A stretch of 50,263 bases of DNA from a virus, in IMG/VR virus record IMGVR_UViG_3300022594_000008, positions 1 through 50,263 of that record; one strand, given 5' to 3'. The stretch's first letter is position 1. Every line of letters begins with the position of its first letter. Below the pieces are notes generated by a model that made no database searches, was not told where the DNA came from, and saw nothing but the letters and a program-made list of their open reading frames with translations. Of this stretch, positions 1 through 50,263 are shown one piece after another. The position numbers were made by a program, and so were the translations under genes.

Positions 1-48
1 AAGACAGCTAGAAATACTAATGATTTAGGCGATAATGTCTATAGTTAA
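1..48 (+). CDS. C-terminal end of an upstream protein (possibly tail tube gp19)
   Basis: Frame 1 is open from the first base for 15 codons and stops at TAA 46-48; the last residues are DLGDNVYS. Nothing in this short tail identifies the family. In T4-type phages the gene directly before the portal is usually tail tube gp19, so that identity is positional inference only. Confidence 0.5.
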   Translation, partial: KTARNTNDLGDNVYS

Positions 49-62
49 GGATCCAAAATAAT

Positions 63-1814
63 ATGAGTTGGAAGAAATTTTTTACACCAGTACCGGCTTC
101 AGGCACAAGTCGTAGTGCCGTAGGTAGTGGTCTTACCAGTGCAGGTATGGGTCCAGCTAAAACCAACTATAGCAGTTACTTACCCGATGTATATTCAGGC
201 AGTCCAAACCGTATTGAACGTTATAATCAATACGAAACAATGGATGCTGACCCAGAAGTTAATGCGGCATTAGACATTTTAGCAGAGTTTACTACACAAA
301 AAGAAAAAAACGGACACAGTGCCTTTACAATTGACTGGCGCAGTAAAGCTACTAACTCGGAAATCAAAATCCTTGGTGAATATTTGAATCAATGGAGTAA
401 ACTACAACAGTTTGACGTTCGTATTTTCCGTATCTTACGTAATACATTCAAGTATGGCGATGCATTTTTTATTCGTGATCCAGAAAATCAAAAGTGGACT
501 TATATTGATCCTAACAAGATTGTTAAGATTATTGCTAACGAAAGCGAAGGTAAGAAACCTGAACAGTATGTTATTCGTGATTTAAATCCTAACTTTATGA
601 ATCTAGTGACTACACAGATTAGTCCTAACAATCAAAGTTCTAATAGAGGCGGAGCAAGTACACCTTATTCAGGTGGAGGCGGCGTTGCGGCTCGCGGACA
701 AGCTAACGTTGCTATCAGTTCTGCTGGTAGTCGCTTTGATAAAAAAGACGGTGAGTATGCTATTGACGCAGAACACGTTATTCATTTGTCATTAAGCGAA
801 GGTTTAGATAACAATTACCCATTTGGTAACAGCTTATTAGAAAATATCTTTAAAGTTTACAAACAAAAAGAACTACTAGAAGATGCTATCCTTATCTATC
901 GTATACAACGTGCTCCTGAAAGACGTATATTTCATATCGATGTAGGTAATATGCCAAGTCATTTGGCTATGGCGTTTGTGGAAAGAGTCAAAGACCAGAT
1001 CCACCAACGTAGAATTCCTAGCCAAAATGGTGGCGGGCAAAACGTTATTGATAGCGCATACAATCCTTTAAGCATTAACGAAGATTATTTCTTCCCTAAG
1101 AGTGCTGACGGACGTGGATCTGACGTTACTACATTACCAGGCGGTACTAACCTAGGCGAAATTGATGACTTAAAGTACTTTACTAACAAGTTATTCCGTG
1201 GTTTACGTATTCCAAGTAGCTATTTGCCAACAGGTGCAGACGATTCTAACTCAAGTTATAACGATGGTCGTGTTGGTACAGCCTATATTCAAGAGCTACG
1301 CTTTAACAAATACTGCGAACGCTTACAAAATTTAGTATCAAGAGTGTTTGATGAAGAGTTTAAACGTTACATTTATACTCGCGGCGTCAACGTAGATGCT
1401 ACATTATTTGATTTAAAGTTTAATCCGCCATTGAACTTTGCTAGTTCACGTCAAGCAGGACTCGATGCAGAACGTATTAGTTCATTTACAACAGTGGCCG
1501 CACTTCCTTATGTAAGTCATCGTTTTGCATTGAAACGTTTCTTAGGTCTAAGCGACGACGAGATGGCAGAAAACGAACGTCTATGGGCTGAAGAACAAGG
1601 CCAAGGCAAGCCTACACATACTGATAGTGCTGGCGAATTACGTAGCGCAGGCCTATCTGCTGGTGGTATTGCTAACGATACTAACGATGAAGGTGATTTA
1701 TCATCTCCAGACGGTATGGAAGGGCAAGAACAACCAGGAATGGAGTCCAATCCAGGTGCGGGGTTAGGCGGCGCGGCCGCACAAGCACCTACAACTCCAC
1801 CGCCAGTCGCATAA
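63..1814 (+). CDS. gp20: Portal vertex protein gp20 (T4 type)
   Basis: This is the T4-type portal, a dodecameric ring at one capsid vertex through which DNA is packaged and to which neck and tail attach; it also initiates prohead assembly. At 583 aa it is slightly longer than T4 gp20 (about 520 aa) and close to cyanophage portals. Visible family signatures are ETMDADPEVNAALD near residue 60, a run including LGEIDDLKYF and RIPSSYLPTG around residues 360-395, and FNPPLNFA near 460. A Gly/Ser-rich loop lies around residues 190-220, and the C-terminal ~60 residues are Gly/Pro/Ala-rich low complexity. The start is preceded by an AGG about 12 nt upstream. Identity is supported by the following gp67-21-22-23 order. 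Confidence 0.93.
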   Translation: MSWKKFFTPVPASGTSRSAVGSGLTSAGMGPAKTNYSSYLPDVYSGSPNRIERYNQYETMDADPEVNAALDILAEFTTQKEKNGHSAFTIDWRSKATNSEIKILGEYLNQWSKLQQFDVRIFRILRNTFKYGDAFFIRDPENQKWTYIDPNKIVKIIANESEGKKPEQYVIRDLNPNFMNLVTTQISPNNQSSNRGGASTPYSGGGGVAARGQANVAISSAGSRFDKKDGEYAIDAEHVIHLSLSEGLDNNYPFGNSLLENIFKVYKQKELLEDAILIYRIQRAPERRIFHIDVGNMPSHLAMAFVERVKDQIHQRRIPSQNGGGQNVIDSAYNPLSINEDYFFPKSADGRGSDVTTLPGGTNLGEIDDLKYFTNKLFRGLRIPSSYLPTGADDSNSSYNDGRVGTAYIQELRFNKYCERLQNLVSRVFDEEFKRYIYTRGVNVDATLFDLKFNPPLNFASSRQAGLDAERISSFTTVAALPYVSHRFALKRFLGLSDDEMAENERLWAEEQGQGKPTHTDSAGELRSAGLSAGGIANDTNDEGDLSSPDGMEGQEQPGMESNPGAGLGGAAAQAPTTPPPVA

Positions 1815-1817
1815 ATA
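1810..1817 (+). promoter_or_regulatory. Possible late promoter box CATAAATA
   Basis: CATAAATA matches the T4 late consensus TATAAATA except at the first base. It overlaps the end of the portal gene (the stop codon is inside it) and sits 4 nt before the ATG of the next small gene, which has no visible Shine-Dalgarno. It may be chance, because the bases are constrained by the portal C-terminus. Confidence 0.35.
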
Positions 1818-1821
1818 TAAT

Positions 1822-2064
1822 ATGATTCTTAGAGAACTATTTTACATTGATGCACAAACTCAACATGTTGCCAACGACATGCGTTACAACGCGGCTCGTG
1901 ATGGCAGTGAGATGCATCGCAAAGATACTCGTAAGACAAGATTAACCTTACAACAGATTAATGAATTGCGTAAAGCAAGTGAAGCACACATATTAGAGCA
2001 GGAAACAGAGCTGGATTTTATTCACAGCATGTATGCAAAACCGCCTGAACCTGCTCCAGCATAA
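1822..2064 (+). CDS. Small conserved prohead-region protein, unknown function
   Basis: An 80-aa basic, helical-looking protein with a run of charged residues (HRKDTRKTRLTLQQINELRK, residues 31-50) and a Pro-rich end (PPEPAPA). It lies between the portal and the gp67-like gene, where T4-like phages carry small head-core ORFs. I know of similar small ORFs after the portal in marine T4-like phages but cannot assign a function. There is no clear ribosome-binding site, only an AT-rich stretch containing a TAAATA box. Translation may depend on coupling with the portal stop 7 nt upstream, or on a very short leader. A strong terminator follows immediately. Confidence 0.7.
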   Translation: MILRELFYIDAQTQHVANDMRYNAARDGSEMHRKDTRKTRLTLQQINELRKASEAHILEQETELDFIHSMYAKPPEPAPA

Positions 2065-2065
2065 A

Positions 2066-2092
2066 AAAAATAGGTCAAAACGGCCTATTTTT
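2066..2092 (+). terminator. Rho-independent terminator after the portal unit
   Basis: An 11-bp inverted repeat (AAAAATAGGTC / GGCCTATTTTT, one G-T wobble) encloses the loop AAAAC and ends in a T run. It begins two bases after the stop codon of the 80-aa gene and separates it from the gp67-gp23 unit. Confidence 0.85.
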
Positions 2093-2123
2093 GCTATATA
2101 TCTGCACTATTTTTCACAGATAG

Positions 2124-2131
2124 TGTAAATA
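2124..2131 (+). promoter_or_regulatory. Late promoter box TGTAAATA for the head-core operon
   Basis: TGTAAATA resembles T4 late TATAAATA and is followed by TCTT, as in the exact box at 42351. By T4 spacing the transcript would start near 2137, giving a ~32-nt leader with a strong AGGAGA before the ATG at 2169. A hairpin (about 2103-2127, CACTAT/ATAGTG core) partly overlaps it. Confidence 0.6.
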
Positions 2132-2168
2132 TCTTACAGCCTTGTAATTACATTCACAGGAGATAAAC

Positions 2169-3218
2169 ATGACTGACCGTTCAAAATTTGAAGCCATGCT
2201 TGAGGCATTGATCAATGAAGATCAAGAAACAGCAAAAGAATTATTCCATAGCATCGTAGTAGCGAAGTCTCGCGAAATCTACGAAGAGCTATTAGAAAGC
2301 GACTTTGGAGCACCTAAGGAAGAAGAAGAAGGTGCTGACGATTCAGAAGATGATGGCGCAGAAGGCGGCGAAGAAGGTGATATCGGTGGCGACGCTACTG
2401 ATGACTTTACTAGCGACGTTGAAAGCGATGCTGAAGATGAAGGCGAAAGCGAAGATTCAGGTGAAGACGAAGATGTAGAAGATCGTGTTCAAGACCTAGA
2501 AGACGCTTTAGAAGATCTAAAAGCAGAATTTGAACAGCTACTAGCTGGTGAAAAACACGAAGAAGAAACAGGCGGCGCTGGTGATCACGGCGGTGCATTA
2601 GATGACATGGAACCAGGAATGGGCGATGACGAAATGTCAGGCGAAGAAAACCCATTTGGTGGCGAAGAAGGTCCAGAAGAAGAACAAGACGAGTCAATGG
2701 GTGGCGAGAAAGTTATTCACCACGTACACCATGACGGTTCTGCCGCAATGGAATCATTAGACGCAGACGAACAACTAATTCGCGAATACGTAGAAAAAGT
2801 TGGCATGGATTGGGACTCAGCATCATACGGCGAAGGTAAGCCAGTAGGTGCTCAAGCTGGTTCAGTAACTGGTTCAGTTAATACATCAAGCCTAAAGTTC
2901 AACAAGAATGACATGGGCGGTACAGCTTCTAACATCGCTCAAGGCGGTTCAGAAAGCACAGTATACGCTAACAAAGGTAACTTGTCAGGCAATGCAGTAC
3001 AAAAAGGTAATGTAGTTCCTAACCCAGATGCTAAAGGTAACATCAACGTTCCAGGCGGCAAAGCTGGTAAGACAGCATTTAAAACACAAGAGCCAGGACA
3101 CGGCGCTGAAAAGAAAGGCGAGCGTCCAGGTAAGTTAGCTGGTGCTGGTACTGGTGAAGTTGGCGGACAGCGTGGTGAGCAATCAACACAAAGTACAATC
3201 CGTCCTTTGAAGAAATAA
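2169..3218 (+). CDS. gp67: gp67-like prohead core protein, extended acidic form
   Basis: The N-terminus (residues 1-50, with EAMLEALINEDQETAKELF and AKSREIYEELLESD) has the helical plan of T4 gp67, a small internal prohead core protein cleaved during maturation. As in T4, a very acidic segment follows (about 50-180, rich in Glu/Asp/Gly). The protein is 349 aa, far longer than T4 gp67 (about 80 aa). The extra half carries a His cluster (HHVHH near 181) and Gly/Asn/Ser/Lys-rich sequence to the end. A strong AGGAGA ribosome-binding site precedes ATG. It probably acts inside the prohead with gp21 and gp22. The extension may be an encapsidated internal peptide, which is inference. Confidence 0.75.
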   Translation: MTDRSKFEAMLEALINEDQETAKELFHSIVVAKSREIYEELLESDFGAPKEEEEGADDSEDDGAEGGEEGDIGGDATDDFTSDVESDAEDEGESEDSGEDEDVEDRVQDLEDALEDLKAEFEQLLAGEKHEEETGGAGDHGGALDDMEPGMGDDEMSGEENPFGGEEGPEEEQDESMGGEKVIHHVHHDGSAAMESLDADEQLIREYVEKVGMDWDSASYGEGKPVGAQAGSVTGSVNTSSLKFNKNDMGGTASNIAQGGSESTVYANKGNLSGNAVQKGNVVPNPDAKGNINVPGGKAGKTAFKTQEPGHGAEKKGERPGKLAGAGTGEVGGQRGEQSTQSTIRPLKK

Positions 3219-3237
3219 AAAGAGACTAAACTAAAAT

Positions 3238-3867
3238 ATGTCTTTATACCTCCGAGAGAATCTCAGTTTCAACGAAGCAAAAATGGTCGTTGAGTCTGAT
3301 GACAAAGATGGTAAGTCGTTGTACATGTCGGGTATCTGCATTCAAGGCGGTATCCGAAATGCAAATCAACGAGTATATCCTGTGAGCGAAATTGGCAAGG
3401 CTGTCAACACCCTTAACGATCAGATTCAAAACGGCTACAGCGTTCTCGGAGAAGTGGATCATCCAGATGATCTAAAAATTAACCTGGACCGTGTGTCCCA
3501 CATGATAACAAATATGTGGATGGACGGTCCAAATGGTTACGGCAAACTTAAAATTTTGCCAACCCCTATGGGACAACTAATCCGCACTATGCTGGAAAGC
3601 GGAGTAAAATTAGGTGTTTCAAGTCGCGGATCCGGAAACGTCAAGAATGACGGCTCCGGTGAAGTATCAGATTTTGAGATTATCACAGTAGATATGGTAG
3701 CTCAACCTAGTGCTCCAGGAGCATACCCGACACCAATTTATGAACACCTTATGAATAATAAGGGAGGATTAAGTGCCTTACGCATAGCGCAAGAGGTGAA
3801 AGGTGATCCTATGGCACAGAAATATCTCAAAGAGAGCTTATTAGGTATAATAAGCAAACTCCAATAA
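3238..3867 (+). CDS. gp21: Prohead core protease gp21
   Basis: This 209-aa protein matches T4 gp21 (about 212 aa), the serine protease (peptidase family S77/U9) that digests the scaffold and trims gp23 during head maturation. Candidate catalytic residues are His75 in GEVDHPDD and Ser128 or Ser129 in GVKLGVSSRGSG. The downstream FEIITVDMVAQPSAPGA block is typical of the family. It lies between the gp67-like gene and the scaffold, as expected. The ribosome-binding site is weak (AGAGAC about 12 nt upstream), which fits modest expression relative to scaffold and capsid. Confidence 0.93.
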   Translation: MSLYLRENLSFNEAKMVVESDDKDGKSLYMSGICIQGGIRNANQRVYPVSEIGKAVNTLNDQIQNGYSVLGEVDHPDDLKINLDRVSHMITNMWMDGPNGYGKLKILPTPMGQLIRTMLESGVKLGVSSRGSGNVKNDGSGEVSDFEIITVDMVAQPSAPGAYPTPIYEHLMNNKGGLSALRIAQEVKGDPMAQKYLKESLLGIISKLQ

Positions 3868-3879
3868 AAGGAGAATCAC

Positions 3880-4983
3880 ATGTTGGATGCATTAAAACAG
3901 CTATTTGAAAATAATGTGATTTCTGAAGAGATCCAAGCTTCACTTGAGTCAGCTTTCGAAGCTCGCCTAAGCGAGAGTCGTGAAGCAATGACACAACAAC
4001 TACGCGAAGAATTCGCACAAAAATACGAACATGACAAAGGTGTTATGATCGAAGCCGTCGACAAGATGATTTCAGATCAACTAGCACAAGAAATCGTGGA
4101 ATTTGCTGAAGATCGTGCGCAATTGGCTGAGATGAAAGTTAAAGCCGCTAAGAAAATGAAGAAAGATGCTGAGACAATGAAGGAATTCGTTACTCGTCAA
4201 CTAGCTTCTGAAGTATTAGAATTGCATGAAGACCAAAAACAAATGGCCAGCAAGTTCGGTATGTTAGAGTCTTTCGTAGTAGAAGCATTGGCTCAAGAAA
4301 TTACAGAGTTTTACAAAGATAAGCAAGACCTTGCTGAAACCAAGGTACGTTTAGTCCGTGAAGGAAAAGAACAACTTGCAAAAGTAAAAGAACAATTTGT
4401 ACAACGTGCGGCAACAATGGTTGATCAAGTGGTTACAGAGGGACTACGTTCCGAAATGACTAGCTTGAAAGAAGACATTGAAGCGGCTCGTCGTTCAGAC
4501 TTTGGTCGTAAGTTATTCGAGGCTTTTGCCGCAGAATATCAGACCAGTTACTTAAACGAAAAATCAGAAACTGCAAAATTGCTCAAAGTCATAGACTTGA
4601 AGACAGCTGAACTTACAGAAGCGCAAGCCCATGTATTGTTGGCCAAAAAAGTAATAGAAAGCAAGAAAGCAGAAGCACAACGCTTACAAGAAAGCATTGA
4701 GCGTCAAAAAGTCATGAATGAGTTGTTAGCTCCTCTAAACAAGGAACAACAAAACATTATGAGTGAATTGATGGAGACAGTGAAAACATCAAGACTTGTA
4801 GAAAGTTTTGACAAGTATCTACCAGCCGTAGTTGCTGGCAAAGCTCCTCAAAAACAACAACAAAAACAGGCACTAGTAGAGGCTAAAGAAGTTACAGGGA
4901 ACAAGGTTTCCAACACCACACGTAGCAGTGAAAACGATAACAATATCATCGATATACGTCGTTTAGCTGGACTAAAAATTTAA
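3880..4983 (+). CDS. gp22: Prohead scaffold core protein gp22
   Basis: A 367-aa, almost entirely helical, Glu/Lys/Gln/Ala-rich protein with long predicted coiled coil (about residues 10-310), as expected for the T4 gp22 scaffold that fills the prohead and is degraded by gp21. The C-terminus (IIDIRRLAGLKI) resembles the conserved shell-interacting tail of gp22 homologues. Many (L/I)xE tripeptides could serve as protease sites. It has a strong AAGGAGA ribosome-binding site and lies 11 nt before gp23. Confidence 0.92.
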   Translation: MLDALKQLFENNVISEEIQASLESAFEARLSESREAMTQQLREEFAQKYEHDKGVMIEAVDKMISDQLAQEIVEFAEDRAQLAEMKVKAAKKMKKDAETMKEFVTRQLASEVLELHEDQKQMASKFGMLESFVVEALAQEITEFYKDKQDLAETKVRLVREGKEQLAKVKEQFVQRAATMVDQVVTEGLRSEMTSLKEDIEAARRSDFGRKLFEAFAAEYQTSYLNEKSETAKLLKVIDLKTAELTEAQAHVLLAKKVIESKKAEAQRLQESIERQKVMNELLAPLNKEQQNIMSELMETVKTSRLVESFDKYLPAVVAGKAPQKQQQKQALVEAKEVTGNKVSNTTRSSENDNNIIDIRRLAGLKI

Positions 4984-4994
4984 GGAGAATTTAA

Positions 4995-6170
4995 ATGTCA
5001 GAACTACTAAACGGACGTTGGGCAGAGACTAAAGAAGCACTTTTAGAGGGTCTACAAGGCACTAAAAGATCAGTTATGGGCGTTACACTTGAAAATACTC
5101 GCAAGTATTTGATGGAAAGTCCAACTGCTGGTGCTACTTCTGCCGGCAACGTCGCAACATTAAATCGCGTGATTCTTCCAGTAATCCGTCGCGTTATGCC
5201 AACCGTTATTGCTAACGAGTTGTTAGGCGTACAACCAATGACTGGTCCAGTTGGTCAGATCCACACACTACGTGTTCGTTATGCGGACTCTTCAAGTGGT
5301 GCTTCAGTAACAGCTGGTGAAGAGGCATTAAGCCCATTCAAGATTGCCGCTAGCTATTCAGGTAATGCTAATGATTCAGCCGCTAAGGCCGCTTCAACAG
5401 CTACCCTAGAAGGCCAAGCTGGTAACAGAATGAGCATTCAAATCTTGAAACAAACAGTTGAAGCTAAGACTCGTAAGCTATCAGCTCGTTGGACATTTGA
5501 AGCCGCTCAAGACGCACAAGCCCAACAAGGTATTGACGTTGAAGCTGAAATCATGGCCGCTTTGGCTCAAGAAATCACTGCTGAAATCGACCAAGAAATC
5601 TTGGCAAGTCTATTGACTCTAGCTGGTACTCCAACTGAGACTTATGACCAAGCCGCTGTTTCTGGTACAGCTACATTCGTTGGTGACGAACATGCCGCAT
5701 TGGCAATTCAAATCAACCGTGTAAGTAACTTAATTGCTCAACGTACACGTCGTGGCGCAGGTAACTGGGCTGTTGTAAGTCCATTTGCTTTGACCATTCT
5801 ACAATCTGCAACTACTAGCGCATTTGCTCGTACAACAGAAGGTACATTCGAAGCTCCAACAAACACTAAGTTCGTTGGTACATTGAATAACGCAATGAAA
5901 GTGTATGTTAACACATACGCACAAGATAACACAAGTATCCTTATCGGTTACAAAGGTGCTAGCGAAAGCGATGCGGCCGCATTCTATTGCCCATACATCC
6001 CATTGATGTCAAGCGGTGTTGTGTTGGATCCAAGCACATTTGAACCAGTAGTAAGCTTCATGACTCGTTATGGTTATGTAGAGTTGAGCAACACTGCTTC
6101 TTCTCTAGGTAACGCGGCTGACTATCTAGGTACAGTTGGTATCACTAACGGTAACGTTAAATTTAGTTAA
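4995..6170 (+). CDS. gp23: Major capsid protein gp23, short form
   Basis: The HK97-fold T4-type major capsid protein. The segment RRVMPTVIANELLGVQPMTG (residues ~60-80) aligns with the T4 gp23 region around GVQPMNSPTGQ, and YGYVELSNTAS near the end is also typical. At 391 aa it is much shorter than T4 gp23 (521 aa) and usual cyanophage versions, so surface insertions are probably reduced. A maturation cleavage site is visible as LME at 39-41, just before the segment that aligns with the mature T4 N-terminus. It has a strong AAGGAGA ribosome-binding site, and a UUCG-loop terminator follows. Confidence 0.95.
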   Translation: MSELLNGRWAETKEALLEGLQGTKRSVMGVTLENTRKYLMESPTAGATSAGNVATLNRVILPVIRRVMPTVIANELLGVQPMTGPVGQIHTLRVRYADSSSGASVTAGEEALSPFKIAASYSGNANDSAAKAASTATLEGQAGNRMSIQILKQTVEAKTRKLSARWTFEAAQDAQAQQGIDVEAEIMAALAQEITAEIDQEILASLLTLAGTPTETYDQAAVSGTATFVGDEHAALAIQINRVSNLIAQRTRRGAGNWAVVSPFALTILQSATTSAFARTTEGTFEAPTNTKFVGTLNNAMKVYVNTYAQDNTSILIGYKGASESDAAAFYCPYIPLMSSGVVLDPSTFEPVVSFMTRYGYVELSNTASSLGNAADYLGTVGITNGNVKFS

Positions 6171-6198
6171 TCTAAATTTTTACATTATTGTAAAGACT

Positions 6199-6221
6199 AA
6201 GGGCTCTTCGGAGCCCTTTTT
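6199..6221 (+). terminator. Rho-independent terminator after gp23 (UUCG loop)
   Basis: The stem AAGGGCTC / GAGCCCTT with an exact TTCG tetraloop is followed by a T run. It starts about 28 bases after the gp23 stop and closes the head operon. Confidence 0.92.
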
Positions 6222-6229
6222 CATTTGTA

Positions 6230-6237
6230 GCTAAATA
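6230..6237 (+). promoter_or_regulatory. Late promoter box GCTAAATA
   Basis: GCTAAATA lies 9 nt after the terminator and about 90 nt before the next gene. It keeps TAAATA of the T4 late consensus. The predicted start is near 6243. Confidence 0.6.
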
Positions 6238-6326
6238 CATAGTACGACTCACATGGGGTGAGTTTTATGCAGAAATCCAACTGCGTACGGCCTAGAACGC
6301 CGTTTTTCTACTAAGGAGAAAACAAA
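6238..6326 (+). promoter_or_regulatory. Structured 5' leader with possible attenuator and 15-codon leader ORF
   Basis: The leader holds a hairpin (ACTCAC 6247-6252 / GTGAGT 6258-6263, then T4). It also holds a pair of mutually exclusive helices: GTACG 6242-6246 with CGTAC 6284-6288, or ACGGC 6087-equivalent at 6287-6291 with GCCGT 6299-6303 followed by a T run. The second resembles a weak intrinsic terminator. A short reading frame 6267-6314 (15 codons, preceded by GGTGAG) ends at a TAA overlapping the AAGGAG of the next gene. The structures are seen directly; a regulatory role is inference. Confidence 0.4.
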
Positions 6327-7331
6327 ATGGGACGTCCTTTAAATAAAAAGTACTTTGGTAATCGTAACATCGGTTCAACAAGTACAACAGCAGACAATGG
6401 TATCGGTGGTGAAGGCCTAGCAAGTGTATCAAATGGTACAGTTGGTGCTATCCAGATCACCAATACATACAAAACATTTCCAGCATTAAACGTTGCGGCA
6501 CCAACAATTCCAGGTGGCGTTACAGCAACTACACAAGTTATTTGGGAAGTTGCTACAGTTAGTTTAGCAGGCGGTACAGGTTATACTGCTGGTACAATTA
6601 CTAGCATCACTGGTCTAGATGGTTATGCTAACACTACAACACGCTTTACAGTAACACAGTCAGGCGGTGTTCCATCATTCAACGCATTTACCAATCGCGG
6701 TGAATATACAAATATTGACGGTACTGGTATTAGTACTTGGGCAGTTGTTGGTCCAAGCGGTACAGGCGCACAAGCAACAGTTACTTTCCGTATTAAACAA
6801 ATTAATGTTACAGAACAAGGTTCTGGTTACGTTACAGCTCCAAGTTTATCATGGAGTCAAGTAAATGGTGGAACAATGCCAAGCGCACAAACTCCAACAT
6901 TAACAGTTGACACAGGTTCAGTTGGATCATCAACCAACGAAGAAAATGCTATTCTTGGTTATGCTTATATCGGCGGTGGATTACGTCTAGTTGACATCGT
7001 TCGTCAAGTTTCTACTAAGCGTTACAAAGTTCGTTACAACGGAACTAACTACATTGCTCGCATTCGTTATGACGCTATTGCTGACGGTACAGCTGGTTAC
7101 ACAGCCTCTCAAGGTGTTGAGTTAAACATGATTGCTATTGACGCATCAAACGGTACATATCTAGTTCGTAAGTTATACAACCGTACTTGTACTCTAGCTC
7201 CAAAAGCAATTAACAACAGCACAATAGGTATTACAAACAATACTGCTGGTACTGTGTTTAGTGCTAACAAGCAATATAAGTGGACATTTGGTTCAGCAAC
7301 ATCTGACACAGTTCAGATCCAAAACGCTTAA
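6327..7331 (+). CDS. Virion structural protein, unknown role
   Basis: A 334-aa Gly/Thr/Ser-rich beta protein beginning MGRPLNKKYFGNRN, a start I associate with structural proteins of marine T4-like phages. It contains two GxGY-type motifs (GGTGYTAGTITSI near 90 and GSGYVTAPSLSW near 165), the same motif type seen in the giant fibres downstream. A mixed C-terminal region (about 205-334) is Arg/Tyr-rich. A strong AAGGAGA ribosome-binding site and the position right after the capsid gene suggest an abundant particle component such as a decoration or tail protein. I cannot choose between these. Confidence 0.6.
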   Translation: MGRPLNKKYFGNRNIGSTSTTADNGIGGEGLASVSNGTVGAIQITNTYKTFPALNVAAPTIPGGVTATTQVIWEVATVSLAGGTGYTAGTITSITGLDGYANTTTRFTVTQSGGVPSFNAFTNRGEYTNIDGTGISTWAVVGPSGTGAQATVTFRIKQINVTEQGSGYVTAPSLSWSQVNGGTMPSAQTPTLTVDTGSVGSSTNEENAILGYAYIGGGLRLVDIVRQVSTKRYKVRYNGTNYIARIRYDAIADGTAGYTASQGVELNMIAIDASNGTYLVRKLYNRTCTLAPKAINNSTIGITNNTAGTVFSANKQYKWTFGSATSDTVQIQNA

Positions 7332-7337
7332 TAATTA

Positions 7338-7360
7338 ATAGGGACTTCGGTCCCTATCTT
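7338..7360 (+). terminator. UUCG-loop hairpin, weak terminator or processing site
   Basis: A perfect 8-bp stem ATAGGGAC / GTCCCTAT with a TTCG loop lies 6 nt after the stop codon. The 3' tract is only CTT, so it may be a partial terminator or a 3'-stabilising or processing hairpin between co-transcribed structural genes. Confidence 0.65.
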
Positions 7361-7371
7361 AAGGATAGATA

Positions 7372-8394
7372 ATGTCAAGAGTCGTAAAAGTAGCCAATGG
7401 TGATTACAAAGTCCAAGTGTCTAATGGAGGCACCATCACGCTCGACACTCAAGCAGGCGGGTCAGGTTACGGCAACGTAAAAGTGTTAGGTAACTTAGAT
7501 GTAATTGGTACATTAAGTTATATTGAAACAACCAATACGCAGATTTCAGACAATATCTTACAATTAAACGTAGGTCAAAGTGGTAGTGCTATCACAGGAA
7601 GTTCGGGATATACAGGACAAGCTGGTATTCAAATTTCTCGTGGTAGCTCTCAACCATCAGCAATTACTTTCAATGAGAATGTTACTCATTGGGATCAAGC
7701 AAGCAGTACAAATAAATCCGGAACATTTGAATTTAAAACAACAAATGTAGACGGTACAAATACAATATTAAGTGGTGTTTCATTACAAACAATTACTAAT
7801 GCTGGTGGCTCAACTGACATAGTATTTGATATGCAAAACACCGCTAAAGTTTTAACAATCGCTAACGGATCATCATATGCGGCTACAGTTAGTCGTTTAG
7901 GTGATATTCCAAACGTTGAATACTTACAAAACTATGTAGCAAGTAATTATACAGGTAGCGGACAAGGTACAGCTATTGTAAATATTTTACAATGGCCATT
8001 AAGTGGATCAGCGGCCGCATCCAACATGCATATCATTGCTGATACAACTACTATCAAATCTTATGCCGGAACACATTTAATTTCTACGTTGGCCGACACA
8101 GGTGTTACGTTTGGCTACGTGCAAGTAGGCGGCTACAGTACACCAAATCAAATTTCTAATACTAGCGGAAACAATTTAATTTTAACATCAACTAACAACC
8201 GTGTGGAAGTTAGCGCAGTATTAAGTTTAGACAATCAAGGTAGTGCTCCTACCTATACAAATACTGGAAATACTGTGTATTCAGTAGCAACTCCAGGACC
8301 AGGAAAGACAGGATTATTTTTTGTAAATAGTGTAAACTATAATGACGAACTGGTAGCAAAAAACAGAGCATTGTTATTGAGTATATTATTTTAA
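7372..8394 (+). CDS. Tail-fibre-like structural protein
   Basis: A 340-aa beta-rich protein. The N-terminus (MSRVVKVANGDYKVQV) and the segment GNLDVIGTLSYIETTNTQI (about 43-61) with ISDNILQLNVG match a recurring element of phage fibre and virion proteins, where nested trimeric beta structure precedes the adhesin. Cys is absent and Asn/Ser/Thr/Gly are abundant. The ribosome-binding site is AAGGATAG, and the next gene follows by 9 nt. Specific role unknown. Confidence 0.6.
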   Translation: MSRVVKVANGDYKVQVSNGGTITLDTQAGGSGYGNVKVLGNLDVIGTLSYIETTNTQISDNILQLNVGQSGSAITGSSGYTGQAGIQISRGSSQPSAITFNENVTHWDQASSTNKSGTFEFKTTNVDGTNTILSGVSLQTITNAGGSTDIVFDMQNTAKVLTIANGSSYAATVSRLGDIPNVEYLQNYVASNYTGSGQGTAIVNILQWPLSGSAAASNMHIIADTTTIKSYAGTHLISTLADTGVTFGYVQVGGYSTPNQISNTSGNNLILTSTNNRVEVSAVLSLDNQGSAPTYTNTGNTVYSVATPGPGKTGLFFVNSVNYNDELVAKNRALLLSILF

Positions 8395-8403
8395 GGAACA
8401 AAC

Positions 8404-8724
8404 ATGGCGCTATCAAATTCATTAGTTACAACAAGCAATTCAGTTATGTATGCAAGTAGTGGAGCAAATGCTGTTTCTACTATGATTGTGTGCAACTATG
8501 GTGCATCAACAAGTAACTTGACATTGTATGCTGTTCCAGCCGCCGATGTTAGCGGAACAACTACACAATCTAAACACACAATTATTTCAGCGTTGCCAAT
8601 TCCAGCAGGCGAAACTGTAAGTTTAGATCAAGAAAAACTAGTTTTAGCTAACGGCGATACCATTATTGCTGTAGCAAGCGTTGGCAGTATGCTAACATTT
8701 ACAATAAGCACATTGGCCGTATAA
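8404..8724 (+). CDS. Small beta-sandwich-like virion protein (family with the genes at 14078 and 35720)
   Basis: A 106-aa protein with alternating hydrophobic strands ending in EKLVLANGDTIIAVAS. Two other proteins in the window (starts 14078 and 35720) share the plan: an N-terminal N/S/T-rich strand pair, then a central I..I.P turn, then LVLA.G..I.V.AS. Each sits beside a fibre gene, so a fibre-attachment or joint role is plausible but inferred. The stop overlaps the next ATG by one base (TAATG). Confidence 0.6.
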   Translation: MALSNSLVTTSNSVMYASSGANAVSTMIVCNYGASTSNLTLYAVPAADVSGTTTQSKHTIISALPIPAGETVSLDQEKLVLANGDTIIAVASVGSMLTFTISTLAV

Positions 8725-9932
8725 TGAGATTTTTAAAACGTCAAGCACTCGATCGCAGAGCCGCAAACAATACAACATTGTATTCGGATTCTACACGTTC
8801 AAACGTGTATATTAGCCCAATTGGACAAGGTAGTTTAGTATTACCTAACGGCCCTACAAGTGCGCAACCTTCAAGCCCAACAGCTGGAATGATGCGTTAC
8901 GATACTACAACTAATCAAGTTATGGTCTATCAAGGCAGTGCTTGGAGAGCATTACGTTTTAAAGAATCTACACAGATTACACAACAAAGTTTAGGTTTAG
9001 GCAACGCATTAAACACATTGTTTGGACCATTAAATCCAGCTCCTCCAGCACAAGTTCAAAGTAACTCTACATGGACTGGGTCAAATTTATTAGTATATGT
9101 TGAAAACGTTCCGCAACTTTACAACAGCAACTTTTTAATGTCGCAAAACCCTATGACTGAAACAACTGTGGGCACATTAGCCAACAGTGGCAGTACAAGT
9201 TTAACATTGACAAGTGTAACAGATGTAAACGTAGGCGATACAGTATCAACAGCCGCTCCAACAACAACTGTGAGTACAACTGTTAACACAGTAGCAAATA
9301 CAGCTACTTATGTAAGTGGTGGCGTAGCATCAACAACTATGATTGTTAATGCATTTTCTGGCACTGCTATTGTTGCAGGGCAATTAATTACAGGCACTGG
9401 ATTTAGCCAAGGGCAATATGTTACAGCAGTAACTGGTCCAAGCGGTGGTAACTATACTATCACACTAAGTGCTGTGGCAAACACACAACCAAGCGGTACA
9501 TTAACATTTGATATTAGCGGTGCTACACCGTTGATTGGTACAAAATTATTAGTTACAAGCAATGTTGGCATTACTAATGGAATGTATGTGTACGGCCAAG
9601 GGTTTAACGATGACGGCAATTTTGGCGGTTCACAAACTACAGTTGTTAGCGTAACAGGTAGTAATATTGTTACACTAAGTAGTCCTCCAGACAGCACAGC
9701 AACAGGCACATTGTTGTTTACAAGCGGTGCTGGAACAGTATTTGCGGCTGGAACTACCATTACTAGCGTTAACACATTTACCGGTGTTGTTACACTTAAC
9801 CAAGCAACAACAGGCGGCATTGCGGCTAACAGAGCAATACAAGTAAGCCGTCCAACAGGATATTACTTACGTTTTACTAGTCCAGTTCCATCAGGCAAAC
9901 CAGTTACAGTATTGTCTGGTTTCGACCAGTAA
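8724..9932 (+). CDS. Tail-fibre protein with an AGMMRYDTTTN / YQGSAW module
   Basis: A 402-aa protein. Residues ~50-75 (PSSPTAGMMRYDTTTNQV, then YQGSAW) match the common phage-fibre element in which a G-x-x-R-Y-N/D strand is followed by Y-x-G-x-x-W. The same element occurs in the genes at 9943, 11944 and 36067. From about residue 145 the sequence is Thr/Ser/Gly-rich and contains at least two copies of the GxxIxGTGFxxGQYVT-type module that expands in the giant fibre. No C-terminal S74 chaperone is visible. Translation probably couples to the preceding gene by a one-base overlap. Confidence 0.65.
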   Translation: MRFLKRQALDRRAANNTTLYSDSTRSNVYISPIGQGSLVLPNGPTSAQPSSPTAGMMRYDTTTNQVMVYQGSAWRALRFKESTQITQQSLGLGNALNTLFGPLNPAPPAQVQSNSTWTGSNLLVYVENVPQLYNSNFLMSQNPMTETTVGTLANSGSTSLTLTSVTDVNVGDTVSTAAPTTTVSTTVNTVANTATYVSGGVASTTMIVNAFSGTAIVAGQLITGTGFSQGQYVTAVTGPSGGNYTITLSAVANTQPSGTLTFDISGATPLIGTKLLVTSNVGITNGMYVYGQGFNDDGNFGGSQTTVVSVTGSNIVTLSSPPDSTATGTLLFTSGAGTVFAAGTTITSVNTFTGVVTLNQATTGGIAANRAIQVSRPTGYYLRFTSPVPSGKPVTVLSGFDQ

Positions 9933-9942
9933 GGAGTAAAAT

Positions 9943-11823
9943 ATGCCAGGTATAACACCTGATCCTAGTCACACTTATGCATCTGGTGGCACTAGCGGTA
10001 GTGTGTCGGGTAACTGGAACGGTGTAGGCACTCAACCTAACGGGTCTTTTTCTTCAAACACTGAATATACAAAGTCCTTAGGACGTATAAGTGGCCCGCT
10101 TTTAGCTGACAATTTAGTCAACTTTCAAGACGGCGGTGACCTAGCATTTGATACTGATCTACTATATCTAGATGTTGCCGATCGCAAGATTGGTATCAAT
10201 AACTACGGCACTAGCCCTAACGAATTATACATTAGCGGTAATCAAAATTTATCAACTGTTGATTTTTTAGTTGGCACATTTTACAATAATAACTGGACAA
10301 TTTCAAGTAATAACGTATCTGTTACAACGGGTACAATCTATATTAGTCCAGCCGCTACTATTGTTTACGGACCTACAGGAAGTGTTCGATTTACAAGTGC
10401 AAGCCATCAATGGTTAAGCACTACAGGCAGTTCTGGAACTGCTATGGGCACTGGAGATTTTACTTGGGAGCTGTTTGTTTACCCAGTTAGTACTCCAAAC
10501 TATCAAACATTTATAGATACTCGCGGACAGCAAACAGGTTACTCGGCCGCTGAAACTGACGGTGTATTTTTTGGATTAAATGCAGGCACGCTGTATCCTA
10601 TCTACTATCAAAGTACTGCTAGAATTGTTTCTACGATTCCGGTCGCATTAAATGCTTGGACACACGTAGCATTAGTCAGACGTTCTGGGTTAACTACTTT
10701 GTATGTCGGCGGACAAGTTGGCGGAACTTTTACTGATAGTATTAATTTGTCTGCGCCTTGGGTTAACGTTGGTGGAACAAACGGCGACGCCAACCTTTCG
10801 CTTAACGGTTACATCAGTAACTTAAGAATCGTACAAGGTTCTGCGGTATATACAACTATATTCAACCCACCAACTATGGCGCTAACTGCCATTGCTGGTA
10901 CTCAGCTATTGTTGAATACTGTTACAGGTTCTACATTTTTAGCAGATAGTTCTACTAATAATTTTACTCTAGTTAACCATAATACTGCTACAAGTTCGTC
11001 TAGTAGTCCAGTTACCGGCCCTATTACAGACTATGCAGGCGCTCGTGTTGTTGCTAGCGGTGTTGGTGTTGATAACATCAATCTTATCAGTTCTGGCTTT
11101 AATAATCCCTTAGTTAACGGCAATATAAATTTAACTCCAAATGGCATCGGCAATGTGCTATGGACCGGAAACGGTTTAGTAACAAGTAGTACAAGTTTAA
11201 CAACAATTACTGGTAACTCGTTTGTTACGGGCAATTTAAATGCCTATGGAACTATTAACTTTGGTGATAATCCTGTAGCAGATACTGTTAGTTTTACTGC
11301 GGATATATCACACGATTTAAATCCAAGTGCTACCAACACTGACACACTCGGTTCAAGTACTAGCATCTGGAATACACTATATTCTTCAACTGTTGATTCC
11401 CCTTACATTACAGCGACTACACTAAATGCTGGTGGAATTACAGTTACTGGTAACAGTATCTATAGTACAAATTCTGATAATGATGTTACCTTTGCACCTA
11501 CAGGATCAGGCAATGTTAGCCTTAACGGAATATATCCGTTCGTAGGAAATGCTGTAGTTAACAGCACTAGTCAGCCTTATACGTTAGGAAGTACAGGAGA
11601 TGGCTACTGGAATTTTAACACATCAACCGCAGTAATTTTTCCACTAGGTACGACTGCACAACGTATTACTGCTACTATTGGTACTACTCGCTATAATACC
11701 GACACACAGTACTTAGAAATTTACAACGGAACCAATTGGCAAAACGTTATTGGTTCAAGTCCTCCAACTACCGAAGCGGTCGGTAATGAATTAGCCGTGC
11801 TTTACGAGCTTATACTAGGCTAA
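9943..11823 (+). CDS. Tail-fibre protein with LamG/concanavalin-like domain (paralogue A)
   Basis: A 626-aa protein. Residues ~46-95 (LGRISGPLLADNL, DLLYLDVADRKIGIN) are a fibre N-terminal element shared with the next gene. Residues ~148-326 look like a LamG/concanavalin A-like lectin domain: FTWELFVYP, a NAWTHVALVRR strand, LYVGGQ and GYISNLRIVQG are typical of LamG-type folds that bind glycans. The rest is repetitive beta sequence ending with the TTAQR...YNGTNW element and VLYELILG. It is likely a receptor-binding or accessory fibre. It has a strong AAGGAGT ribosome-binding site. Confidence 0.7.
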   Translation: MPGITPDPSHTYASGGTSGSVSGNWNGVGTQPNGSFSSNTEYTKSLGRISGPLLADNLVNFQDGGDLAFDTDLLYLDVADRKIGINNYGTSPNELYISGNQNLSTVDFLVGTFYNNNWTISSNNVSVTTGTIYISPAATIVYGPTGSVRFTSASHQWLSTTGSSGTAMGTGDFTWELFVYPVSTPNYQTFIDTRGQQTGYSAAETDGVFFGLNAGTLYPIYYQSTARIVSTIPVALNAWTHVALVRRSGLTTLYVGGQVGGTFTDSINLSAPWVNVGGTNGDANLSLNGYISNLRIVQGSAVYTTIFNPPTMALTAIAGTQLLLNTVTGSTFLADSSTNNFTLVNHNTATSSSSSPVTGPITDYAGARVVASGVGVDNINLISSGFNNPLVNGNINLTPNGIGNVLWTGNGLVTSSTSLTTITGNSFVTGNLNAYGTINFGDNPVADTVSFTADISHDLNPSATNTDTLGSSTSIWNTLYSSTVDSPYITATTLNAGGITVTGNSIYSTNSDNDVTFAPTGSGNVSLNGIYPFVGNAVVNSTSQPYTLGSTGDGYWNFNTSTAVIFPLGTTAQRITATIGTTRYNTDTQYLEIYNGTNWQNVIGSSPPTTEAVGNELAVLYELILG

Positions 11824-11835
11824 AAACCCAAAACA

Positions 11836-11843
11836 GGTAAATA
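11836..11843 (+). promoter_or_regulatory. Late promoter box GGTAAATA
   Basis: GGTAAATA retains the TAAATA core, lies in the 120-nt gap after a fibre gene, and precedes a structured leader. The predicted transcript start is near 11849. Confidence 0.55.
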
Positions 11844-11943
11844 GTATTACTGAGGGATTTGACCAAAAATCCCCGATACTAAACTGTGGTAAACCCGCAA
11901 TGCAAGGTGGTTAACCGTGAAACACGGGGTTTGAGGAGAGCGC
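11844..11943 (+). promoter_or_regulatory. Structured leader upstream of the second LamG fibre
   Basis: Two hairpins are visible: GGGATTT 11854-11860 with AAATCCC 11867-11873, and CCGTG 11915-11919 with CACGG 11923-11927 (loop AAA). AAACCC at 11891-11896 could pair with GGGTTT just before the TGAGGAGAG ribosome-binding site and so occlude it. The pairing is read by eye; a regulatory role is inferred. Confidence 0.4.
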
Positions 11944-14073
11944 ATGGCCCTTGGTCGAATTTCGGGTCCACTCTTAAAGTCGAATTTACTCCGCAATGGT
12001 GTAAATCTGGCATTTGAGACGGACTTACTATATCTAGATGTTGTTAATCGCCGCGTTGGTATTAACACCAGCTCTCCTTCAAACGACCTTGATGTTAATG
12101 GAACTATTAGAAGTTCCAATGTAATCTCTAGCGGTACTAGTACATTAGGTACAATTAGTTTTACAACTAATAACATTACTAGTACCAGCAATCAAATTAA
12201 TCTAGTTGCTAGTGGTACTAACCCTGTTGTTTATCAAGCAACACTACAAGTTGGAAATATACAACTTACTAGCAATACAATCAGCACAATGGCTAGCAAT
12301 CAGGACATTGTGTTTACAACTACTGGCACTGGAGCCGTTACAATTAACAGTAATTTAACTGTTAACGGAAACTTTACAACACAGGGCGATTTGAGTGTTA
12401 ACGGTAATATTACTGTTAAAGGTAATATTCAAATCGGTGACCAAACTAGTGACACCGTTAGTATTGTTGCTGGTGTTAATAGTAATATTATTCCTGCTAC
12501 AACTAACACTTATAACTTAGGTAGTTCAAGTCTACGTTGGGCAAACGTCTATGCAAACAACTTAACATTAGGTACATTTAATGCTAGTAATTTTAGTACC
12601 GCCAACTTAAATTTTGCTAACGGAACAATAACAAATACAGTTTCTAATCAAGATATTTCACTTGTTACCAATGGAACAGGCGGAATAAACATTGGTAACT
12701 TTAAAATTAACGGTAGTAGCATTACTAATACTGTAACTAATGCTGTAACATCGTTTTCACAAAAACTAACAACTACTACATTTACAGGTAGTATTGCTAC
12801 TGGGAATACGTTAAGTTTTACAGGTAGTGTTACAGGCAATGTACTTACAGTTAGTACTGCTCCAAACAACGGTTTAGGCGGAAGTATTGTGTTTAACGGA
12901 TCTAGCTCACTATCAATGAGCACTCCGTTAAAATTTGAAGCCTATGCTTATACTATTGAATCGTTTATATACTTTACATCAACACCAAACGCTACAGACA
13001 TTCTAGGTTCATCAAATGGTGGAGGAGGCGGCTTAAACTTCTCTGTTGAAAACATAACCTCGTTGTTACTTAATCACCAAGGCTATACAGGAAACACATA
13101 TAATTTTGCTACTCCAATTACATTAAACACTTGGCATCATATAGTTGTAACAAGAAATACACTTGGCCAAGAAATGGCATTTATTGACGGTGTACGTTCA
13201 ACTAGTAGCTATGGCAGTAACTTTAACTTCCAAGATTTTACCAGCACAATTGGTACTGGTTATAGAGGAAGTAATTTTTCAGGACGTATTTCAAACTTAA
13301 AAATTACCCTAGGAAGTAATACATATGATCCAACAGCATCTAGTATTACTGTTCCTACAAGTCCGTTAACTATTTCTTCAAATACTAAATTGTTGATGCT
13401 TGCGTTGACTTCAGGCGGTGTACTAGACGATGCATCAACAACTGAAGTATTAACAGGCAGTGGTATTACTTATAGTAGTAATGGCCCTTTCAGTTCTATC
13501 CTATCTCCAATTGTTATTGGCCAAGTTTTAAGTGGCGGAAGTTTGCCAACAGGTACATACATTACTGGAAATATTTCTGGGTCTGGAACCGATTCAAGTA
13601 GTCAGTGGACTATTAATAACTACTTGTCTCAATTAAGTACAACAATTACAGCAACGCCAACTATACTAACTGTTACTGCTATGACAAGCGGAGCAATTTT
13701 ACAAAATATGGTGTTGACAGGAACTAGTATTTTAAACGGTACTACAGTTACAGCATTCATATCTGGATCTGGCACTACTGGCACGTATTTTGTAAGTCCT
13801 TCGCAAAACATAGCTTCAACAACAATTACTGGAAACATACAAGGGTATGTTAACATTGGCGGAACAAACGGTGTTGTGTTACCGGCAGGTACTACAAGCC
13901 AACGTCCAGCACAGCCAATTGCCGGTATGGTTCGTTTTAACGCAGACCCATTAACATTAGCTGTAGAAATTTATAACGGTTCAAGTTGGACCGGTGTCGC
14001 TGGTATTCAAAGCGGTATTACAGTTGCCCAAGCAACTGATATTTCTGCCCAGTGGGCATTAACATTAGGATAA
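11944..14073 (+). CDS. Tail-fibre protein with LamG-like domain (paralogue B)
   Basis: A 709-aa paralogue of the preceding fibre. It starts directly with the shared element (MALGRISGPLLKSNL, DLLYLDVVNRRVGIN) and lacks paralogue A's first ~45 residues. Repetitive beta-strand sequence fills 60-300. Residues ~313-491 form a second LamG-like domain (NTWHHIVVTRNTLG, AFIDGVRS, GRISNLKITLG). Two copies of the GxxLxGxSxxxGTYITG...GTYFVSPSQ module follow (about 515-635), then TTSQRPAQPIAGMVRFN, YNGSSW and WALTLG. It has a strong GAGGAG ribosome-binding site. Function as a fibre or adhesin is inferred from domains and location. Confidence 0.7.
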   Translation: MALGRISGPLLKSNLLRNGVNLAFETDLLYLDVVNRRVGINTSSPSNDLDVNGTIRSSNVISSGTSTLGTISFTTNNITSTSNQINLVASGTNPVVYQATLQVGNIQLTSNTISTMASNQDIVFTTTGTGAVTINSNLTVNGNFTTQGDLSVNGNITVKGNIQIGDQTSDTVSIVAGVNSNIIPATTNTYNLGSSSLRWANVYANNLTLGTFNASNFSTANLNFANGTITNTVSNQDISLVTNGTGGINIGNFKINGSSITNTVTNAVTSFSQKLTTTTFTGSIATGNTLSFTGSVTGNVLTVSTAPNNGLGGSIVFNGSSSLSMSTPLKFEAYAYTIESFIYFTSTPNATDILGSSNGGGGGLNFSVENITSLLLNHQGYTGNTYNFATPITLNTWHHIVVTRNTLGQEMAFIDGVRSTSSYGSNFNFQDFTSTIGTGYRGSNFSGRISNLKITLGSNTYDPTASSITVPTSPLTISSNTKLLMLALTSGGVLDDASTTEVLTGSGITYSSNGPFSSILSPIVIGQVLSGGSLPTGTYITGNISGSGTDSSSQWTINNYLSQLSTTITATPTILTVTAMTSGAILQNMVLTGTSILNGTTVTAFISGSGTTGTYFVSPSQNIASTTITGNIQGYVNIGGTNGVVLPAGTTSQRPAQPIAGMVRFNADPLTLAVEIYNGSSWTGVAGIQSGITVAQATDISAQWALTLG

Positions 14074-14077
14074 GATA

Positions 14078-14626
14078 ATGGCAACAACATTTAAAAACGC
14101 ATTGAGTCCAGCAATTGGATCAACAGAAACAATCGTATATACTGCGGCCGGTAACGTTCGTGTTACAGTACTAGGCATCAGTTTAGCAAACTTAACCAGT
14201 AGTTATGTTACAGCAAGTATTAAAATTACTGATCCAGGACCAAGCGGAACTTTTACCGGTAACTTAACAAGTGCTAGCCCGACAATTACAAACGTAAACA
14301 CATTTAGTGAAATACAAGTAGGTGCGGCCATTAGTGGAACAGGTATTCCAGCAAACACAACTATTTCAAGTTTTAATGCTACTGCTAGTACAATTACAAT
14401 GAGTAACAATGCCACTGCTAGCGGAACTACAATTACTGTGTCATTTTTAGATGCCGCGCCAGTAAGTGCTTACTATATTAAAGATGTTATTGTACCACCA
14501 AACCAAAGTTTGCGTGTTATTAACGGCGGCGAAAGATTAGTTTTAGCAGGAAGCAATACGCTAAGTATTGTATCAAATACAGATTCAAGTCTAGATGCTG
14601 TTGTTAGTCTAGTTGAAATCGTTTAA
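14078..14626 (+). CDS. Small virion protein of the 8404/35720 family with an inserted module
   Basis: A 182-aa protein. The two ends (about 1-55 and 130-182, with ERLVLAGSNTLSIVSNTDSS) fit the small beta-sandwich family of the genes at 8404 and 35720. The middle (about 58-125) is a GAAISGTGIPANTTISS-type module that those two proteins lack and that is repeated many times in the giant fibre genes. It therefore looks like a simple joint protein that gained one inserted domain. It is 4 nt after the preceding gene, with AGGATAAG as ribosome-binding site. Confidence 0.6.
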   Translation: MATTFKNALSPAIGSTETIVYTAAGNVRVTVLGISLANLTSSYVTASIKITDPGPSGTFTGNLTSASPTITNVNTFSEIQVGAAISGTGIPANTTISSFNATASTITMSNNATASGTTITVSFLDAAPVSAYYIKDVIVPPNQSLRVINGGERLVLAGSNTLSIVSNTDSSLDAVVSLVEIV

Positions 14627-14637
14627 GGAATAAGATT

Positions 14638-15015
14638 ATGAGCGGAGCAAATTACGTTGGTGATGTAGCACTAGCAGATATTTTAGGAGACAGTCCTAGA
14701 TTCTTTTACGGTCTACGCAGAACAGATGACGGTACATTATACTTTGAAAAAGTAGATCAGTTGACCAGTGCCAGCACAATGACTTTAAACGTTCCTGGCC
14801 CTAACAGTCAAAACTTTGAAAACTTTGAATACGGTGTAGACTTTTTTGACGGACGTTTGGCAACAGATCATAGTCGTCCTTATCCTAACTTATATTTTGA
14901 TCAATATCGTTGGGACAGCAAAAATTGCTACTACTACATTAACACAAACGGCGAACTAGTTGTACGTATTAATCAAGGGTATACATATACTCTAGCGCAA
15001 ACAGTTAGCGCATAA
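14638..15015 (+). CDS. Conserved phage structural protein, unknown
   Basis: A 125-aa, Tyr/Asp/Asn-rich protein (ALADILGDSPRFFYGLRRTD near 11-30; FFDGRLATDHSRPYPNLYF; YYYINTNGELVVRINQGYTY). I associate similar proteins with the fibre regions of marine T4-like phages but know no function. Its place directly before the first giant fibre suggests a connector or joint. AAGGAATAAG serves as ribosome-binding site. Confidence 0.55.
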   Translation: MSGANYVGDVALADILGDSPRFFYGLRRTDDGTLYFEKVDQLTSASTMTLNVPGPNSQNFENFEYGVDFFDGRLATDHSRPYPNLYFDQYRWDSKNCYYYINTNGELVVRINQGYTYTLAQTVSA

Positions 15016-15030
15016 TAGGAAACATATAAT

Positions 15031-18000
15031 ATGGCATCAGAATTTAAAATTGGTAGACTAAGATATACATGGACAGGTCCTTGGGTTGCGGCCACGCAAT
15101 ACTCTCAAGACGCTGTGGTTCAGTTTGATGGCAAGATGTATGTTTGTCTAGTTCCCCATACAGCTAACGCTACAGATTTTTACGCAGACTTATACGCAAC
15201 GCCATTTAGTTATTGGCAACTAGTCTTAGATGGTAAAAAATTCCTAGGTCCTTGGTCAACATCGACAAAATATAACCTTGGCAACATTGTTATATTTGCT
15301 GGTAAAACTTACTACTGTAGTACAAAACACACTAGTACAACATTTGCGGCTGACGTTGCTAACTGGACAGTTTACACTGAGTCATTAAATTGGAATACTT
15401 CTTGGGCACCTAATACAGTATATGGTCTAAACGACATTGTTAAGTACGGCGGCATTGTTTATAAATGTATTGCAAATCACACTAGTGCGGCCAATATTAC
15501 ATTAGGTCTTGAAAATGATCAAAGTTCTTGGACTATTGTAAACAAAGGTATAGAATTCAAAAGTGTCTGGGCAGTTGGATATAGATACAAATCTGGCGAC
15601 TTGGTCCGCGACGGCGCCGACTTATGGTTAACATCATCTGGTCACACTTCAACTGGCACATTTGATTTAACCAAGTGGACATTGTTCATGCCAGGACAAG
15701 AAAATACTGGCACATGGGATCCTGCTCTAGTATATCAATTAGGCGATACTGTAAACTACGGTGGTTATTCATATCAATGTATCACTGCAAACACTGTATA
15801 CGATCCAACAGCAAATGCAAACACTGGTAATCCACCTTCTGTAGACAGTGCTGATTGGTTATTGTTAAACATGTCTTATGAACTAGCAGGTTCTTGGATT
15901 GGTTCAAAGAAATACAAAGTTGGCGATGTAATTAACAAACATGGCATGAATTTTGTTGCAATTGCCGATAATCAAGGTCGCGATCCTACAGCATTCATTG
16001 TTACGGGTTCTTATGTAGCGGATGGCAGTAGCGGCCAAACGGTGGTACTTGCATCTTCAAGCGGCCTACAACCAGGTATGATTGTCAGCGGTGTAGGCTT
16101 TACAGCAGGCCAAACAATATCAACTATTGTAAACGGAACAACTATTACAGTAAGTAGAGCGGCTGACGGCGCACTTACAGATGGCCAGGTGCTTTCATTT
16201 ATTGGTTTAAATTATCTATACTGGAATATTTTAACTCCTGGAACATCTTGGTATTCTACATGGGCTCCAAATACACAATATACTATTGGAGACATTGTAG
16301 TATGGCAAAATACTACCTATGTGTGTATTCAAAACAACACTGCATCTTTTGCTAACGGTGTCGGTAACAGACCAGATTTTGATACATCATACACTTATTG
16401 GGTATACTATGTTCCCCATGCTAGAAAAAATGCATTGAATACCCTAGGCGACATTGAAGCTTATGACTCAGGTGCATATTCAGCAATTCCTATCGGGACA
16501 AACACATATACATTACAAGCAAACAATAGTAAACTACGCTGGCAGTTTACGAACTCTGTTCCAGCAATTTACTACGTGTCAGATAAAATTGGTCGAGATG
16601 TTACTACAGAAGGCTGGGGACAAACTTGGGACAAACCTTGGAAAACTATCGCCTATGCTTGCAGTATTGTAGGTCAAGGTCAATATTATCCTAATGCAAC
16701 TGCGCTTATCAATGCTAATCGTCGTTGGTTAATTCAAGAAACTTACGAATGGATGCTATATCAAATAGCTAACAACACTAGTCCGTTTACAAGTTCAGTA
16801 TCTTTAAACGCATCTAAGACTCAACGAGATCTTGGTTATGTAATTGATGCATTGGTTTATGACATGCAACGCGGTGGCAACAGTCAGATTGTAGCCGCAA
16901 CTTTGGCTTATTTTGCATTTGGCGGAACAACACAATTATTCAACAGTTCGGTATCTAGTCAGATTAGCTACTATGTTGCTACACTTACTAAGTTATCTTC
17001 TTTAATTACTAATAATGTTATTCCTCAGTTGAACCCAGGAACAAACTATCAACAACTAATGGGATTCACTCCATTAGTTACACAAGTAACTGGATTGACA
17101 CCTGCAGAACCATCAAACATGATGACTGGCGATGTAGGCGCACAAAATACTGCAATTAGTTTATTAAACATTGTAACTAGAGTATTAACAGCGCAAGATG
17201 CATCATTACTTCCTGCACAAAACACAGGATGTACTGCTACAATCTTTGTTAAGACAGGTACATATTTAGAACCATTGCCAATTACAGTTCCAGAAAACGT
17301 AGCAATCGTAGGTGACGAATTGCGCGGTGTTACTGTTGAACCTTTAGTAAGTATTGTTACAACTGCAACTGCTACTAATGCTTTGTCAGATTTAATTACA
17401 GTAACATCTACAACAGGCATGGCAGATCAAATGCCAATACAGTTTGTTAGTCCAAACGTTTCGACAGCTATTGTCTATTCAGCCTTTGGCGGATTAACTG
17501 CTGGTCAAACATATTGGATTATTGGTACAACAATTACTCCAACACAGTTTGCAGTAGCACTAAGTCCTACAGTAACATTTACAGGTTCAACTTCAAACGG
17601 TAGCGCCGTAGTTACAGATATTAGTAATTTTTACGGACTAATAGTTGGTGCTACAGTTTCAGGCGGTGGCATTCCTTTGAATACAACTATTTTAAGTGTT
17701 GGTACTACAACTATTACACTATCAAAAGTAGTGTTGTCAACTCGTATTAATATTTCGCTACAAGCCACTGGAGCAATGGCACAGTTGACAGATTATGTTG
17801 GCGGCAACATGACTGTGTATGCAGGCGACAGTTTAAAAGATATGTTCCGTTTACGTAACGGTTCTGGCCTACGTAACATGACGTTTGCTGGATTAAAAGG
17901 ATCGTTATCAGCACAAGATCAATTCTTCTTACAACGTCCAACAGGCGGCTCTTATGCTTGTTTAGATCCAGGACAAGGCCCAACAGATACTCAAGCATGG

Positions 18001-21000
18001 ATTATTCGTCGTAGTCCGTATGTACAAAACGTTACCGCATTTGGTGACGGCTGTGCGGCTTTAAAAATTGACGGAACTCTACACAACGGCGGTAACAAAT
18101 CTATTGTTGCTAACGACTTTACACACATTGTTAACGACGGTATTGGTGTGTGGTGTACAGGTCCAGGTGCATTGACTGAAGTTGTTTCAGTATTCTCATA
18201 CTACGGTTATACAGGTTATTTTGCAGACGCTGGCGGACGTATTCGCGGTACTAACGGTAACACTTCATATGGTACATATGGCGTTATTAGTGCTGGTTAC
18301 GATACTACAGAAGTTCCAGTGACCGGAATTATTTTCAACCAATCAAGCCAAGTACAAGCGACTATTCAACAATCATACGGTTCAAATAGTCAGTTATTAA
18401 GATTACAATACAACAACGCAGGTTCTGGTTACTATACAACAACTACTAATTTGATAAATTATTCAAATAACTTTGTTGGCGCAAGCTGGCAAAGTGATGG
18501 TTATGTTACCTATTCAAAAGTTAATATTGCACCTTCAGGTTTAACAGAAGCATGGACTATTACAGGCCAAAGCGGACTTGCTAATGCATCATATTTTTAT
18601 CAAAATATAAGTGTGCCAGCAAGCGGTGGATTGTTTACCTATGTTACTCCACTAAACGTTTCAGGTACTGGTGCTGGAGCACAATTTAATATTACTGTAA
18701 CAAGTACTGCTTATGTAGTTCAAATTGTTAACCCAGGTTCTGGATATGCTGTAACAAACCAACTATATGTTCCAGGCGGTCAGCTAGGTGGTGTTAACAA
18801 CGTTAACGATTGTATCATTACTGTAAATGCGTTATCTGGTAGCGGAATTCAACAAATATCTGTAACAGGTACAGTTCCTACTGGAAGTGCATTTAACTAT
18901 ACACTAAGTTTATTTGTTAAACAAGGTACTGCTACAACTATTGATTTAGATGCAATTTATTCTGGTTCACGTACAGTAACAAGTAGCATCAGTTATAATT
19001 TCTTAACTGGCAGAATTACACCAAGCAGTGACGGTGTTGGTTTCTTACCAACACAATACGGTGCAATAAATCAACAATTAGCGTCAACAGATGCTACTGC
19101 TGGTTGGATACGTTTGTGGTTTGCTGTGAACGATACAACAGGCCTAAACACTCAATTACAATTTAGAGTTAACCCAAGAGGTAAGAGCGGTGCAATTAAC
19201 CAGTATACTTATGTATACGGATCACAGGCTGAAATTTCAACACCTACATACACACCAAGCTTCTATCTTGAAGTAGCTAACGTTTCAAAATACACAGCGT
19301 ATGCTAACTTTAACGTATCGGGCGCAGGTACAGGTGCTATTATTGTTGGAGACGAAACTAGAAGCAGAAGCGTTTTCAATACTCGCATCACAACCGATTC
19401 ATTAGGCGTAACAGGTGGTGCAGGATTCTTAACAGCTAGTAACAACGCTCAAGGCGGTAACACATTGTTTGTTCAATTAGCACAATCAGATACTAATACA
19501 AACAGTAACTATACTGGTATGCGTGTTGTAATTAACAGCGGTACTGGAGCAGGTCAATACGGTTATATTTCTTATTATAACAGCACTACTAAAAATGCGT
19601 ATGTATTAAAAGAATCATTTAATATTCTAAACGTTACTAGCACTTCAAATGCAGGTTCAACTTTTAACTTAGGCGTTAACGCAGTAACTGACACGTTGTA
19701 TCAAAACATGCCAGTGCAGTTTATTCCTACATATTTCACTACTGGTATTACATCAACAAGTTTGAATCAAACTTTAGTAACTGCAACAGTTGGCGGCATA
19801 GTTGATACAATGACTGTTACTAGTACGCAAGGTTTTTATGTAAACATGCCGATATTCTTTACAGCTACCGGCAACCAATCGATTTTTGCAACAGTATCTC
19901 AAGGTTATAACTATTATATTTCTGCAATTTTAGATGCTACAACTATTCAGATTACTGATCAGCCTTACGGTTCTGTTTGGAATCTGTCATCTGCTACAGG
20001 TACATTTACTTTAAATTACCCTGCTAATAATAGTTACTTACAAGGCTCAACTACTAACATGGTTGTAAACTATCCAATACAGTTTACAGGTACAGCGTTA
20101 GGCGGCATCACTGTAGGAACAACTTATTACATCCTTGATGTTATTGATAGCAATAACTTTACAATCAGCGGAAGTTTACAAAACATAACTGTAACAGGTA
20201 CCAACACTGGTTCAAATACTCTAGTAACTAGCTCAACAGCTGGATTATTACCATTGAATCCAATTGTATTTGGTGCGCCTGTGTTTGATGCAATAACAGC
20301 TGACTTCAAATATTACATCAGTGCTATTGTAAACGCGACAACATTTAAAGTTGCATCGAGTATTATTCGTGTACAAGCAACAGCTACAGCCGCAGTTAGT
20401 AACTTGATTACTGTTTCAAGTACTGCTGGTTTTGTTGCCAATAACCCAATTAAGTTTTCAGGAACTAGTTTTGGTGGAATAGAAAACGAAAAAGTTTACT
20501 ACATTTCTGTTGTTAACGATGCTACAACATTTACAATTAGTGCAACCCCTGGCGCAAGTGCTGTAACATTAGCAAGTGCCGCAGGCTTGATGACTGCTAA
20601 TACTTGTCCATCAGAAGTAACAATGTCAGGTGGTTCAGGTAGTATGGTTGGTGTAACTTGTACAAGTAAGACATCATTAAGTCTTGGTTCTGGAACAATG
20701 AACGCTACATTCTCAACTAGTTTGTTTGGCGGAGTTACACTAGGTACAACTTACTATATTAATTCACTTAGCTCTACGTCATTTACAGTTTCGACCGCTC
20801 CAGGAACTGGTATAGCAATTGGCTTAACTACAAAAACTGGTTCAATGAACCTTGCGGCGGCTGGATGGGATCATATTAATCCTGGTCAACCTATCGTAAG
20901 CGTACTAGACAACTCAAGTGTGTATTACATTGAACCTAGAACAGTTTATTCTCCTCCACCTTTTTCACAAGCATCAGTTGCTAGCGGAAGTGTAGTCGGT

Positions 21001-22929
21001 CTTGCGGCGGGAACTTTCTGGCAAGCTATGGCCTACGGAAATGGATTATGGGTTGCAATTCCATCAGGAAACGCTACGGGTGCGTACAGCACTACTGGAA
21101 CTTCTTGGACAGCATTAAACTTACCAGCTGTGGCAAGTTGGACAGACATTGATTACGGAAACGGTTACTGGGTTATTGTAAACTCTGGTACTAATACCGC
21201 ATACGTAAGTAAATCTAATGGCGCAGGTTGGACAGCAACTACATTGCCTGCTACAACTTCTTGGAGTAATCAAGCCTACGGTAACGGCGTGTTTGTAGTA
21301 ATAGCAACTGGAACTAATAATTCTGCCTATAGCACAAACTACGGATATACATGGAGTGCAGGATCTGGACTTCCAAACCAAGCATGGAGTGGAATTACAT
21401 ACGGTGCTGGATTGTTTGTTGCAGTAGCAAGTGGAACCAACGTTGCGGCCTACAGCAGAAACGGTGGTGCAACATGGATTCAAGTAACTTTACCATCAAA
21501 TACTACATGGAATAGTGTAGCCTACGGAAATAACTTGTTTGTAGCAGTATCAAATACATCAAACACAACAGCATATTCTGTTGATGCAGTTAACTGGTAT
21601 AGCTCTAACTTGCCAATCATGGCTGATAAAGTTGTATACGGTCAGGGTGTGTTTTTGGCACTATCGGCTAACAACACACAAGCATACACTTCAGATGACG
21701 GTATTAACTGGACTCCAAGAACAGTGTCAGCAGATGCATACACCGCGGCCGCATTTGGTTACGCGGCAACAACTAATATTGGACAATTTGTAACATTATC
21801 TGGAACAAATAAAGCGTCGAGTATTTCAGCTGGTGCAAGAACAAAAGGTCGAGCACTAGTAACGTCTGGCGTTATTACTGGCATTAACGAGTTTGAACCA
21901 GGCTCTGGATATACAGCTCCTCCAACTATTATCTTTACTGATCCTAACGTAACAACACTAGCAACAGTTGAGGCAAGATTAAGTAATGGTACTTTAGGAA
22001 GCCCAACATTTATTAATAGAGGATCTGGTTATAATACTAGTTCAACTATTGTAAAAATTACAGGTAACGGATATGCAGACACATATCAAACAGGTTTACA
22101 AATTATTTTGAATAATTTAACACGTTTACCTGCACCAGGCGATAACTTGGTTATTGCAGGCGTTTCTCAAGTGTACAAAGTTACAAGTGCATACAGCGTT
22201 TATAATACAACTGTTCCAAACTTGGAAGCTAACGTAAGCGTAAGTCCTGCAATTACTACTGCTAACTCAACAGCTAACGGTACACAGGTAAGTATTCGTT
22301 CGTTGTATAGTCAAGCACGTTTAACCAACCACGACTTCTTGAACATTGGTTACGGCGACCAAGCTAATTCAAACTACCCAGGTTTCCCACTTGCAGGATA
22401 CACCGCAGTTTCAAACAATCAAACAGTTGAAACTAACTATGGTCGTGTATTCTATACCAGTACAGACCAGGACGGTAACTTCAAAGTTGGTAACTTGTTT
22501 GGAGTTCAGCAAGCAACTGGTATTGTTACATTGAGTGCTAGCCAATTTGGATTGACAGGTTTGAGCAGTTTGAGCTTGGGCGGTATTGCTGTTGGTGGAT
22601 CTAGTGTAACTATTACGCAATTCAGTACAGATCAATCGTTTACTGCAAATACGGATTCAATTATCCCAACACAGAAAGCAGTTAAAGCATACTTAACTAG
22701 TCGTTTAAGTCAAGGTGGTTCAAACACGTTCACTGGACAGTTAATTGCTGGTACTGTTATTGTTGGCGGAGCACAGTATATTAAGAGTTCTGTGCCTAAC
22801 GGAGTTACTGGATCTAGAGTAAGAATGGCTAGCAAAGTGTATATAAATGCAAACGGTGTAGACGGAAATATGGCGGCTTTAGACATGTTTATGAAACACG
22901 CAATGCATAAATCGTTTAACCAAACCTAA
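15031..22929 (+). CDS. Giant tail-fibre protein 1 (CBM5/12-like repeats, beta-helix, BNR-like propeller)
   Basis: A 2632-aa protein. Residues ~14-467 hold seven CBM5/12-like units of the form W-x4-Y-x2-G-D-x-V-x-Y-x-G-x-x-Y-x-C...HTS...W, with a spacer between units six and seven. A DKPWKTIAYA segment (near 535) opens a beta-helix or pectin-lyase-like core. One TQRDLGYVIDALVYDM module lies near 597, VKTGTYLEPLPITVP near 740, and a conserved block with RNGSGLRNMTF and LHNGGNKSIVANDF at ~939-1100. Residues ~1550-1950 repeat a LITV...YYI...FTVS unit. Residues ~1987-2270 are a propeller-like set of YGNGxFVAV...AYSxxGxxW blades. The C-terminus (TDQDGNFKVGNLFGVQQ) is shared with the next gene. Likely a distal, glycan-binding fibre. 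Confidence 0.75.
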   Translation: MASEFKIGRLRYTWTGPWVAATQYSQDAVVQFDGKMYVCLVPHTANATDFYADLYATPFSYWQLVLDGKKFLGPWSTSTKYNLGNIVIFAGKTYYCSTKHTSTTFAADVANWTVYTESLNWNTSWAPNTVYGLNDIVKYGGIVYKCIANHTSAANITLGLENDQSSWTIVNKGIEFKSVWAVGYRYKSGDLVRDGADLWLTSSGHTSTGTFDLTKWTLFMPGQENTGTWDPALVYQLGDTVNYGGYSYQCITANTVYDPTANANTGNPPSVDSADWLLLNMSYELAGSWIGSKKYKVGDVINKHGMNFVAIADNQGRDPTAFIVTGSYVADGSSGQTVVLASSSGLQPGMIVSGVGFTAGQTISTIVNGTTITVSRAADGALTDGQVLSFIGLNYLYWNILTPGTSWYSTWAPNTQYTIGDIVVWQNTTYVCIQNNTASFANGVGNRPDFDTSYTYWVYYVPHARKNALNTLGDIEAYDSGAYSAIPIGTNTYTLQANNSKLRWQFTNSVPAIYYVSDKIGRDVTTEGWGQTWDKPWKTIAYACSIVGQGQYYPNATALINANRRWLIQETYEWMLYQIANNTSPFTSSVSLNASKTQRDLGYVIDALVYDMQRGGNSQIVAATLAYFAFGGTTQLFNSSVSSQISYYVATLTKLSSLITNNVIPQLNPGTNYQQLMGFTPLVTQVTGLTPAEPSNMMTGDVGAQNTAISLLNIVTRVLTAQDASLLPAQNTGCTATIFVKTGTYLEPLPITVPENVAIVGDELRGVTVEPLVSIVTTATATNALSDLITVTSTTGMADQMPIQFVSPNVSTAIVYSAFGGLTAGQTYWIIGTTITPTQFAVALSPTVTFTGSTSNGSAVVTDISNFYGLIVGATVSGGGIPLNTTILSVGTTTITLSKVVLSTRINISLQATGAMAQLTDYVGGNMTVYAGDSLKDMFRLRNGSGLRNMTFAGLKGSLSAQDQFFLQRPTGGSYACLDPGQGPTDTQAWIIRRSPYVQNVTAFGDGCAALKIDGTLHNGGNKSIVANDFTHIVNDGIGVWCTGPGALTEVVSVFSYYGYTGYFADAGGRIRGTNGNTSYGTYGVISAGYDTTEVPVTGIIFNQSSQVQATIQQSYGSNSQLLRLQYNNAGSGYYTTTTNLINYSNNFVGASWQSDGYVTYSKVNIAPSGLTEAWTITGQSGLANASYFYQNISVPASGGLFTYVTPLNVSGTGAGAQFNITVTSTAYVVQIVNPGSGYAVTNQLYVPGGQLGGVNNVNDCIITVNALSGSGIQQISVTGTVPTGSAFNYTLSLFVKQGTATTIDLDAIYSGSRTVTSSISYNFLTGRITPSSDGVGFLPTQYGAINQQLASTDATAGWIRLWFAVNDTTGLNTQLQFRVNPRGKSGAINQYTYVYGSQAEISTPTYTPSFYLEVANVSKYTAYANFNVSGAGTGAIIVGDETRSRSVFNTRITTDSLGVTGGAGFLTASNNAQGGNTLFVQLAQSDTNTNSNYTGMRVVINSGTGAGQYGYISYYNSTTKNAYVLKESFNILNVTSTSNAGSTFNLGVNAVTDTLYQNMPVQFIPTYFTTGITSTSLNQTLVTATVGGIVDTMTVTSTQGFYVNMPIFFTATGNQSIFATVSQGYNYYISAILDATTIQITDQPYGSVWNLSSATGTFTLNYPANNSYLQGSTTNMVVNYPIQFTGTALGGITVGTTYYILDVIDSNNFTISGSLQNITVTGTNTGSNTLVTSSTAGLLPLNPIVFGAPVFDAITADFKYYISAIVNATTFKVASSIIRVQATATAAVSNLITVSSTAGFVANNPIKFSGTSFGGIENEKVYYISVVNDATTFTISATPGASAVTLASAAGLMTANTCPSEVTMSGGSGSMVGVTCTSKTSLSLGSGTMNATFSTSLFGGVTLGTTYYINSLSSTSFTVSTAPGTGIAIGLTTKTGSMNLAAAGWDHINPGQPIVSVLDNSSVYYIEPRTVYSPPPFSQASVASGSVVGLAAGTFWQAMAYGNGLWVAIPSGNATGAYSTTGTSWTALNLPAVASWTDIDYGNGYWVIVNSGTNTAYVSKSNGAGWTATTLPATTSWSNQAYGNGVFVVIATGTNNSAYSTNYGYTWSAGSGLPNQAWSGITYGAGLFVAVASGTNVAAYSRNGGATWIQVTLPSNTTWNSVAYGNNLFVAVSNTSNTTAYSVDAVNWYSSNLPIMADKVVYGQGVFLALSANNTQAYTSDDGINWTPRTVSADAYTAAAFGYAATTNIGQFVTLSGTNKASSISAGARTKGRALVTSGVITGINEFEPGSGYTAPPTIIFTDPNVTTLATVEARLSNGTLGSPTFINRGSGYNTSSTIVKITGNGYADTYQTGLQIILNNLTRLPAPGDNLVIAGVSQVYKVTSAYSVYNTTVPNLEANVSVSPAITTANSTANGTQVSIRSLYSQARLTNHDFLNIGYGDQANSNYPGFPLAGYTAVSNNQTVETNYGRVFYTSTDQDGNFKVGNLFGVQQATGIVTLSASQFGLTGLSSLSLGGIAVGGSSVTITQFSTDQSFTANTDSIIPTQKAVKAYLTSRLSQGGSNTFTGQLIAGTVIVGGAQYIKSSVPNGVTGSRVRMASKVYINANGVDGNMAALDMFMKHAMHKSFNQT
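15070..16430 (+). repeat. Seven CBM5/12-like units in giant fibre 1 (6 + spacer + 1)
   Basis: Seven ~45-60-residue units carry an opening W, a Y, a G-D/N-x-V turn, a Y/F-x-G-x-x-Y-x-C strand, and often a HTS and a closing W. Units one to six are contiguous, then about 80 residues intervene (including a GMIVSGVGFTAGQTIS module) before unit seven. The same 6+1 arrangement recurs in giant fibre 2. In known proteins this fold binds chitin-like or other polysaccharides. Confidence 0.65.
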
Positions 22930-22960
22930 GCGAAAGCTAAAAACTAATAAATCAGAGTAA

Positions 22961-22968
22961 GATAAATA
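22961..22968 (+). promoter_or_regulatory. Late promoter box GATAAATA before giant fibre 2
   Basis: GATAAATA differs from T4 TATAAATA only at the first base. With T4 spacing the transcript starts near 22974, leaving a ~12-nt leader that just contains the GAGGA ribosome-binding site of the 4237-codon gene. Confidence 0.65.
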
Positions 22969-22985
22969 CTTAGAGGAACAATAAA

Positions 22986-25900
22986 ATGGCAGAATTTAAA
23001 TTAGGTAGAATTAAGTTTGTGTACCAAGGCGCTTGGGCACCAAGCACTTCATACGTTGTAGACGACGTAGTTACGGTAGGCGGCAAATCGTATATTTGTG
23101 TTAGATCTAACACATCAAGTGCGACATTTGCAACAGACTTAAATGCTGTTCCAACAAACTGGAACATTGTAGCTGACGGTACTCGTTGGTTAGGAGCATG
23201 GACAGCATCTACTTATTATCAACTAGGTGACCAAGTCCAGTGGGGCGGCACTGTATACCAGTGTACAACAGCTCATACTAGCGCGACCTACACAACACCA
23301 ACTTACTTAGGTTTAGAAACAGATCAAAGTAAATGGGTAGCATTTGCTACTAGTGTATATTGGGCTAATGCTTGGGCAACTAGCACACGATATAAAGTTC
23401 GTGATTTAGTTACATACGGCGGTTACACATACTTGTGTAATACTGCTCACATTTCTGCCTCAACAACTGCATCTGGTTTAGAAAATGACATTGCCAAGTG
23501 GGATGTATTTAATGCAGGTATCATTTATCGCAATTCATGGTCAGGAAGCAGTGTAAAATATCGTTTAAATGATGTTGTTACATACGGCGCTGACTTATTC
23601 ATTTGTACAACAGCACACGTTTCGACAGGAACTGCTCTTGACGGAACAAAATTTAGTTTATTTGTAAGTGGATTTGAGTTTGTAAACTCATGGAACGGTT
23701 CTACAAATTATAAATTAGGCGACATGGTTACCTATGGTGGTAACAGCTATACTGCAATTCAAAATAACATCAATCAGAATCCAAGTACAGCAACTACTTA
23801 CTGGACACCATACACAACTGGTTTCAGTTTCCAAGGAGACTGGAACAGTTCATCAACATATTTGATCGGTAGTGTTGTTCGTGTTAACGGTTATACATAC
23901 CTAGCAACAGCTGACAATACAAATCAATCTCCACCTAACACAACATACTGGCAGTTATTAAACTCTGGTATGAAATGGAATCCAATTCAGGGTACATATA
24001 CTGCACAAGCTGGTACAAACCTAGTTGGTACTGGTACTGGAGCAAAGTTTGATATAACAAGAATTAATACAAAATATACAGTAACAGTTACATCTGGACA
24101 AGCAGGTTCAGGTTATGCAGTTAATGATACTATTAAGATTTTAGGTACAGCACTAGGCGGCCTAAGTCCTTCAAACGATTTAACAATTACAGTTACAGGT
24201 ATTTCAACAGGTGCAGTTAGTACTGTATCAGTTAGCGGTATTTCAGTAACATGGACAACTGAAACAGCGTATGTTGCAGGTGACGTAACATTCTGGAACG
24301 TAAGTAGTTACATTTGCGTAAGCGCACACGTAGCAGGATCTGGTAATCGTCCTGATAATGATTTAACAGGAACATACTGGAACTTATTAGCATCTGGTAC
24401 TGAACAAGCAGTCCTAACTACACAAGGCGACATGTTCTACTACGGTAGTAACGGTCCAACACGTTTGCCAATTGGTACAGACGGACAAGTATTACGTGTA
24501 AACGGAAACGTTCCAGCATGGCAATATTATGGACAGATCAACAACGTAGTATATGTTGCCCCAACAGGTACCGATACACTAGTAAACGGCCAAGGTACAA
24601 CTATTGATAAGCCTTGGTTAACTGTTCGCTATGCGGCTAAACAAGTAGAAGACGGTTATTTAAACACAAGCACTCGCGATTTGTTAATTAGAAACAAACA
24701 ATTCTTGATGAAAGAAATTAGTGCTTATGTAGTTTACAACTATACATTTAACATTACTGCTACCGTTGCATCTAACAACAGACTTACAGTAGCGGCTGGT
24801 GCCGGTTATCAAGCTACAACAACCAATATGACAGTTGGTATGCCAATCAAATTTAACGTATCGGCTGGCGGATTAACAGCAGGCCAGACTTATTATGTGT
24901 TGGCAATTGTTGATGCAACTCATTTTACAGTTACAGCAACACCAGGCGGTGCTGTAGCAGTTACATTAACAGATAGTTCTACAGCAAATATTGCTTCTTT
25001 AGTCTACGATGCAACTAAATGTGAACGCGACGTTGGTTACTTAGTAGAAGCAATGGCATTTGACATTAGCCACGGCGGCAACTCTAAGAACTATGCGGCC
25101 GCACAAAGTTATTTCTCAAATGGTAGTTTTATTACAACAGCATTTGGATATCAAGCGCCACAAAGTTTAGCAAGTTATGTATATCTAAGAGACTTCGCTG
25201 TTCCTTCAGTGCTAGCACAAACAGCTCCAGCAACAAATTATCAATCACTAACAGCAGTAAGCTCTCCAGCTTCACAAATTACTGATAGTTCGTTGACAGC
25301 AGAAACTGGATCAACAGCTAAAGTTCAAGATTTGTTAAGAATTGTTACTAACGCAATTCAATTAGCAACTAACGCATACATTCCTGCACTAGTTAATCCA
25401 AACACAACAATTAGTGTTAAGACTGGTACATACAATGAAATTCTTCCAATCGTTGTTCCAGCATTTACAGCTATCGTTGGCGACGAATTACGTAGTACAG
25501 TTATTCAACCTGCACAGCCTATCGGAAACTTAGTAAACGACAAGCCAAAATCAATTGCGGCTATGAAACGTATTCAAGCAATCTTACCTAGTTTGATCAG
25601 CAATGCAACTATTTCTGTTTCAAGCGGTAACACACAAACTCAAGTTAAATCATTGCCAGCAGGTAGTGTTGGTAGTACAGCGGCAGTTGCAAGTGTTAAA
25701 ACAAATGCAGAATTGATTTATGACATTGTTTCTAACGGTACAAGCAACGTTCCAAGTTTTGTATTACCAACTGTAACAGGTTATAACACATCGTTCTTGT
25801 CAGGATACGGCGATGGTAAAGCACAGATTGTGCAAAACTATCAGTTCATCAAAGATGAAATTTCTGCTTATCTAAACGTTAACTACAACTCAGTATGGAC

Positions 25901-28900
25901 AGCATTAGGCGCAACAGGTCAGGCCTTGTGTACACGTGACGTTGGTTACATTTTAGATGCAATACAATATGACATGACATACGGTGGTAATACACAGTCA
26001 TTAATTGTTGGTAGTTCATACTATAGCAACTATATTTTAACTATTGCAGGAACAGAAAAAACAGCAACTTTAGCGGCTTATACACGTTTACAAACAATCG
26101 TAGGTCAAATTGTTACTAAGACTTCTGTAACACCAAGTGCTGGTAACTCAACTTCGCAAGTAACTACAGGTACAGCAGGTTCAGCAGGCGCAAGTACATT
26201 TGCTCAAGCTCGTGTTGGCGATACTATTAGCTGGATTACAAATGGTACAGCACCAACTGCAACTTACCCAACAGCGGCTATTGCACTAACAAGTTCTGCA
26301 CTACAAGCTTCTTACAATGCACTACAAGCCGCTCGTACAGAAATTCAAAACGATACAACATCGTGGGTTAAGAAATTCTATCAAAATATGAACTTCAACT
26401 CAGTGACTTGTGCTCGTGACGCAGGTTTAATTGTTGATGCACTAAGTTATGACTTAGTATTTGGTAGCAACTTTGCAAGTATTACAGTTGGCCGTTCTTA
26501 CAACAGAAACATTGCTAGCGTAAACGTAGTACGCACAAGTCAATTAGCGGCTGAATTAGGTTCAATTAACTTTATCAAATATAAAGCTAAACACATTGCA
26601 GGCGCAGGTGCTACTGCACAGATTTCAAATATTATCGATGACATCACCGGTTATATCACTGGTGGTGCTACTCCTCGATACGTATGGCCAGATCCTAGCA
26701 ATATCACAACAGGTAATGCGGCCGCGGCTAAACTTATTTGGCAAAACAAGGCATTCATACAAGCTGAAGTAGCGGCATATTTAAGTGCAAACTACAGTTC
26801 AGTATGGACTAGTATTGTTCAAGCAACCTGCACTCGTGACGTTGGCTATATTATTGATGCACTACGCTACGATATAACATACGGTGGTAACTGGGCTAGC
26901 TTGAAGGCAGGTAAAGCATATTATTCATATGTTGATGGCTCGCTATTAATTGCGGCAGGCGAAAAAACCGCAACATTGGCCGCAATGACTTTAGTTAGTA
27001 CCATTGGCCAAGCTATTGCATCAGGCGGAGCATACTCTGCATTGCAAGGCAGTGTTTCTCGTGTAACAGGTACTAACGGTACTTCGACTCAAGCAACAAC
27101 TGTATCTAATTTGATGACAATTATTTCAAATGTTATCACAAGCGGCAATACAACAGGTGTTCCAACAGTTTCAATTACTACTATTGCTGGTACAACTACA
27201 TTTACAACTAGTTCAGCACACGGATTAAAAGTAAATGATTTAGTTATTCCACAATCAACTGCTAACGGTTTAACAAGCGGAACAATTTATTACGTTGCTA
27301 GCACACCGTTAACAACAACATTTACATTAGCCGCTAGCTTTGGTGGTTCGGCACTAACAACATTTACTAACGGTACTGGTTTAACAATCACCGCTGAAAT
27401 TAACGTGTTGCCAGATACAAGCACAGCAAGTACTACAACTGTTGCTGGTTACACAACATTGAGTGCTAACCGTGCAACATTACAAACAGCAGTAACATCA
27501 TTTATTGCAACAACTTATCCAAACCTAGTATATAATTCAGGATTGTGTGCTCGTGATGTTGGTTATATTATTGACGCTATTGGTTACGATATAATGTTAG
27601 GCTCAAACTTCCAAACTGTTAAGTCTGGAATGAGCTATTATGAAGCACAAGCAAGTAAGGTAATTGCTTCACAAAGATCTCAGACTATTGCTTCATACAA
27701 CTATCTAGCAAGTCAAATTGCTACAACATTAGCAAGTAACGCAACAGCGGCTGGCCTAGCTAATACAAGTATGGCATTGGTGGTTAGCATTTTAACTAAC
27801 GGTATTGGTGAAACTCCAGAAGTACACGGTACAGTAACTTACAACAACACACTATCGACCATCCAAGGCGTAGATATTCTTCGTGCTAACGTTAACTTCT
27901 TAGCATACGAAGCTAGTGCATACATCAGTGCAAGCTACGGTGGAACAGTTACAACTACAACAGCAAGCGGTAACTTGTATACAACTAGTGCGGCTCATAA
28001 TTTTGTAGTTGGTGACCCAGTTGTATTCTCTGGTACTGCTATTTCTAACAGTGGTATCACTGTTGGAACACAATATTATGTGTTAACAGCTCCAAGTACA
28101 ACAACATTTACATTAACAGCAACACAATTTAGCACAACACCAGTTACAATTAGTTCAAACGGTACTGGTTCTATGACTGTTAAATATTCATACAGTCTTG
28201 CTAAGTGCTTGCGTGACACTACAAGTTTCGTCGACGCTATCACATACGATATGCGCTATCTAGGAAACTACAAGTCATTACGTGCGGCTAGATTGTACAA
28301 TAATGCAGTTGCTGGTTCTATTTCTGAAAACATGTTCTTAGTACGTAACGGAACTGGTCTACGCAATATGACATTGAGCGGTTTGACTGGATATCTAAGC
28401 AACGTAAACAGCTATGGTACAAAACGTCCAACAGCTGGTGCGTATGCAAGTTTAGATCCAGGCTTTGGTCCAAACGACAGCAACGTATGGATCGTTACAC
28501 GTTCATGCTATACACAAAACTGTACTATGTTTGGTTATGCTTGCGTAGGTGCAAAAGTTGACGGTGCATTACATAACGGCGGTAACCGTTCTATGGTTGC
28601 TAACGACTATACAACAATTATTGGCGACGGTATTGGTTACTGGGTAACTGGATCTAACGCTCTTGCTGAATTGGTTTCAGTGTTTAACTACTATGGTTAT
28701 GCTGGTTACCTAGCAGAATTAGGTGCTCGTATCCGTGCTACTAACGGTAACAGTTCATATGGTACATATGGTGTTATTGCTGAAGGCGTTGATACTTATG
28801 AAGTACCAGTTTACGGCAATATCAATAATAGATATTTCCAAGCATTAGTTTCAAATACAGTAACTGACAGTACTAACCAAGTATTGCGTTTAGAATATTC

Positions 28901-31900
28901 TAATGCAGGTGCTGGTTACACTAATACTGTTACAACAATTAGTGGTTCTGGTTATAATGCGGCAGTAGCGGCTGATGAATTCCGTGATGCGGCAGTAATG
29001 GAAACTCGTATTGTTGACGTTGGTACACAAAGTAATCCAAGCGTTGGTGGTACACAGTATGTTACAGCAAGTAACGTATCTCAAGGTGGTGGTGTTGGTT
29101 ATATCCAATTGGCCGCAACTGATACAGCATTGACTGGCGCATACAACAATATGCGTATTCAAACAGTTGCTGGTACAGCAGTTGGTCAGTATGCTAATAT
29201 TTTAACATACGCTAACGGTACAAAACAAGCTAACATTATTAAAGACAGCTTCCAAACATTGTTTGTTACAGCAACACAAAGTTCAAATAACTTGTTAACT
29301 GTTGCAAGTACAGCAAGTTTATATGTTGGCATGCCAATTTACTTTAATACAAACATTGATAACTTAACTGGTGCATACGCGGCAGGTGTTACAAGTGTTC
29401 CAACAGTGTATTATGTAATTGCTTCTAATTTTAGCTCAACACAGTTTGCTGTAAGTACACAATCAGGCGGTAGTGCAGTTAACTTAGCAGGCGGAACAGC
29501 CGCTACTATAACTGTAACCGGTACAACTATTACAAACAATTTAATTACAGCTACAAACACACTAGTTGCTGGACAAGCAATTACATTTAGTAGTGCATTT
29601 AATGGTATTGATACTAACACAATTTATTATGTATTAGGTAATAACTTAACAACAGCTTCATTTGCTGTAAGTACATATCCGTTTGGACCATCAGTAACAA
29701 TTACTGCTACAGGTAGTGCTAGCTCAACAGGTACTGTGGGTACAGCATTGTTCGCGGCAGGTTGGGATCATGTTGTTCCAGGAAATGCAGTATTGAACGT
29801 CCCAGATTTAACAACAGCATATATTGTTGAACCACGCATTAGTTATAGTGCTCCTGGTTTCTCAAGCACAGCAAGAACATTGTCAGCAGGTACTGCTTGG
29901 TCTAAAGTTGCTTACGGTGCTGGTTATTATGTTGCTGTTTCTACATCAGATAACAAGACAACATACAGTACTGATGGTAAAACATGGACTACTGGTGCAA
30001 CATTACCACAAAGCGTAAGCTGGTCAAGTGTTATATACGGTGGCGGCGAAGGCGCACAAGCAACTGTATCAGTTGGCGGTTTTGGTGGCTCAAATGCGGT
30101 GTTAACAGCAGTAGTAGCTGGGCAACAAGTTACTAGCGTTAATATTGTAAGTGGTGGATTTAACTATACAACTCCTCCAACAATCGTATTCAGCGGTGGT
30201 GGTGGTACAGGTGCTACAGCAACATGTACAGTTCTAAACGGTTCTATTGCAACAGTTACAATTACAATTAACGGTTCTGGATATACTTCAGTTCCAACAG
30301 TTTCTGCACACACTGGCGCAGTATCTAGCGTATCAATGATTAGCTGGGGCAAGAACTATTATGGTACTCCAAGTTGCGTTGTTGACCAACCACAAGGATT
30401 GACTCCAACTACATTCCCATTAAGTGCTACTGCAACAAATGGAACATATTACCAAGTTAATGCTACTAAGAAAATTTATCTATGTACACAAACTGGTACA
30501 ACAATAAGTACTCCTCCATCATTTGATGCGACAAGTGCTGTTTATACAAACGTTGCTAACGGTACTGCAACTTTCACTTATGTTGCTACTCAAGCAACAG
30601 TAACTCCAACATTGACAAACGCTGGTGTTAGCGCATTGACAGTTGGTATTGCAGGTTATGGTTACACTAGCGTTCCAGCAGTAACAATTCTCGATAGCGG
30701 TGCTAAGTTTGTTGCTTTATCAAGCAGTTCAACAGACGTTGCATACGCATCAGTAGCTAGTTTAGGAACTTCTTGGACTAGCACTGTATCAGATGCAAGT
30801 ACAAACCGTACATTTGTGTCAGTTGCTTACGGCGGCGGCTACTATGTAGCAGTTGGCGGCGCAAGCGGAACTGGTGCTATTGCTTCTAGTTCAGATGGTA
30901 TTACATGGCTTGCTCGTACAGGTAGTGCATTAGGTGCAGGTTACTACTCAGCAGTTGCATACGGCGCAGGACGTTTTGTTGCAATTAACAATGGCGGTCG
31001 TGTAACAACTATTTCAACAAATAGCGGTGCATCATGGACTGGCGGCGGTTTATTACCAAATACAACAACAGCATGGTCTGGACTAGCATATGGTAACGGA
31101 CGTTTTGTTGCAATTTCAAGCGACGGCATCAATACAGCTTACAGTACAGACGGCGGTGTAACATGGTATGCAAGTTCAGCTGGTATGCCAGCAAACCAAC
31201 AATGGGGCGCAATTGCCTACGGTAGCGGTCAATTCGTTGCCGTACCAAATATGCCAACTCCAACAATTACAGCAACAGCTTCAACAAGTAATTTAATTAC
31301 ATTGAGCAGTACAACTGGATTAAACGTTGGTAACACTATTATTCCTGCAACAGTTACTCAAACTACTACATCTAGTTTAACTTCAACTGCTACTGCTACT
31401 TCTTACAACCTTGCTAGAATTGCAGGAACAGTGGCAACACTACCAGCATTGACCGGAACATTTGCTAACGGTATGGTATTAACAGGCGGTTCAATCACTG
31501 CTGGTACATACATTACTGCTACAAATACATTTACTGCTACTGGTTCAAGTATTGCAGGCACAACATTAACAATTGGTACAGTTACTTCTGGTACAGTTGC
31601 TATTGGACAAGCTATTACTGGCCCAACATTTAGCAATACAAGTGCTATGATTATGCCAGTCAACGGTAACTTAGTGTTGTCAGGTACAACTACAGGTACT
31701 GTTGCTCCAGGTCAAATCTTAAACGGTACAGGTGTAACAGCTAATACAGTTTACGTAGCAAACCCAGTTAGTTCAAGTGCTACTGGTGCGATTGCGGCAG
31801 GTACTACAGCAACAATTACAGCTACAATTAGTGGTACAACTTTAACTGTAACAGCTAACAGTGGTACAATTCAACCTGGTATGGTATTAACAGGTGGTAC

Positions 31901-34900
31901 CGTTGCGGCAGGTACATTTATTGTAACTAACTTAACTGGTACCCCAACAAGTGCTTCTAGTACATGGACTGTTAACGTAAGTCAAACAGCTACTGGTGTT
32001 ACTGGAGCTACTCCAATTGTATTAACATTAAGCGGTACATTTACTAACACATTTGCTCCAGGTACAGTAATTTCTGGCGGTACAACAACTGCTGGTTCAT
32101 ACATTACTGCTCAAGCAACTGCAACAGCAGGTGCAGTAGCAACACAAAACTTTGCTTCAGGCGGTGCACCGGGTTCATCAACAGTTACACTAGCGGCTGG
32201 TACTAACTTTGCTCCAGGTCAATTGTTTGTTGGTACTGGTGTGTTTGCTAACACATTTATTACTAACGTAACAAGTGCTACAATTACATTAAGTCAGCCA
32301 TTCCACACACAAGCAAGTGGTTCTTACAACGGATATGCGGCAGGTATTGCAGGTACTTATAACGTAACTCCAACACAGTCGGTTACAAGTACAACAATTA
32401 CTGGTACAACTAATACAACAAACTCATCAACATTTGTTGCATTGACAAGTACAATTACTGGTACATTGAATGCTTATATTAGTGCTAACTTATCTGGTGC
32501 TGGTAACGGTTCAACATGGACTATTACAAGTGGTGCGGCAAGTACAACTGTTGCTTCAACAACAATAACAGGTACAAGTTTCACAGTTAATAATAGCCAA
32601 ACACAAACTGCCACAACAATTACTGGTACAAACAACCTAGTAACAGTTGGATCAACAACTGGTATGACAGTGGGCGAGCCAATTGTGTTTACTTCAGTTA
32701 TACAAAATACTACAGTTAGTGCTGTAGCAACAACTGGTAACTTAATTACTGTTGGAACAACAGCTGGTATGGTGGTAGGTGAACCAATTACATTTGGTGC
32801 AGTTACACAATCTGGTACATTAAGTGCCGCGGCAACAAGCGGTAACTTGTTTACTATTAGTTCAACTAGCGGTCTAGTAGTTGGAGAACGTATTGTGTTT
32901 ACAAGTGTAACACAAACACCAACATTAACAGCTACAACACACAACGCTTCTAGCTTAACCGGTTATATTGCTGGTACAACATTGACAGTTATGTTTGCTC
33001 CAACAGGTGCAGTAACAGCTGGTATGTTGTTATCAGGTGCAGTTACTACTGGCACATATATCACTGGCCAATTAACAGCTACAAACTCAGCGGCCGCAAC
33101 TACTACTTCAAGTACAGGTAGTGGAGTAAGCACTATTGTAGTTGCAAGTGCAACTGGTGTAGCGGCTAACCAATTGATTGCTGGTACAGGTATTCCTAAC
33201 GGAACATTTGTACGCAGTGATTATACTACTGGCACAACTATTAACTTGGTTGATATCAATAATGCTCCAGTGTTAACAACACAAGCATTAGGTAGCGTAT
33301 CATTCTACACACCAGGACAGCAAGGTACTTACACAGTAACTCCAAGTCAAACAAGTGGTAGTTCTGGTAGCCCAATATCAATGACTGGTACAGAAGATAC
33401 AATTACTTTAAGTTCTAATACAGGTATTGTTCTCGGTGAGTCATTCCAAGTTGGTACTAACGTAGGCGGATTGTTAAGTGCTTCTACATACTATGTAACT
33501 GAAATTATTGGTTCTACTAAGATTTCAGTAGGTACAACTAGCGGTGCAACAAGTAACTTTACAGTAACTACTACAACATCACAAAGCGTTGCTACAACAG
33601 CTGGCGCAGTGTTTGGCGGTATTACTTCAGGTACAACATATTACATTGCAAGTATTCCAACTCCAGGCACAAACGGAACAATTACATTGTTCACAGCCTA
33701 TGGTTCAGGTGCTGTAACAGTATCTGGCGCGGCAAAGGGTGCATGGACATTTGTAGCAGGCGCGGCGTTAGGTAACTTGAGTGCTGTTACAACTTACTAC
33801 ATTGCAAGTATTCCAACACCAGGCGCTGGCGGAACAATTACTGTAAGTTTAACTTACGGTGGATCTGCAATTGATCCAGGTAACGGTAACGGAGCTTGGA
33901 CAGCTCAAGCAGGCGCTACATTTGGTGGTATTACTTCAGGTACTTCATACTTTATTAGTGAAGTTGTAAGTAGTACGCAAGTCGCAATTACTGGTACATT
34001 TGTTGGTTCATTAGGTAGCAACCTATCATTAACTAATGCGGCCGGTAGCTGGACTGTAGTGGCTGGTGCATACTTAGGTAACTTAGTATCTGGTAACACA
34101 TACTATATTAAATCTATCAGCGGTAACCAAATCACTGTTAGTGCAATTAGCCCAACAGGTACAACATTTGCTCTAATCGATGACACTGGTTCTTGGACAA
34201 GTAAAACAGGTTCAGCAGTTTGCGCTACAAGTTGGGACGGTTTCAACTGGTATCCACAAACACTAGGTGCTTCTTCAGCATGGAGTGGCATTACATTCGG
34301 TAACCCAGCAAGTGCTACACTAGGAGCTCAACCACAATTTGTAACAGTATCTAAGACAACAGGAACAACAGCGGCCACAATACGTTCAGGTGCAAGACCA
34401 CTAGGACGTACTAAAGCAGTTGCAGGACTTGTATCAGAAATTAGAATGATTGAACCAGGTAGCGGATTTGGTAAAGGTAACGTAACTGCTACAACAGTTA
34501 CAACTAACGTAATAACAGTTGATGATATTACATTCCTAAGCACAAGTTTAGCTAATAATCAACCAATCGAGTTTAATGCAAGTTATGGTAACTTAACAAC
34601 TAATACAACATACTATGTAATTGGTTCAAGCGTTACCGCTGGTTCTGGTACAACTGGTACTTTCCAAGTAACAGCTAATGCAGGAAGTACAACTCCTGTG
34701 GCGTTGACAACAACAGTTCCAAGCGGTATGATATACAACGTTGGTCCAGTCGTAACAATTATGGATCCAAACCACGTTACAAACGTAGGAACTCGTGTAC
34801 GTATTAGCAACGGTGCTTTAGGTAACCCAAGCTTCACTAACCGTGGTACAAACAATAGCACTGCTACAGCAAGTACATTGGGCGATGGTTATAGTGATTT

Positions 34901-35699
34901 GTATCAAAACAGTCAGTACATTAACATTTCTAACTTGTATCAAATTCCAAGTGCAGGATGTAACGTACAGTTTGCTTCAATTACAGGCGACAACCAGTGG
35001 TATAAACTTGTAACTGTTACAAACGTTCTAGGTGTTCCTGGTAATTACACAGCGCAGTTTACAATTAATCCTGCGTTAACAACTTTACTAGCACCACCAC
35101 AAGGCACACTAGTTACAACACGCTTGAAATATTCACAAGTTCGTTTAACTGGACATGACTTCTTGTACATCGGTACTGGTAATCAAGCACAAACCAACTA
35201 TCCATATGTTGATGCTTCTAAGGCTAGCCAAGCTAACCAAAGCAAACAAACAGGTGGCGGTCGTGTGTTCTTTACAAGTACTGACCAAGACGGTAACTTC
35301 AACGTTGGTAACTTGTTCGGAGTTCAACAGTCAACTGGTACTGCTACATTGAACGCTAGTGCGTTTAACCTAGCTGGTTTGCAATCGTTGACATTGGGCG
35401 CGGTAAGTTTAGGAGTTGGATCAGCTACAATTACACAATTTAGTACAGATCCGTACTTTACAGCTAACAGCGATAACGTTTTACCAACGCAAAAAGCTAT
35501 CAAGAGCTTCATTACAGCCCAAATTGGTGGCGGACAAAGTACTTTGAACGTAAATACAATTACAGCGGGTCAGATTTATATTGCTAATAACAGTATTGCT
35601 AACACCACAGGAAATCAGATTTACGTAAGTTCGAAGATGTTGTTTACGGGCGGAATAGATGGATCCCCAGTGGCTCTTGTATTCTTTGGACAAAAATAA
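22986..35699 (+). CDS. Giant tail-fibre protein 2, expanded paralogue of fibre 1
   Basis: A 4237-aa protein and a clear paralogue of the preceding gene: same start (AEFKLGRIKFVYQG vs SEFKIGRLRYTWTG), same seven CBM5/12-like units (about 14-472), same beta-helix opening (DKPWLTVRYAAKQV near 545), same VKTGTYNEILPIVVP, LRNMTLSGL and LHNGGNRSMVANDY blocks, and the same C-terminus (TDQDGNFNVGNLFGVQQ). It differs by having six copies of the CxRDVGYxxDAxxYD module (about 678-1760) instead of one, a GxGYTSVPTV insert inside the propeller (about 2357-2570), and a Thr/Ser/Gly-rich insertion of ~980 residues (about 2757-3740) that splits one propeller blade. Probably a long receptor-binding fibre. Confidence 0.75.
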   Translation: MAEFKLGRIKFVYQGAWAPSTSYVVDDVVTVGGKSYICVRSNTSSATFATDLNAVPTNWNIVADGTRWLGAWTASTYYQLGDQVQWGGTVYQCTTAHTSATYTTPTYLGLETDQSKWVAFATSVYWANAWATSTRYKVRDLVTYGGYTYLCNTAHISASTTASGLENDIAKWDVFNAGIIYRNSWSGSSVKYRLNDVVTYGADLFICTTAHVSTGTALDGTKFSLFVSGFEFVNSWNGSTNYKLGDMVTYGGNSYTAIQNNINQNPSTATTYWTPYTTGFSFQGDWNSSSTYLIGSVVRVNGYTYLATADNTNQSPPNTTYWQLLNSGMKWNPIQGTYTAQAGTNLVGTGTGAKFDITRINTKYTVTVTSGQAGSGYAVNDTIKILGTALGGLSPSNDLTITVTGISTGAVSTVSVSGISVTWTTETAYVAGDVTFWNVSSYICVSAHVAGSGNRPDNDLTGTYWNLLASGTEQAVLTTQGDMFYYGSNGPTRLPIGTDGQVLRVNGNVPAWQYYGQINNVVYVAPTGTDTLVNGQGTTIDKPWLTVRYAAKQVEDGYLNTSTRDLLIRNKQFLMKEISAYVVYNYTFNITATVASNNRLTVAAGAGYQATTTNMTVGMPIKFNVSAGGLTAGQTYYVLAIVDATHFTVTATPGGAVAVTLTDSSTANIASLVYDATKCERDVGYLVEAMAFDISHGGNSKNYAAAQSYFSNGSFITTAFGYQAPQSLASYVYLRDFAVPSVLAQTAPATNYQSLTAVSSPASQITDSSLTAETGSTAKVQDLLRIVTNAIQLATNAYIPALVNPNTTISVKTGTYNEILPIVVPAFTAIVGDELRSTVIQPAQPIGNLVNDKPKSIAAMKRIQAILPSLISNATISVSSGNTQTQVKSLPAGSVGSTAAVASVKTNAELIYDIVSNGTSNVPSFVLPTVTGYNTSFLSGYGDGKAQIVQNYQFIKDEISAYLNVNYNSVWTALGATGQALCTRDVGYILDAIQYDMTYGGNTQSLIVGSSYYSNYILTIAGTEKTATLAAYTRLQTIVGQIVTKTSVTPSAGNSTSQVTTGTAGSAGASTFAQARVGDTISWITNGTAPTATYPTAAIALTSSALQASYNALQAARTEIQNDTTSWVKKFYQNMNFNSVTCARDAGLIVDALSYDLVFGSNFASITVGRSYNRNIASVNVVRTSQLAAELGSINFIKYKAKHIAGAGATAQISNIIDDITGYITGGATPRYVWPDPSNITTGNAAAAKLIWQNKAFIQAEVAAYLSANYSSVWTSIVQATCTRDVGYIIDALRYDITYGGNWASLKAGKAYYSYVDGSLLIAAGEKTATLAAMTLVSTIGQAIASGGAYSALQGSVSRVTGTNGTSTQATTVSNLMTIISNVITSGNTTGVPTVSITTIAGTTTFTTSSAHGLKVNDLVIPQSTANGLTSGTIYYVASTPLTTTFTLAASFGGSALTTFTNGTGLTITAEINVLPDTSTASTTTVAGYTTLSANRATLQTAVTSFIATTYPNLVYNSGLCARDVGYIIDAIGYDIMLGSNFQTVKSGMSYYEAQASKVIASQRSQTIASYNYLASQIATTLASNATAAGLANTSMALVVSILTNGIGETPEVHGTVTYNNTLSTIQGVDILRANVNFLAYEASAYISASYGGTVTTTTASGNLYTTSAAHNFVVGDPVVFSGTAISNSGITVGTQYYVLTAPSTTTFTLTATQFSTTPVTISSNGTGSMTVKYSYSLAKCLRDTTSFVDAITYDMRYLGNYKSLRAARLYNNAVAGSISENMFLVRNGTGLRNMTLSGLTGYLSNVNSYGTKRPTAGAYASLDPGFGPNDSNVWIVTRSCYTQNCTMFGYACVGAKVDGALHNGGNRSMVANDYTTIIGDGIGYWVTGSNALAELVSVFNYYGYAGYLAELGARIRATNGNSSYGTYGVIAEGVDTYEVPVYGNINNRYFQALVSNTVTDSTNQVLRLEYSNAGAGYTNTVTTISGSGYNAAVAADEFRDAAVMETRIVDVGTQSNPSVGGTQYVTASNVSQGGGVGYIQLAATDTALTGAYNNMRIQTVAGTAVGQYANILTYANGTKQANIIKDSFQTLFVTATQSSNNLLTVASTASLYVGMPIYFNTNIDNLTGAYAAGVTSVPTVYYVIASNFSSTQFAVSTQSGGSAVNLAGGTAATITVTGTTITNNLITATNTLVAGQAITFSSAFNGIDTNTIYYVLGNNLTTASFAVSTYPFGPSVTITATGSASSTGTVGTALFAAGWDHVVPGNAVLNVPDLTTAYIVEPRISYSAPGFSSTARTLSAGTAWSKVAYGAGYYVAVSTSDNKTTYSTDGKTWTTGATLPQSVSWSSVIYGGGEGAQATVSVGGFGGSNAVLTAVVAGQQVTSVNIVSGGFNYTTPPTIVFSGGGGTGATATCTVLNGSIATVTITINGSGYTSVPTVSAHTGAVSSVSMISWGKNYYGTPSCVVDQPQGLTPTTFPLSATATNGTYYQVNATKKIYLCTQTGTTISTPPSFDATSAVYTNVANGTATFTYVATQATVTPTLTNAGVSALTVGIAGYGYTSVPAVTILDSGAKFVALSSSSTDVAYASVASLGTSWTSTVSDASTNRTFVSVAYGGGYYVAVGGASGTGAIASSSDGITWLARTGSALGAGYYSAVAYGAGRFVAINNGGRVTTISTNSGASWTGGGLLPNTTTAWSGLAYGNGRFVAISSDGINTAYSTDGGVTWYASSAGMPANQQWGAIAYGSGQFVAVPNMPTPTITATASTSNLITLSSTTGLNVGNTIIPATVTQTTTSSLTSTATATSYNLARIAGTVATLPALTGTFANGMVLTGGSITAGTYITATNTFTATGSSIAGTTLTIGTVTSGTVAIGQAITGPTFSNTSAMIMPVNGNLVLSGTTTGTVAPGQILNGTGVTANTVYVANPVSSSATGAIAAGTTATITATISGTTLTVTANSGTIQPGMVLTGGTVAAGTFIVTNLTGTPTSASSTWTVNVSQTATGVTGATPIVLTLSGTFTNTFAPGTVISGGTTTAGSYITAQATATAGAVATQNFASGGAPGSSTVTLAAGTNFAPGQLFVGTGVFANTFITNVTSATITLSQPFHTQASGSYNGYAAGIAGTYNVTPTQSVTSTTITGTTNTTNSSTFVALTSTITGTLNAYISANLSGAGNGSTWTITSGAASTTVASTTITGTSFTVNNSQTQTATTITGTNNLVTVGSTTGMTVGEPIVFTSVIQNTTVSAVATTGNLITVGTTAGMVVGEPITFGAVTQSGTLSAAATSGNLFTISSTSGLVVGERIVFTSVTQTPTLTATTHNASSLTGYIAGTTLTVMFAPTGAVTAGMLLSGAVTTGTYITGQLTATNSAAATTTSSTGSGVSTIVVASATGVAANQLIAGTGIPNGTFVRSDYTTGTTINLVDINNAPVLTTQALGSVSFYTPGQQGTYTVTPSQTSGSSGSPISMTGTEDTITLSSNTGIVLGESFQVGTNVGGLLSASTYYVTEIIGSTKISVGTTSGATSNFTVTTTTSQSVATTAGAVFGGITSGTTYYIASIPTPGTNGTITLFTAYGSGAVTVSGAAKGAWTFVAGAALGNLSAVTTYYIASIPTPGAGGTITVSLTYGGSAIDPGNGNGAWTAQAGATFGGITSGTSYFISEVVSSTQVAITGTFVGSLGSNLSLTNAAGSWTVVAGAYLGNLVSGNTYYIKSISGNQITVSAISPTGTTFALIDDTGSWTSKTGSAVCATSWDGFNWYPQTLGASSAWSGITFGNPASATLGAQPQFVTVSKTTGTTAATIRSGARPLGRTKAVAGLVSEIRMIEPGSGFGKGNVTATTVTTNVITVDDITFLSTSLANNQPIEFNASYGNLTTNTTYYVIGSSVTAGSGTTGTFQVTANAGSTTPVALTTTVPSGMIYNVGPVVTIMDPNHVTNVGTRVRISNGALGNPSFTNRGTNNSTATASTLGDGYSDLYQNSQYINISNLYQIPSAGCNVQFASITGDNQWYKLVTVTNVLGVPGNYTAQFTINPALTTLLAPPQGTLVTTRLKYSQVRLTGHDFLYIGTGNQAQTNYPYVDASKASQANQSKQTGGGRVFFTSTDQDGNFNVGNLFGVQQSTGTATLNASAFNLAGLQSLTLGAVSLGVGSATITQFSTDPYFTANSDNVLPTQKAIKSFITAQIGGGQSTLNVNTITAGQIYIANNSIANTTGNQIYVSSKMLFTGGIDGSPVALVFFGQK
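23025..24400 (+). repeat. Seven CBM5/12-like units in giant fibre 2
   Basis: Same unit and same 6 + spacer + 1 order as in giant fibre 1, for example AWTASTYYQLGDQVQWGG and SWNGSTNYKLGDMVTYGG. Conservation of the order argues that the array existed before the two genes duplicated. Confidence 0.65.
25018..28320 (+). repeat. Six-copy helical module CxRDVGYxxDAxxYD in giant fibre 2
   Basis: Copies begin near 25018, 25927, 26407, 26827, 27544 and 28204. Each has C-x-R-D, an aliphatic/Asp-Ala segment, Y/F-D, then G/S-N and a Y about 15 residues on. The two middle intervals are 160 and 140 residues; the longer ones contain inserted LITV/YYV units. Giant fibre 1 has one copy, near 16819, in which the Cys is Gln. 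The motif looks helical, unlike the surrounding beta sequence. Confidence 0.7.
31255..34205 (+). repeat. Low-complexity insertion of repeated Thr/Ser/Gly modules inside the propeller
   Basis: Translated, this stretch is almost only T, S, G, A, V, I, N. It contains repeated short motifs: three successive (N/T)xxTVGxTxGMxVGEPIxF units near 32630-32900, several GxVLxGGxxxAGTYIT units, and two near-identical YYIASIPTPG segments near 33640 and 33800. It interrupts the propeller between QFVAVP and a SWDGFNWYPQ blade. Confidence 0.7.
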
Positions 35700-35719
35700 A
35701 ATTATTGGAGAAATAAAAA

Positions 35720-36052
35720 ATGGCATCAGGACGTTTAAATATAAGCAACGCGGCAGTCCAGTTAGGCTCGACAAATACAACATTGTACATTGTTCCTACT
35801 GGTAACTATGCTGTGTTCAACGTTTCATTAACAAATACATCTGCTAGCGCAGTAACTATTCAACTAGCACTAACAACTAGTGCTAGTCCACAAACACAAG
35901 ACTGGATTGAATACGGTACAACAATTCAACCTAAAGGCGTTTTTGAACGTACAGGGCTTGTATTGCAAGCAGGTATGTACGTTGTTGGTCTAGCAAGTTC
36001 AGCTAGTGTTATTAACGCTACTGTATACGGTATTGAAACATCAACATCATAA
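35720..36052 (+). CDS. Small beta-sandwich-like virion protein (family of 8404 and 14078)
   Basis: A 110-aa protein (MASGRLNISNAAVQLG start; FERTGLVLQAGMYVVGLASS near the end) with the same strand plan as the small proteins at 8404 and 14078. Like them it lies next to fibre genes, here between giant fibre 2 and another fibre. It may cap or join a fibre, which is inference. A TTGGAGA ribosome-binding site precedes ATG. Confidence 0.6.
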   Translation: MASGRLNISNAAVQLGSTNTTLYIVPTGNYAVFNVSLTNTSASAVTIQLALTTSASPQTQDWIEYGTTIQPKGVFERTGLVLQAGMYVVGLASSASVINATVYGIETSTS

Positions 36053-36066
36053 TAAGAGATTAAACC

Positions 36067-37005
36067 ATGGCACGATATAATACATTACCGACATCGACAA
36101 TCACCACGGGCGCGGCGGCGGTACCGACACCTGCCGCTGGTTTAGTCACAACATTTAGTGGAACTGCTCCGTTTCAAGTTACTTTACCTGATCCTCCTGC
36201 TAACCCAGGTGTTGCTCAAAGTTTTTACAATAATAGTACAGGTGTTGTTACACTGGCAACTAACTCAGGAACTGCATTATTTGCCGGGCCAGGAGCATCT
36301 GGTGCTGTAACACAACCAATGGCACGTTTTGCATTTTATACATTAATATCTGATGGTACATCATATATTCTAGCTACTAACTTAGGTGGCGCTGTTAGTG
36401 CAAATACTTTAAACGTAACAAGTACTGCTACTGTCAGTGGTTTAACAACACTTAACTTAAACACTAACAGTTCAAGTGCTAGTGCAGGCGGTACATTGCA
36501 GGTAACTGGTGGTATGGGTATTACACAAGATTTATGGTACGGTGCTAACTTAATTGGTAGCGGTACTGGTTACTTGTTACCTCCAAAAGGTTCAACAGCT
36601 CAACGTCCAACAGGTGTCGCTGGTCAGATTCGTTTCAACTCAGATAGCGGCTTTGGTTTCTTAGAAACATATAACGGTACTAACTGGGGTCCTTTAGGTA
36701 ATAACAACAGTACTTGGTATTTCCAAACTATTACAACTAGTCAAACTGTTGGTACATGGACTTGGAACTGGGTTAAAACAGCTACTGGTTCGTTTACAAT
36801 TACTTTACCAGCAAGTCCGGCACAAGGCGATACTGTAAAAGTAGTTGACGTTGATATTAACGCTAACAGTAACAACATTACGATTGCCGGTAACGGACAA
36901 AACATTCAAGGTAGTGCAAGTGCATTGACAGTATCAAGTAACTCTGCGGCCTTTGACTTAGTATATTACAACTCATCCTACGGATGGCGTATTATCTACG
37001 TTTAA
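36067..37005 (+). CDS. Tail-fibre protein with QRPTG / YNGTNW element
   Basis: A 312-aa protein. Residues ~175-210 carry the shared fibre element (TAQRPTGVAGQIRFN, then YNGTNWGPLG). The C-terminal ~95 residues (SFTITLPASPAQGDTVKVVD, then NNITIAGNGQNI) form a beta domain common at fibre tips, with T-L-P-x-x-P-x-x-G-D and an Asn/Gly turn. The N-terminal part also has a TAPFQVTLPDPP strand of the same type, suggesting duplication. It directly precedes three Cys-rich proteins that may assemble on it. Weak ribosome-binding site (AAGAGA). Confidence 0.65.
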   Translation: MARYNTLPTSTITTGAAAVPTPAAGLVTTFSGTAPFQVTLPDPPANPGVAQSFYNNSTGVVTLATNSGTALFAGPGASGAVTQPMARFAFYTLISDGTSYILATNLGGAVSANTLNVTSTATVSGLTTLNLNTNSSSASAGGTLQVTGGMGITQDLWYGANLIGSGTGYLLPPKGSTAQRPTGVAGQIRFNSDSGFGFLETYNGTNWGPLGNNNSTWYFQTITTSQTVGTWTWNWVKTATGSFTITLPASPAQGDTVKVVDVDINANSNNITIAGNGQNIQGSASALTVSSNSAAFDLVYYNSSYGWRIIYV

Positions 37006-37035
37006 TATTGTAATAATACATATAGGAAATTATTC

Positions 37036-37875
37036 ATGGCAACATACGGAAGTTATAAACAAATTAAGACAGATCAGTTACAAAACGGATCTGTGGCTAC
37101 TGCTAACTTATGTTTAGGCGCCGGAATTGGAAATTGCACAACTTGGGTTTTTAACAACAGGGGCATGTGTTGTAATGCATGTTCCCAGTTTGGTTGTAAC
37201 GAACAAACAAACGGATGCTGTTGCTTGTGGACAGTCCCGGCTAACGTAAGTTGTGTAACATTTGAAATCTGGTCAGGCGGTGGTGGCGGAGCGGGTATGA
37301 TTTGTTGTAATTATTGCGGATTCTCGTGGGGAGGAGCCGGCGGTAATTATGCTATCAAAACTATTTCAGTATGTCCAGGTTGGCAATATACTGTTTGTGC
37401 AGGCGGAACATGGCCATGTAACCAGTCGCATACATGCGGAGCTGGTATGGGGTGTGCATCGTGGGTACAAGGATGTAATTTAAATAACTTCTGTGCTACT
37501 GGCGGATGCGGTGGCTATATGTGTGACGGCGATGCATGGGGTGGCCCAAGCGGTTATCACCATATGGGTTGTGCTAACTGTGCTGTTATGGGATTCTGTG
37601 GCGCTGACTTTGGCGTTATGGGAACTGTTGGAACACGTTTTGGTCAAACAATGTGTCGTTGTAACGGTGTTACTAACTGGGCGGGCCAAGCACCTTTCAT
37701 GGGCAAAATAGTTGTTACTTCAAGTTCAGAAACTTGGTGTACATGTGCTTGTTGGACTAACTGGCCAGCAGGCGGCGGCAATAGTGGAATTTCATCTTAT
37801 TGCGGTGACCACGCAAAACAATGCGCAGGTGGCGGCCCAGGCGGTAGTGGTATTGTTAAAATTACAATGAGTTAA
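37036..37875 (+). CDS. Gly/Cys-rich virion protein 1 of a tandem triplet
   Basis: A 279-aa protein with 32 Cys by my count, including CC and CCC clusters. It starts with a ~25-residue helix-like segment (MATYGSYKQIKTDQLQNGSV) shared by all three copies. The segment WTVPANVSCVTFEIWSGGGG (residues ~69-88) matches the Gly-rich domain common in phage fibre-tip proteins, here with Cys at many loop positions. The end GGSGIVKITMS is also typical. The regular Cys spacing suggests extensive disulphides or metal binding on the particle surface, a role that is inferred. AGGAAA ribosome-binding site. Confidence 0.7.
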   Translation: MATYGSYKQIKTDQLQNGSVATANLCLGAGIGNCTTWVFNNRGMCCNACSQFGCNEQTNGCCCLWTVPANVSCVTFEIWSGGGGGAGMICCNYCGFSWGGAGGNYAIKTISVCPGWQYTVCAGGTWPCNQSHTCGAGMGCASWVQGCNLNNFCATGGCGGYMCDGDAWGGPSGYHHMGCANCAVMGFCGADFGVMGTVGTRFGQTMCRCNGVTNWAGQAPFMGKIVVTSSSETWCTCACWTNWPAGGGNSGISSYCGDHAKQCAGGGPGGSGIVKITMS

Positions 37876-37878
37876 AAT

Positions 37879-38718
37879 ATGGCAACCTATTCAAGTTACA
37901 AACAGATTATTAATGACAATATTTCAAGCGGATCAGTTGCGTCTGGAAATTTACAGTGGAATGCAAGACCAAAACAAACTGTGTTTTGGGTATATAACAA
38001 CCGCGGGCTTTGCTGTAATGCTTGTGCAAACTACGGTTGTGCAGAACAGGCTAACGGATGTTGCTGTTATTGGGTAGTGCCAAACGGTGTTACTCGCGTA
38101 ACATTTGAATTGTGGTCAGGCGGCGGTGGAGGAGCAGGTGCAATTTGTTGTAACTATTGTACTTTTGCGGTTCACGGCCAAGGCGGAAATTATGCAATGG
38201 CATCTATTGCTACAGCACCAGGTTGCGGATATACAATATGTGCAGGCGGTTCGTGGCCTTGCACACAATCACATACTTGCGTAGCAGGTATGGGCTGTGT
38301 TACATACGTGTGCGGATATAATTTAAATAATTTATGTGCATATGGCGGTTGCGGTGGCTTAAACTGCGACGGTGATGCATGGGGTCTTTACTGTATGAAT
38401 AGTGGATGTGCAAACTGTAACATTTGCGGATTCTGGGGTGCAGACTTTGGTATTATGGGATCAAGTGCATTCCACTTAGGACACGGTGGATGTCACTGTT
38501 CAGGTGCAGACGGTATGATTTCCGGTGCGGCACCGTTTATTGGTAAAGTAGATATTACAAGTACAACAGAATCGTGGTGTAATTGCGGATGTTTTGTTAA
38601 CTGGCCAGCAGGCGGCGGCACAACCGGAAGCTCTAGTTATTGCGGAAACCACGCAAAAATGTGCGCAGGCGGAAGTGGACAAGGCGGAAGTGGTATTGTT
38701 AAAATTACCTACGCATAA
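37879..38718 (+). CDS. Gly/Cys-rich virion protein 2 of a tandem triplet
   Basis: A 279-aa paralogue of the preceding gene, with 30 Cys by my count and most positions conserved (NRGLCCNAC, NGCCCYW, AGGSWPCTQSHTC, NWPAGGG, GGSGIVKITYA). The segment WVVPNGVTRVTFELWSGGGG corresponds to the Gly-rich core. The middle (about residues 170-225) differs most between copies and may carry receptor specificity. The ATG lies 3 nt after the previous stop and has no clear Shine-Dalgarno, so translational coupling is likely. Confidence 0.7.
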   Translation: MATYSSYKQIINDNISSGSVASGNLQWNARPKQTVFWVYNNRGLCCNACANYGCAEQANGCCCYWVVPNGVTRVTFELWSGGGGGAGAICCNYCTFAVHGQGGNYAMASIATAPGCGYTICAGGSWPCTQSHTCVAGMGCVTYVCGYNLNNLCAYGGCGGLNCDGDAWGLYCMNSGCANCNICGFWGADFGIMGSSAFHLGHGGCHCSGADGMISGAAPFIGKVDITSTTESWCNCGCFVNWPAGGGTTGSSSYCGNHAKMCAGGSGQGGSGIVKITYA

Positions 38719-38728
38719 GGAATAAAAA

Positions 38729-39577
38729 ATGGCAAGTTATGCAAGTTATAAAAAGATAATCAACGATAACCTTCCGGCAAACGTTGTTCCTGGTTCTGCT
38801 ATTCAGACAGGTGCAGGTGCGGCTTTTGGAGTACAGTGGATTTTCAACTACCGAGGAATGTGCTGTCAGAACTGCGCAAACGCAGGCGGATGCTGTGAGC
38901 AATCGAACGGATGTTGCTGTTATTGGACTGTACCTGCTAACGTAGGTTATGTAACATTTGAAATTTGGGGCGGTGGTGGCGGTGGCCCTGGCCAAACTTG
39001 CTGTAACTGCTGTTCGTTTGCAACAGGCGGCGCAGGTGGATCTTACGCAAGTCGTTCTATCTGTGTATGTCCAGGCTGGAACTATACTATTTGTGCTGGC
39101 GGTTCGTGGCCTTGCAACCAATCACATACTTGTGGTGCACCAGGTGGATGCGTAAGTTGGATTCAAGGATGTAATCTAAGCAATTTCTGCGTATATGGCG
39201 GATGTGGTGGCCTAATGTGTAACGGTGACGCATGGGGTTTATACTCAACAGCATACGGCTGTGCTAACTGTACAGCAGGTGGCGGATGTGCATGGTGGGG
39301 AGCAGACTTAGGTTTTGCAGGATCTATGGGATCTAACGTTGGTAACGGATACTGTCACTGTGCTCGTCAAGGTGGATTTACTGGAGCGGCACCTATTATT
39401 GGTAAGTTCCAAGGTGTAGCGAACCACGAAACATGGTGTGCTTGCGGTTGTTATGTTAACTGGCCAGCAGGCGGCGGAATGCCAGGGCGTTCTAGCTATT
39501 GCGGTGACCACGCAAAACAATGCGGCGGAGGCTCTGGACAGGGCGGAAGTGGTATTGTTAAAATAACTTATATGTAA
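38729..39577 (+). CDS. Gly/Cys-rich virion protein 3 of a tandem triplet
   Basis: A 282-aa third copy with 32 Cys by my count. It shares the N-terminal helix-like segment, the Gly-rich WTVPANVGYVTFEIWGGGGG core, the PGWNYTICAGGSWPCNQSHT block and the C-terminal GGSGIVKITYM. It has an extra GGCC insertion near residue 55 and a distinct variable region (about 170-225). AAGGAATAA ribosome-binding site. The three copies probably arose by tandem duplication and may form a hetero-trimer or alternative tips. Both ideas are inference. Confidence 0.7.
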   Translation: MASYASYKKIINDNLPANVVPGSAIQTGAGAAFGVQWIFNYRGMCCQNCANAGGCCEQSNGCCCYWTVPANVGYVTFEIWGGGGGGPGQTCCNCCSFATGGAGGSYASRSICVCPGWNYTICAGGSWPCNQSHTCGAPGGCVSWIQGCNLSNFCVYGGCGGLMCNGDAWGLYSTAYGCANCTAGGGCAWWGADLGFAGSMGSNVGNGYCHCARQGGFTGAAPIIGKFQGVANHETWCACGCYVNWPAGGGMPGRSSYCGDHAKQCGGGSGQGGSGIVKITYM

Positions 39578-39583
39578 TAAATA
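39576..39583 (+). promoter_or_regulatory. Possible late promoter box AATAAATA
   Basis: AATAAATA overlaps the stop of the third Cys-rich gene. Transcription would begin near 39589, just before the CGGAGA ribosome-binding site of the next gene. One mismatch to T4 TATAAATA, in an AT-rich site, so moderate support. Confidence 0.4.
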
Positions 39584-39602
39584 AAAAGCGGAGAAATTAT
39601 AA

Positions 39603-40415
39603 ATGGCACAAGATATTCAACAAGGAAACGAGCAATGTACAGTACAATTTACATTCAGAATTCCTGATCAGTGGCGAGGAAATACATTTGATTTGGGATT
39701 AACTGGAACTTGGACTTATCACGGTCCACGTTGGTTAGCATTCCAATTTGACATGAATACAGGAAGAGAAGCAGGATGGTGCTTAGTTAGCGATCGCGAA
39801 CACGAGCGTCCTTTGGCATTAGATTGTGTTCGTGTATTAGTAGATGCAACAGCAAGTGACGAAAATGCACTTTTAGCTGAAATTTGCAACGACACAGGTA
39901 ATCGTGCTGAAGTAGATTTTAGAACATTACGTAAATGGCGTATTGCACACCAAGCACCTGAAGGTTATACTAGTTTAGAAGAGCCTGAAGAAGTATGCCC
40001 ACGTGATATCTACGACGAATTTAACGTTACATACGATTTTGAAACACATCATTTCAATATTCCGTTAAAAGATCTAGAACTAGAAGGCTGGAATTTTGAT
40101 ATCACTTGGGATGACATTAGAAAAATTCGTGATAGAATGTTATCTAGTACTGATAATAAACTTGCGGCAGATATGCCAGAATCTGCACAAGCTCCGTGGA
40201 GACGTTATCGCCAACTACTTCGCGATTTGCCACATGCTCTAAAAGATTTTCCACCAGCTATTGCGGCACACATGTTCCCAATTGAGCCATATGAAAAACC
40301 ATTAGGTGATCCAGGTGGTCCGGGTGCAGACAGAGAATCAACAGCAGGTATTCCAACTATTGAACCAGCGGTACGTGTTATGTATACTGGCGGAACTACT
40401 GCTCCAGGATATTAA
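39603..40415 (+). CDS. Tail-assembly-chaperone-like (Phage_tail_APC-type) protein
   Basis: A 270-aa, acidic, non-repetitive protein unlike the fibres around it. Residues ~170-215 (IRKIRDRMLSSTD, then APWRRYRQLLRDLP) match the tail-assembly-chaperone-type domain found at the end of many tail-fibre loci, in which R-D-x-x-L-x-x-x-D is followed by W-x-x-Y-R-x-x-L-R-D. The N-terminal half (residues ~10-150) is a separate, unrecognised domain with WTYHGPRWLAFQFD. The C-terminus is Gly/Pro-rich. Its position as last gene before a strong terminator fits a fibre-attachment or assembly helper. It may also be a structural adaptor. Confidence 0.6.
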   Translation: MAQDIQQGNEQCTVQFTFRIPDQWRGNTFDLGLTGTWTYHGPRWLAFQFDMNTGREAGWCLVSDREHERPLALDCVRVLVDATASDENALLAEICNDTGNRAEVDFRTLRKWRIAHQAPEGYTSLEEPEEVCPRDIYDEFNVTYDFETHHFNIPLKDLELEGWNFDITWDDIRKIRDRMLSSTDNKLAADMPESAQAPWRRYRQLLRDLPHALKDFPPAIAAHMFPIEPYEKPLGDPGGPGADRESTAGIPTIEPAVRVMYTGGTTAPGY

Positions 40416-40430
40416 TTTATCATACTAATA

Positions 40431-40459
40431 AAAACAGCACTTTGGTGCTGTTTTTTTTT
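40431..40459 (+). terminator. Strong rho-independent terminator ending the structural region
   Basis: A 10-bp stem AAAACAGCAC / GTGCTGTTTT with a TTTG loop is followed by further T residues to 40459. It separates structural genes from the accessory enzyme cluster. Confidence 0.95.
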
Positions 40460-40475
40460 GGCTCAGTAATACAGT

Positions 40476-40483
40476 TATAAATA
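40476..40483 (+). promoter_or_regulatory. Exact T4-type late promoter TATAAATA for the enzyme cluster
   Basis: An exact TATAAATA lies 16 nt after the terminator. With T4 spacing (box from -13 to -6) the transcript would begin at 40489, which is the A of the first gene's ATG, so the mRNA could be leaderless. Confidence 0.8.
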
Positions 40484-40488
40484 ATTCC

Positions 40489-41106
40489 ATGAGTATTGAT
40501 ATGATTAATCCGTTTCCGTGTTTTATTGGAGAAACAATTTTAGATATAGATGACGAAACGCATCGGGGTCTGTTTGAACTAGTAGATCAAATACGAGAAA
40601 AAATGACTACAGATTTAATTTCGTATTCATCTTATTTTCATATTCCTAGTGTACATAATGCAAACAAACATTATAGTGTACTTTCAGAAAAAATAACTTA
40701 TGCGGCTAACAAATATTATAGAACCTTAAAAAATATAGAAGAACCTATAGATACTTTGCGTATGCAACGTATGTGGATTAATGTTTTCAAACAACACGGG
40801 TACACTACATTTCACGATCATTGGGAATTGCCGTTTTCGTATACATTTTATTTAGACGATAGCGACACTCCTTTAAGATTTATGCACCCAAGTCAAATAA
40901 AAAGTACAAATTATCATTTTATAAAACCAAAACGTCACAAACTAGTTATTTGGCCTGGTTGGCTAATGCATGAAATTATGCCAAACAGAACTACAGATGA
41001 TAGGATATCTATAGCAGGAAAACTTAACTGGACACAGCATTGGTTAACACCAGACGGGAGACCTCATGACAATGATCCGTTAGATAAACCAAAAGATTTA
41101 TTATGA
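40489..41106 (+). CDS. 2OG-Fe(II) oxygenase-like protein (2OG-FeII_Oxy_5 type)
   Basis: A 205-aa protein with the layout of small 2-oxoglutarate/iron oxygenases: FHDHWELPFSYTFYLDD (residues ~108-124, with His109, His111 and Glu113) supplies the first metal ligands, His161 in WPGWLMHEIMPN is the distal ligand, and Arg172 in DDRISIAGKLNW probably binds 2-oxoglutarate. Such enzymes hydroxylate or otherwise oxidise protein, sugar or metabolite substrates. There is no Shine-Dalgarno before ATG 40489. An internal ATG at 40501 has a GAG 7 nt upstream and is an alternative start. The stop overlaps the next gene (ATGA), so the two are coupled. Confidence 0.7.
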   Translation: MSIDMINPFPCFIGETILDIDDETHRGLFELVDQIREKMTTDLISYSSYFHIPSVHNANKHYSVLSEKITYAANKYYRTLKNIEEPIDTLRMQRMWINVFKQHGYTTFHDHWELPFSYTFYLDDSDTPLRFMHPSQIKSTNYHFIKPKRHKLVIWPGWLMHEIMPNRTTDDRISIAGKLNWTQHWLTPDGRPHDNDPLDKPKDLL

Positions 41107-42329
41107 AAAAAAGTTTAGGTGTAATTGGGACAGGTAGTGCTGGCATTCTTACATTGGCACATTTTATTAATATATTAGGAAATGATTGGGACATCGTTTC
41201 GATACATAATCCTAATATCAATCCTATAGGTATAGGTGAAAGTACTAATCCTAGTTTTATGGAAACTATGGAATTAGGTCTAGATTTTAGCATGGTAGAT
41301 GATTTAAAACATTTAGATGCTACATTTAAATTTGCCACACGTTATAAAGAATGGAAAAGCGACTATGTAGATAGCCCATTAATTGCCGGCCGATGTGCTA
41401 TACATTTTAATACACACAAACTACGCAACTTTGCATTATCAAAATTTGCAAAATTATGGCCTGAAAAGTTTAAGGTACTCGAAGGTAATGTTGATAGCTT
41501 AGAAAATATTATATTTGGCCAAAATACCGTTAAAGATTCAGCTGTAAAAGTAGTAGTAGACGGAATTGCATATCAATTTGACTACATAATCGATTGTAGA
41601 GGATTTCCTAAAGACTATTCTGACTACACTATATGTAATATGCCAGTTAATCATGCCATTGTACATAATAAAATGATACCCGGCGACTGGAATTATACAG
41701 GACATCGGGCCACTTTACACGGCTGGATGTTTGAAATACCTTTACAAACTAGACAAAGTTACGGTTATTTGTTTAACGATACTATCAATACAGTAGAAGA
41801 AGCTAAAGATAATTTTAGTAAAGTAATTAATGTTCCAGTAGAAGAACTAGATAGCATAGAATATAAATTTAAAAGTTATTATTGCAACACTCCAGCTAAT
41901 GGCAGAATATATAAAAACGGAAACAGCTTTGGATTTTTTGAGCCTATGAGTGCTACCTCATTATGGATGTATAATTGTTTAAATTTAATCTACGAAAAAG
42001 AAATAATGGCCACCGAATTTGGCACGCCGCTACCTCAAGCTGAAACTAACAGATTAGCAATAGACCGTGCCCTAGCCGCCCAGGAATTAATTTGCTTTTT
42101 TTATCACGGCGGTAGTAATCATGATACTGAATTTTGGAATCGTGCCACAACCATTGCAAAGGATTTTCTTGCAAGCAGGAACTTTATTAAACAACTAACA
42201 GAAGTAATGTCGGAACCCGTAAAAAACGGTACACCTTTCACCAAATATTTGGCTTTACCGTTTGGTGCTAGGTCTCACTATTATTTTGATAAACGGTTTG
42301 GACATCATTATTTTACAGAGCCAGAATAA
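41103..42329 (+). CDS. Flavin-dependent halogenase-like protein 1, divergent active site
   Basis: A 408-aa member of the tryptophan-halogenase superfamily. The N-terminal FAD motif is GTGSAG (residues 9-14), GIGEST lies at 43-48, and Lys76 in ATFK aligns with the catalytic Lys79 of PrnA/RebH. GWMFEIP (207-213) corresponds to WxWxIP. At the position of the catalytic Glu-Ser pair (EPLEST in classical enzymes) this protein reads EPMSATS (280-286), so the Glu is Ser and the Ser is Ala. It is also shorter than usual (500+ aa). It may be a flavin monooxygenase, use a different halide or mechanism, or be a partner of the second halogenase. Confidence 0.75.
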   Translation: MKKSLGVIGTGSAGILTLAHFINILGNDWDIVSIHNPNINPIGIGESTNPSFMETMELGLDFSMVDDLKHLDATFKFATRYKEWKSDYVDSPLIAGRCAIHFNTHKLRNFALSKFAKLWPEKFKVLEGNVDSLENIIFGQNTVKDSAVKVVVDGIAYQFDYIIDCRGFPKDYSDYTICNMPVNHAIVHNKMIPGDWNYTGHRATLHGWMFEIPLQTRQSYGYLFNDTINTVEEAKDNFSKVINVPVEELDSIEYKFKSYYCNTPANGRIYKNGNSFGFFEPMSATSLWMYNCLNLIYEKEIMATEFGTPLPQAETNRLAIDRALAAQELICFFYHGGSNHDTEFWNRATTIAKDFLASRNFIKQLTEVMSEPVKNGTPFTKYLALPFGARSHYYFDKRFGHHYFTEPE

Positions 42330-42350
42330 CTTGTTGCCTCCAAAATCTGC

Positions 42351-42358
42351 TATAAATA
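42351..42358 (+). promoter_or_regulatory. Exact T4-type late promoter TATAAATA upstream of the GT gene
   Basis: TATAAATATCTT lies in the 79-nt gap before the glycosyltransferase gene; the TAAATATCTT string is shared with the box at 2124. Start expected near 42364, giving a ~45-nt leader. Confidence 0.8.
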
Positions 42359-42408
42359 TCTTGCTATTTTAAATGTAAGATGTTATAGTAGTACAATAGG
42401 AGATCAAA

Positions 42409-43488
42409 TTGTCAAGACCAAAAGCATATTTTATGAACGGTGGCACAGGCCGTGTTATCTGTTCAATTCCAGCCTTTGAAAAGCTGTTAGAAACTGAAGA
42501 AGATTTTATTATTGTGTGTGAAGGCGGTACAGACATGTACAAAGGCCATCCAGAACTACACAAACGAGTCTATGACAATTGGCACAAGGGATTATTTCAA
42601 CAATTCTTAAAAGATAGAGACATTGTTACGCCTGAACCATATCGTGTTTGGGAATATTATAATCAAAAATGCAGTCTTGCACAAGCATTTGACATCGCCA
42701 TCAATAATAAGGGCATTCGTGATTTGCCTAAACCTACTATAAGATTAAACAAAGTTGAAATGACCAATGGATATAACATTGTTCAAGAAGTAAAATCTAA
42801 AACAGGCTTTGACAAAGCAATCGTAATTCAGCCGTTTGGTCGCGGCATTCAAAGACAAGGCGAAATGGTTATCGATCCTAGCAGTCGTAGTATGCATTTA
42901 AACAATGTCATTGAAATTATTAACGAACTTAAAAAAGAATATGCTGTAATTTTAATGAACGAGTTTCCTATTGTATTAGAAGAAAACGACACGGGCAAAT
43001 ATCCAATAGCACAACCACAAATACCAGACATTCGTACATGGGCCGCGGTTATTGATGTTGCGGATCATTTCTTAGGTGTAGATAGTGTAGGACAACATAT
43101 TGTAAAAGCAATGGGTAAAACTGCAACTGTAATCTGCGGTGCAACTTATCCTATTAATATTTCATATCCTAACAATCCTGATTTTGACATCATTGATTTA
43201 GGCAAGGAAGATCGTGTGTATGATCCAATTCGCTTAACTATGGAAGAAGAAGTTAATCGTGCAAATGATGAAGTTATGGAAATGGACAAATTTCAAATAC
43301 AAGAAGTATTAAAATCTGTACGTAAGCGTCTAGGTAAGTCTACAAGATTCAAAGGAAAATTTGTAGCACCACAACAAGACGCATCTTGCTGTGCAGTAGA
43401 AGGACAGACACAACCAACAGCACCAACACAACCGGTATTTTCAACATCTGGTGGTGCATTAAAACTTGAAAATTCAGGAGTAAAATAA
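42409..43488 (+). CDS. GT9/heptosyltransferase-like glycosyltransferase
   Basis: A 359-aa protein with GT9-like features: an N-terminal GGTGRVICSIPAFEKL (11-26) resembling the Gly-rich acceptor loop of heptosyltransferases, and a C-terminal FLGVDSVGQHIVKAMGK (221-237), the D-S-x-x-x-H signature that contacts the sugar nucleotide. The last ~40 residues are a Pro/Thr/Gln-rich tail with a CC pair. The start is TTG at 42409, 6 nt after a strong AGGAG; the first in-frame ATG is 8 codons later and has no ribosome-binding site. The stop overlaps the carbamoyltransferase start (TAATG). Likely transfers a sugar to a glycan or protein; donor and acceptor are unknown. Confidence 0.65.
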   Translation: MSRPKAYFMNGGTGRVICSIPAFEKLLETEEDFIIVCEGGTDMYKGHPELHKRVYDNWHKGLFQQFLKDRDIVTPEPYRVWEYYNQKCSLAQAFDIAINNKGIRDLPKPTIRLNKVEMTNGYNIVQEVKSKTGFDKAIVIQPFGRGIQRQGEMVIDPSSRSMHLNNVIEIINELKKEYAVILMNEFPIVLEENDTGKYPIAQPQIPDIRTWAAVIDVADHFLGVDSVGQHIVKAMGKTATVICGATYPINISYPNNPDFDIIDLGKEDRVYDPIRLTMEEEVNRANDEVMEMDKFQIQEVLKSVRKRLGKSTRFKGKFVAPQQDASCCAVEGQTQPTAPTQPVFSTSGGALKLENSGVK

Positions 43489-45299
43489 TGAGTCAATGGA
43501 TTGCCGCAATAACTCGCGGACACAACGGCGGAGTATGTTTATTAAAAGACGGCGAAATTGTATTTGCCATTGAAGAAGAACGTCTAAGTCGTAAAAAATA
43601 CGACGGTGGTCCATTTGCATCGATGGTTAAAATCTTGGATTACACTGATAAATTAGACTATCTTGTAATTGCACATACACAACCACTACAAGAAACTGCT
43701 GGTAAAGTAGATTTTACAGGCGACGATGTATATACTGGCCTTGCACGTAAGTTAGGTCTTATCGAACGTAACGTTAATACACGCGAACATCCACAAGTTA
43801 TTGACCTAAGTGTAATGCATCATAAGTTACACGCGGCTTGTGCGTTTTATCGTTCAGGTTTTGAAGATGCAGTTAGTGTTGTTATCGACGGCGCTGGCAC
43901 ATTTATTCCAATGCAATTTGATGGCAACCAAGAAATGACATGGGAATTAGAAAGTATCTTTACATGTCGTTACCCAGCAAACTTTACAACATTGTATAAA
44001 CACCAAGGCGGTCGCGGGCCATGGGGCGGTGCATTGATTAGTGACATGCCATCTACGTTATACGGCGAAGAAGGCACACACGAATTAGCTATCGATGACA
44101 GTGCAGGTATTACAAAAGCATACGAAGCAGTTACACAATACTGTGGCTGGAGCCCAATCGAAGCAGGAAAGACAATGGGCTTGTTCCCGTACGGCGAACC
44201 TAACGATAAAATTCCTCCAATCTATAGTGACGGCAACGGTGGCAAATGGCGTACAACTGATCGCAATTTAATTATTCCAACATATCCAAATGGCGCACAA
44301 GTAAATGCTGGACGTTATGCTGAATTAGATACAGATTATGAAGTATTAAAAGAAATAGAAGATGTTACTACACTACAAAACCGTAGAGATATGGCCTACG
44401 CTGTACAAACACAAAGCCAAGAAGAAGCACTACGTGTTATTCTCAAAGCAGTTGAAATGTCAGGCATCAAAAATGTAGTATTTTCAGGCGGATACGGATT
44501 AAACTGTGTTGCTAACTATTTCTATCTTACAAAATTAAACGAACTAGGTATTAATTTTTATGCAGAACCTATCAGTAATGATGCAGGTACATGTATTGGC
44601 GCGGCATTACTAGTACATCATAAAATGAATGAAGACGATCGAGTGCGTCCTTATGCAGACAGTTTATATTTAGGTCCTGCATATTCTTATACTGACGAAG
44701 AAATTAACAAAACAGTTAACAAGTATAATGCTAAAATTACAAAAGCCACGCACGAAGATATTGTTAAGTTGTTGCGTGAAAAGAATATTGTTACAATGTT
44801 CCAAGGCCGTAGCGAAAGCGGCCCACGTGCGCTAGGAAATAGATCAATTTTGTTTGATCCTACATTCCCAGATGGTAAAGACTTTGTTAACGTGGTTAAA
44901 CGCCGTGAATATTTCCGTCCTTTTGCCGGTAGTATCCTAGCAGAACACGCACACGAATGGTTTGACATGCGCGGCAAAGAAGAAACCCCGCATATGATGT
45001 ATGCTATGAATTGTCAGCCTGGTATCGCTGAAAAGATTCCTAGTATCATTCACGTCGACGGTACTTGTCGTATACAAACAGTTAAGCGTGAGCAGAATCC
45101 GCACTACTATGATTTAATTACCGAGTTTTATAAAGTAAGCGGAATGCCTATCTTGTTTAATACAAGTTTTAATCTAGGCGGTGAACCACTAGTCGAAACA
45201 TTAGATGATGCAGTACGTACACTTGCTAACAGCTTGATGGAATATTTGTATTTGCCAGAATACGGATACTTAATCGAGGTTAAAAATGTCGATGATTAA
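43488..45299 (+). CDS. NodU/CmcH/TobZ-type O-carbamoyltransferase
   Basis: A 603-aa, full-length member of the carbamoyltransferase family, which makes carbamoyl-adenylate from carbamoyl phosphate and ATP and moves the carbamoyl group to a hydroxyl, often on a sugar. Visible motifs: RGHNGGVCLL (10-19) and EEERLSRKKYDGG (29-41); H111-x3-H115 in MHHKLHAACAF (metal ligands in TobZ-like domains); VIDGAG near 132; SGGYGLNCVANYFY near 328; and the C-terminal domain with QGRSESGPRALGNRSIL, KRREYFRPFAGSIL and NTSFNLGGEPLVET. Strong AGGAG ribosome-binding site and a one-base overlap with the GT gene suggest the two act on the same product. Confidence 0.9.
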   Translation: MSQWIAAITRGHNGGVCLLKDGEIVFAIEEERLSRKKYDGGPFASMVKILDYTDKLDYLVIAHTQPLQETAGKVDFTGDDVYTGLARKLGLIERNVNTREHPQVIDLSVMHHKLHAACAFYRSGFEDAVSVVIDGAGTFIPMQFDGNQEMTWELESIFTCRYPANFTTLYKHQGGRGPWGGALISDMPSTLYGEEGTHELAIDDSAGITKAYEAVTQYCGWSPIEAGKTMGLFPYGEPNDKIPPIYSDGNGGKWRTTDRNLIIPTYPNGAQVNAGRYAELDTDYEVLKEIEDVTTLQNRRDMAYAVQTQSQEEALRVILKAVEMSGIKNVVFSGGYGLNCVANYFYLTKLNELGINFYAEPISNDAGTCIGAALLVHHKMNEDDRVRPYADSLYLGPAYSYTDEEINKTVNKYNAKITKATHEDIVKLLREKNIVTMFQGRSESGPRALGNRSILFDPTFPDGKDFVNVVKRREYFRPFAGSILAEHAHEWFDMRGKEETPHMMYAMNCQPGIAEKIPSIIHVDGTCRIQTVKREQNPHYYDLITEFYKVSGMPILFNTSFNLGGEPLVETLDDAVRTLANSLMEYLYLPEYGYLIEVKNVDD

Positions 45300-45999
45300 G
45301 AAATTTATTGACGAAAAAGAAGTATTTGCCATAAATGATCAAATCGAATGGGCCGTTCATGAAATAGGTCCAGGTAAATCTAAAGTTATTGTATGTGATA
45401 ATTTTTATAAAAATCCAGATATGGTTCGAGAATTAGCACTATCTATTCCTCCTAGTGTTAATGAACGTATTGCTAGTAATTTACCAGTTGGTCCGGATAG
45501 CGGCCGTATTAATGCATTTTATATGTTTGATCATTTCGCCACTCCTATCGAAGAAATGTTTAAACAATCATTGCCTGAGATATACGAAAAAGCTCCAACT
45601 GGTTATTTTCAACAGTCGTTTTTAAACGCTACATTTCTAGTTAATGTTATGACTGGAAAAAATCTGCCGCCTCGTGTTCCGCATTGTGATGCACCGCATC
45701 CGTATTTGTATGCGGCTGTAATTTTTCTAAACACACCAGAAGAATGCCAAGGCGGTACAGCATTTTATACATTTGGTGGTAATCATAAAGGCAATGCTAA
45801 TACTATGGATGTCGAAGGCAAAATTCCAATGGATCACTATGTTACAGACAGTGAAGAAGATTGGGAAATGCTCAAACTAGTTGAAATGAAGTACAACAGA
45901 TTTGTAATGTATCCGCAATGGCAATATCACACAGCATATATTAAACCTGATATGTTTGTAGACGGCACATATAGAATTAATCAATGTTTTTTCATATGA
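45286..45999 (+). CDS. DUF6445-like putative 2OG/Fe oxygenase
   Basis: A 237-aa protein resembling the DUF6445 family. HCDAPHPYLYAAVIFLN (133-149) gives an H-x-D pair, GGTAFYTFGG follows at 157-166, His215 lies in WQYHTAY and Arg230 in YRINQCFF. That is the H-x-D...H...R pattern of double-stranded beta-helix oxygenases. To my knowledge DUF6445-type genes often sit beside tryptophan-halogenase genes in bacterial clusters, which fits this locus. The start overlaps the preceding gene by 14 nt with GAGG 6 nt upstream; the end overlaps the next gene (ATGA). Confidence 0.7.
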   Translation: MSMIKKFIDEKEVFAINDQIEWAVHEIGPGKSKVIVCDNFYKNPDMVRELALSIPPSVNERIASNLPVGPDSGRINAFYMFDHFATPIEEMFKQSLPEIYEKAPTGYFQQSFLNATFLVNVMTGKNLPPRVPHCDAPHPYLYAAVIFLNTPEECQGGTAFYTFGGNHKGNANTMDVEGKIPMDHYVTDSEEDWEMLKLVEMKYNRFVMYPQWQYHTAYIKPDMFVDGTYRINQCFFI

Positions 46000-46772
46000 C
46001 TGAAATTGATTTTAATCATTTAAAGTCTTTTTTTGATCCCGAACGATGGGATATCGGCCTGCTGGACGGTTTTGAGACTGTACAATGTTGTTTACAACCT
46101 AATAGAATGCAAAAATCTGCGCCGTACGGAGTTGCATATGATGCCGGATCTCGAGAATTAATAGAATCCGAAACTCATCATACTCTTGTAATTATTAGAA
46201 AAGCAGATTACAGTCAAGATTATGCCATGTTAAACTACGAATCTCGTAAAATCATGACTGAGATATTTGGCGAAGATGATGTATCCTGGACTAACCCTTA
46301 CATAGATTTAACCGTGCCTGTGGTAAATTCTATATGGTATACCATTTGGCTTAATAGTAAGGCCGCGGCTATCACTGCTAACTTAGGTGTAAGAGCTAAA
46401 AATAGTATGGTACATACTTACAAATTTGGTTTTCATGCTAAGATAGCAACTTACGGAATACGTATTCCTATTACAAATTATGAAAGAAATCAAAAAAAAT
46501 CTGATTTGTTAGATGCTTGTTTAACTTGTAATTTATGTGTGGATAGATGTCCTGTAAAAGCAATACATCCGGAGCCTCCCTTTCCGTTTATTGATTTGTT
46601 TGCATGCCATGATCAGCTGGCAAAAACTAGTCGTAAAAATTGGAAGCACGATTTAGAATATAGCAACACAGGAAAATTAGTGTCTCCTTTAGAAAAAGGA
46701 TACAATATGTGTAATATATGCCAAACACAAGAACCGTGCAATACAAATATTATTAAGGAATTAATTAAATGA
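45996..46772 (+). CDS. Two-cluster 4Fe-4S protein, QueG/reductive-dehalogenase-like
   Basis: A 258-aa protein from the ATG that overlaps the previous stop (ATGA). Cys175, 178, 181 and 185 form C-x2-C-x2-C-x3-C-P; Cys204, 239, 242 and 248 complete eight ligands for two [4Fe-4S] clusters. The segment before the clusters (SKAAAITANLGVRAKNSM, about 121-138, then YKFGFHAKIATYGIRIP) resembles the part of epoxyqueuosine reductase and reductive dehalogenases that lies between cobalamin and clusters. Those enzymes are usually longer (350+ aa), and the N-terminal cobalamin domain is short or altered here. It may pass electrons to the flavin halogenase or act as a reductase itself; this is inference. 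An upstream in-frame ATG at 45984 is less likely. Confidence 0.65.
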   Translation: MTEIDFNHLKSFFDPERWDIGLLDGFETVQCCLQPNRMQKSAPYGVAYDAGSRELIESETHHTLVIIRKADYSQDYAMLNYESRKIMTEIFGEDDVSWTNPYIDLTVPVVNSIWYTIWLNSKAAAITANLGVRAKNSMVHTYKFGFHAKIATYGIRIPITNYERNQKKSDLLDACLTCNLCVDRCPVKAIHPEPPFPFIDLFACHDQLAKTSRKNWKHDLEYSNTGKLVSPLEKGYNMCNICQTQEPCNTNIIKELIK

Positions 46773-48253
46773 AAATTATAATTGTAGGTGGAGGAAGCAG
46801 TGCATGGTTATCTGCGTCCTACTTATTAAACAATGTTCCGAAGGTAGAAATTACCGTTATTGACAAAGAAGTAGGTAATCCTGTCGGAGTGGGCGAAGCA
46901 ACTATACTTAATTTTGGCACTTTTATGGAAGAGTGCGGATTTGCTAAAGCAGAATGGCTTTATGAATTAGATGCTACATTAAAAACAGGCATTATGTTTC
47001 CAGGCTGGGGCACAACGGATAATGAAGTATGGCATCCTTTTCAGACTAATGTAACATATCCTGATAGTAGCAGTTTAGATGTATGGGCACAACAACAAGA
47101 TTTACCCTTTAAACGATATGCTACCACAAATTATGATGCGGCTACTAGTAGATTAATCGATTTTACAGCACCTGATCAACGATTTGGATATCATGTAGAT
47201 TGTGGTAAGATGGTTGTTTATATTCAAAAGAAAATAAAAAGTTTTGTAACCTGTATTAATTCGGCAGTTACAGAAGTTATTAAAGATGATGAAGGTAATA
47301 TTAACAAACTAGTATTAAACAACGGCGAAGAACATACAGCAGATTTATATATAGATTGCACCGGATTTATTAGTTTATTAAAAGAACAAAAGTTTGTTGA
47401 CATAACCGGTAGATTATTCTGCGATACCGCAATAGCATGTCGCATTGATTTTGAAGACAAAACAACAGAAATGCTTCCCTATGTAATAAGCGAAGCAGTA
47501 GAGCATGGATGGATATGGAAAATTCCTACACGTAGTCGTATTGGCTCTGGTTTAGTCTTTAACAGAAATATAACTCCTATCGAAGAAGCAAAACAATATC
47601 TGGCCGACCACTGGAATGGCAGAGTTAAAGTTGAAGATATGAAAGTCATTGACTGGACTCCTAGATATTGTAGTAACATGTGGCAAGGTAACATAGTTAG
47701 TGTTGGACTAAGTGCAGGGTTTATCGAGCCTTTAGAAAGTACTGGATTATTTTTAATACAAATGGGTATCAAACTATTAGCAGAAAAGATTAAATTAAGT
47801 TTTTACGATACTGCAAATATTAATTTATACAATTCACAAATGACAAAATATTTTGAAGACGGTATAGATTTTGTCGGCATGCATTATGCAAATACAGAGC
47901 GTACTGAACCTTTTTGGCAGTATGTTAAAGAAACATTCAAAGAATCTGTGCTACAACAGCATTATAGGATGATAATGCTTGATCCAAATGTAACATTTGT
48001 CGATGTATGTAAACCAAACTTAACAAATAATACAATCTTTAATCCTATTAACTGGTTTATATGGCTCGCCCAACTTGGATATCCTGTAAATAAATCTGCA
48101 TTTCATTTGCACCCTGATAGAATTAAGTTTCTTATAAAAGTATTTGAACGCAACGAACAAGTCAGAGTCTTAAGAAGCATACCGCATAAAGATGCGCTTG
48201 ATGTTATCCTGTTAGAAGGTATGAATAACGGCTATGTCCCAAGCGAAATTTAA
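46769..48253 (+). CDS. Flavin-dependent halogenase-like protein 2, canonical active-site motifs
   Basis: A 494-aa protein close to the usual size of tryptophan-halogenase-type enzymes (about 510-540 aa). It has GGGSSAW (7-13, FAD binding), GVGEAT (40-45), Lys72 in ATLKTGIMFPGW (PrnA Lys79 equivalent), WIWKIP (248-253) and EPLESTG (320-326) with the catalytic Glu323-Ser324 pair. The family uses FADH2, O2 and halide to make HOX, which Lys carries to the substrate. Viral members exist (for example the iodinating VirX1 of a cyanophage). The start overlaps the Fe-S gene by 4 nt (ATGA). The substrate is unknown; Trp, another aromatic or a protein residue are possible. Confidence 0.85.
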   Translation: MKIIIVGGGSSAWLSASYLLNNVPKVEITVIDKEVGNPVGVGEATILNFGTFMEECGFAKAEWLYELDATLKTGIMFPGWGTTDNEVWHPFQTNVTYPDSSSLDVWAQQQDLPFKRYATTNYDAATSRLIDFTAPDQRFGYHVDCGKMVVYIQKKIKSFVTCINSAVTEVIKDDEGNINKLVLNNGEEHTADLYIDCTGFISLLKEQKFVDITGRLFCDTAIACRIDFEDKTTEMLPYVISEAVEHGWIWKIPTRSRIGSGLVFNRNITPIEEAKQYLADHWNGRVKVEDMKVIDWTPRYCSNMWQGNIVSVGLSAGFIEPLESTGLFLIQMGIKLLAEKIKLSFYDTANINLYNSQMTKYFEDGIDFVGMHYANTERTEPFWQYVKETFKESVLQQHYRMIMLDPNVTFVDVCKPNLTNNTIFNPINWFIWLAQLGYPVNKSAFHLHPDRIKFLIKVFERNEQVRVLRSIPHKDALDVILLEGMNNGYVPSEI

Positions 48254-48809
48254 AATAACTATTGGTCTTGATAGGGACGGTACTATAAACGAAGATCGAG
48301 GATACATTGGTCATCCTGATGCGTTTGTGCCTATTGACAAAAGTTTAGAAGCCGTAGCACAAATACGTGCTAAGGGTTACAATATTGTTGTATTAACTAA
48401 CCAAGCAGGCATTAGTAAAGGATTAATGACACCAGACGACGTTGATAGAGTAAATCAGCGTATGTTAGAAATGTTAGGCGAAGCAGGTTGCCCTAGCATT
48501 GACGGTATTTACTACAGTACAACTAGCATGAAACAAGACATTTATGCTAAACCTAATGTTGGCATGTTTCAACGTGCTGAAAAAGAAACAGGTGTTAAAT
48601 TTAAAGGCGGTGCTTACGTTGGCGATAAGATGAGCGATTTAAAAGCCGCTATGAAAATGGGTGCAACTCCTGTATTAGTAAGAACAGGGCATGGACTTGA
48701 AACAGAACAAGATTTAAACAAATACGCTTATCGAGAAATTAAAAAGAAAGTTGCTATCTTTGATAATTTGTGGGCGTTTGCATCAGCACTACCATATAAC
48801 GAGGAATAA
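48234..48809 (+). CDS. HAD-IIIA sugar-phosphate phosphatase, GmhB-like but without Zn loop
   Basis: A 191-aa protein, the length of E. coli GmhB. HAD motifs are D13-R-D15-GTIN (nucleophile and acid/base), T55-NQAG, Lys106 in YAKPNVGM, and GD131KMSD135. GmhB removes the C7 phosphate of heptose bisphosphate. The Cys/His Zn-binding loop of GmhB and HisB-N (C-x-H...C-x-C before RKP) is absent: the region reads STTSMKQDIYAKP. The exact sugar phosphate is therefore uncertain. It overlaps the halogenase gene by 20 nt. With the GT9-like gene it suggests nucleotide-heptose or related sugar chemistry. Confidence 0.8.
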   Translation: MSQAKFKITIGLDRDGTINEDRGYIGHPDAFVPIDKSLEAVAQIRAKGYNIVVLTNQAGISKGLMTPDDVDRVNQRMLEMLGEAGCPSIDGIYYSTTSMKQDIYAKPNVGMFQRAEKETGVKFKGGAYVGDKMSDLKAAMKMGATPVLVRTGHGLETEQDLNKYAYREIKKKVAIFDNLWAFASALPYNEE

Positions 48810-48811
48810 TC

Positions 48812-49459
48812 ATGGGACCAGAAGGCAGTAATTTAAAGTTTTCAGAAAACTTTCAAGATTGGTTTGTACTACAAGAAACTGGTTTTAAATCCGATGGATT
48901 CTTTGTTGACATCGGTGCAGGTGACGGCATAACTGCTAGTAATACATACTTGTTAGAGAAATTTTACAAGTGGGGCGGTATATGCGTTGATCCTAACCCG
49001 TTTTTTACACAAACATTGGCTGGTGTTAGAAATAGTTTTTCTAGTACGCTATGCGTACACGAAGAAACTGGTAAAATATTGCCTTTTAAGTTCAATGCCA
49101 ATGAAGAATTGTTTTATGGTTGGAATTTTAGAGCGGGCTTGACACAACATTTAGATCAAATCGATCCAAAAATTGATCAATATTTTGTAACAATTAATGT
49201 TCTTACAATTTCACTAAGTGATTTACTTAAATTATATCACGCTCCTAAACTTATAGACTATCTAAGTCTAGATACAGAAGGTAGTGAATATTCAATACTT
49301 AAAGATTTTGATTTTAACGAGTATGACATTAGTTGTATTACTGTAGAACATTCTTTTACAGAAGATAGAGAAAAGATATACGATCTATTAGTGGCTAATG
49401 GATATCGTCGTGTAGAAGAACAGCGTAGCGGCAACGAAGATTGGTATTTGCGTAAATGA
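48812..49459 (+). CDS. FkbM-type SAM-dependent methyltransferase
   Basis: A 215-aa FkbM-family O-methyltransferase. The SAM motif is FFVDIGAGDGITASN (30-44), the acidic residue after the second strand is Asp60 in ICVDPNPFF, and the family hallmark LSLDTEGSEYSIL lies at 151-163. FkbM enzymes methylate hydroxyls of polyketides and sugars. GAGGAAT ribosome-binding site, 2 nt after the phosphatase gene; its stop overlaps the next start (ATGA). It probably caps the sugar made or transferred by this cluster. Confidence 0.85.
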   Translation: MGPEGSNLKFSENFQDWFVLQETGFKSDGFFVDIGAGDGITASNTYLLEKFYKWGGICVDPNPFFTQTLAGVRNSFSSTLCVHEETGKILPFKFNANEELFYGWNFRAGLTQHLDQIDPKIDQYFVTINVLTISLSDLLKLYHAPKLIDYLSLDTEGSEYSILKDFDFNEYDISCITVEHSFTEDREKIYDLLVANGYRRVEEQRSGNEDWYLRK

Positions 49460-50263
49460 GTAAAACATTGTTCTTAGGAGATAGCCACAGTCAGGGCTAT
49501 TGGACTGAACAAGTGATGTACTTGAATTATCCTCATGTTTGGCAAAATAATAATTACGCTGAAATTTATGCCAATCTTAATAACAAACACAGTATCATAT
49601 ATGCTATGAGCGGCGCTACTATTCAGCGTTATCCTGATTGGCTTAAAATAGCACTAGACAAATATTCAGATATTGACGAAGTATTTGTACAAGCACTACA
49701 TTGGAACCGTTTTATGTTAAGCGGATCTAGCATTAAAGATTTTACTGCTGATGTACCACTCGATTATTTCATGCAAATCCATAGTAGTAATGATTTAGTT
49801 ACACGTATTTCAGATGTACCTGAAGATATGGCCAACAAAGAAGGAATCAATCGTGATCATGAATTTTATCCTTCTAAAATTTCAGGTGAAGATTACGAAA
49901 GTTTAAAAGATATTCCTGCAAAGTGGCGCCCTAATTTACAAAAAGAACCCTATATCAAAGTTAAATTGTGGAGTGAGTTAATGACACACTTGCAACATCG
50001 CGAGTATTGTCGTACATTATTCTTAATGGATCGGTTGTGCAAGGAACGAAGTATTAAAATGTACTTGTGGCGTGTGAACGACCGGGTGTATATTCCAGAT
50101 AATATAAATGTATACGGAGAATTAACATCTACTGTTAAGATAGAAAAGTCTGCTGAAACATATCTAAAAGAAATTGGGTTTGATATTTCACAAATGTTAA
50201 TGCCCGACAACGAACACTATACGTTAGACGGGCATTTAGAAATAGCACACAAATTCCTACCTT
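49456..50263 (+). CDS. SGNH/GDSL-like hydrolase, cut by the window end
   Basis: Open from an ATG overlapping the FkbM stop (ATGA) through the last base, at least 269 codons with no stop. LFLGDSHSQGY (residues 5-15) is a block I GDS-type nucleophile motif with Ser10. DNEHYTLDGHLEIAHKF near the end resembles the block V Asp/His region, though alignment of the exact D-x-x-H is uncertain. In glycan clusters SGNH proteins add or remove acetyl groups or act as esterases. The central ~200 residues are unusual and unrecognised. As the protein is truncated here, length and C-terminus are unknown. Confidence 0.6.
   Translation, partial: MSKTLFLGDSHSQGYWTEQVMYLNYPHVWQNNNYAEIYANLNNKHSIIYAMSGATIQRYPDWLKIALDKYSDIDEVFVQALHWNRFMLSGSSIKDFTADVPLDYFMQIHSSNDLVTRISDVPEDMANKEGINRDHEFYPSKISGEDYESLKDIPAKWRPNLQKEPYIKVKLWSELMTHLQHREYCRTLFLMDRLCKERSIKMYLWRVNDRVYIPDNINVYGELTSTVKIEKSAETYLKEIGFDISQMLMPDNEHYTLDGHLEIAHKFLP

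Follow-up and report, generated by a model that had tools for sequence, protein, structure and literature searches.

A gene cluster that combines a halogenase, a carbamoyltransferase and oxygenases has been reported in cyanophage S-SSM6a (Iyer et al. 2021, PMC7824862), and S-SSM7 contains one in the same genomic place. The accessible text of that report reads the cluster as secondary metabolite or capsule decoration and makes no mention there of a link to adhesins. Many marine phages encode halogenases, for which reviews, in the portions available, offer only speculative natural roles. Two further groups of phages have comparable genes on the fibre side of the genome. In P-SSM2, S-CAM1 and S-CAM3, an 'LPS' cluster consists of Cys-rich adhesins followed by GT9, carbamoyltransferase and heptose-type genes, but without a halogenase. 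In Syn9 and Syn10, where the characterised viral halogenase VirX1 is found, the genes behind the Gly-rich fibre-tip proteins encode halogenases and numerous 2OG oxygenases; however, these tips contain only 0.8–2.5% Cys, and no GT9 or carbamoyltransferase is annotated in the stretch examined.

Here, we describe a window of 50,263 nt (the whole stretch of DNA that was analysed) from a large marine-type phage, in which ten consecutive genes form an array on the + strand (40489–50263). The first-pass annotation knew of no described phage locus with this combination of enzymes, which the S-SSM6a and S-SSM7 clusters contradict; what is new here is the fibre-tip adhesin context and not the enzyme combination. 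Like the window, S-SSM6a and S-SSM7 carry their cluster in the slot between the fibre tips and gp13/gp14, as far as the accessible parts of the reports describe it (Iyer et al. 2021, PMC7824862; Sullivan et al. 2010, PMC3037559). This position between fibre-tip and neck genes is shared by the window and locus L004 with S-SSM7, and a neck-type gene of the window's clade is found in L097. The GT9 proteins are 58.7% and the carbamoyltransferases 69.4% identical, and both clusters contain a halogenase, 2OG oxygenases, a DUF6445 protein and a methyltransferase. Unlike S-SSM6a and S-SSM7, the window has no HemK-like methylase, cupin, GmhA, PfkB kinase or nucleotidyltransferase beside the GT9 gene, whereas it adds RdhA/QueG-like, FkbM, SGNH and GmhB-like genes as well as a second halogenase-family gene, HalA. 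The HemK-like methylase and the cupin are absent both from the ten genes and from the region downstream of them in L004; the relatives L097 and L098 do have the cupin.

Enzymes encoded by the array

All ten ORFs announced by the first-pass annotation are present, and seven of the nine junctions overlap, by 4, 1, 14, 16, 4, 20 and 4 nt, the other two being gaps of 2 and 79 nt. Profile and fold searches kept the key proteins in their proposed families and confirmed most of the family calls, while those of HalA, the Fe-S protein and the SGNH-like protein, as well as the basis of the GT9 call, had to be corrected.

The glycosyltransferase encoded by ORF3 (42409–43488, +) matches phrog_8954 (6.7e-148). 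Its match to PF01075 (10.9 bits) lies below the Pfam gathering score of 22 and the GT9 profile had no real match among PDB sequences, so that it is the fold comparison that places this protein. The predicted structure (pLDDT 84.8) has GT9, TibC, WaaF and WaaC as its top fold matches, with a Foldseek value of 4.7e-9 and a Z score of 22.0 (3.7 A over 278 residues) against a GT9 structure, 19.8 against WaaF and 18.4 against both TibC and WaaC; the first match outside the GT9 class scored 11.8. With a very weak sequence match and a strong fold match, ORF3 appears to be a GT9-like, heptosyltransferase-like enzyme. TibC, a member of the BAHT family, modifies an adhesin with ADP-heptose (PMC4358343). 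We rejected ORF3 as a BAHT member because the four-Cys iron finger is missing; C88 is the sole invariant Cys in 44 homologues. In relatives whose portal shares 63% identity, genes for HldE (8.7e-106) and for an HldD-like epimerase (4.1e-65) are present. Given these genes and the GmhB-like genes in relatives, ADP-heptose is the likely donor. In the window, the GmhB-like HAD phosphatase is ORF8 (48234–48809, +; PRK08942 5.9e-40, TIGR00213 1.5e-25, both below the curated cut-off).

ORF4 (43488–45299, +) encodes an O-carbamoyltransferase of the NodU/TobZ type (phrog_1601 1.1e-168; PDB 7xb6 9.8e-57), with both its N- and C-terminal Pfam domains above cut-off (PF02543 9e-25, 88.3 bits; PF16861 2e-58, 197.2 bits). 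ORF1 (40489–41106, +) is a 2OG-Fe(II) oxygenase of the 2OG-FeII_Oxy_5 type (PF13759 3.7e-13; phrog_81 3.6e-28; TIGR02466 above cut-off). ORF5 (45286–45999, +) is a DUF6445 protein (PF20043 8.4e-16) in which H133-x-D135...H215...R230 is fully conserved across 25 sequences, which makes it 2OG-oxygenase-like.

HalB (ORF7; 46769–48253, +; PF04820 1.4e-86), with PrnA, RebH and VirX1 as relatives, is a predicted flavin-dependent halogenase with all catalytic motifs: GGGSSAW (GxGxxG), ATLKTGI with the catalytic Lys, WIWKIP (WxWxIP) and EPLES with the catalytic Glu. HalA (ORF2; 41103–42329, +; PF04820 1.3e-29) is a halogenase-family flavoprotein. In a motif alignment, it has PMSA in place of PLES, which replaces the catalytic Glu, and WMFEIP for WxWxIP. 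The PMSA variant also occurs in L017, a near relative.

ORF6 (45984–46772, +) encodes a two-cluster Fe-S protein with weak matches to reductive dehalogenase- and QueG-type references (TIGR02486 3.2e-5; PDB 5d08 0.0022 and 8q4h 0.0027), falling below the NCBIfam cut-offs (TIGR02486, 23.9 vs. 160.35 bits; TIGR00276, 19.8 vs. 200). It contains the pattern CxxCxxCxxxCP and a second four-Cys set, giving eight candidate ligands for two 4Fe-4S clusters (C179, 182, 185 and 189; C208, 243, 246 and 252). Judged by sequence, it is a member of a small RdhA/QueG-like family, not a plain ferredoxin. A phylum scan uncovered true bacterial relatives (E value 2e-25), and the neighbouring genes of one of these (L105) offered no functional hint. 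The viral contigs contained an identical copy only, and the phage records a single weak match (28.8%) in an unannotated record of 1486 bp. The sole match among genome contigs (L096) was discarded, since it is a local similarity arising by chance in a chemotaxis-type locus.

The last two genes encode an FkbM-type methyltransferase (ORF9; 48812–49459, +; PF05050 8e-17) and an SGNH-like protein truncated at the end of the window (ORF10; 49456–50263, +), whose match to PF13472 is weak (0.0086, below the Pfam cut-off). The full-length protein in L004 has 281 aa, and G8, S10, D251 and H254, presumably catalytic, are invariant in eight homologues.

Fibre-tip genes and late promoters

Upstream of the array lies a giant protein of 4237 aa (22986–35699, +), rich in Thr, Ser and Gly, whose position suggests a tail-fibre role and whose gene is preceded by the late-type promoter GATAAATA at 22961. 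It is followed by three Gly-rich fibre-tip adhesin paralogues with 11.5%, 10.8% and 11.3% Cys (37036–37875, 37879–38718 and 38729–39577, all +), the first identified by phrog_4205, composition and alignments, the third by phrog_4205 and composition, and the second by an AlphaFold model (pLDDT 73.7) that matches the Pam3 fibre (Z score 17.6) and the Bxb1 tail tip (12.0). The next gene encodes a tail-fibre assembly chaperone (39603–40415, +; PF16778 Phage_tail_APC 8.7e-10; phrog_4912 and phrog_4697). These adhesins thus combine a Gly-rich fold with an adjoining chaperone gene, as in the Pam3 gp24 and S16 gp38 type, and in the Pam3 fibre the Gly-rich domain has been assigned to receptor recognition (PMC9608196).

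A terminator-like hairpin with a T run (40430–40455, +) separates the chaperone gene from the array. An exact late promoter had been noted at the start of the cluster, and we find the T4-type late promoter TATAAATA there, before ORF1 (40476–40483, +), together with a previously unmentioned second copy (42351–42358, +) inside the 79-nt gap, 58 nt before the GT9 gene. The raw count of TATAAATA in the window is lower than the mean of dinucleotide shuffles, and the argument is therefore carried by position and strand, not by number. These are the only two copies on the + strand, with none on the opposite strand, and both are intergenic in a window where intergenic DNA makes up only 892 of 50,263 bases. 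Three more NATAAATA sites (1810, 22961 and 39576) each lie 12–27 nt ahead of a gene start, with the giant fibre gene and the chaperone gene among those they precede. Some of the relatives, too, have a late-type promoter at a comparable location ahead of the GT9 gene. Sigma-70-like promoters are no commoner in the region of the cluster than in shuffles. The promoter sequences suggest that the cluster is expressed late.

Conservation of the link between adhesins and enzymes

S-SSM7 and 34 of the 43 dereplicated viral contigs contain similar enzyme sets; related phages carry the genes together, and the scattering that the first-pass annotation had named as a refuting outcome was not seen. Of 42 dereplicated contigs, 41 have a Cys-rich ORF no more than 5 kb upstream of the GT9 gene. 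The carbamoyltransferase gene lies downstream of the GT9 gene in 51 of 52 cases, and none of 569 other ORFs was Cys-rich. The adhesin was detected in 21 of 50,697 phage records, and all of their viruses were also matched by the GT9 protein (in one single-cell virus, the two are on different contigs). Cys-rich ORFs adjoin the GT9 gene in the two further full-length GT9 records as well, and one contig (L091) has the GT9 and carbamoyltransferase genes without a Cys-rich adhesin. The place of the cluster behind fibre-tip genes is thus well supported. The module of Sf-FS3, like those of P-SSM2, S-CAM1 and S-CAM3, has no halogenase inside it, so that halogenation is accessory. The gene psbA was absent from seven of eight relatives' contigs tested, many of which are fragments.

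Possible roles of the cluster

Because dozens of related viruses have the same enzyme set behind Cys-rich tips, it is probable that the phage modifies the protein by which it binds its host. We infer the fibre tip as the substrate, and every reaction, from this context, and lean towards a late, fibre-linked module that adds heptose, carbamoyl, hydroxyl and halogen groups to the tip. ADP-heptose or a close relative would be made by host enzymes and the GmhB-like phosphatase, in relatives also by HldE and the HldD-like epimerase. The GT9 enzyme would transfer heptose onto the Cys-rich, Gly-rich adhesins encoded just upstream, where it might be decorated by the carbamoyltransferase, the methyltransferase and perhaps the SGNH protein. 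Before assembly, the 2OG oxygenases would hydroxylate side chains of the tip, and the flavin halogenases would act on its Trp or Tyr residues. The nearest parallel for the glycosylation is the heptosylation of TibA by TibC (PMC4358343), in which a GT9-fold enzyme also adjoins its adhesin and to which the ADP-heptose genes of the phage relatives correspond; however, the phage substrate would be a Gly-rich tip instead of a beta-helix. For the halogenation, enzymes of the same flavin-dependent class are known to act on peptide side chains, such as the RiPP halogenase SrpI (PMC10858898), but no leader-peptide system was recognised in the phage and its substrate is putative. The Trp content of the adhesins, 3.56% in loci with and 3.0% in loci without a halogenase, differs too little to be used.

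The main alternative, which we consider rather unlikely, is that the enzymes change the LPS of the host surface, for example so that the receptor is masked against superinfection or progeny are kept off debris. ORF3 resembles WaaC and WaaF, which build the LPS core with ADP-heptose, and genes of this kind are annotated as LPS genes in P-SSM2 and S-SSM7 in the accessible parts of the genome reports (PMC3037559; PMC2984593). Superinfection exclusion has already been proposed, in the accessible text of Iyer et al. (PMC7824862). The coupling to adhesins would suit receptor masking, which would link enzyme genes to an adhesin equally well. Against this, the promoter motif is of the late class that also precedes the fibre and chaperone genes, and none of the ten genes was seen to encode a flippase, polymerase, acyltransferase or membrane segment. 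LPS heptosyltransferases themselves require none of these. LPS sugars also lack the aromatic rings on which flavin halogenases act. The earlier proposal of late expression with the fibre genes and of particle-tied tailoring is supported, the association with fibre-tip genes being strong and conserved, while the data do not decide between the fibre and a host-surface polymer.

Production of a halogenated, carbamoylated amino-acid or sugar small molecule, an antibiotic or toxin that aids the infected cell in competition, is improbable. It was suggested for the S-SSM6a cluster, in the available text of Iyer et al. 2021 (PMC7824862), and antibiotic pathways do contain carbamoyltransferases and tryptophan halogenases, but profile searches of the cluster revealed neither a scaffold-building enzyme nor a carrier protein or exporter. 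Moreover, this reading predicts neither late-type promoters nor a strict link to fibre tips, and the adhesin link is kept in halogenase-free versions. That the genes are loosely selected cargo, brought together by recombination in a variable fibre-neck slot and not by joint function, would agree with the variable gene content of relatives (L017 lacks the FeS and FkbM genes) and with the 'Stuffer DNA' idea of Sullivan et al. 2010 (PMC3037559), but is very improbable given that active-site residues are conserved in the HalB, HalC and HalS halogenases and in the DUF6445 and HAD families, and that the order adhesin–GT9–carbamoyltransferase is kept even though the proteins are only about 40% identical.

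More tentatively, decoration of the phage's own fibre tip may be a general maturation line for receptor-binding tips in marine phages, adding heptosyl, carbamoyl, hydroxyl and Trp/Tyr-halogen groups, in which the natural substrate of VirX1-type halogenases would be the phage's own fibre tip and not a free metabolite. Halogenases, VirX1 included, often lie behind fibre-tip genes, which provides a concrete candidate substrate. If true, phages would chemically mature their receptor-binding proteins with carbon–halogen bonds and glycans of their own, which would bear on host range, adsorption and the way phages evade recognition by hosts or grazers. In that case, some of the 'LPS' and 'secondary metabolite' labels given to phage genes in the fibre-tip slot may also need revising. 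Fibre-tip or fibre genes adjoin VirX1 and the halogenases of Syn9, S-WAM1, P-TIM40, Sf-FP1 and S-SRM01; those of S-B64, S-MbCM6, Syn1 and the Campylobacter phage CP21 lie away from fibres.

Layout and predicted enzymes of the tailoring cluster

The first-pass annotation described ten consecutive, mostly overlapping genes, and the cluster is real and tightly packed: its ten plus-strand genes (ORF1–ORF10, 40489–50263) overlap by 1–20 nt at seven of nine junctions, the others being gaps of 2 and 79 nt. A terminator-like hairpin (40430–40455) separates it from the fibre-chaperone gene. One copy of the T4-type late promoter TATAAATA lies at 40476, ahead of ORF1, and a second at 42351, within the 79-nt gap ahead of the glycosyltransferase gene ORF3; neither strand of the window contains another. 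This raw count is unremarkable; both sites are intergenic, and intergenic DNA makes up 1.8% of the window. Three NATAAATA variants each lie 12–27 nt 5' of a gene start, including those of the giant fibre and the chaperone. The sense strand of 58 dereplicated relatives contains CTATAAATA 24 times, against about 9–11 expected; the opposite strand, with about 11 expected, contains none.

Judged by sequence, ORF1 is a predicted 2OG-Fe(II) oxygenase, ORF4 a predicted carbamoyltransferase, ORF8 a putative GmhB-like HAD phosphatase and ORF9 a putative FkbM methyltransferase. ORF5 (DUF6445), a 'minor coat protein' according to PHROGs, appears 2OG-oxygenase-like: all 25 sequences compared share H133, D135, H215 and R230, which correspond to the facial triad and arginine usual in 2OG oxygenases. 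The labels 'minor coat protein', 'DNA endonuclease V' and 'ferrochelatase' (window 45286–45999; SSSM7_119, 124 and 134 of phage S-SSM7) appear to be inherited misnomers for such proteins. Both proteins first annotated as flavin halogenase-like belong to that family. ORF7 is a putative full tryptophan-halogenase-type enzyme with all motifs present (catalytic lysine, WIWKIP, EPLES), but ORF2 lacks the catalytic glutamate because PMSA stands where PLES is expected, which makes halogenation by ORF2 doubtful. The SGNH likeness of ORF10 proved weak in profile searches.

ORF6, annotated as a two-cluster Fe-S protein, does contain two sets of four cysteines, but it is not a plain ferredoxin, as it matches reductive dehalogenases (TIGR02486, 3.2e-5) and epoxyqueuosine reductases, below both family cut-offs. 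Bacterial genomes from one sampled phylum encode homologues of similar length (30% over 210 residues, E 2e-25). A small bacterial RdhA/QueG-like family of ~277 aa (L105 6960–7793, L100, L101) carries a C-terminal CxxCQxQxxC motif and matched no named family above cut-off. ORF6 and ORF9 are both missing from L017, a near relative with nearly the whole remaining cluster, and thus look like recent gains (or losses from L017) rather than core parts.

Fibre-tip adhesins and a GT9-fold glycosyltransferase

The upstream neighbours are the key to the cluster. Directly 5' of it lie three adhesin paralogues (37036–39577) of about 11% cysteine and 19–22% glycine, with a tail-fibre chaperone (39603–40415) alongside. 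One paralogue was modelled (mean pLDDT 73.7); its matches include the fibre of cyanophage Pam3 (Z 17.6), the tail tip of Bxb1 (Z 12.0) and the glycine-rich domain of ALK/LTK. Elsewhere, the product of 11944–14073 (709 aa) contains a Laminin_G_3 (concanavalin-like) domain and is possibly another carbohydrate-binding virion protein.

The GT9 sequence signal of ORF3 is nearly nil (PF01075, 10.9 bits). For a structure model based on 44 homologues from viruses (mean pLDDT 84.8), however, GT9 structures came first (3tov, Z 22.0; WaaF, Z 19.8; TibC and WaaC, Z 18.4); a GT9-like subunit from plant NDH-PSI complexes scored 17.5–18.6, and the first class beyond the GT9 group was the UDP-GlcNAc 2-epimerases (11.8). 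TibC, whose donor is ADP-heptose, puts heptose on an adhesin (PMC4358343). ORF3 does not conserve the iron finger of TibC and therefore falls outside the TibC family. Distant matches to ORF3 occur in Vibrio and Aeromonas phages (27.7–29.1%), including 31 Vibrio phage records at 27.7% (e.g., OZ195742, 9478–10134).

Two viruses with 63% portal identity to the window phage (L037, L027) carry, next to the neck genes on their contigs, genes for a fused HldE (8.7e-106), an HldD-like epimerase (4.1e-65) and a cupin; two further halogenases and a NUDIX protein accompany them. In relatives, a second tailoring block by gp13/gp14 (L097 3764–9741, L098 6253–12160) comprises NUDIX, two halogenases, fused HldE, HldD-like epimerase and WbuC-like cupin genes. 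Beyond the window end, contig L004, of the same virus type, carries minus-strand genes (11687–14885) ahead of structural genes: a second SGNH-like gene, HalC (a third halogenase, with EPLEA and WMFTIP) and a NUDIX gene. The same kind of cluster is found on contigs that reach 262 kb in length and share 63% portal identity. The nearest isolates by the window portal (63–1814, T4 gp20 family) are the jumbo phages Atu_ph07 and XbC2 (47–48%), not cyanophages.

Conservation of the linkage and earlier descriptions

A GT9 scan of viral contigs yielded at least 577 relatives, the best 80 of which were dereplicated to 58. Among these best-match contigs, 41 of the 42 that extend far enough upstream had a Cys-rich ORF within 5 kb upstream of GT9, and 51 of 52 had a carbamoyltransferase downstream; none of 569 other ORFs was Cys-rich. 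The 43 contigs of this set with 9 kb downstream contained a halogenase (34), a recognised 2OG oxygenase (34), DUF6445 (32), an SGNH-like protein (25), a HAD phosphatase (24) and heptose-type genes (14–17). The exception, L091, has carbamoyltransferase and GT9 in reversed order (8176–11125) without a Cys-rich adhesin; this pair may act on a different substrate.

Among 50,697 phage records, the adhesin was found in 21, and GT9 was present in those same viruses (on separate contigs in the single-cell virus AG-345-E02). Cys-rich ORFs also adjoin GT9 in two extra full-length GT9 records. Several of these records come from isolates of a single species, so about ten lineages underlie this linkage.

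The halogenase VirX1, whose structure is solved, is CPUG_00131 of cyanophage Syn10. It lies three genes 3' of a fibre-tip-like gene and is followed by a series of genes; some of their counterparts in Syn9 carry the annotation 2OG oxygenase. S-WAM1, P-TIM40 and Sf-FP1 have a similar layout, and in S-SRM01 the halogenase lies with a fibre gene on one side and a gene for an adhesin tip on the other; S-B64, S-MbCM6, Syn1 and Campylobacter phage CP21 do not show this layout. Unlike the window adhesins, the tips of Syn9 combine a high glycine content with little cysteine (0.8–2.5% Cys), and Syn9 is absent from the GT9 matches among phage records. Thus, two linked sets are visible: one pairs GT9 and carbamoyltransferase with Cys-rich tips, the other pairs halogenase and 2OG oxygenases with Gly-rich tips more broadly.

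The initial claim that no described phage locus combines all these functions did not hold. Iyer et al. 2021 (PMC7824862) describe a similar S-SSM6a cluster (halogenase, carbamoyltransferases, methylase, 2OG oxygenases, HAD phosphatases) and propose a halogenated metabolite or capsule decoration. Halogenase and LPS genes were already listed by Sullivan et al. 2010 (PMC3037559) and a 2010 review (PMC2984593). The literature searched, of partial coverage, contained no earlier mention of the linkage to a Cys-rich receptor-binding tip, the heptosyltransferase fold of the intervening hypothetical protein or the VirX1 placement, and no report of cyanophage carbamoyltransferase with heptose or of a cysteine-rich cyanophage tail fibre.

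Proposed fibre-tip maturation and the host-lipopolysaccharide rival

The most economical account is fibre-tip maturation, for which we infer the substrate and all reactions. GT9 would add a heptose-type sugar to the tip, carbamoylation and methylation of this sugar would come next, and tip side chains would be hydroxylated and halogenated. The main rival holds that the enzymes modify host LPS, for instance to mask the receptor bound by the adhesin, and it predicts much of the same adhesin linkage.

Within fibre-tip maturation, the glycan is unlikely to be the direct halogenase target because flavin halogenases of the ORF7 class act on electron-rich aromatic rings. Peptidyl tryptophan can be such a target, and SrpI is a known peptide brominase (PMC10858898). 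The module occurs without a halogenase in P-SSM2, S-CAM1, S-CAM3 and Sf-FS3; halogenation is therefore an accessory step.
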